The position numbers were made by a program, and so were the translations under genes. The notes beneath the pieces are model-generated. The model worked only from the letters and a program-made list of their open reading frames with translations, did not search any database and was not told the DNA's origin. From Labyrinthula sp. Ha (lineage: Eukaryota; Sar; Bigyra; Labyrinthulida; Labyrinthulaceae), in the NCBI GenBank assembly GCA_015227615.1, contig JAALGZ010000061.1:1-64000 (forward strand): a stretch of DNA of 64,000 bases, in the 5' to 3' direction. Within the stretch, counting starts at the first letter, position 1. Each line of letters begins with the position of its first letter. Below are positions 1-64,000 of the stretch, one piece after another.

Positions 1-1
1 A

Positions 2-619
2 GAGCAAAGTTCTAATGCAATTCCATTTGGTTCAATGGTTGTTGTTTTACTTTTGTTTTTCGCAATCAGTGTACCCTTAACTTTTCTTGGTGCGTTTTAT
101 GGATATAAGAAGGATAGTTTAGAGGATCCAGTGAAAACTTCAGATATCCCAAGAAAAATTCCTGAACAACCCTGGTATATGAATACTTTTGTTGGTATGT
201 TAATGGGTGGAGTTTTACCTTTTGGAGCAGTATTTGTTGAACTATTTTTTATTCTAAATAGTCTTTGGTTGGACCAATATTATTATATCTTTGGTTTCTT
301 GGGAATAGTTCTTGTTATTCTTCTTGTAACTTGTGCTGAAATAACTGTTGTATTGTTATATTTTCAGTTATGTGGAGAAGATTATCATTGGCAATGGAGA
401 AGTTTGTTAACAAGTGGAAGTTGTGCTTTTTACTTGTTTGTATATAGTTTATTTTCTTTCAGTGGAAAAGTTGAACTGGATATGACTGCAAGTACTTTAT
501 TATATGTTGGATATACTTTTATCCTTAGTTTAATATTTTTTCTAGCTACAAGTGTTGTTGGATATTTTGCAAGTTTAGCATTTGTAAGAAAAATTTATGG
601 TTCAGTGAAAGTGGATTAA
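2..619 (+). CDS. TM9 superfamily (nonaspanin/EMP70) protein, C-terminal part
   Basis: The gene is cut by the left edge of the window; the reading frame is open from base 2, upstream of the first visible ATG at 35, so that ATG is probably internal. About 205 codons remain. They match the end of TM9SF/EMP70 proteins: a PFGS/ISVPL helix, then IPRKIPEQPWYMN, MGGVLPFGAVFVELFFI, a CAEITVVLLYFQLC helix, the EDYHWQWRS loop, and a final helix closing on VRKIYGSVKVD. The family ends in K-[IV]-D, used for coatomer binding and Golgi retention, and VKVD fits. At least five hydrophobic segments are visible. Nonaspanins sit in Golgi and endosomal membranes and act in membrane-protein sorting and, in Dictyostelium, adhesion and phagocytosis. 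Family assignment is very secure; the paralogue is not determined. Confidence 0.95.
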   Translation, partial: EQSSNAIPFGSMVVVLLLFFAISVPLTFLGAFYGYKKDSLEDPVKTSDIPRKIPEQPWYMNTFVGMLMGGVLPFGAVFVELFFILNSLWLDQYYYIFGFLGIVLVILLVTCAEITVVLLYFQLCGEDYHWQWRSLLTSGSCAFYLFVYSLFSFSGKVELDMTASTLLYVGYTFILSLIFFLATSVVGYFASLAFVRKIYGSVKVD

Positions 620-1500
620 GAAAATAAGTCAAGATATAATATTTGTTTTCAGTGTAAACTTCTGTTGTTTCATTCTCTAGTTACAAAGTTTTACAGAAAC
701 TAGGTTAATTTGCTCCGAACTCAAACTTGGTGAATTAAGTGATTAACAAGAGAGCAATCCAATTCCTAAAAGCAGTGCCCTAAAGCTGATCAATAGAAAT
801 TATGTTTGTTTTAGTTTCTTATTCTGTACAGAGTTGAATATTTTCTTATTCGAGTTTACAAACTATATTATAATACTATAAATAGAAAACTTAGAGAAAA
901 CTATTCAGATAAAAGTGATGACGTGGCAAAATGTTAAAATTATTAGTGAGCAATTTTGAGCTTTAAATAGTGCTGCTATTGCAATTCTGCTTGATGAACC
1001 GTCATATGACTTAGATCTTGAGCATATGAAATTTTCTTACTACTCACAATAGGTTGAGCTGTTCCAACATCTACTTATATTTCATCTGGACGATTTCTGT
1101 TAAAAGAAATAAAATATTGTTTCTAGTTTTTTATTTCTATTTTGGATTTTCTTGGGCTAAATGTACTAGTTAGATGATGCTGCATAAATATTAACGGTTA
1201 TTGGCTCTTTAGTTTCTTTTAAGCATGTAGACATTCTAGAAGGAAAACTCTAAGCTAATATTAGAGCTCTTATGCATAACAAACAGTTCTCTATGTGTTA
1301 CACTAGGAACATTATGTTGTACGCCCTAGCAAGCATTTGCTTATACTACTTTTTTTTCATATCGTGCAAAATATAGACACAGATTAATCGTTAATACCGT
1401 AACACAGAAGTTGCAAATTACAAAATCCTTGAGGAAAATGACAAATCTCCTGATTAGGCACGAAGATTTAAGCTAATGAAGAAAATTAAGAGTAAAATAC
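620..1500. other. Intergenic AT-rich stretch, no gene seen
   Basis: This holds the 3' flank of the TM9 gene and short open frames only. I see no protein family, RNA gene or repeat structure in it. Confidence 0.6.
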
Positions 1501-3650
1501 CAAATAATCAAGTAATGTGGAGCAATTACAAGAGGTATAACCAGATACATTTGCTGCGGATGCCACAAACTCACCCAGATCAACATCTACAAGGATAACT
1601 AAATCGCCAAAATTCAAGGTTAGGTTTTTTAGAGTAAGGTCCCGAGAGGGATCCAAACTGGTGAAACCTCAACGGAACCTCTTTCATCATCAAAATCTTT
1701 AGTTGGGATAAACAGGAAAAGTGGTAGGACAGTTTGATGGTCTCGTGGAACATTAGATTTGATGCCCTTAATGCGTTTACGGAAGATTTTGTTGTGCAGA
1801 ACAAAACTGTAGAGGAGGTGCAGAGAATGATTTAGGAACCGCAAAATATGCAGCAAGACCTGCCAAAACGAGTACTCGATGCTCTGGCTAACATTCCGCA
1901 GCCAGAATTAAGGAAGGAAACACCGGCATCCTGGAACTTACCAAAAGATACAGCTGAGCAGTAAGAGATGTTAGAAAACATATGTATATCAAGAAAAACA
2001 AAAACCAAATAATTCGAACAAAATGATGGATTGATTACCATAGCAACCCATGAAAGTATTAAAATCAGAATACGGAAGTAAAGAGGAAGAACAGGCGAAA
2101 TAGAAACGTAAGAAAAATTGAAAATCAGAGCTTTGGAACGGGAAATGGTGCCGGTTCTCAATACAGCAATCAGGAGTCACATTTATCTATAAATACGCGT
2201 GTGATAATACTTGGTGAAGTGACAGCTTTGCCCGAAAAAGCCAGTGAATATATTAATTCTGTAACTGCAGGATGGAGATTTAAACGTCTGTGAACTTGTA
2301 GAACAAAGAATCCAAACCTTCAGCGAACAGGAAACTGTGGATGCACAACTGGACGCAGCACGTGAAACAATTGTCTTGGAACCTGGACCGGCACAGTATC
2401 TCAGTGAAACAACATCTCTGGAGCAAGCACTTCAGCAGAACACGGTCATAGAAAATCTAGAACAACATGACGAACCTGTGCCTCCTCAAAATGAAACTCC
2501 AACTTTAACTTCACAAAGGATTGAACATAGCCTAGAAAACAGCGCTGTAAACCACTTGAGCCTTCCCACACGCAGCCCACCACATCTCCCAGGATAAGAG
2601 CCGGATGCTCTCTACTAAGTTCGAACAGACCTGACTGATTTCAAATTACATGCATGTCAGGAAAAATCCAAATAGTTAGAAAGACAAAACTAAGACATAA
2701 TAGTAGCAATAGAAGTTACTCCAGTACCAACCTGGAACCTGGAATCATCAGAACCTGGTAGTATAGCACCTTCTTGAACCTGAATGTAATGCAGGAAAAC
2801 TGGGAGCCTGGAAATCATCTGGATCATGAAATCTTTGTCAAATCGTATCAAAGCGTGCACAATGAGTGGTCACTGGATAAAACTAAGCAGCCTAAACGTC
2901 AATATGCGGAGTAGATACACCCCGTTGGGTTCATAGTGGGCCTTGTGGAGCTTAGATGTAGATTGAACAACGTTAAGGAGACAAATATAGCCGCAAATAC
3001 AAATGATGGTAAATTAACATCGGTAAACATTTAATAAAACATAAATCAGCATCTGGATCTGTATCATATTGTACTTGGACCACTGGATCACCTCAACTGG
3101 TATCTTATTGATATTCACAGTCGTGATTGTTGTTTTCGTTCAATTCTGGATTGGATTTTGGAAAATCAAAATCAAGATTCACGAAGAAACAAGATGTTAT
3201 TTGAACTAGAGTGATCATGCTGAACAAGAACACCTGCTGATGGAAGTAACGTAAATACAATAACCGCTTCACTATAGAGAGAGTATGGGAAAGATCATAG
3301 GTTTGTGTAAGCTAGGTTCTCAGACTCAATTTGCACTTCCACGGAGCTCCTATTAAAATATAATCTAATATTCCTGCAGATGTGTTGAAAAAACCCGTCT
3401 CTCTTGTTATGTTTAGAAAAGCTATGAAAAAAATGTACAAGTTAGAAAATTTGATACAATGGGATGGGCAAGAGAAGGGCTGGCATTTTAAATATTTCGA
3501 ATATGTATATAAATATAAAATGTCTGATATATTTCCGATACTCAGTATATATTGTAACTCGACTGGCTTAGGCGAGTAGAGATATATAGAATTAAGAAAT
3601 AAAAAAGAATAAAGAACAAGTTCCTTATTGACAAATTATCGATCAATTAA
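1500..3650 (+). mobile_element. Composite retroelement fossil, copy 1 (LINE ORF1-like part plus Copia-like 3' tail)
   Basis: The base composition is richer in G and C than the flanks and several frames keep coding-like stretches. The part from about 1,720 to 2,600 reads as a Gln/Glu/Pro-rich protein of ORF1 type (longest open piece 2,337-2,597). From about 2,430 to 3,800 the sequence is repeated at 41,040-42,450, with the closest match at 3,240-3,440. At 3,367-3,420 the reading NIPADVLKKPVSLVMF resembles the end of a Copia-type RNase H domain (consensus ADIFTKPL...F). The unit is broken many times, appears old and lies directly upstream of ROCO copy 1. Whether the LINE-like and Copia-like parts were one element or two nested ones is not resolved. 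Confidence 0.6.
3367..3520 (+). mobile_element. Copia-like RNase H C-terminal remnant (copy 1)
   Basis: This short piece reads PADVLKKPVSLVMFRKAMKK, close to the sequence with which Ty1/Copia polyproteins end. Copy 2 at about 42,018-42,120 is nearly identical and has the more typical LFTKPV form. It is part of the composite repeat, a fossil, and not a host gene. Confidence 0.5.
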
Positions 3651-4107
3651 ATCCCTCCCCCCCCTAAGCAGAAATGTCCTGTTCGTGCTCCCCTAAACCA
3701 CGATAAGCATTGAAATAGCAATGTTTTGAGACTTGTTAATATTAGTTTTGTGTAAATCAAATGGATGTTTTTATTAACGTTAATGTTCCAGTAATAACAA
3801 TGGTTATTTAACTTAATTCAAAAACTTGGTTTTTCAATGATTATTTTTACACAAACAAAATATTTTGGGCAATTAACTCATGTACTAAAAGAACAAAAAT
3901 GAAAAAAAAATGAAAAATATAATGGAGAAATCAATTCAACAAAAATATGAAGAAAGAAATAATAAAACATCCTTTAAAGTTAAAGGGTATCTTAATTTAC
4001 TAAATTATTCATCGTAGAGTGTATTTTATAAACCCAAACAAGCTCAAAATGGAGATAGAAGAGTTTGTAAAAGGGTTCCAGCCAGATAAAGAAGTGTCTA
4101 TTATAGA

Positions 4108-4137
4108 GTATTCTATTTTCTTTTATCTTTATGTTAG
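4108..4137 (+). other. Candidate 30-nt intron in ROCO copy 1
   Basis: This starts GTATTC and ends GTTAG, and is very T-rich. It interrupts the LRR-like frame between IIE and FDHFPF. Copy 2 has the same 30-nt segment at 50,528-50,557. Its length is a multiple of three, so the frame reads through it and the call rests on the splice signals and composition. Confidence 0.55.
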
Positions 4138-4218
4138 GTTTGATCATTTTCCCTTTTATGCTGTTAAATCTATATTTGTAAGATTTATTCTTTGTTTTCC
4201 AGCTGTGAAATATCTCCG

Positions 4219-4246
4219 GTATTTTATTTTATTTTCTTGACTTTAG
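4219..4246 (+). other. Candidate 28-nt intron in ROCO copy 1
   Basis: GTATTT...CTTTAG, 28 nt. Without splicing the frame hits a stop at once. With it removed the frame continues into an LRR-like segment (FWNCTFSDKNF). Copy 2 behaves the same at 50,639-50,666, where removal gives LNFLSCTFSDDNFKNF and then IKILKLN. A frame rescue that works in both copies is the best evidence here for ultrashort introns. Confidence 0.7.
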
Positions 4247-4362
4247 TTTTTGGAATTGCACATTCAGTGATAAAAATTTTCAAAACTTTCAAAAATTTTA
4301 AATCTTGAAACTGAATAAATTGGAATATATATTTTAATATGTTTAGTTTAGTTTTGAGTACT

Positions 4363-4393
4363 GTAATATTCCTGAAATGAGTTCTTTTTGCAG
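4363..4393 (+). other. Candidate 31-nt intron in ROCO copy 1
   Basis: GTAATATTCC...TTTTTGCAG, 31 nt. Copy 2 keeps the same length and borders at 50,785-50,815. Two further candidates lie downstream in both copies (27 nt ending TTATTTAG; 30 nt ending GTTTTTAG just before the VQNKV/FQNKV exon). Confidence 0.5.
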
Positions 4394-4872
4394 TTTATTG
4401 AAATCAATCAGTGTAAAATATATAAAGTAAAAATATTTTATATTATTATTTAGATTATATAAAAACAATTTCAGTACAAAATTTACATCAAATATATTTA
4501 AAAGTTTATCTTTTAATAAAACAATTTTAAAAATAGAGTATTTCTTATTAAAGTATTGAGTTTTTAGTATTGAAGAGAAGGTTCAAAATAAAGTTATTAT
4601 TTCAGCTATTAAAAACTACTTGAACACTAATAAAATAATAAAGACTTTAAGATGTGGTGATATGTATGCTTTTGAAAATCTTCCAGAAGAAGATATTATT
4701 GAGTAACAAAAAATAGTTAATTCACATCCTTCTATTCATTTTTTTGAAGGTTCTGATACTCTTATTTTGCTAAAAGACAATAGTGAAATGTTTAAAAAAC
4801 TTGTTCTTTCCTCTTTGCAAAATCAATATGAGAAATCAAAATTATTAAGAGAAGTTCCAGTTATTCTTATGG

Positions 4873-4902
4873 GTATTTTGTTTAGTATAGTCTTATTATT
4901 AG
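4873..4902 (+). other. Candidate 30-nt intron splitting the Roc P-loop, copy 1
   Basis: GTATTTTG...TTATTAG, 30 nt. It lies between VILMG and DGRTGKTS; removal joins them into VILMGDGRTGKTS, a contiguous Roc strand and P-loop. Left in, the hydrophobic string FSIVLLL is inserted, which no Roc domain has there. Copy 2 has the same segment at 51,239-51,268 but begins GC. Confidence 0.75.
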
Positions 4903-7900
4903 GTGATGGAAGAACTGGAAAAACTTCTTTATTAAGAAACTTATCTGGAAAAACTCTCAAAAAAGAAACACAATCTACTTTAGTTTTGGAAAATTATCAA
5001 ATATTTCAAGTTGCGAGCTTTTGGAATAAATTTAAACCACTTACAAAATATGATCTGAGTGTTCAAAGAGTAAAGAATATGTTAGATATTAAATATTTGA
5101 TTCAAGATCAAGTTCAAAAAAAACCAAAATATAACTTAGATTTTGAAGATGAGTTGATTACAAGAATTATAGGAGAGAAAAGTTTTGTTCAACAATATAC
5201 AACTAGATATGATTCAGATTTCATAACTTCTGGTACTTTTTTACATGTTTATGATTTTGGTGGACAAGAAGTTTTTCCTCAGTTCATCATATTTTTATTA
5301 ATAAAAAAGCTATTTATTTAGTTGTTTTTAATATGACAAAATTAAAAGAAAAAGATTTATTTAGACTGAAATTTTGGTGTGAAAGTATTTTAAGAAATAC
5401 TCCAAAAGCACCTGTTTTATTTATTGGAACTTTTTTTAAATACTTTTTTAAAGAAAAATAGAACACTTGAGAGCGTAATTTCTTTGTATGAATCCTTTCT
5501 GTCTAAACTTTCTGGGAATTTAAATCTTGTTGAAGATAAAGAAACAATTTTCTTTCCTGTTGAAAATGCTGTAGATTCTAATAAGAGTCGTGAGAATGAA
5601 ATAAAAAAGGAGTTAATGAGCATAGGGAAATATAAATCAAGGTTATATGACTTATTAAATCCAAATATATATATCAAATCTGTTTATGTATTATTTTTGG
5701 ATAATTGTCGAGAAGAATCAAGTTATATGACAGTTGAAAAGTTTAAGACAAGAGCAAGAAAATGTAACTTTTCTGAAAATGAAGCAGAAGTAATGTTAGA
5801 AATATATTCTAAAGAAGGAATTATTTCTTATTTCAAAGATTTAAATTTATCTGAAAGTGAAAATTTTATATTTTTTGCACCTTCTTTTTTAGCTCAAGCT
5901 TTGGGAAGTTTTATTCGTGATGAAAGTTTTCATCAACTTGCTTTTAGAACAAATAAAAACGTATTTTCAAACTATAGAAAATATGTTGATACTGGAATAA
6001 TAAGAAAAGATTTGTTTGAAGTTTTATTGCAACGATATACAGAAAAAGAAAGACAATATGTTTTAAACTTAGCTTTACATAGTTTGGTTTTATTTGTAGA
6101 TCCAAGAGAAAAAAACGCTTTTATTGTTCTAGAATTACTCCCTGAAGTAAAAGATTCAAAATTAAAAATATATTTGACTCCTGATTTAGTGTGGAAAACA
6201 GATAATCCCATTACAAGAGAAAATTTTCTGCAAATTGTTTTTATTTTCTTCAACCACAAAAAGCTTCAAAATTCATTTTTGTTCAAGTTCTTTTCTAGAA
6301 TAATTTTTGGCCCAGATGAAATACTTGATATATTTGTGATTAAAGAAAACGAACTTAGTTTTAGATTTATTGGAACAGAAAGAGATGGTTTTCTTGTAAG
6401 TTGTATACAACAGTTGATTGAAGAAAGCAATGTGAGTGAACAAGAGGTAAAAGAATGATTTTAACTAAGAAGAGAATATTTAGGATGAAATGATGACAAA
6501 ATTGTCACTACTTGAAAAGCCAACGAAATCTCGCCTTTAAAAAGTACGAAGGATATTTAATCAGATGAAAAATATTTGGACTGATTATAAGGGTTAATTG
6601 TTTTTATAAGTGTTTTAGAATAATTCCAATAATTATGCTATTCTAGGTTAAGAATATCTATTTTCCAGCACTATCAAGGTGAAAAAAATTCCTGATCACT
6701 ATTTGTAAATCTTGAAGTTGTGGTCTTTTTTCTTAACCTTTCACAAAGGATTATGTCTTCGGAAACGACTTCTTAACAATTTGGTTACTATACTTCTTTA
6801 GATGTTAACTAGAAAATTCAACTAACATAATCCTCCCTTGTTTAGCTCTATTATTTATATTTTTTATCTGGTTATACTTGTAATATTATTTCTTGTTTTT
6901 CTTTATAGTCGTTGTTCATAGTTTTAAACATTAAGCACAGTGGTGCATTACCATAAGGATGGATGTCGGTTAACAGTGATGGGAAATGAGAATCGAGAAA
7001 TGGTTTTCTTTTCGAGAAATCCTGAAAAACAATAAAGGAACAAGGAGATTTAAAAATTTTGTGGAGAATGGGGGAAAGGATTCGAGAAATGATCTTAACG
7101 CGGAGAATTCATGTTCTAGAATTTCTCTTAATAATGCAATGTCAAGAACAAAGCAGACAGTCTTGTAAATTACAAGCCTAGAAAAACCAAAACAAAGAAA
7201 AACTTATAAGGTTAGAAAAATCAAGTGTTTTATCCTGTTTCACCAGAACTCTTGTTACTTAAAACCTTACAAGTACATAAAAATGTGAAATGAGGAGCAT
7301 ATCTAAGTGTTTACCTTAGATGAAGCAACAATGTGACAGCATTATTTATAAGAAAGATATATTGTAAAATATATTATTTACCATTTAATTGCAAAAAGTT
7401 TACTTTAGAGAAACCTCAGCATTAACAAGAATAACCCATTTTTTGAAACCGTAACCAACTTATTCATGTTTGAAACTTTCGAAATATAATGTCCAAATCT
7501 CAGATCCACCTTCTTCGCAAGGATTTTTAGCAGCAATTCTATTTTTTTCGCTAAAAATTTTGAGCACCGTGAATGAATAAACTTTCAGGAGACTTGCTGC
7601 TAGTTTGGACCGATACAACTTCACGTATTCTGAAAGCTTAACCTTGAATGTATGTTTAACACCTGCACCACCTTGACAGATTCTCGTAATTTTCATTGTA
7701 GATCAATGTTTCTTTAAATAGTTTCAACCTACCTTCTGATGTATTTTCAACTTTATTCTTGTGAGGTTTCCTGTAAAGTGAAGTCACAAGATCATTGCTT
7801 GGTTCTGGCATTATCTAATCAATAGTACTACTACCCAGCTTAGCAAATACTCCCACTTCTAACTAGTCTTTCTCCCTCAGGGGATATTACTTTATTTTTC

Positions 7901-10900
7901 TTTTTAATTCCTTGTATTTATTTTCATTTCATAAGTTGAACCTAATATACCCTGTTTTGGTACATTCAAAGTTCTTTAGATCAAGACACGTCTAGTGTAT
8001 CCTTATGAAGATTATGTAGTTTACTATTGATTAATTACCAGATAAATATGATTTGGTTAGTTAAATTAATATAATTGGATAAAACTATGACCGTAAGAGT
8101 CATAACCAGAATCCAACAATAACAGATAAGAAAAGAATAAATAAGAGTCAAGTCAACGCGTACGAACCTTTAGAAAGAACCAGAAACCAGTGAAATAATT
8201 GAGCAAAACACAAGGAGACCTATTCACGTGAACCTAACAGCTAGAAGCAAGAATACCTAAACTGTTCTACTAGAGGTAAATATTACTAACGTTAATCCTA
8301 TCTGCAGGTTATTTGTGAGTACTTATCTCTAACAATACCAGTAGACTATAATAATACAGTGATACCAAAAATATGAAACTATTAAAATAATTCTAACTTT
8401 GGGTTAAGTAGCACAAATACCATAGCTGAAAAGAAATTCTCTGTGTAAAATGATTTGAATTATTTTCTCTGAATCAAAGTCTAACATAATTAACTCTTAC
8501 AAAAAAACAAATGGATTTAGTTATATTCTAATACAACATAGTAAAAAGAGCTGCTAAGGGCTAAAAAGGTTTGAATAATACCATTTAGAAGCAAATTGTA
8601 GTTTCATTGACCTAATGCTACTAGCGTTTGATTAATCATGTTTAACTTATTTAACTTGTGCAAACAAGAATGTCAGTTTTCCGATATAAGTCTACCATAG
8701 AAAAGCCTCTAATACGAGTTTTTCATAAAACCAAAACTTATTAACTCTGAATATTCATAGTAATATATTTTTTAATTATTCTTGGTTTTGTATACTATTT
8801 CATGTTGAAGAAGTAAGAGAAAACTATTATTTATAACTAGGAACTTAAATTAGAATGACTGAGATTTGCATTATTGAAAGTAGTAAAACCCTTAGAATAT
8901 ATCTGTCTCTATTTCAAATTATTGGGAACTAATATTAAATAATCTAAGTGGGTAGTTTTATTATATTTCACCACTTTGGAGATCCGTTTTTACTTTTTTA
9001 CAATTGATTTTAACACGAAATTTCATATATCCAAGTAACTATCGCCGGGGTTAGTAGCGAAATTATTTAATTTTTTGGGATCAAGGCTGAGTAAAACCTA
9101 AATAATCATTGATAAAATATGGCTATCGGTTTTCAAAGTATTTCGTTACTTTATACCGCTCATTCAGGAAAATTTAATATTTAGCTGTAGCCTTTTTTAA
9201 GCTTTCCATAATCTCGGAAATAGGATACATTGCTTCAAACTCTATACAAAATTCTTTGTTTCCTAATTATGTTTATTGCTTCATCTAAATTCATCAGTTT
9301 TTTCAACTGTTAAGGTCTGTCTAGGCTAATGACTGGTATTTCGTGAGGCATTACATGACTTGACGTTGACAAAAACTGCAAATTACTCCGATATCAACTT
9401 TTTTTAACAAAATATTAAAAACTGCCTCAGAAAAAAATCAAAGTTAGAGGCCTTATTTTCTAGTTTTAGGTTGATTAGTACAAAATTTGATTGGATTATA
9501 GGAAAGCTGATGGATTTCGTATTTTCAGATTTGCAAATTTTCAACATTTAAATTTTCTTTGCGCAATTCAACTTAGTTTCAGCTAACCAGAGTAGAAAAA
9601 ATGTTATAAATAGATAAATTAATTTAATTTAGTTAATTTTTAGTATCTGCGATGAATCATATCATCTACAGAGTTGTTTTTCATGATTCTTAGTTTGAAT
9701 GTATGTTTTTAGAGATCTGTGCACTTAGTAGAAAGAAAAGTTAAAATTCACCTTTATTATGATATAAATTATACAGCCTTATTAAAGAAAAAAGAATATG
9801 TATTGATAAATTTTCTTAAATGTTAGACACTTAGTGGATGTTAATATTGAATTTGATGAGAAAATTCTATATGCGTTACTTTCAGTAATGACGTTCTCAA
9901 TGCTTTAGAATAAATTTTAACTTAAAATTGAAAAATATCATTAACGTCTGGGATAAGTTTAAAATGTCTTGCAAGCTGCCTAGAGGTGTTGAAAAGGTAT
10001 TGTGGACTATATGAAAATTAAGCTGCAATCTCGAATAATTGAGGATTTAACTTTCATAACCCCGTAATTAAGAATATCATAAAACATTGTTGTTCAAAAT
10101 ATGTGATAAATTTAATTTAGGAACCATAGCTGATATTTAAAAAAATGTGGGAGATATTTTCGTACATTGTTTTCTATTCGATATAAAGTATATGACTTAT
10201 GTTTTGCTGGTGTTTAGTGCTTTATTTAAAGTTAATTATATCATATATTTGGTATGCAGCGTATTAAAATATTTGAAACCCCTTGAAAGTCTGCTTTTTC
10301 TTCATAATTCAAAATTTTGATAAGATATTAGTTATAAAAGTGTTCGGTAATTCACCTAAAATACAATTTGATATAAAGAGACTAGAAAAGAAAGTCTCTT
10401 CCAGTGATGACATCTAAGGGATTCATAAAAATAGTTAACTACTAGATATGTCTCATAGGCTAAGATGTCTCCATAAAAATTTGAATGAGATACAATACAA
10501 GAAAATTTACATTTTAGAGTTGCTGATATTTTTTATTTAGAGAAATACAAAAACTAACCAACAGAAAGTTAGTTAATTTTTTTTAATTAAAAATAAATAT
10601 AAAATACAAAATAAATTAACTTAGTTTTCATACGTTGATAGATAAAGTAATAGCTAATAGAAACGGATTTTTCTAAGGGAGTTATTGATATACAATTATA
10701 TTCTTCCAAATGTTGATTATTAAAATTTGTACAATAAAATTTTCTCCTAATGAAATGCATAATTGTTTCTTATATAACTATGGAAAATCAAATATCTTTC
10801 CAACGAGATATTTGTGGTTCCACGAAACAAATTTTGAGCCAAGTTAGAGTTAATTTAAGAAGATGTTCATGTATCATTGTAGCTCTCTTTGAAATTTATT

Positions 10901-11251
10901 CTATTTCTTAAATTAGTCTGATTTAAAGATAGTATTAAGTAGATAACACTATTAAAACTAGGAAAATCTCAAATCGCCTATATTTTTTTATACTAAATCT
11001 GATCTTAAGTAATTCTATTTTATAGTTTGTTTAGTTTCGAGAATGGACCAAGAAAATATTTTCTTGAGAAATAAAACAAGCCCCAGACGAACCTTTCCAG
11101 GCACAAGAGTCTAAGGTACAAACAATATACCGTAACCTACCGAAAAAATGTTCCGATAGAGCCCAAGCTCTGGCATTTCCATGGTAAAAGTTTTGCAAAA
11201 AAGTATTTGGTAAGCTAGGAATATACCTTTAAGAGATCCTTCCTACATCCT

Positions 11252-11452
11252 TTGGCATTACATAATATTTCCAAAGTTAATATTTGTCATCTTATAGAAG
11301 AATTTAAATCATTAAAAACATTTAAATCTCTTCTAGGTCTATTGTCTCACCATTTAGATATCTACATCAACCTAGGTAACATGACAGTTTTTAACCAGAT
11401 GCCGCTATCAAAGTATTTTATTTTCAATGCCGGCAGTATTCTCTATGTTTAA
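11252..11452 (+). mobile_element. Possible Ty3-like RT/RNase H junction fragment
   Basis: A 66-codon open stretch contains LKTFKSLLGLLSHHLDIYIN, which resembles the segment linking reverse transcriptase to RNase H in Ty3/gypsy elements (consensus LRSFLGLxxYYRRFIPN). Nothing around it supports a larger element. It is at best a very old fragment. Confidence 0.25.
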
Positions 11453-12769
11453 CTTCTCTTAGATTTAATATTCCAAGAAATAACTTTTATATCTTTAAAA
11501 ACTTTTCCCATGGGGACATAGATTAATTCACCATCACTATTAGCTTCAAACTTTCTGAAAGTTTATTTCATGAGGCTCAAACTACGCTAGGTAAAAGGAG
11601 GTTGTATTTTTAGATATTCAACTGCTTTATCCTTCTGAAAATTATTTCTCTCAAAATTTCATCATAACACACAATTCAGTCGTTACAATTTGATAACTTA
11701 TTTTATTCAAAACATTTTCCAATGAAAATATACAATTTTTTGAATTATCATGTGCAATTAGCACTACATCTTCTTCCAATTCACTTTGCTTGATTCTATT
11801 GACAGTAGTTTAAAGATAGTATAATCATCTTAGAATATTTCTATCTTTCTATTGTTTATCCTTGAATTATTGAAGTTAATTCCCCCATTCAGGTACTATG
11901 GAAATTCTGTCAGAGGGATTCCACATCATTCTAGGATACTCACCAGACACATCATTCCATAAGCGTGGAGTGAATATATATTCTTGCAACTCCATTATCA
12001 TACACATCATGGTAATCCATAACAGATTAATGACTTATATCTTTCTTTAATTCACCTGCCTTCTGAGCCTATTACTAAAGGGTATACTCACTTGCTGCAT
12101 TCAGTAAGTATGTACAGTCTTAGTTTTTTTTTGATGGAGAAATAAAATCACAATTTTTAGTATTTACTTTGAAAATATTAATTTAGCTCTAATGAAATAT
12201 AGTATAATATCTATAATTTTAATATCCTGTTAGAGTTTTAGTTATTTAATATTTTTTTAAGGTTTGAAACCATATAAACTTATAATATGGACGTTCATTT
12301 CCATCTGCATATTCATCAACACATAGACATATCAAAACCTGGTTAACCAATTCCAGCCATATTTTCAGGATTTAAATTATTGTTAGTTAGAGAGTATCTT
12401 ATGGGGGCAAGCATGACAACTATAACATGAAATACATTGCTTGACTAGTTTTTACTGATTATGCAACATTTTTGTTATTCTTTTGACTATGATATTATAA
12501 AGTTTGGTTACATATTCACTCGTTATGTTAAGGAATTTTTTACTAGCACAATGCTAGGATAATATCTTCTTTTTTACATGCCATAGCCCTGGATCGAATA
12601 AATATTTTGCCCCTTCCCTTCCTTTATCTCAATAAAATTGTTTAATTTGTAATTTTCAATGCTTTTCAAACATAGATCTTTCTTTTGCCAGCAAAAAAAA
12701 GCCACTGTGTACATAATGCATAAATTGACTATCGTATATCTGCACCCTCTTTTCATGGAGTTAATCAAC

Positions 12770-12788
12770 TATATATATATATATATAT
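12770..12788. repeat. (AT)n microsatellite
   Basis: About nine AT units, followed by TTCTC. Confidence 0.9.
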
Positions 12789-15118
12789 TCTCACCTCAAA
12801 GTGTCGTTAATAGGATTCTAAATATTAATAAAATCTATTTTCTTCAATCTAGAATGTTTATTATCCATTGAAAATATATTTACACGAAACTTGAGAATTA
12901 GTCAAGTTAGCGATATGTTAAGGAAGAACTTTACATGGCTTTCAAATTCGTGAAATATATTGACTGGCTAATTTCCCTATTAAAAACATAACAAATTTTA
13001 TTTATTTGTTGGTTTGCTATTATAACGCTCTTAGAAGTTCAGTATTAATCATTTTAACTACAATCTTATTGAGATTAATGTCGATAAGAATACGGGCTTA
13101 TGATGTCTGAACTAAAGTAAACACACCATAACTCTACTTAAAAGACTAACTATGTATATTCTATGTTTCAGGGTACGTTATGATTATTCAAAATAAAAGA
13201 ATAAAGCTAAATTTGCCTTAAAACTTTTAATTATTGGTTTTTGTGATATCAACCACCCATGCCAAGTATGTAGAGACAAAGTCTCATTATCTTCAAATCT
13301 TCTCTATAAATTTAAAAAATACTTAGTTTTCTTTTCTGATAATTTTTCTAAAACTAATTAAAAGTCTCTGTTTATTAAAAGATACAATTAATACTACCAA
13401 AATCTATTTAATATAGTATAAAAATTTGCTGACCACTAAGGAATATAATTGAATTTATTCAGAAGGATTATATTTAACAGAGCATGAATTCATACTTCTT
13501 ACTAAGGTACGAAGCAAACATGCAATGGCTTTAATATCTCTCTGATTATTGAATTATTAGCATTAGAATATTACTTCACTTACAAAAATAATTTATGACA
13601 ACATTAAAATTCTTAATTTTACTCTATAGCAAGTAAATACGAGTACATCTTTCAATTATTTAGTGTATATATTATACCGTCGAGTCAAATACGTTACCTA
13701 CATTTATTTCTTCTTATAACGAAAAAATTAAGATTATTGTCATAACAATATGTAAATGTTGTGCAAATGGTCACCTTTTTCATTTAAAAATCTTTACCAG
13801 TCGTTTCTACTGAACGGGTTTTCTGAAGCTCCTTTTGTATTATTTAATGGCGATTATATTTACAGATAAACTTTGAATGTACCTTCAATACACAGACGCT
13901 CATTGAACGGTCCAAAAGAATTTTTATTTATGCTTTTTATTAAAGTAGTTAAAGCTTCTTGTTTTTTGTTTCTGATTGAACAATATATAAAATATATCGG
14001 CAAAAATCTTTATGCTCTAAAAAATGATGTTACAAGATATGTCATGGAGATGAATCTTTTAAATGATAGATTTGGTTGTTTACGCGAGCAAACATGACTT
14101 TAGAGTCAATAAACATAGCAAATACTCTCGATCAGTACAAGAACTTTATGTTAATTTCCCTCCACATAAAGGGAAATTTTGTATAATTGTGTTTTTTTTG
14201 GAAGGGCTTTTTTATTCTAATATGATAGATAATGTGTTACCCATACATAACGATACATGTAGTATGTGTATATTAGTTTTAGTCAGATTATGTTATGACT
14301 GTTTTTTTTTAATCTGGTAAAAAAGGTAATCTTGAATTCTATGACTTATATCCATTAAAATGATAGTACTTTATCTTGTTATATTGTCTCAAATGGGTAC
14401 GATGCTTGTCATCTTACAATTAAAGAGACTTAATAGGCATAAATTAACAATATAATTTTCTCATATTTACTTCTTACGTTGTTCGTATCTTCCTTATATT
14501 AAGTTCTTAAAGGAGTAGTTTTTGTTTTCTATGGGACATTACAAAGAAATTTTTATTCACTTTATTCAATGATAGTTTGCCAAGTTTCAAAAGACCTATT
14601 CCGCAATTTCTTACGTTATATATCTTGTTTTTATCATTCGTCAAACAAGTGGCCATTCCAGCATATTTTAACAAATAAAAAATACTATGTGATTGTATAC
14701 ATATATATTGGCACTTCGTAACAGCCCACCTCAAACCGTTGTGACTCATTCTTTTTAAGATTAACTTTTCGTTAAGAAAAATATTTTATATATTATCTTA
14801 GAATTTTAGTCCGACAATGAATCATTATTTCTTATAAAATAGTATAGTTGATTTGATCACTTCGGGAAATAAGAATTTTCTTTGAAGAAGGAATTATTGC
14901 AACAGCAACTATTCATGCTACTGTATAGAAAATATCTCAGGCATAATAGAATATACAAGAAGGATGCCAACTGAAAATTTTAATCTTTATGTAAGGTAAC
15001 TATAGCTTAGCATAATTATACTCTTAAAACATGATTGATGTAAACGATTCCAACGATTCAAATTTAAATTTTGCCAAGGCAAATATTATTCTGATCGCTA
15101 TTTTTAATTTTCTTAGTA

Positions 15119-15141
15119 AATATATATATATATATATATAT
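15119..15141. repeat. (AT)n microsatellite
   Basis: About eleven AT units, followed by TTCTGTAATT. Confidence 0.9.
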
Positions 15142-18100
15142 TCTGTAATTCTAGCTTACAAGCGATCGCGATTATTGTCGAATATATTATTTTTTTTTGC
15201 ACGATAATACTATCTTTTTTTGAAAATTTAAATAATTTCATTTCATGGACACTCTGTAATTCTTAGTCCTTTTCAGTAGTATACCCTGGTTCTTGTATTC
15301 AAAATTAAGCATAAACTGCAAGTAGTAGGCTCAAATTAAATAATCTTATTTTCATCATGTCATTATGATCACTATACAGTTATATATATATTAATTTATG
15401 GGAAAACCTAGCGATGTGTAGATATCCATCATAGAAGTTACTTAATCTCTTATAAGTATTCTCATGTTCACGAAATTACCGTGTAATTATTCAGCTAAGA
15501 TGGTCTTAGCATCAATAGTTCAACATATGAAATAATATTTCTTAGGTTCGATCTTCAGTATTCATCCTTTGAACACTGCTCGTCTCAAAAAACTGTCTTC
15601 TATTTTTCAATCTATGATTTTTTTTTATTCATTATCTCTTGTAATGTTAAAATATTTTAAATTTTTTAGAAGCTACGCTAAATTATTATATTCAAATTTT
15701 GATCAATTTGTGTGTCTTCTGTTGATCTGGGTTCATCTCTACTATATATATATATATACATATATATATTTTTATATTCTTTTCAATCTAGATTGCTTAA
15801 ATTCAGGGACCTAAAACATCCTAAGAAAAGTTAGAAACTAATTTTTAGTTCATATCACCGTTACTAATAGTAAACATTTCAATAAATGGAGACCTTGTCT
15901 TCTGAATTCAATAAATATAGTTGAGGTTAAAGAATTCCTACTAATGAGATCTTATGAAATTTCATCTATAAAAACAACCCATCTTACTGCTTTTCTTCAT
16001 ATTTAATCCAATTACCTGCTGACCTTCTAAAAGGTATAGTTTGGTTGCGTTTAGCATATAACAATCTAATAGCTATAGACATCATGCTTTAGCAGAGAAT
16101 ATACTCTTGTATTGATATTTATATCATTATTGTACTATTGCTGAGCCATTTGATATCGATAAAAAAAAATTATAAAATAAATATGTATCTTTAGTAGTTG
16201 AAAATCAGGTGTTTTACTTCATTTTTTATTCTTTTTAAACCCTTGTGAATTATTATTTTTCTTCTCGTCAATGTATTGACACTCTATTATAAAACAAATT
16301 AGTTCTGATGATAAAATGATTTTATATAGACATTTTACTGACTATTCATTTTAATAAATTATCTATTCTTTTATTATCCCTTACTTACTTGAAACAAGTT
16401 GATAATGGTGGTTTAGTATCTTTACCTAGTTTTTATGGCATTGATTGCTGGTGTTACTGATGAAGTATTTATTCTCTTAGTATTCCTCTTACAAAATATT
16501 TAATTCTTGTTAAACATTAATGATGACTTTGGTCATCACTTAAATAACCATACTACTCCAAATATAATGAAGCTACTATAAATAATATAACCCCACCATT
16601 TGACAATATAGAGAAAAAATATTCAAAATTGTATCAAACTATCTGTTCAGTTTTATGAGAATAGCCAATTTAATATTATTTTTACCAATAGGCAAATTAA
16701 AGTTATCAAGAGAAACTACCGTTTGAACTACTTAATAATAATGAACACATCTTATTCGCCCAAAATTTTAGTCTGAGGCTTAAAAAATTTCCAAATAATT
16801 ACATTTTGTGTTTCGACGTCTTTTTTCCTGTTTTTTGGTAATGATATTAAATGTGTAATAATATAATCACTGTTCTTAATTACTATGGTTATTTTAGATC
16901 AACGAATAATAGTAAAAGTCATTTAAGCTGTGCATAAACTTTTCCCCTTGATTAAAGAGGATATCTCATATTGTATAGAAACCTTGTTTACATTCCATAA
17001 TTTATTTTCATTACTCAGGCTTAAGATAATGGTTCAATTAATCATACTCTCAATACATTCTTTATCAGTGATTATAAGAATTCTTACAACTTCAATACAG
17101 GTTGAACTTTTCAGAGGTTTTGCTTATGAAAGTTATTATGTTTTGTTCTCGTATCTTATCGTCGGAGAACAAACTAATATTAATAGATGTGCTGTTTATG
17201 CAGTCTTGCAAACATATAAAAGGATTTCTTTAGACCCTGATTTCCTTTTTATTTTATGAGATAGTTTCACGTATAGAATTCTCTTCTTTTGATAAATCAA
17301 AGTAAAAATAAAATATATGGCATAATACTAAAGTTTCTAAGCCATTATAGATTATGTTACAACTAAGAAATTAAATCGAGATTATTTGCTTATCCAGTAG
17401 TTAACTTAAACCCCTGGTAAAATAAATAATATCTTTATCAAACTACAATGGTTCTCATATATAATGTGGTATTAGTCTTACTGAAAGAAAGCTCTACTGT
17501 TTAACTAACCCTTAGAGAGTGAATCATCAATTTTCTTTTTACACGCGTTAAATAAAATAACTAAAATTTCCTTTTAATAAACAATATTTATAATAAAATC
17601 ATAACCTTTTACTCAATCTATTTTATAAATTGTATGCTCTTTTACAGTTATTCTTTTTAATTAAATTAATATAAAACTATAAATATATCTTCCAAGTCGT
17701 CAAGAATATAACTTATTTCATATAGTTTTTTATCTTTTTCTATTCAATTTTCCACAAATTAACTCTAATGCATATTTTTTCCAATTCTTCTATGAAATAT
17801 TCTGTATCCAAATGCTTCATTTCCCTATAACTAGTATTAACAATCTCAGTTTACCAGAGATATCAAATTTTTTCATTCAAACTGCTATATTTATATTCAT
17901 AAATACAACATAAAAATCCTTATCAGTATTTTGAATATTTATGTTAGGTTTATGTCACAATATATCAAATATTCTTTTGCTTAGAAAACTCTTTTAGTGA
18001 TACATAGACTTGCTGAAAGCAAAATCAACCCATCTTTATTGCTAGCTAGGAACTCTTGTAGATGCTTACTCCTTTCGTTGAACTATTTTCTTTTGATAGT

Positions 18101-19906
18101 TTTATTAAAAGAGAAGAAATAATACTTTTTATTTGCGCAATAAAAAACATCTTTGAACAGCTTTATTAAAGGTGGTGATATAGTTTTGTCTACTTGCTTC
18201 ATATAGAAATAGGAATATATCTAAGGCTAGATAAGAAGCTACAAAAACCTAAAGTCAAATAGATAAACATAATTATTCAAAAAAAATAAATAGCTTTAAA
18301 GTTTTCTTTTGCAGTTGTTTCGACACTAAATATTTAGATTCAACTTTCATAACGATTACGATCAAGTAGATTAAACAAATGGTCATATTATACATAAAAA
18401 ATATTCTTCTTGAAAAACATAAAAATATTCCTCGAATTTTTGAACATGAACATTTGCTTTTTCTGTAAGTTATTAAACAACATTATTCATATTTTTGTTC
18501 TCTTCTTTTTGATATATTTAAAAACAACTTAACGATTTAGATACCTGTTTTGCTTAAAACCTAATCATTATTTATGAAAAAGATAAAACTTAATGTGGGG
18601 TTTTCTTTAACGATGTTTTCTAGAATAAATTAATACATCTTTTCATAGATTAGTGGATCCACAACTTATAAAACCCCTTTCTTCGTATCTCATTGCAAAT
18701 AGCGTTTTCTTAATAATAGCATCATAATATTCTATTCATTTATTCTATTATAAATTCAATAGTAATCCTTCATAAAAATCCAATCAAATGAAATTGAATT
18801 TTATAGTAATAGTTTTTATTTTCTTATATATTCATTAATCAATTTCACGTTATTTAATTGGTTAGATTTTATAAAGGTTCCAATCATATAATCAAAGTAA
18901 TACTATCCGATATTAAACCGTATTAAAATTCAATGCAGCTCAGTTAAGCAAAAAAGCGAACCGCAAAAAAAAGAGAAATTAAATTAATTAAATCATAAAA
19001 AAATAGATTTTATATGCCTTTTAGTTAAATAAAGACTTTTCTGAGGTTGTATGGTATGTTGAAAATAGGTGAAACAAAATTTATTTTGAAAAGGATAATG
19101 AGCAAGAAGAAGGTGTTATTATACAAGCTGAAAAGAGAGATAAGCTAGTATAAAACACATATGAGGATAAGCAACAAGGAGCAAAAAAAAAGATTTATTA
19201 TTATATTTGTAAAAGATTGAAATGAGTTTTACATATTGTAGCAGCCGCTGTTAAATATTTTGCATAAAAGTTGTTGGATGCAGTTACGGCTTCAAGACAC
19301 ATTACAGGATGTTTAAACTCTGTTCAATACAAAAACTGAGTAAGCAAAACAATATTGGGCTATGTTGGTCTATGTTTTGCTACAAACCTTAGTTCTTGTT
19401 TTTTTGCCAATTTAAATGTTTTTTTTTGTATTTACTTGATAAGCAAAAAATGAGAACTTCTTTTCAAAGTACATTCGTGACATATATTTTACCAGAACAC
19501 ATTTTTTCATAAATTAGAAAGTTAATTCAATCATTTGTAGATAAATAAATATTAAAAGTTCATTTTCTACTCTTTCTAACAAATTTACTTTTTTTTAAGT
19601 CTTGAGAAGTTTAATGTGTTTCTTCCGGAAAATAGAATATTTAGTTCATAAACTTTCATTCAATACAACTATGTATAGAATTAAATATTTTATTATATAA
19701 ATACAATATATTTTTGTTTATATCTATTTATATTTTTACTGTCGTGTATTTTTGTAAAACTGCAACTAAAATATAAACAGGTGTGAACATATATTCAATA
19801 TTCTTGACTAAATAAGACAATAATAAAAAATATACAGAATATAAATATTTAACACCATATAGTTTAAAATAAAACAAAACTAAATATAAAAACTAAATAA
19901 AAAATA

Positions 19907-20176
19907 ATGGGTTGTTGGTTTTCAAAGATAAAAAAAAAGAAAAAAGTAGAAATGAAGGAAGCACAAAAAAAGTTACAGGAAGCAGCGGGAACTTCAATGG
20001 CATTATATATAATGGAAGGGATCATAAAAGATGATATCTCTGAAGAAGAAGATATAGATCTCACCGATCTTAACACAGCTGCGGGATTAGAAGAAACGAA
20101 AGAACTCTCAGCTCTACCTCCGCAACTACTTATGCAAAGAGAACATGGGGAGGTAGTAAAAGAAACTAAAGTGTAA
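19907..20176 (+). CDS. Small dually acylated, membrane-targeted protein (89 aa), function unknown
   Basis: The protein starts MGCWFSK followed by a lysine run (KIKKKKK). Gly2 is an N-myristoylation site, Cys3 a likely palmitoylation site, and the polybasic run would add affinity for acidic membranes, so it is probably held on the cytosolic face of a membrane. The rest is an acidic, mostly hydrophilic chain (ISEEEDIDLTDL) with a possible short helix at about 15-42 (MKEAQKKLQEAAG...ALYIMEGIIK). It begins like LAMTOR1/p18 (MGCC...) and other small acylated scaffolds, but I see no further similarity. The composition differs sharply from the surrounding desert, the start context is AAAATAATGG, and it is on the same strand as the next two genes, 280 bp upstream of the oxidoreductase. 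Real gene likely; function not assigned. Confidence 0.75.
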   Translation: MGCWFSKIKKKKKVEMKEAQKKLQEAAGTSMALYIMEGIIKDDISEEEDIDLTDLNTAAGLEETKELSALPPQLLMQREHGEVVKETKV

Positions 20177-20456
20177 ATTTGACACTTAAAATTCAATAGA
20201 ATGTTTTTTTTCATAAAAACACCTTTGTTATTCTCTCAATAACCTTGTTGAAAAAACAAACTCATCTTTTTCCATTTTCTCTTCTCATATATAAATATCA
20301 AACTGAGACAACACTGTATTATTATTGCATTTTGAAACACACCAATATAATCTTATTTGATTGGTTCCATTAACAATCCACCAATGAAATTACACAAATA
20401 ACTCCTAAATGTTCCCGACAAAACACACGAGAAAGACAAACAGAAAGTAAAAGACA

Positions 20457-21794
20457 ATGAAAGTAATCATCGTAGGTGGAGGAATTATTGGATGTTCTAC
20501 TGCATACTATATTAGGAAATTACATAATAAAACAAACCCCTCAGAAGACCTTGAGATTATTCTTATTGAACAAGAAGCCATAGCTGCGGCCGCAAGTGGA
20601 CAAGCAGGTGGATTCCTCCTAAACTCAAATGAACAAAGTGGATTTGGGAACTTAAGTAGACTCTCATTTGAACTTTTTAAGAAGTTGGCAGATCAATTTG
20701 GTGCTGAGGAAATTCAGTATAGGCCTATTGATTGTTACAGAGCAGAGTACTCACCTAAAACAACAATTGAAGCAATGGATATGTCACTTTCCACATCTGT
20801 GGACGAACCAAACAGAAGTTGGTTTAAAACTCAAGCAACTTTATCTATGAAACCTGGAACAGGTGCATTTCGTCGTAATAGACGGAATCCAAGACCTTCT
20901 TACGCACCACATCCAGAAATGAGAGAATTTTCGTTTCTGAACCAACATAAACTTGAAATTACAGAACGAGTTTTTACAGAAGTTGAAACTGCTCAAGTTG
21001 ATCCTCTATTAATCTGTAAGAAGTTTTTAAAAGCATCTGGTGCTAAAATAATTTTTTCTAAGTTTATTGGTTTAAAGTTATATGATATCGATAAGGATAA
21101 AATTGAGTCGGTTATAATCGAAAACGAATCCGGCGATAAATCGTTCGTATCGGGTGATGAATTTTGTTTTTGTATGGGACCATGGAGTGATAAACTTCGA
21201 CGAATCGGATTGCAAGTTCCGATAATATCCGGTAAAAGAATTAATAGTGTTTCGATAAATACTTCTTCCGGAACATTACCAGCAGCAACATTTTTTACAA
21301 ACTATGCAAATTGTGAAATATTTTTAAGAAAAAATGGATCAGCATATTTAAATTCATCAAGAGGTGGAGAAGCTATTTTAAAGAAAAAACCAAGTGCTAC
21401 TGAAGTTGATGTAGAGCTTTGTAAACAATTAGAAGGATTTTGGAAAGATATCTTTATTGGTGAGAGTGGAAGAGGTTTGTCGTTGTTGAATCGTAAGAAA
21501 ATTGTTTCAGAAGTTAAAGCTCAAGCTGCTTATATGCCTAAAGTTGGATGGAGTGATTATAAAACAGATCATAAGGGAGAAGAAAAAGAGGATACAAGAA
21601 GACCAATATTTTCTCGACTACCTGGAAAAGTGAACGGGTATATGTCCTGTGGTCATTATGCTTCTGGTATTCTATTAGCACCAATTTCAGGTATGATAAT
21701 GGCAGAACTTATTTTACGAAATGAACCACATGCTATTATAGATATAAGAGATTATCAATTATTACCCTCACAAACTAAAGTTTCAAAAAATTAA
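20457..21794 (+). CDS. FAD-dependent oxidoreductase, DAO family (Tda3/YurR-like)
   Basis: A 445-residue intronless protein. The N-terminal Rossmann motif is VIIVGGGIIGCSTAYYI (residues 3-19) with the acidic end of strand 2 at IILIEQE. It is followed by ASGQAGGFL (47-55), the AASGxAGG signature of the DAO branch that includes yeast Tda3 and bacterial YurR-type oxidases, and then LSRLSFELFKKLADQFG. The C-terminal FAD contact GHYASGILLAPISG is present. The family oxidises amine or amino-acid substrates with FAD, transferring electrons to oxygen or another acceptor; the substrate here cannot be read. No signal peptide or membrane helix is seen. An in-frame stretch around residues 130-160 rich in R and N (FRRNRRNPRPS) looks like a lineage-specific insert. 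It is followed after 150 bp by the isocitrate dehydrogenase gene. Confidence 0.9.
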   Translation: MKVIIVGGGIIGCSTAYYIRKLHNKTNPSEDLEIILIEQEAIAAAASGQAGGFLLNSNEQSGFGNLSRLSFELFKKLADQFGAEEIQYRPIDCYRAEYSPKTTIEAMDMSLSTSVDEPNRSWFKTQATLSMKPGTGAFRRNRRNPRPSYAPHPEMREFSFLNQHKLEITERVFTEVETAQVDPLLICKKFLKASGAKIIFSKFIGLKLYDIDKDKIESVIIENESGDKSFVSGDEFCFCMGPWSDKLRRIGLQVPIISGKRINSVSINTSSGTLPAATFFTNYANCEIFLRKNGSAYLNSSRGGEAILKKKPSATEVDVELCKQLEGFWKDIFIGESGRGLSLLNRKKIVSEVKAQAAYMPKVGWSDYKTDHKGEEKEDTRRPIFSRLPGKVNGYMSCGHYASGILLAPISGMIMAELILRNEPHAIIDIRDYQLLPSQTKVSKN

Positions 21795-21944
21795 CTGAGT
21801 TTCTTTTTATTCTTTATTTATTATCTTTGTACAAATATTATTTAAAACCAAATAAGATTTGCCCAAAATATTGCACAATCTTCACATTTTTTTTTACTTA
21901 ACAAAAAGTTGTAAATCCGGTATCTTAAAGAAAAAGATACCAAA

Positions 21945-23519
21945 ATGTTTCGATCTCTCCCTGTACGCTTATTCAATCCAATTTCACACTCCAAACATTT
22001 TATGCGCTATGCCTCGACTTCTAAGATCCAATCCCCACCCCTTGTTTACGTTTCTGGAGAAGAAATGACGCGTTATGCGATGCAGTTGATCTTGGACAAG
22101 TGGATACATCCGAATATAGACACAAGCAAATGGGAGTTTTATGATTTAAGTGCAAAAAATCGTGATGATACGAAGGATCAAGTTTTACATGATGTAATCT
22201 CTGCAGGAAAGAGAGTTTGTTCAATCTTCAAGGAACCTACAGTGACACCGACGAAAGAACAGAAGGAGAAATTAGGATTAAGTCAAGCTTGGGGAAGTCC
22301 AAATGGAGCAATGAGACGTGGTTGGAAAGGAATAACTATTTCAAGAGATACTATTTTGATAGATGGGATGCAATTAGGTTATAAGAAAAAAGTTTTGTTC
22401 GAAAGACACGCAGTAGGCGGAGAATATGGTGCTGGATGGGATGTCGTTGGAGCAGGAAAGTTAAAAACTATTTTTTATCCTAATGAAGGAGAAGAAAAAG
22501 TTATTGATGAAAGAGTTTTGGAAGATGTGGACAATGCAGTTGTTACTTATCATAATCCACTTGATAATGTGACAGATTTAGCCCATCATTTCTTCAAGAG
22601 AAGTTTAGATGAAGGTGTTACTCCATATGTTGTTACTAAAAAGACTGTATTTAAATGGCAAGAAGGATTTTGGGAAAAAATGAAACAAGTGTTTGACGAA
22701 TTTTATAAAGAAAAGTTTCTTGCTGCAGGACTTTTGGAGGGTACAAATGGTGAATTATGTCATTTGATCAGTGATGCAGCAACTATGCAAATAATTAGAT
22801 GGAATGATGGTGGATTCAGTATGGCTGCGCATAATTATGATGGAGATATGTTAACTGATGAACTTGCACAGATGCATAGATCTCCAGGATTTATTACGAG
22901 CAACTTGTTAGGAAAGAATGATGAAACAGGAGAGATGATTAAAGAGTTTGAAGCGAGTCATGGAACAGTTAGTGATATGTATGAAGATCATGTATCAGGT
23001 AGAGAAACAAGTTTGAATCCACTTGGTTTAGTTGAAGCTTTAATAGGTGCAATGGAACACTCTGTAGAGTTAGATTTAGTTAAAGAAGGACTTGAAGGTG
23101 AGGAATTGGAAAAGAAAAAGGAAAAAAGTGATGTAGTTGAGTTTACAAGGAGATTAAGAAGAATTTTGCATAGAAGTATGGTTGAAGGAAAAGGAACTAG
23201 AGATATCAGTGGTCCAGAAGGATTGACTACAGAAGATTTTGTGGATCATGTTGGAAAAGTGTTGGAGAAAACAACGCCAGAGATGAAAGAATTGCTTAAA
23301 CAACAAGAAAGGGATTCCAAAAGGAGAAAACGAAAAGTTCCTGTTAGAGAAAAAAGTATTCAAGCACAGTTTGATGTTGAAGGTATGCGTAGATTTTTTG
23401 ATGATTTGGATACAAATGGGGATGGAAATATTGATTTTGAAGAGTTTTGCAACGGAATGCTTAACATTGGAGTGTATCCAAAGAAGTTCTTTTCTGATCC
23501 TGGACAAAGACCGCATTAA
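21945..23519 (+). CDS. Mitochondrial isocitrate dehydrogenase with C-terminal EF-hand, probably NAD+-dependent
   Basis: A 524-residue intronless protein that converts isocitrate to 2-oxoglutarate in the TCA cycle. Residues 1-27 (MFRSLPVRLFNP...MRYAST) are basic, Ser/Arg-rich and lack acids, as in mitochondrial presequences. Core motifs: GEEMTRYAMQLI, the substrate loop SPNGAMRRGW, RHAVGGEYG, a DGDMLTDELAQ metal-site strand, and ASHGTVSDMYEDHVSGRETSLNPLG. In human NADP-dependent IDH1 the same site reads HGTVTRHYR, where R314 and H315 hold the 2'-phosphate of NADP. Here these are Asp and Met, which predicts NAD+ use. After a basic linker (SKRRKRKVP) comes a canonical EF-hand loop DTNGDGNIDFEE (about 489-500), so Ca2+ control is plausible. 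Fused EF-hand IDHs have been reported in some algae, as far as I recall. The ATG gives the presequence directly and is the likely start. Confidence 0.93.
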   Translation: MFRSLPVRLFNPISHSKHFMRYASTSKIQSPPLVYVSGEEMTRYAMQLILDKWIHPNIDTSKWEFYDLSAKNRDDTKDQVLHDVISAGKRVCSIFKEPTVTPTKEQKEKLGLSQAWGSPNGAMRRGWKGITISRDTILIDGMQLGYKKKVLFERHAVGGEYGAGWDVVGAGKLKTIFYPNEGEEKVIDERVLEDVDNAVVTYHNPLDNVTDLAHHFFKRSLDEGVTPYVVTKKTVFKWQEGFWEKMKQVFDEFYKEKFLAAGLLEGTNGELCHLISDAATMQIIRWNDGGFSMAAHNYDGDMLTDELAQMHRSPGFITSNLLGKNDETGEMIKEFEASHGTVSDMYEDHVSGRETSLNPLGLVEALIGAMEHSVELDLVKEGLEGEELEKKKEKSDVVEFTRRLRRILHRSMVEGKGTRDISGPEGLTTEDFVDHVGKVLEKTTPEMKELLKQQERDSKRRKRKVPVREKSIQAQFDVEGMRRFFDDLDTNGDGNIDFEEFCNGMLNIGVYPKKFFSDPGQRPH

Positions 23520-26500
23520 TCTTACAAAACTATTCTTTCTTAACTTAAGTTTCGCTGCCTGCACAAATATTTCATTTTGGTTCTTAGTAGATTTGCAAAT
23601 TTTTGACGTAGGGATAGTCTCTAAGGAACAAATGTCGGCGTAGTGTATGCAGATAAGCACAGACTATAGATCATTGCGGTGTTCCAAGAAAGGAGGCCGT
23701 TTTTTCGACTTTTATGTGTCACCTTTCTTCACTGCTCCATCATTTAACATTGTTTTCTTCCTGAAATTTTTCTGTCCACCATAGAGTACGGTCAAGGATT
23801 GAGATGTTCTTCAAATAATGTTGATTAATTCACTTTGATATAGAAAACATAGAGTGTTTCAAACTAGTTTTCTTTCTGAGATGACTAAATACTTTAGAAA
23901 AGAAGTGGAACTAGATTGTTAGCTCCATAATCTCATTTTTGTTGGACTTAGGGATCGGATTTGATATATTGATAGTTTATTAACAAATTTTCACCTATGT
24001 TTTTGCTTTTTTATTGATTCTAATAATACCTAAACCATTTTGATTCATTGGTGACAATCAATATATAACCAGAACCAATTAATACGAATGGAAATCCCAT
24101 GTATCTTATTGAGCAGCAAAAATAAGATAACTATCATATAAACATTGGTAAATTTTTTTAAGTCCTCTCCTTTAATACTATTTACATAGTCTACCATTAT
24201 GGTACAAAGAAACGTTTGCATAATTATTGTACTTTACAGGAATGTATTTTATATTTTTACCTTTGTTATAGACGCCAAAAGTTGCACATTAATTTTATTT
24301 CCTTTTAAAATAATAATTTGGAAGAAAAAAGAAGAACCTGTCTATGTATAACTGTAAGACGCCATACAAATAGTTAATAAAAAAATCTAGTCTTGTTTCT
24401 ACATGGTTCGTATCTTTCTTTTATATGTGCCTTTAAACTTGTAGTAGTGTGAGAAACTGCTAGCCAAAGATAAAGAATTGACTCTCTACCAAGATATTCT
24501 GAAGTTATTCTTACTCTAAGGTTATTTCTTGTACAATTTTTTTTTGAAGTTAAACGCGAACTCACCGTTATTTTGAAATAACGTGAAAGCACGCAGCTCT
24601 AGATCAGAACCTAACTTAGAGCTAAATATCTGTATTACATGAAGTTACGGTAGCATTGTTGTTATGGCTGAACTGCTGTGCGAAGACTTGGATTTAATCA
24701 ATTGCATATCCGTCAAAAAATGAAAGAATGGTTCAGGGAAGAAAGTTATTTAACAGTTGGGAGAACATTTGAAGATTTTATTGTGTGTACCGTTAGGATT
24801 TGGAAAAATGCTGTAGTAGCTAATGTAGCATTGAGGCTTAGGGAAACATTGGAATAGTAGCTCGCTATAAAGTACCGATAGGGATTTGAAGTATGACGAT
24901 ATTATACTTTTAGATTGAGCAGTTTGATTGGTAGATAGAATTTGTCATCACTATGCCGGATTAGGCCATAGTAAAGAATCCAATCAAATAAGAATTAAGA
25001 TTAATAACGAACTTGAAAAAAGACTAACCTTTCAAGGAAAACCACATGGCAGCCGATCGATACTAAGCGAAACAAACAGAATTGGTGCAGGTGAATACAC
25101 CCGATCTTGATAAAATATTGGGATATGTGAGAAAGCAAATAACTTCAAAGCTACATTACTCTCCCTGCTAGAAAACTGTCTGGTTACTGGACCAGTTATA
25201 TATTTCAAAGATCATACCAAGTAAGAAAAACATTCAATGAACTATCTAGAATCTTGTTAATGATCAAGAGAAAGACTAAACGTGTTAAACGGTACTTCTA
25301 TCTTTCTTTTCAAAAAGAAAACGCACTGCCCATTTTTGTTCGATAGAGATTAAATTTGTTCAGTATCATATCTCTGGAGTTAATTCTAGAAATGCTTGAC
25401 GTATGAGTGAATATGGGTTAACGAAAAGTACATAATACAGGTATGCATTTTATATACAAGGTTAATATTGAATATTATTAATTCATTGATAATTGGTCCA
25501 AGTTTATATTTATTTAAAACTTCAAGATCTGCAATTTTGTAAGTTATAACCACTTTTTCTGTCAAAAAGATATTAAATGATGAATGATGACCCACATATA
25601 TCATTTTTATTTTTCAGCCCCAGGTATAACCACACACTTCGCAGGACAATACATACCTTTAAAAGCAATTTATCATGTCGTTACCAGAGCAGCTATATAA
25701 CTCCATCTAAATAGGAAAAATTAGTTTGGATGTTTCCAAACTATAGAATATAAAGTCTGATAGAGATTCTTAGAAAGTTAGCTATCTAAAATTCGGCTAA
25801 GAAAATCAGCATAGCGAATTCTTATAAGTGTAGTTCTAACTAGCATACAACAACAAACCCGCTGTTCTGTTTAAGAGGCTAGCACTGTTAAAAAGAAAGA
25901 AAGAAAAGCTGAAGATTTAAGAACCAAAGGAGTTTCTTCTTTTTTTCTAAACTGGGCTCAGAGTCACTAAGTAACTAGAAGAAAAAAGTTGTAAAACTGC
26001 GCAATTATGAACATGGGACATATAAAAGATCTCCGCAAAAGAAATATAAAATGATACTTATCAGAATTAAGAGCTAATATGATGTTAATAATGAGGATAA
26101 TTTCTGGACCGAAATAAAAGTTATTGAATTGACTATAAAATGCTGGAAGCTGAGCTTCATCTTTATTTCATATGAATGGGTTTGCTAATTTACAGTTAGT
26201 TTTTTTTTAGAATTAAAAGTTATGTCTGAATTCTTAAGAGAAAAGCAAATAAAAATATCTTAAGAAACACCCTTGATTGTTCTTTTAAATTTCGGAAGCC
26301 AAATGAATGATTCTTCCTGTATTTACCAAGAACATATCTCATATACTTTTACTTAAGGGAGCTGTTTACTGGGGTGACGTGATATACCTCCAGAATATGG
26401 TATTAATCAGTTCGAAATATTTTCAAAGTGAAATTACAAGTATATATTTCAGGAGCAATTTTATGGCTACATTCAAGGATTTGTTGAGGTATTTGTCAAA

Positions 26501-29040
26501 GTTAATTTGTTTTAAGAAAATGCAGCAGTTACTGTAAATAATTTTTAATTTATATCTCAAAAAGTCAGTGAATTAACTGGGATTCGAAAAAACGTTTTAT
26601 TTGGTAGGGAAAAGAGTCCTCCCAATTTTTTGTGCATGACAATTATACTACTTCGACTTATTTTTTATCTTGAAATAATTCTATCTTTCAACTCCTTGAG
26701 CTTATAGATACTTCGGAAATTTATTTAAAAACATAGTGCTAATCGGGAAATGCAGAGCGCAGTTAATCCAACGTATTAATATGAATTTCGCAAAGAGAGT
26801 TATGAGAAAAATCAAAATAAAGAAACTTACGTGACAATGTATTGTTATAAGTATAGTGGTATTTCAGGTGCATTATATTTTGCCACAGAAATTTAAAGCA
26901 AAACAATGCCTCAACTGATATTATATGAGTATAACTACATATTCGACGTGAAACTGAATATCCCTTCGCATTAATTATACATTAGGGGGTTGTTATGTTA
27001 GGATGAGAAAGTAGTCCTATCGTCGCAAAGATTATGAGCTTAGATTAAACTGACAGGGATACAGTATTAATAGGCAAGGTAGCAATTGTTCAGTAGGTAG
27101 GAGATATTTAAGAACGGAAGGAGGTTAACTGCCTGGGTGGGAGATAACCTTAATCAAGAAATAAATTAGAGCAAGAAAAATCAGAGAATAACAATTTCAG
27201 CCATCAACTTCTAAGGTGTAATGAAGAGTAAGAACATGAATGGCGGCTCTACGGGCTGCTACGGACCTCATGGGCGAAACAACAGTCTTGCTTACATTTA
27301 TTACCATAATAACATAGAAAGTTATACTAGTGATATACTATTAGCTTAAGACGAGATTGATATTGCAAGAATTATTCTTTATTATGTAGCAAGAAAGATA
27401 AGAGTTAGAATTTAATCTATTATATCTACATTAGTAAAAGGAAGCTGGAAGGGGTCATGTGTGAGTTTTTCTCTATGGCAGTGCATGCTGAATCATATGA
27501 ATGTCTAACTTAGAGCAAGTATTTAGCTAACGGCCTTCATTAATATCAAATCATGCAATTTATTACAGCATGTCGTATTAATTTTCTTAGTTGATTCATA
27601 AAAACTGGTCAAATTGATCTAAAGTTTTTGACTGATGCTATAAGTAAGATGAGAAATTAAAGTAAGTATATTCCTATCAGATGAACTGCCACTACAAAAA
27701 CGCTGCTACAAAACTTAACGCTAAGATTATTATTCTTTTTTTTTATAGATGATAAAATGGGCTTAGTTATCATACTCGTCCCAAAGAAAACTATATACAC
27801 TACGTTCACAAGTTTTTCATCTAATGCCATGAGCCAAGCTGGCTCTCTACAGCCCATACTCGATGCTTGTAAATTCTTTTCTTGAGCGAGTGCCAATGCA
27901 AATTTCGAAGTTTAAGTAAATCTATATAATTTGCTTAGGAAAATTGAGTCTCGAGCATAGCTAAATAATAACATGGTAGAGTGAAGAAGCAAAAGTGATT
28001 CATGAAGAACAATACCCGCCTGCATGGATTCTTGTGAGAGCTGTTACAATTAAGTACCATTATGCTGCTGCAATGCTTCTCCTTCCAGATAACGTGTTAA
28101 TTGAAAAGTTCTTAACTCTAAGTGTATTAATATACTAGATATAAAATTTTGAAGCATCTTAATTCTTATTAATGTAGAATTACTATGAAATTGGGAAGAT
28201 GGCCTGCTTTTTGTTTAGCCGAGAAGAACGGAAGCGGGTAAGTTGACAAAAATATGACATATTAAGAGTATCTTGGTACTCATTCCAGCTTATTAAAAGA
28301 ACAAAAGGCGGGGTAGAAAGAAAATCAGATTTTTAGTGTTAGCTACATGCCGTATATTAGGTGTCTATTCAGGATTATATTAAGCAAGAGATCTTTTTTA
28401 AAATGCCTAAAAACTCATAGCGTGGTTTTGTTTAGGGTTATCATATAGAACTTTGCTAAATATCTTGGACATCTAATAGAAGTATAGCAGCATTGCTTTT
28501 GCTAATGATGAGAAAAGTAATAGCGACGATGATGTATTCGTGCTGCGAAATTTAATGTAGTATTTCCCTGAATTATATAGTCAGAACTAAAAAAATGTCT
28601 GATTTTGTTAAAATCAATGTGTTATACCACTAATATGGTTCGGGGAAACTCTGGCTACGTTTCTACATTCTGCTTAGTCAAGAGCTATTATGTCGACAAT
28701 AACATTTAAGCGAATGTTCTCTTAGCGATTCAACCCTTAAATTCATCAAGTTATCTACTACTACAGTGCATATTCTAATTTATGTTAATAAAATACTCAA
28801 TGGTAACTAAATTAGGATTCTTTGAGCTCATTTGCTCATTTTAGCTCAGTGAAGCTATTGGACGTCTTTGAAATATAGCTGTAACTTCTTCTTCAATGCA
28901 AATCTTTATATCTTGAAACAGAAAATCAAGAAATATTGAAAATTGTTTTCTATCTATCAAAGTAAGCTTCTCTGGAAGTATAAATTCACTAACAATCTTG
29001 TTTCATGTCCGTAAAGCTTAACCTTATTTCCAAAACCTAC
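23520..29040. other. 5.5 kb gene-poor region with faint retroelement traces
   Basis: No host gene is recognisable. The stretch 24,600-25,100 and parts of 27,000-28,700 are less AT-rich than the rest and look like old inserted DNA. A possible Copia-like RT fragment is listed at 27,660-27,896. Confidence 0.5.
27660..27896 (-). mobile_element. Possible Copia-like reverse transcriptase fragment
   Basis: The minus strand reads REPAWLMALDEKLVNV followed by KPILSSIKKK, in the order seen at the start of Ty1/Copia reverse transcriptase (W..AM.EEL....T W.LV..P......K.K). No other Copia domain could be traced next to it. Old, broken and low confidence. Confidence 0.3.
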
Positions 29041-29048
29041 ATATTTTC

Positions 29049-29122
29049 TGGTCCAGCACGGGCTCGAACCGTGGACCTTGGTGTTATTAGCACCACGCTC
29101 TGACCAACTGAGCTACAAGACC
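29049..29122 (-). tRNA. tRNA-Ile (anticodon AAU)
   Basis: On the minus strand a 74-nt cloverleaf folds completely, including the discriminator A: acceptor GGTCTTG/CTGGACC with one T-T mismatch and one G-T pair, D arm GCTC/GAGC, anticodon stem TGGTG/CACCA with loop CTAATAA (AAT), variable loop AGGTC, and T arm CACGG/CCGTG with loop TTCGAGC. Internal A box (TAGCTCAGTTGG) and B box (GGTTCGAGCCC) for RNA polymerase III are intact. No intron is present. It decodes ATT codons, and ATC/ATA after A-to-I editing of position 34. It is divergent from the eIF2-gamma gene, whose start codon is 70 bp away, so the two promoters share a very short spacer. Confidence 0.95.
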
Positions 29123-29191
29123 ATCTTGGATGTAATGGGGTTTATTTAAATATATGAAATTTATTTCTTAGAAATTTCCATTATATTATCC

Positions 29192-30670
29192 ATGGAATCT
29201 ACAAAAAAAGAAAATAACGATGGATTATCTATTCAAAACCTTGAAGCTTTAGATATATCAACTTTAACTCCATTAACTCAAGAAGTTATTTCACGTCAAG
29301 CAACAATAAATATTGGAACAATTGGACACGTAGCTCATGGAAAATCTACTGTTGTTAAATCCCTTTCTGGTGTACACACAGTAAAATTTAAATCTGAACT
29401 TGAAAGAAATATTACAATTAAATTAGGTTATGCAAATGCAAAAATATATAAATTAAATACATCTAAAAAAGTTCTAGAAGAAAAAGAAATAGATGAAGAA
29501 AAAAATGAAGTTCAACCTGAAGAAACCCCTGGATCTTATACTTCACATGGATCAGCACATCCAAATAAATATACTGATGAAAAAGGAGATTGGGAACTTG
29601 TAAGACATGTTAGTTTTGTTGATTGTCCAGGTCATGATATTCTGATGGCTACTATGTTAAATGGAGCTGCTGTTATGGATGCAGCTTTACTTTTAATAGC
29701 AGGAAACGAATCTTGTCCACAACCACAAACAAGTGAACATTTAGCTGCTGTTGAGATTATGAAGCTTCAACATATTTTAATTTTACAAAATAAAATTGAT
29801 TTAGTTAAAAGAGAAGAAGCAAGAAAACAATTTGATGAAATTAAAGCATTTGTAAGCGGAACAGTTGCTGAACAAGCACCTATTATTCCAATCTCAGCTG
29901 TTTTGAAATATAATGTGGATGTAATTTGTGAATATCTTTGCACAAAAATTCCAATTCCATTGAGAGATTTTACTTCAGATGCGCAGATGATTGTCATTCG
30001 TTCTTTTGATGTAAACAAACCTGGTGAAGAAGTATCTAAATTAAAAGGAGGAGTTGCTGGTGGATCAATTTTAAAAGGTGTACTTCGTTTAGGACAAACT
30101 GTAGAGATCCGTCCAGGTGCTATATCTAAAGGAAGTGGATCAAGTAGAAAATGTACACCTTTGATTACGACTATTGTTAGTCTAAAAGCAGAACATAATC
30201 AACTTCAGTATGCTGTTCCTGGTGGGTTAATTGGTGTTGGAACTAAAGTAGATCCTACTTTAACTCGTGGAGATAGACTAATTGGACAAGTTTTAGGTGC
30301 TAAAGGAAGTTTACCACCTGTTTATATAGAGATTGAAGTTAGTTTTTACTTATTGAAGAGATTATTGGGTGTTAAATCTTCATCGGAAAAAACAAAGAAA
30401 GTCGATTCGAGAACAAAGGGAAAGAAAGGAAAAAGTAAAGTTTCTAAATTATCCAAAGGTGAAGTATTATTGTTAAATATTGGATCAACTTCTACAGGAG
30501 GAAAAGTATTGGCTATGAAAGAAGATATGGCTAGATTAAGTTTAACAACTCCAGTTTGTACAGAAGAAGGTGAAAAAATAGCTTTATCAAGAAGAGTAGA
30601 TAAACATTGGAGACTTATTGGATGGGGCGTAATAAGAAAAGGACAGAAACTTCCCCTAGATAAAGCTTAA
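29192..30670 (+). CDS. Translation initiation factor eIF2, gamma subunit
   Basis: A 492-residue GTPase that carries Met-tRNAi to the 40S subunit as part of the eIF2 ternary complex. G1 is GHVAHGKST (45-53), in the His-Gly form typical of eIF2-gamma/SelB. G3 is DCPGHD (144-149), G4 NKIDL (200-204), and ISA follows near 227. Domain II holds [12 protein letters not shown] and [13 protein letters not shown]; domain III ends in [22 protein letters not shown], which is diagnostic. A Lys-rich insert ([16 protein letters not shown]) lies in domain III where the family is variable. Odd: the usual zinc knuckle after YANAKIY (two CxxC-type pairs) has no cysteine at all; residues 88-125 are replaced by a Lys/Glu-rich stretch. 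The ATG at 29,192 gives an N terminus of normal length. It converges on the gene at 30,683-31,558. Confidence 0.97.
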
Positions 30671-30682
30671 TTTACCCACAAA

Positions 30683-31558
30683 CTATAAAATATCTTTTGG
30701 ATCGTTCATTTCAGCTATAAATAAAAGATTTGCGTTGGTGCAAATTTCCAAAAGCCTGGTTAAATCTTCTTCAGAAGAAACAATCTCAACAAGTTCTTCT
30801 TCTCTAATGTTTCTCATATCACTTATATTTTGTACTCCTTGTTCTTGAAGTATATCAAAATATTTTCCTAATCCTCTTCTTTCTAAAGCAGTTTTTAAAT
30901 CTCCTCTTAGACTTAATTCAACACCTTCAGAAGTTATAGCCATTGGTTTTTCAGCAAGAAAATTTACACTTGGTTGTTCAAATCCAGGAAAATGTGAATC
31001 TTCAGCTGGATTTCCTTCAATTCCACGTCTTTGTATATTTTTTCTTCTTCTTAAAGTTTGTTGTTGAACACGAACTAAAAATTTAGATAAACTTTCTCCA
31101 TTTTCATTTTCTAATATAGTATCAAGTTCATTTTGAAGTTCAGAAGTTGAAAAATACATTTCTACAACTACTAAAATATCATTTTGTGTCATTTGTGGTG
31201 CATGATGACTATAATATAACTCTAACAAACTTTGAAACTGTTCTTTTGTTTCTATTTTTAAATCACTTCTTGGTATATCATTTTCAAAGAAATTCATAAG
31301 TTGTGGTGAATTTATATTTTCATTTCCATTATATTCTTGAGTATTAACCCAACCACTTAAATCTACAGGTGCTAAAAGTCTTTCATTTATTTCTCTTTGT
31401 CTCTCATGTGCTCGTTTTTGTTGTTTAAAATACTGTATTAAGAATACGAAAGCAACAAGAAACATAAAAGCAGAAAGTGATAAAACACCAAAAAATAATC
31501 CTGGATTTTCATTAGGATCAAAATCATTTCCATCAATATCTTCTACTTGAGTACTCAT
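30683..31558 (-). CDS. Single-pass membrane protein with C-terminal SAM-like domain (291 aa)
   Basis: The first 20 residues are acidic (VEDIDGNDFDPNEN), then one strong hydrophobic helix spans residues 21-44 (LFFGVLSLSAFMFLVAFVFL), followed by a basic, juxtamembrane segment (KQQKRAHERQ). By the positive-inside rule the acidic N terminus faces the lumen or outside and the long C-terminal part faces the cytosol. Residues about 100-170 are helical and charged. Residues 221-273 (ALERRGLGKYFDILQEQGVQ...EEELVEIV) match the SAM fold: a short first helix, a LxKYFxxxxExG segment and a final LxRLLEI helix. SAM domains mediate protein or lipid contacts. No catalytic motif is seen. Its stop is 12 bp from the eIF2-gamma stop, so the two mRNAs must overlap at their 3' ends. 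Gene very likely real; function unknown. Confidence 0.85.
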   Translation of the reverse strand: MSTQVEDIDGNDFDPNENPGLFFGVLSLSAFMFLVAFVFLIQYFKQQKRAHERQREINERLLAPVDLSGWVNTQEYNGNENINSPQLMNFFENDIPRSDLKIETKEQFQSLLELYYSHHAPQMTQNDILVVVEMYFSTSELQNELDTILENENGESLSKFLVRVQQQTLRRRKNIQRRGIEGNPAEDSHFPGFEQPSVNFLAEKPMAITSEGVELSLRGDLKTALERRGLGKYFDILQEQGVQNISDMRNIREEELVEIVSSEEDLTRLLEICTNANLLFIAEMNDPKDIL

Positions 31559-31559
31559 T

Positions 31560-34500
31560 TGTTCGTTTCTTTTATACTTGCGTCTTTTTGTTTTCTTATT
31601 CCTGTAGAGTTATTTTTTTTATTTACTGACATAGGCTGAATAGTTTTCTTTTATTTAATTGCCCAAAATTATTTTTTGTTTTGGTGAACTTTAATTTGTA
31701 AATCATAATTATGATAATATAACAATTATTTACCACATAAAATTTTGATATAAGCCGTTTGGCAATTTGTGTGAGTTCTTAAGGCAAACTAAATGTCTTT
31801 TTATAGTTAGAACTTGTCCTAAACTTGAAACAAGGTTTTTGAGTACCTAATTAGTACAAATTTAAGAAAAAACTATGTTTGCTTCCTCGAAAGATCCATA
31901 TAGAGCATATCTACAAAAATTTATGGGCACATCCACTGTGCAATAATCTATAGATTTTGATTAATTGTCTAACTATGAATATATTCGAGCTTAAGATGTA
32001 ACAATTCAGAAAATTTGGCTTAATTCTGTCTCTGCGGCGGCTGAAGCCTCGGTTTGCTAAATGGTGCAAAATGTAGTTTTGTCGGAATAACGCAACAAAC
32101 AATCGTAACCACTTAGTAAAGAAATAGGAAGCTCCGTTGTGTTGAGCGGTAGCTAATGAATAGTGAGTGATGAAACCTTATTTCTTTTAAGATCTAACGT
32201 GATCCGCAAGATTGTATGTTAGCCCCTCAGCTACATTTTTTAGTGGAGCAATAACTGCATCCCAATTTTTTTTCCAACTCATCAATAATGGGTTCATGTT
32301 AGTAGAACTAGGTACAAATTATACACGACTCTATTTAGTTCAAAATAATAATCTCCATATTGAAAAACATATAGCTAAAAGTATGAGTTGCTTCTTACAA
32401 TTTAGTTTCATCATGAAATTAAGGGCTAACAAAATGAATTAAAGGAGTTTCAAGAGTCAAATATGTGTTGACCAGAGCGTGATATTTGGCCTTGCTATGC
32501 CGTGCTTGGGATAGAAAATGAATACATGGGCAAAATCGATTCGGAAATAGCATTCGTGTATTTCTTGTAGATATTGCTCCTAAATTATCTATCTAATAAT
32601 GGTAAAGAAGTATAATACTTGATTTTTTTTTCTAATCTAGATATAGCAAAGGTACCATAGAAATAAAGATGTACTGATCATAATCCTCTTTAAACACAAT
32701 TTTTGTTACAAAAAATTAATTGTTTTTCTTAAATCAAAAAATTCTGTATGCTCAACCGAGTACTCTAATAATGTCTTCTACTTTATAAAAAACTTTGTTT
32801 CATACACAAGTACAGGTAGATGTTCATAATATCTTGGATTAAGTTCCAACAAATCTTAACCTATATCTAATCATCAATGAGGATTTCAACTCATAAAAGT
32901 TTGAATAAACATTTTAGCAATAATTAATGTTTCTTTGTCATCGAATATTTCCTCAATTAATATATTCTCGACCCGGAACTGGTGCGATGACAAAAGTTAT
33001 GCAACAAAAAATGGTTTTCTATACTTAGGGGGAACTCTTCTGGAAACATAAGGTAGCTCTTCCTAAACTGAGTACTTATCAACACATATATTTTTGTGAT
33101 CTTCTCTTACTTCATCCAACTAAAATCATTGGTGAGCTTTAACAAATTTGAGCTAGTTTTTACAAAATTCAGTTAATCCAACCAGTAATGACACTGTACA
33201 TACTTGACCATGTTTCGAATTCTTACACACAAGCCATAGATTCGGAATTATGGTTTTACCAAAAGCTTTTCTATTTATATGGACACAATTAACAAACTAC
33301 AATTAGTTATAACATTTAAGGAAATTCTACTGCCCAATTCAGATAATACAGAGTGTTCTGGGTGATATGAACATATTTTTGGAAAGAAAGAGAGCCATTT
33401 ATATTAAGTTATGTTACTAGTACTGTGCTATGTCAAATATGAAAACTCATATTACACTAGACCAAGGAAAAAATTGCTTCATCTAACTATATTTTTAAAG
33501 TTTAGAGGTGCGAGGAATAGGAGCTCATCATAAATTGCATACACGCCGTTTTTTATTGTTACCTTATGTGAGGCCAAAATAATTAAATAATTAGAGTACA
33601 TTCTGCATGGAACTAATTATATTGGAAATCTAGAGCGCGGAAAATTAAATATTCAGTCGCTTTAAAAAAACAGATTCATACAGAGCTCATGGAATAGTTC
33701 CTGTATAAATTCTAATACACAGTGCTCTAGTCTTAAATTTCAATTAAATAGCAATTGTGAGAAATTCTATTCTCTATTTACTATTTTTAATTTATTAAAT
33801 AAGTTGTGCAACCAGAGTATGTGGATCTGTATAAAATCAAAAATAGAGCTAGGTTTCTAAAAGAAAATATAGTACAACATATGCAAAATATTGTCAAATT
33901 CGATCTTAGTTATTAAAAATAAATTACTCTTTCTAAATCAGATGCCCGAATGTGAGTTTTTTATTGTATATTTTTCGTCTATTCTCCGCTAAATACCAAT
34001 ATTTTCATTCTTCGAACGACATTGATCGTAAATAAAAGCTAAATTATTAAATTAAACCAGCGAGATTATGGCAATAACTAGTTATGAGACAATGCTAAAT
34101 GTTTCACCTCTTCGTCATATGAATGTAATTAAAAAAATTGCCATTAAGGACAAGATATGCATTGGACATGTTAGGAAACCACACATGATACTGAAAGTAT
34201 TTAATAGTAATAAGAAGTTTTAGGTAGCTTCCGCGAAAATATTCTGTGATCACTGTATAAAAAATAGATTTAAAAGCTAAGAAAAAATGCTCTAGGAACT
34301 CAAATGATTAAAAATGAAGTGATGGGAAAGATACATATGACTCAATAACAGTTCCTGAGTGCTTGAATCAAGATATCAGAAAATTCCATAATATGAACAA
34401 TAAACCTTCTAATATACTCTTAAGATAGGGTAAAAAGTGCTATTGATTTAGATAAAATGTTTAAAGTTCTTTAAAACGTTTAGTATAAAATATTACTTTT

Positions 34501-37500
34501 GAAAAAAAATCTTTAGAGTTTTGGGCACTGAAAGCAATAAATTAAGGAATCAGTATGCCAGAAAATAAAAGTAGCACAATAAAAAATAGAGAATTATAAA
34601 TTATGATTAATACCCCAAGTATCTTCGACTTTGTTTCAAGAAAAACTGAGCTACAGTATAAATTTGTTTTTTAGGCAATAAATTCATTTTTTAAAATTAA
34701 ATAACACGGAGTAGCTCTCATAGCATGTGCGTGTTGTAGGGGAAAATAAATTTCACAATTAAATCAGGTAGTATTTTGGTTTTTTACTTCATTATAGGTT
34801 TTTTGAAATAATCAATACAAAATTAAACACTATGAAGTTCTTCCTAATTGTATTTGTTATAATAGTTGAGGGCTATAAAATCGAAAATAATATTAGTGAC
34901 ATCTGTGGGTTATTATATGAAAGAATAATTTAAAATTATTTGACATTGAAAGTTCTTCACTACAATTTATTGGAGAACAAACAATAAATAAATATTTGCA
35001 AAAGTCAAATCTACTAACAAGAACCATTTTTGTTGGCATACTAAAAAGAAGGTAAGAATTTCTAATTAACCATGTTTTTAAAATATTTTCTCAGATAATA
35101 GCATAAATTAAAGTTAACAGATAGTAGAAGCAATTTTAACTATGTTAAAACTTAATCTAGATATTTAGAATAATCTGTCCTTAAAAGTAGTACCAACTTA
35201 GAACAGAATGTTTAACCAATAAAATTAAATCGGATATGACCTGCCTAGCACATGGAAATCAATTTTAAATGATTAAGGGCCATATTTATAAATAAATATA
35301 TATATATATAACTTTCTATTCGGGTCGAGTCAATAACTTATATAATTCAAATTGTAGTTATTGTGATAGTGCCAGAAAATGAAACATGAATGCGAAGACT
35401 ACAAGAGCTATGACTGGGGAGTATAATTTGAGTTGCGCTTACAGCAAAATAAGTAGAAAAACTTCTTGAAAAACAAAACTGAGCTGAATACGTATTCTCA
35501 AGTTTGTAAAATATGCATCAAATGTAAGACACAAACATATTTAATGGCCGTTGCCAATAGGTATAGAAAGAATGGTCTTGATATAGCAATAATTAAATAT
35601 ACCGGAACATGCAGGTATCTAGATACAGGCAAAATTAGTTTCTAAAGGGTTTCGGAACTTTTAAAAATATAACGTATGAATCCTGATAAAATACAAAATT
35701 TAAATATCCAGGTTTAAGATTCATATTTTGTCTAAAGATTAACCGGTAGGCTTCGAAGATTATCTTGTTCATTACCTCCAATGGTGGACTGCTGAGAATC
35801 AAAGAAGCTAAGAAAAGAAAAAAAAGACTAAAATAGTAATGTATAAATAAGAAGACTATAACAGTATAGATATATACTCCATGTGTACTACTCCTATATT
35901 GAATTCTGAAAACTAGTATGTAACAATAATAGTTATCCAAAGATAAATTAAAAATATTCAAACTGTCTAATAATAGTTGTTTTTTAAAGAAAAACGACTA
36001 TATATACTCTTTTTGATACTATAGAGAATAATCTAGAAACCATCAATATCTTTAATAAAAGCAACACATTTGTTTATCATAATTTAGATTTCCGAGATCC
36101 CAGTATATTTTTGGAAAAATCAAAAACCACATATATATCTGAGTCAAACAATTTCATAATCTTCCAGAATGAAATGTATAATGGCGAGTTGATGGTGTAG
36201 TTCCAACTGGAAGGTTGTTGTTATTTTCATCAAACGAGAGTCTATATGAAAATACGTTATCAAGAGATTTTATCAAGGATAGTCATAAATGTATTCGGTA
36301 ACATAAAAAATAAAGGTTCATATTGTTTAGCATGATATCTGCTAGCAAAATTTTAAATTGTAGTGGATGTAGATACAAAAGTTCAAACTTAAATCGACAG
36401 TGGTATTTGATCATATTTTGCAAAGAGATTACTATATTAAGAATATTAGGAATTATTCAAAGAAGTGACTTTAAAAGACTCAAAGTCATCTATAGCTATG
36501 CTTACAAAGTTGTTTCCATACTATCTATTCCTTTGTTGTGGTTGGGATACACATGAAACAGAGATACCGAACTAAATAATGATATAGACCTGCAAAAGCT
36601 TGAGAAAACGGGTTTTATATACTCTTAGATGCAGTTTGGATTCTAATAAGAAGGATTTTCCGTGCAGTTGAAAAAATTATACGAACCTCTAATTTTTTAT
36701 TTAGACTCAAATCACAAACTTTAGGGATCTTATCACATACTTGCAGTTTAGAACTATCTAATTTATAATAGTTACATGCAATAATTTTAGATAAGTAAAA
36801 ATAGTTGTCGCCAACATAAATTTTGATGTGGTATTTGATAAACTTTAAATATATATCATTCTCGTTTAACTTTCTCAAAGGTTGACCAACAACCCCGGCG
36901 TGAGTTAATATGTTAGATATCCTTAGCACATGTATTTTGATAAACTTAAGATCTAAACATAACGCAGGGTTCCATATTATAAACTCCTCCAATATTAGAA
37001 ATTTAGGTAGATGAGTATAAATCTATACTAAATATTTTTATGAATATGTGAATCATAGTCTTGTTTTCAATGAATTTGTTGAATTTTAAATTTACCAACT
37101 CCTTAAAGCAAGAATTATCTAGAACGTAATATATATATATATATAACTAAGGCTAAAAGAAGACAACCACACTTTTTTAAGAACATAAAGGGTAGGGAAA
37201 AGATCAGTGTTGCATGCTTAAAGGAATGAATTTGATACTTTGATCACCTAATTTTTTAAGAGTTTAACTATCATAGGACAATATTAAGGGATCAGGGGCA
37301 AAGGGGATTATTTTTCCTTGGTAATTTATATAAAACGATTAAAGTAGTTATTTTCACTATACGCAGAGGAAATTAAGGAAATTTTAAAGAAAGTACTTAA
37401 TCAGGAAGCTCTGAGTTACAAAGTTTTCTTTATAGATATGATGCTATGGTCACAAGGGTTTTTCTAGGCGCAAATTTATGATGAAACTTTATGTTCTCTT

Positions 37501-40300
37501 CTTCATTGATATTGAACATGTTTATTTAGTATTCTTAAAGGTTAAAATATAATTTAATGGGTCAATAATAATATCTTCGTCATTACCAGGGGTACAATTT
37601 TACTACTATTCTAATATATAAAACAGGTACCGAGGATTATGAATTTACTTTGAGCAATATTCAAACCTGTCTCGAGCATTTTAAGCTTATTTTATTATTA
37701 TCATGAACCTCATTTAGATCTTTCGACATATGGTCCATTTTTTCTTGACAATTTGACAGTATCAGTGCTCTATAATACTTTTAACCTTTGCATTTCTTTT
37801 CAATCTTTCTTAAATTACCGATAGAATAAGCTTATACAAGTTAACTCTCACTCGAAAGTCAAATATGTGTGTGTGTTCTTGCCTTACTTGCTCATATCTC
37901 CTTTTTGTCGCTGAAGAGCACTATTTATACAGCTAGGACAACTTTTTTGTAGTTATAATGCCTATAAAAATTTTTTACACTAACTCAGTCACCAATATTT
38001 AAAAGAGTTTCTAGGGAATAAAATGTAACCTAGTAACAGATTATCACTGAAGAACAAGTCTAAACGAAATTCTAGTTAGCAATTACTATAAGAGCGGTAA
38101 GTAGAGGGTGGTGGGACTTTGTTGTAGAGTTGTTCTCTCCTAAGAATAGGTTGACTAGTTTCGAATAAACAGCTTAGTTTAGCCCCTAAAGTACTTTGAA
38201 TGGACTTGTTATATATATATATATATATTCTGAAGTAGGAAAAATTAAATAAATCTCTGCTAAGATGTTTAAAACCCAGGCAATTGATACTATTCAAAGG
38301 TAGAGAGCTCACATTTACAACTTAAGGGTCTAATTTTTATTAACAAAATATTAAACATAAGCTATATTGTACAAAACAAAGTTTTAGAGCTAGAATACAT
38401 GAAAAAACGGTTTATCTTTTTCAGTTTCTGTTTTTCCGATACGCAGTTCCAAAGAGTACCGGCGAATTGAATGTGAAATTAGTAGCCAAAAACATGGTTC
38501 ATCAAACTTATTTTCCTTTCGTTGCTTTAATCTAGTTTGATTATTTCGTCAAGCATTTATAGTTTTTGACATGATAAAATTAAAAATTGAGTCTTTAAAC
38601 AATATATAGGAGTACCCGGTCCCTGAGTTATGCAGGCCAAATATCATTTGGCGAATAGCAAAACACAAAAAAAAAACAAATATCAAAGTTTTTGATTATA
38701 TCGTTTGAGTTTTCATATTTTTCCTCAGTAATAGCCCTACTAATAATATTTTCTATGAATAAATTACAATATGTTGTCCTACAATGGAATTGAAATGCAC
38801 CAGTGGCAATCGCATGCGACTCATACTGGGAAACAAACACAGAATTGTATATTTGATATAGACATATTCTAGATATTACCAGAATATGTTTTTATTTTTT
38901 TCAAAAGGTTCTATAAGAGCTGATCTATTTTAATTTACTTGTTTCTATAGTAACTAGGCTTTTGTTTTTTTTTATTCTCTTTACTATTTTGTAAGAAAAT
39001 TTCTTGTCTGAAAGGTTAACAAGAAATATTACTTCAAAAAAATAGTTTCATCAGTCATCCCATGTATTAACCTAATTTGTATACCTTTAATTTATTATTT
39101 AGCTTCGTAAAAATGTTAATTTAATGATTCTTAAATATAAAGCTATTTTTTTACTCAAATGCTGATATGATAAAATTATTTTGCACTAGTTTCGACATTG
39201 TGAGAAAAGATGTGTGCGCAGAACGATGCAGATCTAGGCGTACTGAATAAAGCTTGGTTTATTATTATAGAAAATCACCCCCGAGAAAGTCAATAGTATT
39301 AAACGGAAATCTCATCCCTTGTTTCAGATCCTGTAACATTTTAATGCCTAATTTCTTGTAAATTTATATCTCTTGAAAAACCTGAGAGCATTAGGAAATC
39401 CCGAATTCCAATTTTTGATTGAAAATATTGAATATCACAATAGTGAATTTAGCAAGCGAATTATTTCTTAGCAGAGTTTTACTCGTGAAGAATGTATAAA
39501 TTTTAGGGTTTTTTGTTTTTAGCCAGGTTATATCAAGTAGGGAGCTTTTTCCTCAAACCGATTCCAGTATTTTAAATACATGCTTACATACTTGCTCTTA
39601 AATTACCATTTGTCTTGTTACGTTTGAGTTTCTTGACAAAATTCATATAATGGGACTAAGGCAACTAGTTCAGTTTCATCATAAAACTTATAAAAAATAT
39701 TGTTTTCTTTAGTTCATCATAACTTTTTCAGAACATCAAAGTAACAATAACTAGGTATAGTTCCAGAGATATCAAGTGAAATAACAGCAAAAACTAGATG
39801 CGCCTTATGTTCTTTGTAAATAATAACTAAGTGGAACTTCTTCTAACTATATTCTCTTCATATATATGTATATATATATATTAACAATTTATAGAATCAA
39901 GATATGATAAATTTGTGTAACTGTATTCTTATTGTTCTTGTATATTTGCAGTTAGCTTAAAAATTAGTAATGCATCACTATTCTAATTCTATACCTTTAG
40001 GTTCTGCCGAAATAACCCAGAGTTTTATTATCCATTGTATGTAACAGGATTTTCTTTCTTATTTCTATCTATATAAATAGTCCAAATTTCAGGACATTTT
40101 GTAAGGAATCAATCGATATAATAAAACTAATCTATGTTATATCAGGTATCAATGTTTATTGTATTCAACAACTAGATTTTTTCCAATAACCAATATTATA
40201 CAAATAGGTTTTAGGTAAATTCTTTTTGTTCTAAAAATTCAAAAACAAACATAATTCAAAAGGCTTCGGGTAAATAAGAAATATAACAAGTTGTTTCTGA
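31560..40300. other. 8.7 kb gene-poor AT-rich region
   Basis: I see short open frames, simple (AT)n repeats at about 35,297-35,311, 37,129-37,145 and 38,209-38,229, and no recognisable protein or RNA gene. The longest frames (35,635-35,961 and 36,615-36,992, both minus) have AT-driven composition and no family match. Confidence 0.5.
38209..38229. repeat. (AT)n microsatellite
   Basis: About ten AT units, followed by TTCTGAAGTAG. Confidence 0.9.
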
Positions 40301-40337
40301 GTCTGAGCTTACGTGAACTCTGCAACTACAGGGGCTC

Positions 40338-40930
40338 CCAGACTTCCGGAGCCGGCAAAAACTGAGCGTTCAAGTACTATCACTTAACTTCGGCGTTCTA
40401 GCTCAATACAAACTCTCTACAATCGTACAACTTACTTACGATTTTTTGTCCCTACTGATCTTACTTCAAGAAGTTGGACATAAAGGTATCGAAAGACTTA
40501 ATAAAGCGAACAAAAATGCCAACCAGAATGGAAAAAAAGGATGGTTTCCGTCAGAAACAAACTCTAACTTCACTGAGGTAGCAATATTTGTGTATCAGGA
40601 GCCCTTTTTGAGCGCAACTAACACCTACATAGTAAGTGAAAATATCATAACTATTAAGATCAGGTCAAGAAACAACAGAAAACTTATTTTAAAAAACGTG
40701 TACATGTTCCACAATGGACTATTGGCCCGCGAATATGGAAAATTAGCAGAAATATTGCGAGGTGATGTAGAAAAAAGAATGAACAAGAAGAGATTAATAA
40801 TTGTTGAAGTTGATTGAAACTCTTTAACCAAGAGAACACAAAGAGACATCGGCAACAAGTACAGAGATCCCCAAGAAGTAACAGAAATGAAAGCATGTTA
40901 GAAAAATCTTGCTCCAGAATACATCAGACA
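40338..40930 (+). mobile_element. LINE fragment: APE-type (EEP) endonuclease
   Basis: The region reads as the N-terminal endonuclease of a non-LTR retrotransposon. VQVLSLNFGVLAQYK starts it (consensus LxVLSLNVRGLxxxxK), followed by LLILLQEVGHKG (D-LxLQET position), EVAIFVYQE (SGVAIF), IITIKIRSRNNRKLILKNVY (ixIxI...NVY) and RLIIVEVDWNSL (IIxGDFN). The 123-codon frame 40,446-40,817 covers most of it; the start lies just upstream in another frame. No LINE reverse transcriptase is visible downstream before the repeat tail, so the copy is truncated as well as decayed. It sits at the 5' end of the copy 2 unit. Confidence 0.7.
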
Positions 40931-41029
40931 TGGTAAACCACAAGCACAAGACAAGAAAGAACGAACTTAAAAGAAAGAGTTCATAAGGCATACAAATCTA
41001 ACACTTGAAAGAAGCACTAATCACCAAAA

Positions 41030-42450
41030 CAAGCAATCCAGCAAAGCACGGTTGTACAACATCTGGAACAACGCGACAAGCCAGTGCCTCATTATGATGA
41101 ATTTCCAAACTCAACTTCAATCCTATCAATCCCTAACATAGCCTGGAATACAGAAAAGTGAACTTTCTTCCCACTAGCAGTGCTTAGAATCAAAGGAAAC
41201 ATCTCCCTCACATCCCACCACTTCGAAGAGGATAAGAGTTGGATTCTCTCTCCTATCATCGAACACCCCAACTGGCTTCAAATTCTGTGCACGCCGAGGG
41301 AAAGCACTAGGCAGCTGGAAAGAAAAGTCAAGACACAATAGTAGCAAGAGAAGTCTCTCCAATACCAGCATCTAACCTGGAACTGTGCTAACTAAACAAT
41401 GGTCGATCTTCTGAAACATAGATGAAACATCGAGAAAATGATAGCCTGAAAATAATCTGGATCGCAAAACCTTGGTCAGAACGTTTCAAACCCTGAACAA
41501 TAAGTCTCACTTGAATAAAAGTAAACCGCTTGAGCGCCAATAAGCGCAGTAGATATATCCCGTTGGGTTCAAATGGGCCTCGTGGAGCTTAGATGTAGAT
41601 AGAACTACGTTGAGAGAAAAAAATATAGCTGTAAATGTAAATCTTGGTGAGATAACACCGGAAAACATCTAATAAAACATAAATAAGCATCAGTATCTAT
41701 ATCATACTGCAATTGAACTGCGGAATCATCACAACTGGTATCTAATTGACATTTTCGGTTGTGATTGTTCTTTTCTTTCGATTCTTGATTTGGCTTTGGG
41801 AAATCAAACTCAAGATTCACGAAGAAACAAGATGTTATTTGAACCAGAGTGAACATGCCGAACAAAAACACCTACTGATGGAAGTAACGTAAATACAATA
41901 ACCGCTTCACTATAGAGAGAGTATGGGAAAGATCATAGGTTTGTGTAAGCTAGGTTCTCAGACTCAATGTGCACCTCCACGGAGCAGCCATTCAAAATCT
42001 AATCTAATAATCCTACAGATTTGTTTACAAAACCCGTCTCTCTTGTTATGTTTAGAAAAGCTATGAAAAAAATGTACAAGTTAGAAAACTTGGTTCAATG
42101 CGATGGGGAAGAGAAAGCCTACCATTTTTATTATTTCATAAATTTATATTTAAATATAAAATGATTAATACGTTTCGATACTTATTATATATTACAACTT
42201 GACTAGCTTAGGTGAATAGAGATATATAGAATTAAGAAAAAAAAGAATAAAGATCAGAAATTCCTTCTTGACAAGTTATGAATAAATTAAACCTCACCCC
42301 TAATCAGAAATTTGTTGTTATTGGGCCCCTAATAAGATGATAAGAATTGAAATACTATTGTTTAGAGACTTGTTAATATTAGTTTCATGTAAATCAAAAT
42401 GATATTTTCTTATTAACGTTAACATTCCAACAGTAACAATATATAATTAA
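41030..42450 (+). repeat. Composite retroelement repeat, copy 2 of 2,400-3,800
   Basis: This aligns with 2,430-3,800. Similarity is moderate at 41,040-41,870, very high at 41,878-42,080 (the CGCTTCACTATAGAGAGAG region is identical), and moderate to 42,450, where alignment breaks at element A. The Copia-like end (PTDLFTKPVSLVMF, about 42,012-42,060) is present here too. Alignment with copy 1 resumes at about 50,240, on the far side of element A. Confidence 0.85.
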
Positions 42451-42494
42451 ATTATTTCAGTGAGCTTCCGGACCAATGTTCCATTGCTGGATTT

Positions 42495-42632
42495 TGTGGC
42501 GTCCTCTTATTTGATTGAAATACCTTTCAATATACTTAACACAGACTAAATATCTATCGGTTTATTGATATAGAAATATACATACGTTTATGATTTAATA
42601 CACACATTAAAGAATCTATCATTATAATTAGA
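42495..42632 (+). repeat. Left LTR of element A
   Basis: About 138 bp, starting TGTGGC. It aligns with the right LTR at 50,110-50,230, including the shared TAGAAATATA block and the closing TATAATTA. The outer border is uncertain by up to about 40 bp, because 42,455-42,494 is also absent from the empty site. Confidence 0.65.
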
Positions 42633-42651
42633 GGAAGATATTATTCGAACG

Positions 42652-42897
42652 ATGTCGCTAGATAACAGGAAATTCATATGCAAATATAAATCCAAGCGCG
42701 CGGCCAAAACCCATCTCTCAAAAATAATCCAAATTCCAATGAAAAAAATAAATGTTCCTGGGGATCAAGCCAGGTCTATGGAAATAACTCAAGACGAAAG
42801 AAAGCAGTCACACAGGACTACGGGACCCACCAATGCACAGGGCTTGGTTAAAATGGCAGATCTGTATCAAATGTTAAGGAACCAAAGAAAGATATAA
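42652..42897 (+). mobile_element. Element A: gag-like basic ORF
   Basis: A stretch just inside the left LTR, rich in Lys, Arg and Gln (RKFICKYKSKRAAK). Its place and charge fit the start of gag; no zinc knuckle is visible. Fossil. Confidence 0.4.
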
Positions 42898-44235
42898 CAC
42901 GGCTTTAGCGATGAAAGGATGATATTTCAAATCTGAAGGTTTCTTAACCCGAGCTTATGAATGCTTTGGATAGCCAAAAAAAACAGAGTATCTACAGGAA
43001 AATTTTTATAAGAAGAAAAGAGAAAATTGAAAATAGAGAAGAGGTATTATTGACAGAAAAGTCGAATAGAGAAAAGAATGGCGATAGAATTTGAAATCAA
43101 GCAGATGCTTATGGAGATATGGAAAGTCCTAAAACTTTGAAGTATGTAAAGAATCCAGGTAATTATGAATATATATACAATCAAGGAGGACAATGGTTTA
43201 ATGAAAGACAAAAACGATAAAAAAAATTAACACGAGTTATAGCGCTTTGGATCCATGGTCAGAAAGGAGAAGAGCAGTTATATTGATAAGAAGACCAATA
43301 AAGGTGTTTAGAAATATGACTACAATTACCATGTTGTGACAGAGAGTAGGCCTAAAGGTGTGATTTTGATATAATTTAGACTCCTAACAAAGCTGAAAAA
43401 CTTACCAAAGAGGCGATTATAGACTTTTACATGACTTTGACCGTATTGGTATCAATGTCCCAAGCCTGAATATCCATGGCTTGCTGGTCAAAAGTGTGAC
43501 TTCGAATTTGCGTCACAGGGGATTGGATATACGTAATTCCTACAGAATCTACAGATATAAAAAACATTTAAAAGTTTAGTCATATAAATAGAACATGGTA
43601 TTTGGAAATTATAGCAGAAGAGTTATAATGATCTTCAAGGTATTTGACGAGAGAGAAGCAGATTTATTTGTTTTTCGATAACGTGTAGACAATCTTATGA
43701 TTCCTGAATAGAGGTAAGGATCAACATAGCAAAATATGAGTAAAAACTATGCTGAAGAATTTCCCTTTCATATTAAATGTTGAGTTTTACGAACTGTTAC
43801 TTGGAGTTAAACATCTTAATCTTTTCAGAATTACGTCGACATATATGAATAATAAAGGAGACATAAGAGTACATTCAAAAACTAGACAAGTTTCTGGGCA
43901 TAGAACTAATAACCCAAGTAAGCAAAAAAATATATAATGAAAAAAAATAGAAAAGATCGGTGCTTTAAGCCAGAATATAATTTTGATTCTGATGAATTTC
44001 TGCTCTAATGAATATTAAATTATATAGAGTATTGAGGATACTGGAGTACGAAGAGGGGTTTCCAGTACCCAGTTAATGAAAAGTTTACTATAAAAATAAG
44101 AGGAGCTCAGGTAAATAAAAAGTGAAGATCATTGGTGGAAAATTAATTCCTATCCTAAAAGTGATAACGGGAATATAAAAGTTTTCACAGAAGGTATTCA
44201 TTTTAACTTGGGCAAGCATAAGGTCTTTTGTATTG

Positions 44236-45765
44236 ATATTGCCGGTTGGTGCATCTAAATTATTGGGAAAGGCGTTGAACTGTTTTAATATCGGTATGGA
44301 CTGAATACAGTGAAAAGAACTTAGAAAAGGAACAATAAGAGGTTGGGAAAAAACCAAGCAAGATTCTGTATCCGTCACATCATGCTTCTCCTTGTGCCAA
44401 GATATATATTTCTCATTGAAGCACGGTCACATATACTCTTAAAGCACTAGTTCGAGTTTTTTTTGAGGACTTTACATTAAAATTATTCTAGAGAGGCTCT
44501 AAAAATGACGAAATTGTTTTAATTTGCTGTGCTCTTGATCTCTTAGTTTAGCCTATTCAAGAATATATTCCGTCTCCAACGCTAAAGTAAAAACATAATA
44601 TATACTGGTTTTCTTACATTATGATAACCGGTTCTTTGTTCTTGTATAGAAAAAGAAAATAACCGGGTTTAAGACGTCAAAAAGATACATGTGCACATTT
44701 CATTGATTTGTCATTATATAATTATGTATTCAAAGTTATGAATAAGATGATACCTGAACAAGTTTGTGATGTAAAAGGTGGCTTACAATCAGCATTTAGA
44801 TACAAGAAACCTTTAAGCTATAACTTGGTTGTAGAAATTGATCCGATACCTATCAAAGATGTTTCCGATGGGTATTTGAAAAAGTTATAGCATGACTTTT
44901 CGCATTCAGAAATCAAACCATTCATGGTGCAAGAGATGGTTAGTAATATTATAGAGGAGTTTATCAAAGTTGGATTAGGCGAGGGTGAACTTACATAAAA
45001 ACTGAGAAAGATATTCTAGTTTGAGTTATTGAAGAAAAATTGATGGAGAGTACCTTAAATTTATCTCAAATGGAAGTTTTTAAGAGAATTTTTAATGATG
45101 GACTAGGTTTATGGGGTGCCAAAGAGTTTAATGCAAAAATAAACAGTTCAATCCATGTGTACGTAAACATATCAAAAGATCATCTCATTCTGAGATGAAA
45201 CCGGTATCACGAAACAAAGGAAGAGGAAAAAATACTTGAGTTGAAATTTGAATCCCTGATCAAAAGGAGATGTGCTACTAGAGCCAAATTTAGAGATATC
45301 CCGTATTGGTGATGGGAATGAATATTAAGTTTCATGGAAGTTACCCCGAAATGTCGTTACAAGAACAGGAAGCTTGGAAATTAGAAAAAATATTTAATAT
45401 ATTGTGAATGGTCAGCAACTTAATAAGGTAAAACCACATTGCGATCAAATATTTGTTAAATTTATGGAACCTGTACCTAAAACTTCTTTATATCAAAATT
45501 TCATCTTTTTATACTACATTTGATGTTCTAAGCGGATTTGATTTCTTACCGAACAATCACAGATATAGGAATATTTTTACATTGGCAACACGCGATGGGG
45601 CATACACTATCCTAGGTACTCCAATGAGTTGGAAGAATCCATCTGCATTGTTCTTTGATAGTGTGGTAAATGAAATCATTGGCGGAGAGGAACACAAATA
45701 TTTTACTGCAAAGAATACGGAGCTGTTGCATGGCTCAATCACCTATTGGTCTACGCAACAATAAT
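44236..45765 (+). mobile_element. Element A: protease-like and reverse transcriptase regions
   Basis: ILPVGASKLLGKALNCFNIG near 44,240-44,300 resembles the C-terminal half of a retropepsin (consensus iLG.dfL). The reverse transcriptase is clear at 45,510-45,690: FDVLSGFDFLP matches FSKLDLxSGYxxIP, and TRDGAYTILGTPMSWKNPSA matches TxxGxYEFxxMPFGLxNAPA. Fossil, broken many times. Confidence 0.75.
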
Positions 45766-45989
45766 TTTTGATTTATCCAAAATTGTTGAAGATGTGTTTG
45801 AAAGAACCAACAACAAGAGGGTTTGTTTCAACTTAAGAAAATGAATTCTCGGCGCACAACACACTATATGGTACAGATGAGAAATAAAAGATGAGTTATA
45901 GAAGTTTTATTCAATTTTTTATACAATTTTACATATTCCTAATCTCTTTTATTATTTTGATGCAGCTCAGGTAATTTACCTGGCAAACT

Positions 45990-46620
45990 GGCTTTCACCG
46001 AACATTCCACAGCTGGCAGCAACAGAAAACTTTTTGTGGACTTAGCTAATCTTAAAGGTAAAAATTTTATTCATGCTCAACAAGAAAAGAAAGAAATTGT
46101 TTGGATAGATGAGCTAGATAACATTTGTTTTCGATTAAAAGAAGTTATTGTAGGGGTATCTAAAAGATTTTTTTTTGGAAACATACGATGACCATAAACC
46201 TATCTTATTATTCACTGATTCAAGCAGCTAAGTTTGGTTATTGACTATTTTTTAAAACAAAAAGGAGATGATCACCAATGACACGAGGGCATTAAAGTCT
46301 AAGCCGGTGATGTTGCTTTCAAGTTCTTGCTCTCTTTTTGAGCTAGAATTGTATATTGCCAAAATGTAATTATATCATATTGTCTACGCTTATGACCACA
46401 CAGGATTTCTTTTACGCATACACAGTGGTGGTATATCTGTTGGCACAGATCACCGTTAATTACTTTCAGTTATTAATACCAAGAAAAAAAATTTGTTCTG
46501 AAATTGGCTTTATCATTGGGCGATCCTTCTACAATTGGTAGGTATGACAATGCTCCACGTTAGTAGCAGGGACAACTTCGTTAGTGATTTGTTTTGAATA
46601 CGGGGAAAATGCCTTAATCT
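45990..46620 (+). mobile_element. Element A: RNase H region
   Basis: KLFVDLANLKG near 46,030 and VSSRDNFVSDLF near 46,560-46,595 match the first acidic strand region and the VxGxDNxVADxLSR end of Ty3-type RNase H. Fossil. Confidence 0.55.
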
Positions 46621-47143
46621 TGGGGGCTAAAAATTCACTGGCTTTAAACTTAAATAATACTGAGTCAGATGGTGAGTATTTTCAGGATACCCCCGATTTG
46701 TCGGAACCCTACTATTATTAGGGAAAGGTTTGACCATGTGAAAGAAACACCTGAATAAAGAGTGTCTGTCATTAGCAATGAAGATTAGATCTCCAATATA
46801 GAATAAGTGGCCAATTAAAACTGCATTTTTTACGAAGATTCAAAGTAAGATGAAGCAATTCAATGGCAATTCTTAAAAGCTCAAGCAAAAATGTACTATA
46901 ATCTCGTGAAAAATCGCCGAGGCAGATGGTTATGAGTTTAAAATTTTTTTAAGAGTATATCTCATATTTAGTGTTTTTTGTAATAGAAAAAGTGGAAAAA
47001 ATTTGAGTAAAAGGAAATCATGAACTCGCAAAGCTGCTTACCTATGAAATTTAGAGAAAAAAAGATGCAATATAATCGGAGGTTTCTTCTATTCTAGGGA
47101 AAAGTACTTAATACCTAATAATCTAGTTCTTAGGCATATTATA

Positions 47144-47560
47144 TTGAATCATGCTCAAAGTGTTCATCTCAGAAAAGAAGCAAAGAGGAAGTTTTTATCA
47201 GAAATATATTTTTGTAGAGTTTTCAAAAAAAATCTTAATAAGCTCCTAACAAAATTTAGAGGAAAATTCCTTCATTGCAACTTATCTCCGAGCCTAATCA
47301 CAAAACTTTCCAGTATTAAGAAATTGAACTAAATATCCATAGAAATTCTCATAGCTGACTATTTGTATATTAACTCTGTGGGATATATCTCAGTCTTCCC
47401 AGATTCAGCAAGTATAACCGTACAGATGATTTTCTTGAAAGTTAAAACAGCACCTACAATGGTTGTCGCGCTGTTATCTTGGAGAGCTAATGTCCGGCTC
47501 CTGCACTTGTTTCTCGATCTAAGACACAGAGGTTCACATTTTTCAAACGAATGAATGGCA
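47144..47560 (+). mobile_element. Element A: integrase region
   Basis: A His-containing zinc-binding-like segment (HAQSVHLRKEAKRKFLSEIY) is followed by a catalytic-core reading: ADYLYINSVGYISVFPDSAS, then LHLFLDLRHRGSHFSNE, which corresponds to the integrase P.xxxSDxGxxFxS motif. Fossil. Confidence 0.65.
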
Positions 47561-49269
47561 TAGTTTTTTAAGACAACGAGATTTTCTCAGAGTTTCTCGA
47601 TAATATACTTGCTTTGGATACATGGATCTTTTCAAACGATTAATTCAAGGATAATCGGTTCATTTGAAGCTTAGTCTCCTAGTTGGACTACAAGATACAA
47701 AACGGCTCAATTATTTACCAATGGTCACATATCTTGCTAATAATAAGCCTATGGAACGGAGATTAAACTCCACCCCAACAAACTATTTGTTTACTTCAAG
47801 ATGAGGGAGCCTTTATGTCTCAAAGACTCTAAGCATTTTGTCATCTATTTAAGTGCCAAAATATTTGTGTCAAATTGTGTGGAAGAGTTCTTGAAAGAAG
47901 TAGAAAAATTATCAGTTTATTTAGAAGAGTTACACTCAAAAATCTACATCATGGTGCTATTTAAGGAAAAACCAGAAAAAAAGATAAATGACATAAACCA
48001 CAACCTTATCATTTAGTCCAATATTGGAGATTATTTCTTTTTTAAGAAGAATAAAGCCACATCGCTCCGGAAAAGACGAGGTTAATCTGGTTGAATACAT
48101 ACCAAATTTTGGATATCATATTGAATTGCGTTTGTTCTGTAGAATTTTTAGCGGGAAAAAAGTATTACACTGAAACTGCTTATGGTAGTGTTTAGATAGA
48201 AAGCTATTGGGTAATAAGAAGTTGAAAGCGCTCTTTATGCACAATTTCCATTCTTTAGAAACCACGAAATTTATAAGCAATCGTTTTTCAGAGGGATTAA
48301 AACACAATACGAAATTCGTATCAAATGACTGGGATATGACGCTAACAAGAATACGTCGTAAAATTTTGAGATGATATACCAGGATTTGCCTATTCTTGTT
48401 AGCAGATGTGTAGAGCCGGAAGTAGCTGACATAGGTAAAAGATTACACTTGCTGGTTCTAGTAGAAAATATTGATGAAAAGAAATACGACACGAAGAAAA
48501 ATACAAGTAGAAATTTAAATCTAAATTGTATCCAACTTAGGTTCACTAAGCTAAAGCAAGTTGATAACTTTCCATAAAACAACATATTAGGTTGGTATCC
48601 TGAAGAGAAATTGGTGTTAGAGTCCTTGGTCTTGAAGTTTGAATCTTGATGCTACAGAGACTACTTGAAAACTAAGGCGTTGCCTTTCAAAAGCAAGCAA
48701 CAGATCTCTATACAGCTACAATACCTCCTAAATCTACAGGCTATTGAATTGTCCAATGGATTAAAGTTCAAAATAGGCCATGTAAGACAATTCTTATTTA
48801 GATATTCTAGGATCAAAGAATCCCAGTAGAATCTTCCTGGCTCTTTTAATACGATGTTGAAGAAGGAATATGTTTTACAACTTTTCATGCAGTAGATTAA
48901 ACAGTATGACGATGAACAGATCAAGATTCTATATTTCGACCCTTAGATGACTTGAAACAGTTAAACTTGTTAATCTCAGAAGCACTTGAACAGGAAGCAA
49001 AGCAGTTTGTAGCGAAGAATAATATTCATTCGGTACAAGAGCTGAAAGATTCAATGAACCTTTTTACGAAGGGTGTCACAGATATGATATAGAAGGATGA
49101 ATTGTTGTTACACAACGTACATCGCCCTTTATATTTAAATGATGAGATTCGGAATATTTTGAGTTAGTTTTGCACGATCATAACGCTACGCTTCGAAGAG
49201 GACATTTCTTTAGACCACACAGAATATTCACAAATTCGTTTCCAATATTAGGGAAATAGTCTACTAATT

Positions 49270-50015
49270 TTGTTACTTGCCGATCAAGTTCAACTTACTT
49301 ACATGGAAGTCGAAGCGCAAAGAAAAATGATGTTGAAATATTCAGGAGGCAATAAATTTATTATTGAAAGAAGTGTGACTACAGTTTACTTTGAACCGCC
49401 ATGCAAGATGATTTATATTTGTGACATGCTTAACCTCGAATTTTATAAACCAAGAGTGTAGAATAGTATATTTCAAGTGACCTCTATGGATTCTCCTTGA
49501 GCTGTTGGAAGTAAAAACCCCAATTGTGGCGTCTTTCTCAAATATCCAACTTTTTCGTTTGTTGACTTTAGCAAGCTTAAACTACAACTATATAACAACC
49601 CTTTTGGTTCCCATTTACATGTCTGGGTTACTATTTACAGTTATAATTGTGTTTTGAAGTGAATGTTCCAGGAGACGTTTTATCTTATCGATTATCTTTT
49701 CTGGGTTAAATACACTAGACATGGTGAACTGTCCAAGAGCCTTGGACATTTCTTGGAACATTCGTAAGAAACTTGTTTAGTCCTTGAAAGAATAATTTCT
49801 CCTAAATTTGCTTACGGTGATACTTTTAATGAAGTCGATCGGAACAGATTTATTTAAATACTTAGAAATTATGCTACTCCTTCTTCAACTAAGTCAGAAG
49901 CTTTTTATTACGCTTTAGATGCCCTATGTCCTTTCGTTAAAGAGATTGATTTATTTTCAAGAAGGAATAACATTCGATTTAATTTTGTTTCTATTAAGAT
50001 GGATATGTAATCGGA
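49270..50015 (+). mobile_element. Element A: MT-A70 (METTL3/METTL14-like) methyltransferase region
   Basis: MT-A70 enzymes move a methyl group from S-adenosylmethionine to N6 of adenine. Family blocks appear in the expected order and spacing on the + strand: PPCKMIYICDMLNLEF (PxWIxCDxRxLDF), a DPPW-type motif near 49,490, LKYPTFSFVDFSKLKL (YPTLSxxEIxxLPI), HVWVT (LWVT), LIDYLFWVKYTRHG with LGHFLEHS (WVKxxxxG...GHxLxHSxE), ETCLV, and ALCPFVKEIDLFSRRNNIR (LxPxxxKIELFxRxxNxR). It ends 95 bp before the right LTR. So it lies inside the element, 3' of integrase, and is not host sequence. It is a fossil with several breaks. Confidence 0.85.
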
Positions 50016-50109
50016 AACGAATTTACCATACCTGTCTCCGAACCGCAGAGACCTTTCCTAAAAAGAGATGTGTGTTTACACCAGGAACAGGATTCTAATT
50101 TCTGAATAT

Positions 50110-50230
50110 TGTGGGGGATTCTATTATTTTGTTGCAATACTTTGTAATATAGTTAAAATAGGCTATATATCTATTGGTCTATTTATATAGAAATATATTT
50201 ATATTAAAGAAGTTATTATTTATAATTACA
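50110..50230 (+). repeat. Right LTR of element A
   Basis: About 121 bp, TGTGGG...TTACA, with the TG...CA ends usual for LTRs. It matches 42,495-42,632. ROCO-unit sequence resumes within about 10-15 bp of its end. Confidence 0.7.
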
Positions 50231-50239
50231 GAAATCCAC

Positions 50240-52822
50240 TTCATTAAGATATTTGGATTTTTTAAATGATTACTTTTATACAAAAAATATTTTGGGCAAT
50301 TAATTTATGTCCTAAAATAACAAAAACTAACAAATAAAAAAATGATGAAACCAATTAAACAAAAATATGAACAAAAATGGAGTAAAACATACTTTGAAAT
50401 TCAAGGGTATCTAAATTAACTAAATTATTCAAAGGGAAAAGCATGATGAATACCCGAACAAGTTCAAAAGAGAGATAGAAGAGTTTGTAAAAGGGTTCCA
50501 ACCAGATAAAGAAGTGCCTATTATAGAGTATTCTATTTTCTTTTATCTTTATGTTAGGTTTGATCATTTTCCCTTTGATGCTGTTAAATCTATATTTGTA
50601 AGATTTATTCCTTGTTTTCCAGCTGTGAAAGAACTCAAGTATTTTATTTTGTTTTCTTGACTTTAGTTTTTTGAGTTGCACATTCAGTGATGACAACTTT
50701 AAGAACTTTAAACAAATCAAAATCTTGAAACTGAATATGTTGAAGTATGTATTTTTTTATATGTTTAGTTTAGGTTTAAGTATTGTAATATTCCTGAAGT
50801 GAGTTCTTTTTACAGTTATTTGAAATCAATCAATATAAAAGATATACAGTAAAAATATTTTATATTATTATTTAGATTATATAAAAACAATTTTAAACAT
50901 AGAGTATTTCTTATTAAAATATTGAGTTTTTAGTATTTATGAAGATTTTCAAAATAAAGTTATTGTTTCAGCTATTAAAAACTACTTGAAAACTAATAAA
51001 ACAATAAAGAGTTTGCAATATGGTCATTTTACAAGGTTCGAAGAGGTTTCAGAAGAAGACATTATTGAATTACAAGAAATAGTTGATCCACATCCCTGCA
51101 TTCTTGGCCTTCAAGTTGATAAGATTTTTATTGAACCTAAAGGAAAGAGTAAAATGTTAAAAGAACTTGTTCATTCTGCTTTGCAAAGTCAATATGAAAA
51201 GGGAAGTTCGTTAAGAGAAGTTCCAGTTATTCTTATGGGCATTTCATTTAGTTTTGTTTTATTTTTAGGTGATGGAAGAACTGGAAAAACTTCTTTATTA
51301 AGAAACTTATCTGGAAAAAGTTTTCAAAAATAAACACAATCTACTTTAGTTTTCGAAGATTATCAAATATTTCAAGTTAACGACTATGCAAGTAAGTTTA
51401 AACCAACTACAAAATATGATCTTACTGTTCAAAGAGTTAGAAATATGATAACTTCTTACTATGAAGTGGAAGATGAGGTTCAAAAAAAGTCAAGATATAA
51501 CTTAGATTTTGAAGACGAGTTGATTACAAGAACTATTAGAGAGAAAAGCTTTGTTGAACAATATACAGCAAATATGTCTTCAAATTTCAGAACTCAATAT
51601 ACTTTTTTACGTGTTTATGATTTTGGTGGACAAGAAGTTTTTCTTCAGTTCATCATATTTTTATGAATAAAAAAGCTATGTATTTAGTGGTTTTCAATAC
51701 GACAAAGTTAAAAGAAAAAGATTTATCTAGATTAAAATTTTGGTGTGAAAGCATTTTAAGAAATACTCCAAAAGCACCTGTTATGTTTATTGGAACTTTC
51801 TTAAGTACCTTTATGAAGAAAAATAAGACACTTGAGAATATAAATAACACAATTAAATCCTTTTTGTATAAGCTTTCTGGGAAGTTAACTATTGTTGAAG
51901 ATAAAGAAACCATTTTCTTTCCTGTTGACAACGCTATAGATTATGATAACAGTCTTGTGAATGACGTAAAAAAGAGGTTAATCAGGAGATATGCCTCATC
52001 AGATCGAAGTATATTGATCAAATCTGTTTATGTATTATTTTTGGATAATTGTCGAGAAGAATCAAGTTATATGACAGTTGAAAAGTTTAAACTAAAAGCT
52101 AAAAAATCTAATTTTTCTGAAGAAGAAATGGAAGAAATATTAGAAATATTTTCTAAAGAAGGAATTATTTCTTATTTCAAAGATATAAATTTATCTGAAA
52201 GTGATAATTATATATTTTTTGCAACTTCTTTTTTAGCTCAAGCTTTGGGAAGTTTTATTCGTGATGAAAGTTTTCATCAACTTACTTTTAGAACAAATAA
52301 AAAGTGTTTTCAAATTATAGAAAATATATTGATACTGGAATAATAAGAAAAGATTTATTTGAAGTGTTATTACAACAATATACAAAAAAACAAAGAGAAT
52401 ATGTTTTAAACTTAGCTTTATATAATTTAGTTTTATTTGCACATCCAAGAGAACAAAATGCTTTTATTGTTCCAGAATTACTTCCTGAAAGTATAGATAA
52501 AAAGTTGAAAGAATTGAAAGGAAGCAAGAGAGTGATAACATTTGCTTCTCCAATCACCGTTGCTACATTTGTTAAAATTATCTCTTTGTTTCTTGAAGAT
52601 AATAAGATAGTTGACTCACATATATTTAAATATTTTGCTAGGTTTATTTTTGATGCAAAGAGTATTTTAGATATTTTATTTGTAGAAGAAAATAAAATAG
52701 TATTGAACTATATTGGATATGAGATAAAGAGTTTATTATGGACTAAAATTCAAAATATTGTTGAAGAAGAAAATACTTTTGAACAAGAAAATAGAGAAAT
52801 ATTCCCTCTAGGGTTTTTATGA
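50240..52822 (+). pseudogene. ROCO-family (LRR-Roc-COR) pseudogene, copy 2
   Basis: This parallels 3,830-6,458 with high similarity. LRR-like segments: 50,460-50,800 and 50,950-51,030 (AIKNYLKTNKTIKSLQYG). The Roc P-loop GDGRTGKTSL is at 51,269-51,298, DFGGQE at about 51,619-51,636, and the strand ending MFIGTF at about 51,780. COR spans about 52,010-52,470 (KEGIISYFKD, FLAQALGSFI, GIIRKDLFEVLLQ), with a C-terminal tail to 52,822 and no kinase. Short candidate introns: 50,528-50,557 (30), 50,639-50,666 (28), 50,745-50,768 (24), 50,785-50,815 (31) and 51,239-51,268 (30, GC-AG). Defects: a stop at 51,331-51,333, the frameshift after DFGGQE shared with copy 1, and a one-base loss near 52,304. 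Roc GTPase-COR modules normally act as dimerising switches in signalling. This copy is probably not functional. Confidence 0.85.
51239..51268 (+). other. Candidate 30-nt GC-AG intron at the Roc P-loop, copy 2
   Basis: GCATTTC...TTTTTAG. Equivalent to 4,873-4,902 in copy 1, where the 5' site is GT. GC-AG is a known minor splice form, or the change may simply be decay of the pseudogene. Confidence 0.6.
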
Positions 52823-53767
52823 GAATGCAAATATGAATTGATATTAAATACTAAGAACTAAGCTATTTTGGGGAATTGCCATGAATATTTTTCTTTGAAC
52901 TCCTTTTTCATTTCTGTTTCCAAATATTTGTTTACTTCGAACATTCCTAAACTTAAAGACAAGCTATTCTATCTAGGGTTTTCCACTTTCATTTGAAGTA
53001 ATCCAAAAACTTTTTAGGTTTTTCCCTTTTTTTTCTAGATCTTACTTATAAATAGGAGTTCTATAACAGCATTTAATCCAATATGCTAGGTTATCAATGT
53101 ATTTTCAAGAGAAAAAGACATTCTAGTTTCGAAATAGATTCTCTTTAAGTATTTTATTCTTATATTCATTTTTATTAAGAATAAAATGGTGCTGACATTA
53201 GTTTACAGAAAAGTTTATCAAGAATATGATTCCTTAATACAACACAAGTATTCTCTAATGAATACATTTTTTCCTTAAACTTAGTTTCTGAAATATTGAA
53301 TATTATATTCATGGGTATGTTTTTCATTTGGATAATATATAGAAATGTTTTGGGGGATATTTATGAGATGCCAATTTTAAACTTTTCTAATGAAATATTA
53401 AGTTTACAAAAAAAATAATTATCTTTGTATGAATATTTCTTTTTATGTTTTTAACTCAATTCATTAAACGACAAAAATCTCTTTTTTTTGTTTCTACTGT
53501 TTAAGATATTTGAATTATTATTTGGAGAATACTTTTCTCTGTATATACATTTTTTTAGTCAAATTTGTTAATCATTTTCTTTAATGCTATTATCTTGAGT
53601 TATTTGGAAGTATAGACTCTTCTCTATGAAGAAAATGATAATATATTCTCTTCCTTAAGAATATGAGTTAATTTTAAATACCTATGACTACTTGAATACC
53701 TTTTCAGTTTTAAATTTGTATTATTAAAACTCTTTGATATTGATTTATCAATACTGATAAACTATTA
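52823..53767. other. AT-rich stretch without a gene
   Basis: Downstream flank of ROCO copy 2. No similarity to the flank of copy 1 could be seen by eye, so the duplicated unit seems to end close to the COR tail. Confidence 0.5.
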
Positions 53768-54179
53768 TTGAGGCAAGATTGTTTATTTTGTAGCAGATTT
53801 TCTGAGCCTTGGTACCTGAAAATTAAAAAAGTAAATAGTTTACGTAGGCGAGAAATAATCAATCCTCTATTGGAGCCAAGCGGAACTCTTTTTCATAACT
53901 TATGTTTTTTAAAATTTAGTTTTTGTTCAAGAAGAATTGGTTCAACAATTTATTTATAAAGGATATTTAAAAACATGATATATGAAAATGGATAAATTAC
54001 TTCAGGGAATTGAAAACTAATGATATATTTCTTAGATTTTCTTAAAGTAGGCAGAGTTAATATCATCAAATTTTATGAGGAAGAGGCATATTTAAGCTCA
54101 GCCATGATCGATTACTTGATGGATTTCCTGGTTCCAAATAAGAATTTTTCTGGATAAAAAAAACAAAATTTACTTCAAT

Positions 54180-54900
54180 CATTTAGCTCCTATTGGTATC
54201 AAATTAAAGAAAGAAATGTCTGGGTACCGTAGTAAGCTATATCTGGTGAATAAAAAGCACTTGGGGGTAACGAGTAGTACGATACGAGAGTTGGAGGAGA
54301 CTGGAGATATACTTCGAAATCCAAATCCATATTTCTTGTCACCAATCATAATGATACCTAAACTCAAAAAAAACGAATATCGGATGGTGGTCAATTTCAG
54401 GCGGTGTAACTATAGTGTGAAGTGCAGTAGAAATGGGCTGTCTGATATTGAGGCCAGGCTATCGTGGCTTCAAGGAAACGGGAGATACTTCAAATCAGTT
54501 GATGGGATCTCTATAATTAGTTACTCGAGAGTTAAGTCAGGGCCAAAGAAGTTCTTGGGAATGATAAGGTAGTGGGTAGCTACAATGTGAAGATGTTTTC
54601 ACAGGGTTCATCAAAATATCAGATGTTAACCAGGAACGTGTAGTCTCGGAAGTGTTAGGGGGAGTTTGTTTGTTTCGGGGTACCTTCAGCAGATCAACAA
54701 TACACTACTATTTCCATCTATTAGGCCAGAGTATTTGGAAATATTGAGGAGTTTGTTGCAGGGTATTAAGGAAACAAATTTTTGATTGGACATCTATTAG
54801 TATCACTTGGTGTACAAGAAGGTGTAGTAATGTGGACGAATATAGGAGAATGGTGACTGGTGATAAAATCCTGAGTACTTCATAGAGTTTTCTAAAATAA
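54180..54900 (+). mobile_element. Element B: reverse transcriptase region
   Basis: Reverse transcriptase fingers blocks are plain in 54,216-54,572: TIRELEETGDILRN, FLSPIIMIPKLKKNEYRMVV (SPIxxVxKKDGxxRxVVDxR) and DIEARLSWLQGNGRYFKSVD (DIexxLxxLxGxxxFSxLD). Downstream blocks are too decayed to place. Fossil. Confidence 0.75.
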
Positions 54901-55989
54901 AAAAAAACAAACAAAAGTGTCAATTGGAGAATATTATTTGTCTTTAAACTTGATTGAATAGCTCCATTCCAGTGTTGACGGAAATAAAAAAAAGCTTTCA
55001 ATATTTGAATATGGGATTTTCAAGGGGGAATTAGTGCAAAATATCGAAAGAATGTTGATAAAGTCAAATGAAAGGCAGATTCGCTAAAAACTTTGTGGAG
55101 AAGCAAGTATAAACAAGAGCTTGAGAAGTTTTTCATCAATATTGACCAAAGTAAACATCAAATTCTAATACTATGCAAAAAAAGGAAAGATGATTCCCTT
55201 GTTTTCTGATACTAGTTTCCGGTTTTGACCCTCCTTAATAACCTGTTGAGGCAGGGATGGCTAGAGGCCGGTACATTTTCTAAGTGACGAGTTTATCAAC
55301 TCGTCTCTGCACTGGAGCATGATAGATAAGGAAATATTTCCTTTGATAAAAGTCTTTTGAAGTTTTTTTTCATACTCATAGTGTATGGATTCCGAGTTTA
55401 GATACCCATGAACCACCCAAACTTAGTTTATGTTATTAAAAATCCAGTGGAAGTAAAGAATTTTGTATTAGGAAGGATACAATGATGGATTCTCACCAGT
55501 CAAGAATATCAATTGCTATTTAGGCATATACTCGGTAGGGACCACGCACTAAAGAAAATTCTGACTATATAGTGATGTGCATCCAGGGAGAAAACTCAGA
55601 TTTAAATGAGGGAAAGTGCCGTTGATATATCAGTAGATGAGCTGGAGCTCAGTTTGATGGGTATGAAGTTTTTTTTTGCCAAGAAGGATTTGGACGAGGT
55701 GAAACGGAAAGTTAATGGGATGGTACGGAGTGATTCGGCTTCTATATGGCAGGAGGTGGAAGTGTTGGTGGTTGCTGAAGAATGGTGGAGAGGTGATTAG
55801 AAGATGGTGGGTTTTTAGAAGGTAGATTAGAGGTGTCATTTCCAAAGAGAAGAATACATTGGAAGATGTAACCTAAGAGGGCGGTGATGTTGATATCGCA
55901 GGATAGTGCGTTAGAGAAGAAGGGGGAGGGAAATGATAGGATATCTAGGACGGAGGATGGCAGGGTAGCTATAGCCAAAATATCTCTTG

Positions 55990-56650
55990 AGAAGTTAGTA
56001 ATCTGCATCAACAACTGCGACGGTCATTGTAGCTCTGAAGAAGTTTATAAAATCTTTGAGGACATCTTTTTTTTAAACATAAGCAAAACTCAAATAAAAA
56101 CTCACCAGGTTGAAGCATCTTTCCCTTCGCTATGATAAGTATGTGGAGTTGATAAGGAGGACTCTGGGGGAGGGGGACTTGATGTTACAAAGAAATCTCT
56201 TGAAGGTCTACAAAGGGTACGTATTTGTGATGGTGGAGGATGCTAGTAGAAAGTTATTATCGGTGCATTATGAAAGTCCTAGTTCGGAGGTGCTAGAGAG
56301 AGAGTTAAATCTATGGAGAGTTCATGATTGATATCTTTCGGAAGCGGTGATAGTTACAGATCAAGAGCCGCAAATTTGTAATAGGATCTGTGAGAGGTTC
56401 AAAGAACTATACCTATTAGAACACTAGTTTTCCGTAGTGTACTCATCTTGGAGCAATAGGGCTACAGAATCGACGAATTGATATATTCCGCGAGTTCTAA
56501 GACAACTGTGTAGTTTGTTCATGTTGAAAAATGTGGATTGGGATATTCTCCTATTACAAGTCATGAGTGCCGTGAAAAACATTGGGAATCAATTTGAATA
56601 CTCACCTAATGAACTTATAACAGTATTTACATGAAATAACGGTCCCAGAG
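55990..56650 (+). mobile_element. Element B: integrase region
   Basis: A His/Cys segment (CDGHCSSEEVYKIFEDIFFL) fits the integrase zinc-binding domain. GYVFVMVEDASRKL fits the first catalytic strand (xIxVxVDxFSRx), TDQEPQICNRICERFKEL the SDxGxxF block, and YSSWSNRATESTN the HPxxNGxxERxN block carrying the catalytic Glu. Fossil. Confidence 0.7.
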
Positions 56651-58559
56651 CAATATTGAGGAATAAGAACGAGAAAGAAGCGTTTCCTATCGCAGTAGGA
56701 GGAAAATAAAAAGATCATATTGATTTGGAGGGCTTTCTTAAGCTATTGAGAGGATATGATGGATAAGTTGGAAGCTAGAAGGAATGAAATGCTACCGCTG
56801 ATTATGCAAAGACAGGGAAAAGTCGTAAATATGTGGATGTGTTGTCTCGGTTAGAAAATATTGACTTTGATCATGGGGTACTGCGTCCTGGTATCAAGAG
56901 TTTCAACCCCTAAATTGACCAAAAACTTTTCTTGCGTTTGACAGAACCCTATCTGGTTGATAAGGTACTCTAACCCCACACCTACACATTTGAATTTCTA
57001 ATTGGAAAGAAATAAAAGATTCTTTCGCATAGGTTGATGTTGTACGAGGGAAAGGACCAAGACATTAAATGAACCAGTGAAGCTACAAAGATATTCTATT
57101 ATATTCTAGGGGTCTACCGGGTACACAATCTTCTGAATGTTTGCAGAGCCCATGAGGGGTGAGAGGTTCTTACCTGGTGGAAAGAACTTGCTGGGTATGA
57201 GAAAAAACTGGAAGATTTGCCGGAGGAAATTCGAGAATTCTCCCTTATGGTACAAACTTTTTTGTTAAAATAAAGGGGATTCTGATGAGCTGGTGCTTGA
57301 GATGAAATGATCAGGGAGAGAAAGTTGACCAGGTTGAAAGATAATAGAAATGATATGATATTGATGGTAAAGTGGGATAATAACAACAGAGACAGATGAA
57401 ATAAAGATATATGCAGAAAGTTCCACTATCCTAAGGAGATCCAGAGCATGTGTGAGGGGTGATGACAGGATTCATTTGTTAAAAAGGTTAGATAGAGATG
57501 GAGGATATAGTTTTCGAGACAGTCTGCAGAATATTATGAATTAGAAACTGGTAGGAGTTGATAAAAAGAAGATATTTTCGGGGAAGAATGAGTACCAGGC
57601 AATGAGTAGGTTGCATTCAAAAAATAGGATCCAAAAATTTTTGAATTTTCTGGATTAAAAGGTGGAGATCATTTATATAGGGAGCGTGATGATGGAAGTA
57701 AGGGTGTTGTTTCGTAGCAAAGGCATGATAATAAATTAAGGACCTAGGGTGCCAATTGGAGAGTTTAGGGAAACAAGGAGGAAAATTAGGGATAAATTAG
57801 GGAGACATGGATTTGGACAAGGTTTGATAAGGATTCTTTTGTTGAGTTTGGGTTATATCTCCAATCCAAGATTAAATTTCGGCATATTCGGAGGTATATT
57901 AAATTTGTGTAGGAGTGGAGTTTAGTTAGTGAAGTGTCAATGGTTAGTAATGAAATGGTTATGCAAAAAGTGGCCAAAGATGAGGCAAACTTGGAGTTTA
58001 GGGAAAAGGCGACCCCGGTCTTATTGGATTCAGCATTTTTTTTTGTGAATTGTATTAATTTGAAGCAGATAGAGAATTTTGGGCTATGTTTGGAGGAAGG
58101 GTATTGTCTGTTTTGTAAAGTTACGGATGGGATAGGGGGCTATTGTTGGAAAGGTTAACTGCAAGGTAATGGTGCAATTAGGGAGACAGGCAGATCTACT
58201 TAGGTGATCAGGTGTTTTATCTGTTGAAAATGGATTTGAGTAGAAGCATTTTGGGCATGCCTGTATTTGCAAGATTTGGATGGATTCTATTTAACTTGAT
58301 TCAAATGAAATCGGAGCAGCCGGAAATGTATACAGTGGAGTTGAGTGAGTCTGCTGTATTGAATCAATGAGGAAGTTATTGGAGGAGGAGTTCCATAAGC
58401 AGTTTCAGCACAGGAAATTAGCTCAGGTCTTCGGGAATTGGTATCAACAATTCAAAGGTGATGTTCCAAGGAATATGGCGAGAGTTCCTGTAGATTATAT
58501 TTATCGTATTTCTGGTTTCCCAGGATATAAAAATCAGCAGTTTTGTAGCTGGATTCAAC

Positions 58560-59130
58560 CACAGGATGTATAGAGTGGAAGATGTTCCCAGTCTGAAATT
58601 TGGTAAAATAAGAAGGTATGATGCGGTTTTACTTGATCCACCATGGAGCGATGGAGTCTTTTTTATTGCCTTCTAGATATTTTTCGATTGGTTATGGTGT
58701 TTTTTTGTCAGATAAGGAAATATTAGAATAGAAAGTAGGAGAATTGGTGGATGATGCGTTTGTTGCTCTTTGGGTCACTTACTCAAAAGTTGAATTGGGT
58801 TTGCAATATATAATAGAATGGGGATTTCAGTTGGTGGGATTGGTGGTTTGAGAAAAGAAGATGTGATACAGAAAATTTTGGAGTTCTCAGGGGAACTTCG
58901 TGAGGCATCATAAGTGGATAATACTGTTTGAAGTTAAAGTGAAGCCCAGATTTTGTAAACAGCATTCAGCTGATGTGATTCAATCTATAGTTCTTGAAAA
59001 AAATAGGAAGCCTGACAAAATGTATGAGTTCCTTGAATGGTTGATGCCTACTGGAAATTGGTTGGATATATTTGGAGGGAAAACAAACTACAGATGTGTA
59101 TGGTATATGGTTGGAAAAAATACTCTTTAA
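58560..59130 (+). mobile_element. Element B: MT-A70 (METTL3/METTL14-like) methyltransferase region
   Basis: DPPW is at 58,635-58,646 within YDAVLLDPPW, the MT-A70 catalytic motif. Then come GELVDDAFVALWVTYSK (LPI...xLWVTN), YIIEWGFQLVGLVV (WGFxxVxxIxW), RHHKWIILFEVKVKP (xHHxExCLxGxKG), EKNRKPDKMYEFLEWLMP (RxxSxKPDEMYxxIExLxP) and NWLDIFGGKTNYR (KLELFGRxxNxRxGW). Upstream, 58,367-58,573 (LAQVFGNWYQQF) may be its N-terminal part. It lies 3' of integrase on the same strand, as in element A. Fossil with several breaks. Because no LTR was found here, a retroelement next to a decayed host MT-A70 gene is the alternative; element A makes that less likely. Confidence 0.8.
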
Positions 59131-59192
59131 AAGATTCAGAAGGAGGAAAGATAGTACTTTGAATGTGCAAATTGCTTTGGTCAAGCCTTAAT

Positions 59193-59235
<43 letters not shown>
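59193..59235. repeat. (TA)n(GA)n compound microsatellite
   Basis: About nine TA units followed directly by about twelve GA units, 60-70 bp after the MT-A70 reading of element B ends. It may mark the element's 3' region. Confidence 0.9.
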
Positions 59236-59239
59236 GTTA

Positions 59240-62200
59240 TCTAGTGTTGAGGTCGAGTAAAGTGGATAATGACGTGAATTGGTGAAACGCGTTTGATGTG
59301 TCACTTAAGGATACGGATAGTCGTTGGGCTTTGAAGGATATTATTTATGAGGTAGAAAAGAAATGCTTAGAGCCTTGCGTTTTAATTTTAAAGTATAGTT
59401 TACATGGAAAAACTTTTTTACAAAATATATCAACCTTTCAGAGGTTCCTAATAGTGAAAAACAGCGTAGAATTTAAATAAAGAATAAATCAACTACTTCA
59501 AAATTGCGGAACCACAAAGAAGCTCTTTACAAACTTAATACTCAACTTTCTCATCGAACAATTTGTCACTTCAAAACAGTTTTTGTCCCATTAAAAATAT
59601 CTGATTATATGTTATGGAGCCAGTGTAATTGTAAGTACTATGAATGAGTTCGTGTATTGAATAAAAAAGTAAAAATGTATTGCTCGTTTATTGAGTTTTT
59701 ATAAATAGGAAACTGTAATATTGGTTTTCGAGTGATGAAGTAAAAGCCAGAAAATAAACAAAATCATGGCTTCTCAAAGACAAGATCAATATTTACCGAA
59801 CAAGATTATCTCCAATTTCATAATAATATAATATTCTGTCTAAACTTACGGTTTTACCTTGAATAAACAGCGGAATATTTTTTGCTTAGAAATTGTACAT
59901 GTTCACAGGGCACATGGCTTCCCAACCTAAAAAGAAACAAAGAGAAATTATCGGAAAACCTATATTGGAGTACGATATCTCAATAACAAAGCTTCTTGTC
60001 TAATATAACAAGATAAAGAACAAGTGGGAATATACAGTGTTGCAATATATGAAAATAAATGCTCTCAAATTTCTTCACTTAGGCATTCATAAAACAATTT
60101 ATATTTTAATCTACTTCTCAGTACTTGTACATACCTCACTTGAATAAGAAAAATTTCCATCTACAAAGCTTAAAACCAAATTTAATCCTCACACAAGATG
60201 ATGCGCAATACAAACTATTTCATATATTGTAATCAAAATATAGAAGTAAGAATATATTCATTTGATGTTACTTGTTTCTAGTGGCGCCTATATTTTTAAG
60301 AGTAAAAATTGGAAATAATTATTGGTGAAGTATGGATATTTTAATACTGAGAATTTGGAGCCATTAATGTGTAGAAGATATGTCAGTAATCAAGGCTTAG
60401 CTGGTTTCATACTCTTATAACTAATAAGTCTTAATATCTATAGTAAGTGCAAAATATACATTTATTGTAACTATACATTTGTGGGGAAGCTGTAACAAGT
60501 ATTCTATTAGATGTAATACATTCTCAAAAAACTACCATAAAACCTCAGAAAAATTAAGGTAATTTAGAAAATAAAATTCAAAAACTTCTTTCAGATTTCA
60601 GGTTTATTCAGAAGGCTATTGTTCATACTCATAAGCTTGTATATTTTAAGAGCTGTACTTCTGTAAAGCTTAGTTTATAGCTATAAGAGATTTTCACGGA
60701 AAGCTGTTACAATTAGAGTAAAAACCTGAAATCTTAGTCTTGATACATCAAACATGTGAAATTTGTTGAAAAAGAAAGTTGTGAGTATTCATATGATTAT
60801 AATGGTGTTAAATTAATGTTTTCACATCAAGGATTAAAATATCTTAACATTGTTGGTTAACTACAGCAGAAAATCCTCCATCTATGTGCAAAAAAATGCC
60901 TGTTGAAACCTCGTATCATTTCATAGGTAAAATCTTAACGGTATATTATGGCATTCAGTGCATCATTGGTCATGTATGTTTTCATAAGTGCATGTATTAG
61001 AAACCTTTCAGCTATTTGCAAATATAAGCTTAGTTCTAAGTGACACAAAACCCATACACCATTTTTGATTCAGAAAATAAGTTATCTGAAGAATTAAAAA
61101 ATTATGCTATCCCTCTCATCACATTGAGATAACAATAATTGTTTTCATATGGATAGAGTAAGTTTTTACCAAATTATCTTTCCTAACCTGTATATTCTTT
61201 GTTTAAATTTGTTTGTTCTTGTGGTTTACACTTTTCTCTCACTTAGTGCTCTATTAATTGCTTATCTCATATTGTATGATTTGTACCAGCAGGTAAATTC
61301 AAAGTTTATAGTATATATGACGTTTCTTTATACATTTGTTGATTTCTCAATCTTCATTAGGAATTTATGTTTGCAGCACTATCTTAGAAGATGAATATTT
61401 TTGTTTTGCATTCAAGAAACCCCTTATTTTGGACTTAAGATAGATATCCAAACGGCAATATACAGATGTAATGCGAATATGGACCTTGAGTTTGGAAACT
61501 ATGGCTAGATGTTAATTGTAGCTATATGCTGTTGTAGTGATGGAAGCACTTTAGCATATGATTGCAACTTGGTAACTTATTAACCACGCAAAGATTATAT
61601 CCAATTCCAACCGAGTTTTTTCCAATACATAGCCTAGAGAGAGTACGTAATGATTCAGTTATTATCGTAATAAAGACTATATAAAAAATTTTAACCTAAC
61701 AATCAATAGCGTAGTGCTGATGGTAACTTAATGAATAGTTTTTTTTTATAAGAATTATCGTACTTTTCTGAAAAATCAAATTTTATGTTTTTCGAGTTTG
61801 AAGAAAAGATATCTTTATCAGTGAGGCATTCTATCAGCTATCTTGCAGAGAAATGTATAATGTTACTATAATATGCAATTATTGTCCAATATTCCGTTTA
61901 AGAACATTTATAATGTATATATATATATGTACCTTTCCAGGTGAAAGTAGACAAGTGTTTATTATTATCCAGCTCGTATTTGGGATTATTTTTGGCGGAA
62001 ACAATTCACGATTATGTAAATGCCTATTATAATAGAAAATCTGCTCCAGTAACATGAATGGTTTATGTGGTTTTCACTAAGAAATTATGATTTTATTCAA
62101 AAAAATAAGTCATATTCCCCTAACTGAGCATAAACACATTAGATGATAGTTTAAGCTCAATATTCAGTAAATAGAGAAATACAATAGTCATTCAGTTAGA

Positions 62201-64000
62201 AAATAGAATATTAATGAAACCAAAGCATACGGATACTATTTTTTCATCATATGAATAGAATTAGAGTCAGACAGAAGGAGTTATTATCCTCAGTTCTGGT
62301 ATACATGGCAACATATTTTCATCTGCACTAATCTATGAAAAGCTAAACATTTTGTGTTAACTTTAGCACTGTGGCAAAGAGAATAAAACTTTTAGATTTC
62401 ATATATTGCTTCAAACTTTATGATCATTCTAAAAATATAAGAAGAAAATTGATATAAAATGTTAACAGTAGTTAAGATAGGTGAATAATTATGATCTGAC
62501 TAAACCTATGTCATTAGCAGAAATTATATAATATCACCTAAACCTTAAAATAACCTAATCATGTTATCAAAGATGAAATATCATAAAATATGTTTATATA
62601 TTAATTTGTCAAAATGAAACTGGGTTTAGCTTATTGAAATGCTTCTACATTGACTAATGACATACAAAATATAGAAGCAATGTAAAAGCGAAAACACAGC
62701 TCCTTTAGAAAAGATATAACTAATAATCATAGAGGATTTAACCAACTTGGATTCAAAACCCATTTAGTACAGAAAAAAATATATGGAATATAAAGAATAG
62801 GAACCAAGCAATGTGAGTTCTAGAACTATGTAGTACATTTTATTTTAAATGAACATGAGCAAACGTTTTTTCCGTTATAAAAGCCTATCAAGACATGTCT
62901 AAATGGTGAATTCACTACTATAATTAAGCTTGCTTGATCACAAAATTTTATGAAATTATTAGCGACAAATATTTTGAAGGATATTTTAAGAAAATTTGGT
63001 CATAATTTTTCAAAAAGATTATCTGATATTTCTCGTTAGTGTACGTTTGAAATCCAACCAGAATTCTTCTTAAGTTTGTATAAACTCTATTATGGATTAA
63101 CTTCTGAAAACTTTTCCATAATTATATTTATAACTAAATTAAAATTACTTTGTTTGTTTTTTTGTATGCTATAATCATAACTTGATAAATCCGAATCGGC
63201 TTCTTTTGAATAGAAGTATACAAATTACTAAACCAAATTTGATCCCAAGAGTTTACTCGATTAGTAGAATAAAATTCGAGAGTTTCAGATCACAAGGTAA
63301 ATATACTAAGACAATATAAATTGCTTATATAGTATATTTATCTATTGAACATGAGAATTATAAAAACCTATACATTATAAGCTCATGCTATGTTGTGAAG
63401 AATCTTGCGCTACATTGTTCTATTTTAGATAGCGATGTCTTGGCGAAGGATTAAAAAAATGAAAAAAAAGCATTTCCCTTCTCAATCTATGCTGGAACCT
63501 TATGCAACTTTTTTTTTAGATATTCTTTTTTATCTTTGGTGAAGAAAATAAAAGAAAACATTGGCATTGAGGTGTTCGACTAGCAGAAATACTTGCGAAA
63601 GGTAGAGCTTGTTACCTCACATATGAATATAACGAGCACATTGGTATTGAAAATATGAATACAATAAAATTACCAGTAAATTTTGTATAGATCTTGGAAC
63701 TGCTTTTTTTTTATTGAAAAGTGAACAGGATGACAACGTTACCAAATATTAATGCACCCATTGCAATGAACTCTAATATTTTAGATTTAACTCATAGTGC
63801 ATATGTAACAGAAAACATAATATTGCAACAAATCAGTACTAATAGAGGCTAATAATTTTTTTTCCAAAATTTTAACTATGTATTATCAAACAGAAGTGTT
63901 TTATTGAATAAATATATAAGTTTTCAACAGCTTAAAATTCAATTTTTCTTTTGTACAAGATGGAGATTAGTTCTCGATGTTTAAAGAATATGTAAAAATA
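59240..64000. other. 4.8 kb gene-poor region
   Basis: The first 240 bp keep the purine-rich composition of element B (open frame 59,298-59,480, KDTDSRWALKDIIYEVEKKC, no family recognised) and may still belong to it. Beyond about 59,500 the DNA is AT-rich with no recognisable gene; the hydrophobic frame 61,149-61,394 is not supported by anything but composition. Confidence 0.45.

Follow-up and report, generated by a model that had tools for sequence, protein, structure and literature searches.

Retrotransposons carrying captured DNA methyltransferases are known. KnitGypsy-Dnmt3 from Klebsormidium is described as a gypsy-type retroelement with a captured methyltransferase under purifying selection (PMC5890265), and certain DIRS elements are described as encoding an adenine methyltransferase, a bacterial Dam-like N6A enzyme, together with a tyrosine recombinase (PMC5890265, PMC6338049). 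The elements reported here share the gypsy-type backbone, the captured putative DNA methyltransferase and the purifying selection of the first, and the retrotransposon-encoded adenine methyltransferase of the second. They differ from both in the parts used. KnitGypsy-Dnmt3 encodes a C5-cytosine Dnmt3 and has repeats described as DIRS-type (PMC5890265), whereas our elements have ordinary LTRs, an MT-A70 domain of the N6-adenine class and a p1-like subunit. In place of the tyrosine recombinase and Dam-like enzyme of the DIRS elements (PMC5890265, PMC6338049) they carry an rve integrase and a eukaryotic MT-A70, and a profile search of this genome with the Dam methylase family PF05869 gave no match. 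The earlier note on this locus knew of no retroelement lineage with an m6A/6mA-type enzyme. That was too broad in view of the Dam-like N6A enzymes reported for DIRS elements (PMC5890265), but for MT-A70 it agrees with the literature searched, a body from which preprints and subscription papers were largely absent: in the titles and abstract openings listed from it we found no report of MT-A70 in an LTR/Ty3 element, nor of p1-AMT1 capture by any element.

Two further systems supply the comparison for the halves of the polyprotein. Chromoviruses, Ty3/gypsy elements with an integrase chromodomain, share the RT-RNase H-INT order, the post-integrase chromodomain and the LTRs; the present elements add a C-terminal p1-AMT1 part, a WxDD reverse transcriptase motif and, in one of two clades (clade II), a protease motif between p1 and AMT1. 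The ciliate MTA1c/AMT1 complex of MTA1, MTA9, p1 and p2 (PMC9852454; PDB 7f4l, 7yi8, 8xyl) has the same AMT1-type catalytic and p1-type Myb/homeobox-like domains, which here are joined to a retroviral pol within a single polyprotein. MTA1c is described as methylating ApT in DNA (PMC9174199); p1 and p2 are reported to be needed for its activity, with lysines of p1, MTA9 and MTA1 forming a DNA-binding surface (PMC9852454). In several eukaryotes 6mA of the AMT1 pathway is described as associated with H3K4me3 and with genes that are transcribed, an association in which causality is not settled (PMC12695648).

The window analyzed here is a 64,000-nucleotide stretch of one contig in a 50.8 Mb, 153-contig assembly of Labyrinthula sp. 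Ha, and it contains two elements, both dead, that belong to a large superfamily of Ty3/gypsy-type LTR elements with a chromodomain and with recent activity (Table 1). The first, element A, had been read in the earlier note as an LTR retroelement bearing an MT-A70 adenine methyltransferase and lying within a repeat-ROCO unit that also exists in the window without the insertion. Self-comparison confirms the empty copy: window 2,795-3,820 pairs with 41,434-42,459, and 3,830-6,149 pairs, in two pieces, with 50,259-52,493, at 82-86% identity over the two flanks. Because the flanks match the empty copy on both sides, the sequence between them is an insertion in the ROCO-repeat unit. In a domain scan of the empty-site unit, Roc scored above its cut-off and COR-A below.

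Element A retains recognizable parts of a retroelement in a decayed state. PF05063 matched in one plus-strand frame at 27.7 bits (E 3e-6, cut-off 23.9) in a profile scan of two of the three plus-strand frames, each taken separately with stops read as X; the match falls inside 49,270-50,015, the interval proposed earlier for the methyltransferase, which also includes a segment preceding the MT-A70 domain. The 1,914-aa ORF of an intact relative, L049, covers window 45,025-50,031 colinearly, in pieces, by tblastn. Names for the RT/RNase H and integrase regions of element A are taken from the domains of intact relatives and not from a scan of L049, and the p1-like Myb site was placed from L049 residues 1337-1544, which align to 48,311-48,937, together with the Myb at L049 residue 1428. 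Where L049 has DPPW, the equivalent catalytic motif in element A is broken. The terminal repeats span 103 nt at 75% identity, and repeats this short (~100 bp) and this diverged indicate that element A is old. Element A itself is dead, and the claim of a methyltransferase-bearing element depends on its intact relatives.

Table 1 Features of the decayed elements and of the empty insertion site in the window.
Feature	Position	Strand	Basis
Empty-site homologue, ROCO-repeat unit without element	2,795-6,149	+	Window self-alignment
Element A, decayed Ty3-type LTR element inside ROCO-repeat unit	42,460-50,258	+	Self-alignment gap versus empty copy
Element A, left terminal repeat remnant	42,483-42,580	+	~75% identity to right remnant; ends approximate
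Element A, RT / RNase H region, split over frames	45,025-46,612	+	tblastn, L049 residues 241-774
Element A, integrase region	47,072-48,034	+	tblastn, L049 residues 922-1243
Element A, p1-like Myb domain, expected site, decayed	48,584-48,830	+	Inferred from L049 alignment
Element A, MT-A70 domain, stops inside, catalytic motif broken	49,540-49,995	+	PF05063; L049 alignment
Element A, right terminal repeat remnant	50,098-50,197	+	~75% identity to left remnant
Element B, second decayed MT-A70 element, L040/L031-type subfamily	~54,135-59,118	+	tblastn with L040/L031
Element B, MT-A70 domain, interrupted by stops	58,699-59,118	+	PF05063 47.5 bits, E 2.6e-12

For element B, which the earlier note had overlooked, all three plus-strand frames were scanned with PF05063, and a DPPW motif is still legible in one frame. 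A search of window 53,000-61,500 found no direct repeats at least 50 nt long. GC skew is ~+0.3 over window 54,001-60,000, which spans element B; skew is also strong at 22,001-24,000, where an isocitrate dehydrogenase-like ORF is located that has an EF-hand at its C terminus (21,915-23,516, plus strand).

Intact relatives of these two elements are numerous in the assembly. At least 150 PF05063 matches were found, and all 150 that were scored, from 354 candidates, lie above the cut-off. Open frames around the 150 listed matches reach at least 1,000 aa in 53 cases, at least 1,500 aa in 36 and at least 2,000 aa in 19. Twenty regions were taken for inspection, all selected for long open frames and so not a random sample; 19 contain an ORF 1,600 aa or more in length, the exception (L045) having been taken on the wrong side. 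In 11 of the 20, with LTR identities of 94.1-99.7%, an LTR pair surrounds a Ty3/gypsy-type ORF that ends in MT-A70, while the other nine were cut at an edge, taken on the wrong side (L045) or had no LTR pair. The near-identity of the LTRs of intact copies points to recent insertion. The long ORF starts well within the LTR pair in L040, L036 and L046, in L040 after a separate 465-aa frame, so some copies are not one uninterrupted ORF. Other copies thus do not consistently lack MT-A70 between their LTRs, and the arrangement recurs across the genome, which supports the earlier view that an LTR retroelement has captured an MT-A70 methyltransferase.

Element sequence lies upstream of MT-A70 in 29 of the 30 best MT-A70 loci; six of the 30 were also inspected as full regions, which leaves 23 of 24 as independent cases. 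Starting from the integrase, 36 of the 150 listed rve matches have MT-A70 downstream at 1,968-2,178 or 2,439-2,493 bases (controls 0, 0 and 1), and 114 have no listed MT-A70 1-4 kb downstream, the matches listed being the best 150 of 549 for rve and the best 150 of 354 for MT-A70. For RVT_1, 150 of 660 candidates were scored, many of them in frames of ~1,180 aa that resemble other retroelements.

The domain order of the intact polyproteins is RT, RNase H, integrase, chromodomain, Myb and MT-A70. RVT_1, RT_RNaseH, rve and then a terminal MT-A70 (71-127 bits) were found by Pfam in all eight intact ORFs scanned, with rve above its cut-off in two of them. Chromo, C-terminal to the integrase, was above its cut-off in five and below in three, and a Myb domain was found below cut-off in three of the eight. 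Among solved structures, the pol part matches Ty3 Gag-Pol (7q5b) best (111 bits, residues 654-1559 of the EukProt protein P0003). The place of the aspartyl protease motif divides the elements into two clades, one with the motif before RT (clade I) and one with it between the p1-like domain and MT-A70 (clade II); the latter, an unusual pol order, was seen in L031, L033-L035, L038-L040, L043 and L050. Matches of 4 bp that may be target-site duplications flank plausible LTR ends in L040 (ACTT) and L043 (ACAC); in the other eight of ten elements such matches were shifted, ambiguous or absent. The primer-site region after the 5' LTR has no TGG start in ten elements. A perfect palindrome of 12-18 bp occupies the LTR/primer-site junction in ten of ten elements (L034, L036, L040-L044, L046, L048 and L050) and may act as an unusual signal for priming or dimerisation. 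The reverse transcriptase active site reads WxDD in all 13 sequences compared, 12 element ORFs and P0002, a protein from another assembly; the usual form of this site is Y/FxDD.

A profile built from 14 element methyltransferase domains and searched against the PDB matched MTA1/AMT1 at 237 bits, METTL3 at 152, METTL14 at 92 and METTL4 at 70. Taken singly, each of 19 domains gives a better score with AMT1 than with METTL3 or the bacterial proteins used, though L034 and L050 do so by small margins. By sequence, then, the element methyltransferase is nearest AMT1/MTA1, the DNA-6mA enzyme, and not METTL3. In trees that contained no AMT2/5, AMT6/7, METTL14 or METTL4 sequences, P0002 is the only element protein to group with AMT1 (85/92), and the inner branching does not separate single from repeated capture. 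A bacterial origin of the domain is disfavored because the bacterial rows form a clade of their own (98/96 and 99/96), with L043 weakly beside it. An AlphaFold model of P0005 (304 aa), a protein that lacks the p1-like part, is good over the methyltransferase and poor over the ~90 N-terminal residues; that of P0001 (990 aa) had a mean pLDDT of 46 and was set aside.

The Myb domain between chromodomain and MT-A70 has its best affinity with a subunit of the same complex. A profile of ten Myb-region sequences matched p1 of the MTA1 complex at 78.7 bits (E 2e-21), SNAPC4 at 61 and c-Myb at 42; the p1 match extends beyond the Myb fold proper, and p2 was reached weakly at 24 bits. With a longer clade I profile of seven sequences, in which the part beyond Myb is weakly aligned, p1 scored 60 bits and SNAPC4 29. 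A Tetrahymena p1 segment gave at least 150 matches in the genome (150 scored of 317 candidates), and 101 of the 150 listed MT-A70 matches are preceded, at 729-1,248 bases and on the same strand, by a p1-like match (controls 1, 0 and 0). Spacing is bimodal, at 729-900 and 1,122-1,248 bases, which fits two clades that differ in the place of the protease motif. This p1-like domain at fixed spacing before MT-A70 indicates that the elements carry a fused p1-AMT1 module, and from their place in one ORF we infer that the two domains act together.

Probable host counterparts were also detected. The two best p1-like matches (74-75 bits, the third scoring 55), at C1:1284461-1284688 and C100:136093-136314, have no listed MT-A70 nearby and are likely host p1 genes. 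Of the 30 best MT-A70 loci, the one without element sequence upstream is L008, a standalone ORF of 319 aa (L008:1051-2010, plus strand). Its closest solved structure is MTA1 (250 bits, versus 127 for METTL3), and it very likely represents the AMT1 of the host itself. The C5-cytosine methyltransferase family PF00145 gave only two host matches, at C77:362853-363845 and C121:1129060-1130208.

The methyltransferase domain of recent copies is under purifying selection. Among recent copies at distinct places its pN/pS was 0.18 (37 DPAW pairs) and 0.14 (14 DPPW pairs), values drawn from non-independent pairs, and two DPPW/DPPG pairs gave 0.65. In 11 of 12 ORF pairs that share 45% identity or more, the methyltransferase part has a lower dN than the rest of the ORF, the difference being small in L037/L041 and L042/L044, and the reverse holds for L033/L034; dS is saturated in most of the 12.

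Related proteins occur outside this assembly. P0002 (3,045 aa) follows the clade I order: it has a CCHC motif, a protease motif, RT, RNase H, a chromodomain, a p1-like Myb and an MT-A70 domain that reads DPPW. The integrase of P0002 is seen by motif only, with no rve listed by Pfam, and its methyltransferase region is 41% identical to that of L040. The EukProt protein P0001 is 96% identical to L040 over the same region and P0003 resembles L042 by eye, so that both probably derive from the species of the window; P0004, with a name in the style of P0001 and P0003, has only 47% identity to L044. A 188-aa MT-A70 piece on a 933-base contig of another assembly, P0008, groups with the L046 subfamily (94/88) and may represent a further source of MT-A70 elements. 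One scan of viral contigs found no relative of the p1-MT region.

The earlier note spoke of an m6A/6mA-type enzyme. The adenine class stands; as to its indecision between RNA and DNA, DNA is the likelier substrate, because AMT1/MTA1 are nearest by sequence and a p1-like DNA-binding domain adjoins. With p1 and AMT1 on one chain, the element could mark DNA of its own. We hypothesize that the aspartyl protease would cut the polyprotein, and that the p1-AMT1 part would travel with the reverse transcriptase and integrase and methylate adenine, probably at ApT, in element cDNA or in a freshly integrated copy. The role of MTA9 and p2 might be filled by the host's partners or by a homodimer. AMT1-type 6mA is a mark of transcriptionally permissive chromatin, so the methylated new copy would be presented as an active gene and would stay transcribed. 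We consider it slightly more likely than not that the fused module is a 6mA writer acting on element DNA in this way, so that new copies resemble active genes.

The same anatomy, with an integrase nearby, would also suit a protective use of 6mA, in which the cDNA is shielded from a 6mA-sensitive host nuclease or tagged for strand or integration control. Methylation and protection of cDNA have been proposed for DIRS-DNMT elements (PMC5890265), and for the present elements we regard such a function as unlikely, though worth keeping in mind.

A module without catalysis is about equally improbable. The p1-AMT1 part might instead dock on chromatin or on the AMT complex and steer integration to active, 6mA-rich chromatin; MTA9 and METTL14 likewise do not catalyse, the chromodomain and p1-like domain stand in tandem, and the catalytic motif is altered in some subfamilies. 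Yet D209 and K280 are each kept in 14 of 14 aligned element domains (D182 in 9 of 14), and of the distinct element places where the motif can be read, 33 in all, DPPW stands at 17 and DPAW at 11, with DPPY at three and DAPW and DPPG at one each. L048, with DLPF, is outside the search pattern of that count.

Slightly less likely again is an RNA m6A writer that would methylate element RNA and thereby raise its stability, translation, packaging or immune evasion. All 19 domains lie closer to AMT1 (L034 and L050 narrowly), the element domains share with AMT1 a PTRG-like insert behind the catalytic motif that METTL3 lacks, and the p1-like DNA-binding domain adjoins MT-A70. A METTL3 origin is disfavored by sequence scores, not by fold: the 50 matches listed in a fold comparison are METTL3 and MTA1 entries in which the two classes are not separated. 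Finally, although the host has an AMT1-like gene of its own, a chance insertion beside such a gene is rejected because fixed order and spacing recur at many loci, and this or an assembly chimera is extremely improbable given the spacing in 101 of 150 listed cases, the single ORFs, the 29 of 30 top loci and P0002 from another assembly.

Returning to the self-methylation reading, its full form, in which an element lineage captured p1 and AMT1 behind a chromodomain integrase and writes the adenine mark of an active gene on its own new copies, is a tentative proposal, to which we give a little less than even weight. The AMT1/6mA pathway is described as slow-evolving and aimed at endogenous genes, and MT-A70 families as 'relatively static' in comparison with DNMTs (PMC12695648). 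In contrast, the pathway here appears to have been captured by a retrotransposon, with many subfamilies and under selection. The fused protein is a candidate for a natural single-chain 6mA writer, and young copies with and without the module could show whether 6mA brings about active chromatin or only accompanies it. If the proposal is true, these elements would mirror host silencing in reverse and would constitute a source of 6mA independent of the host AMT1.
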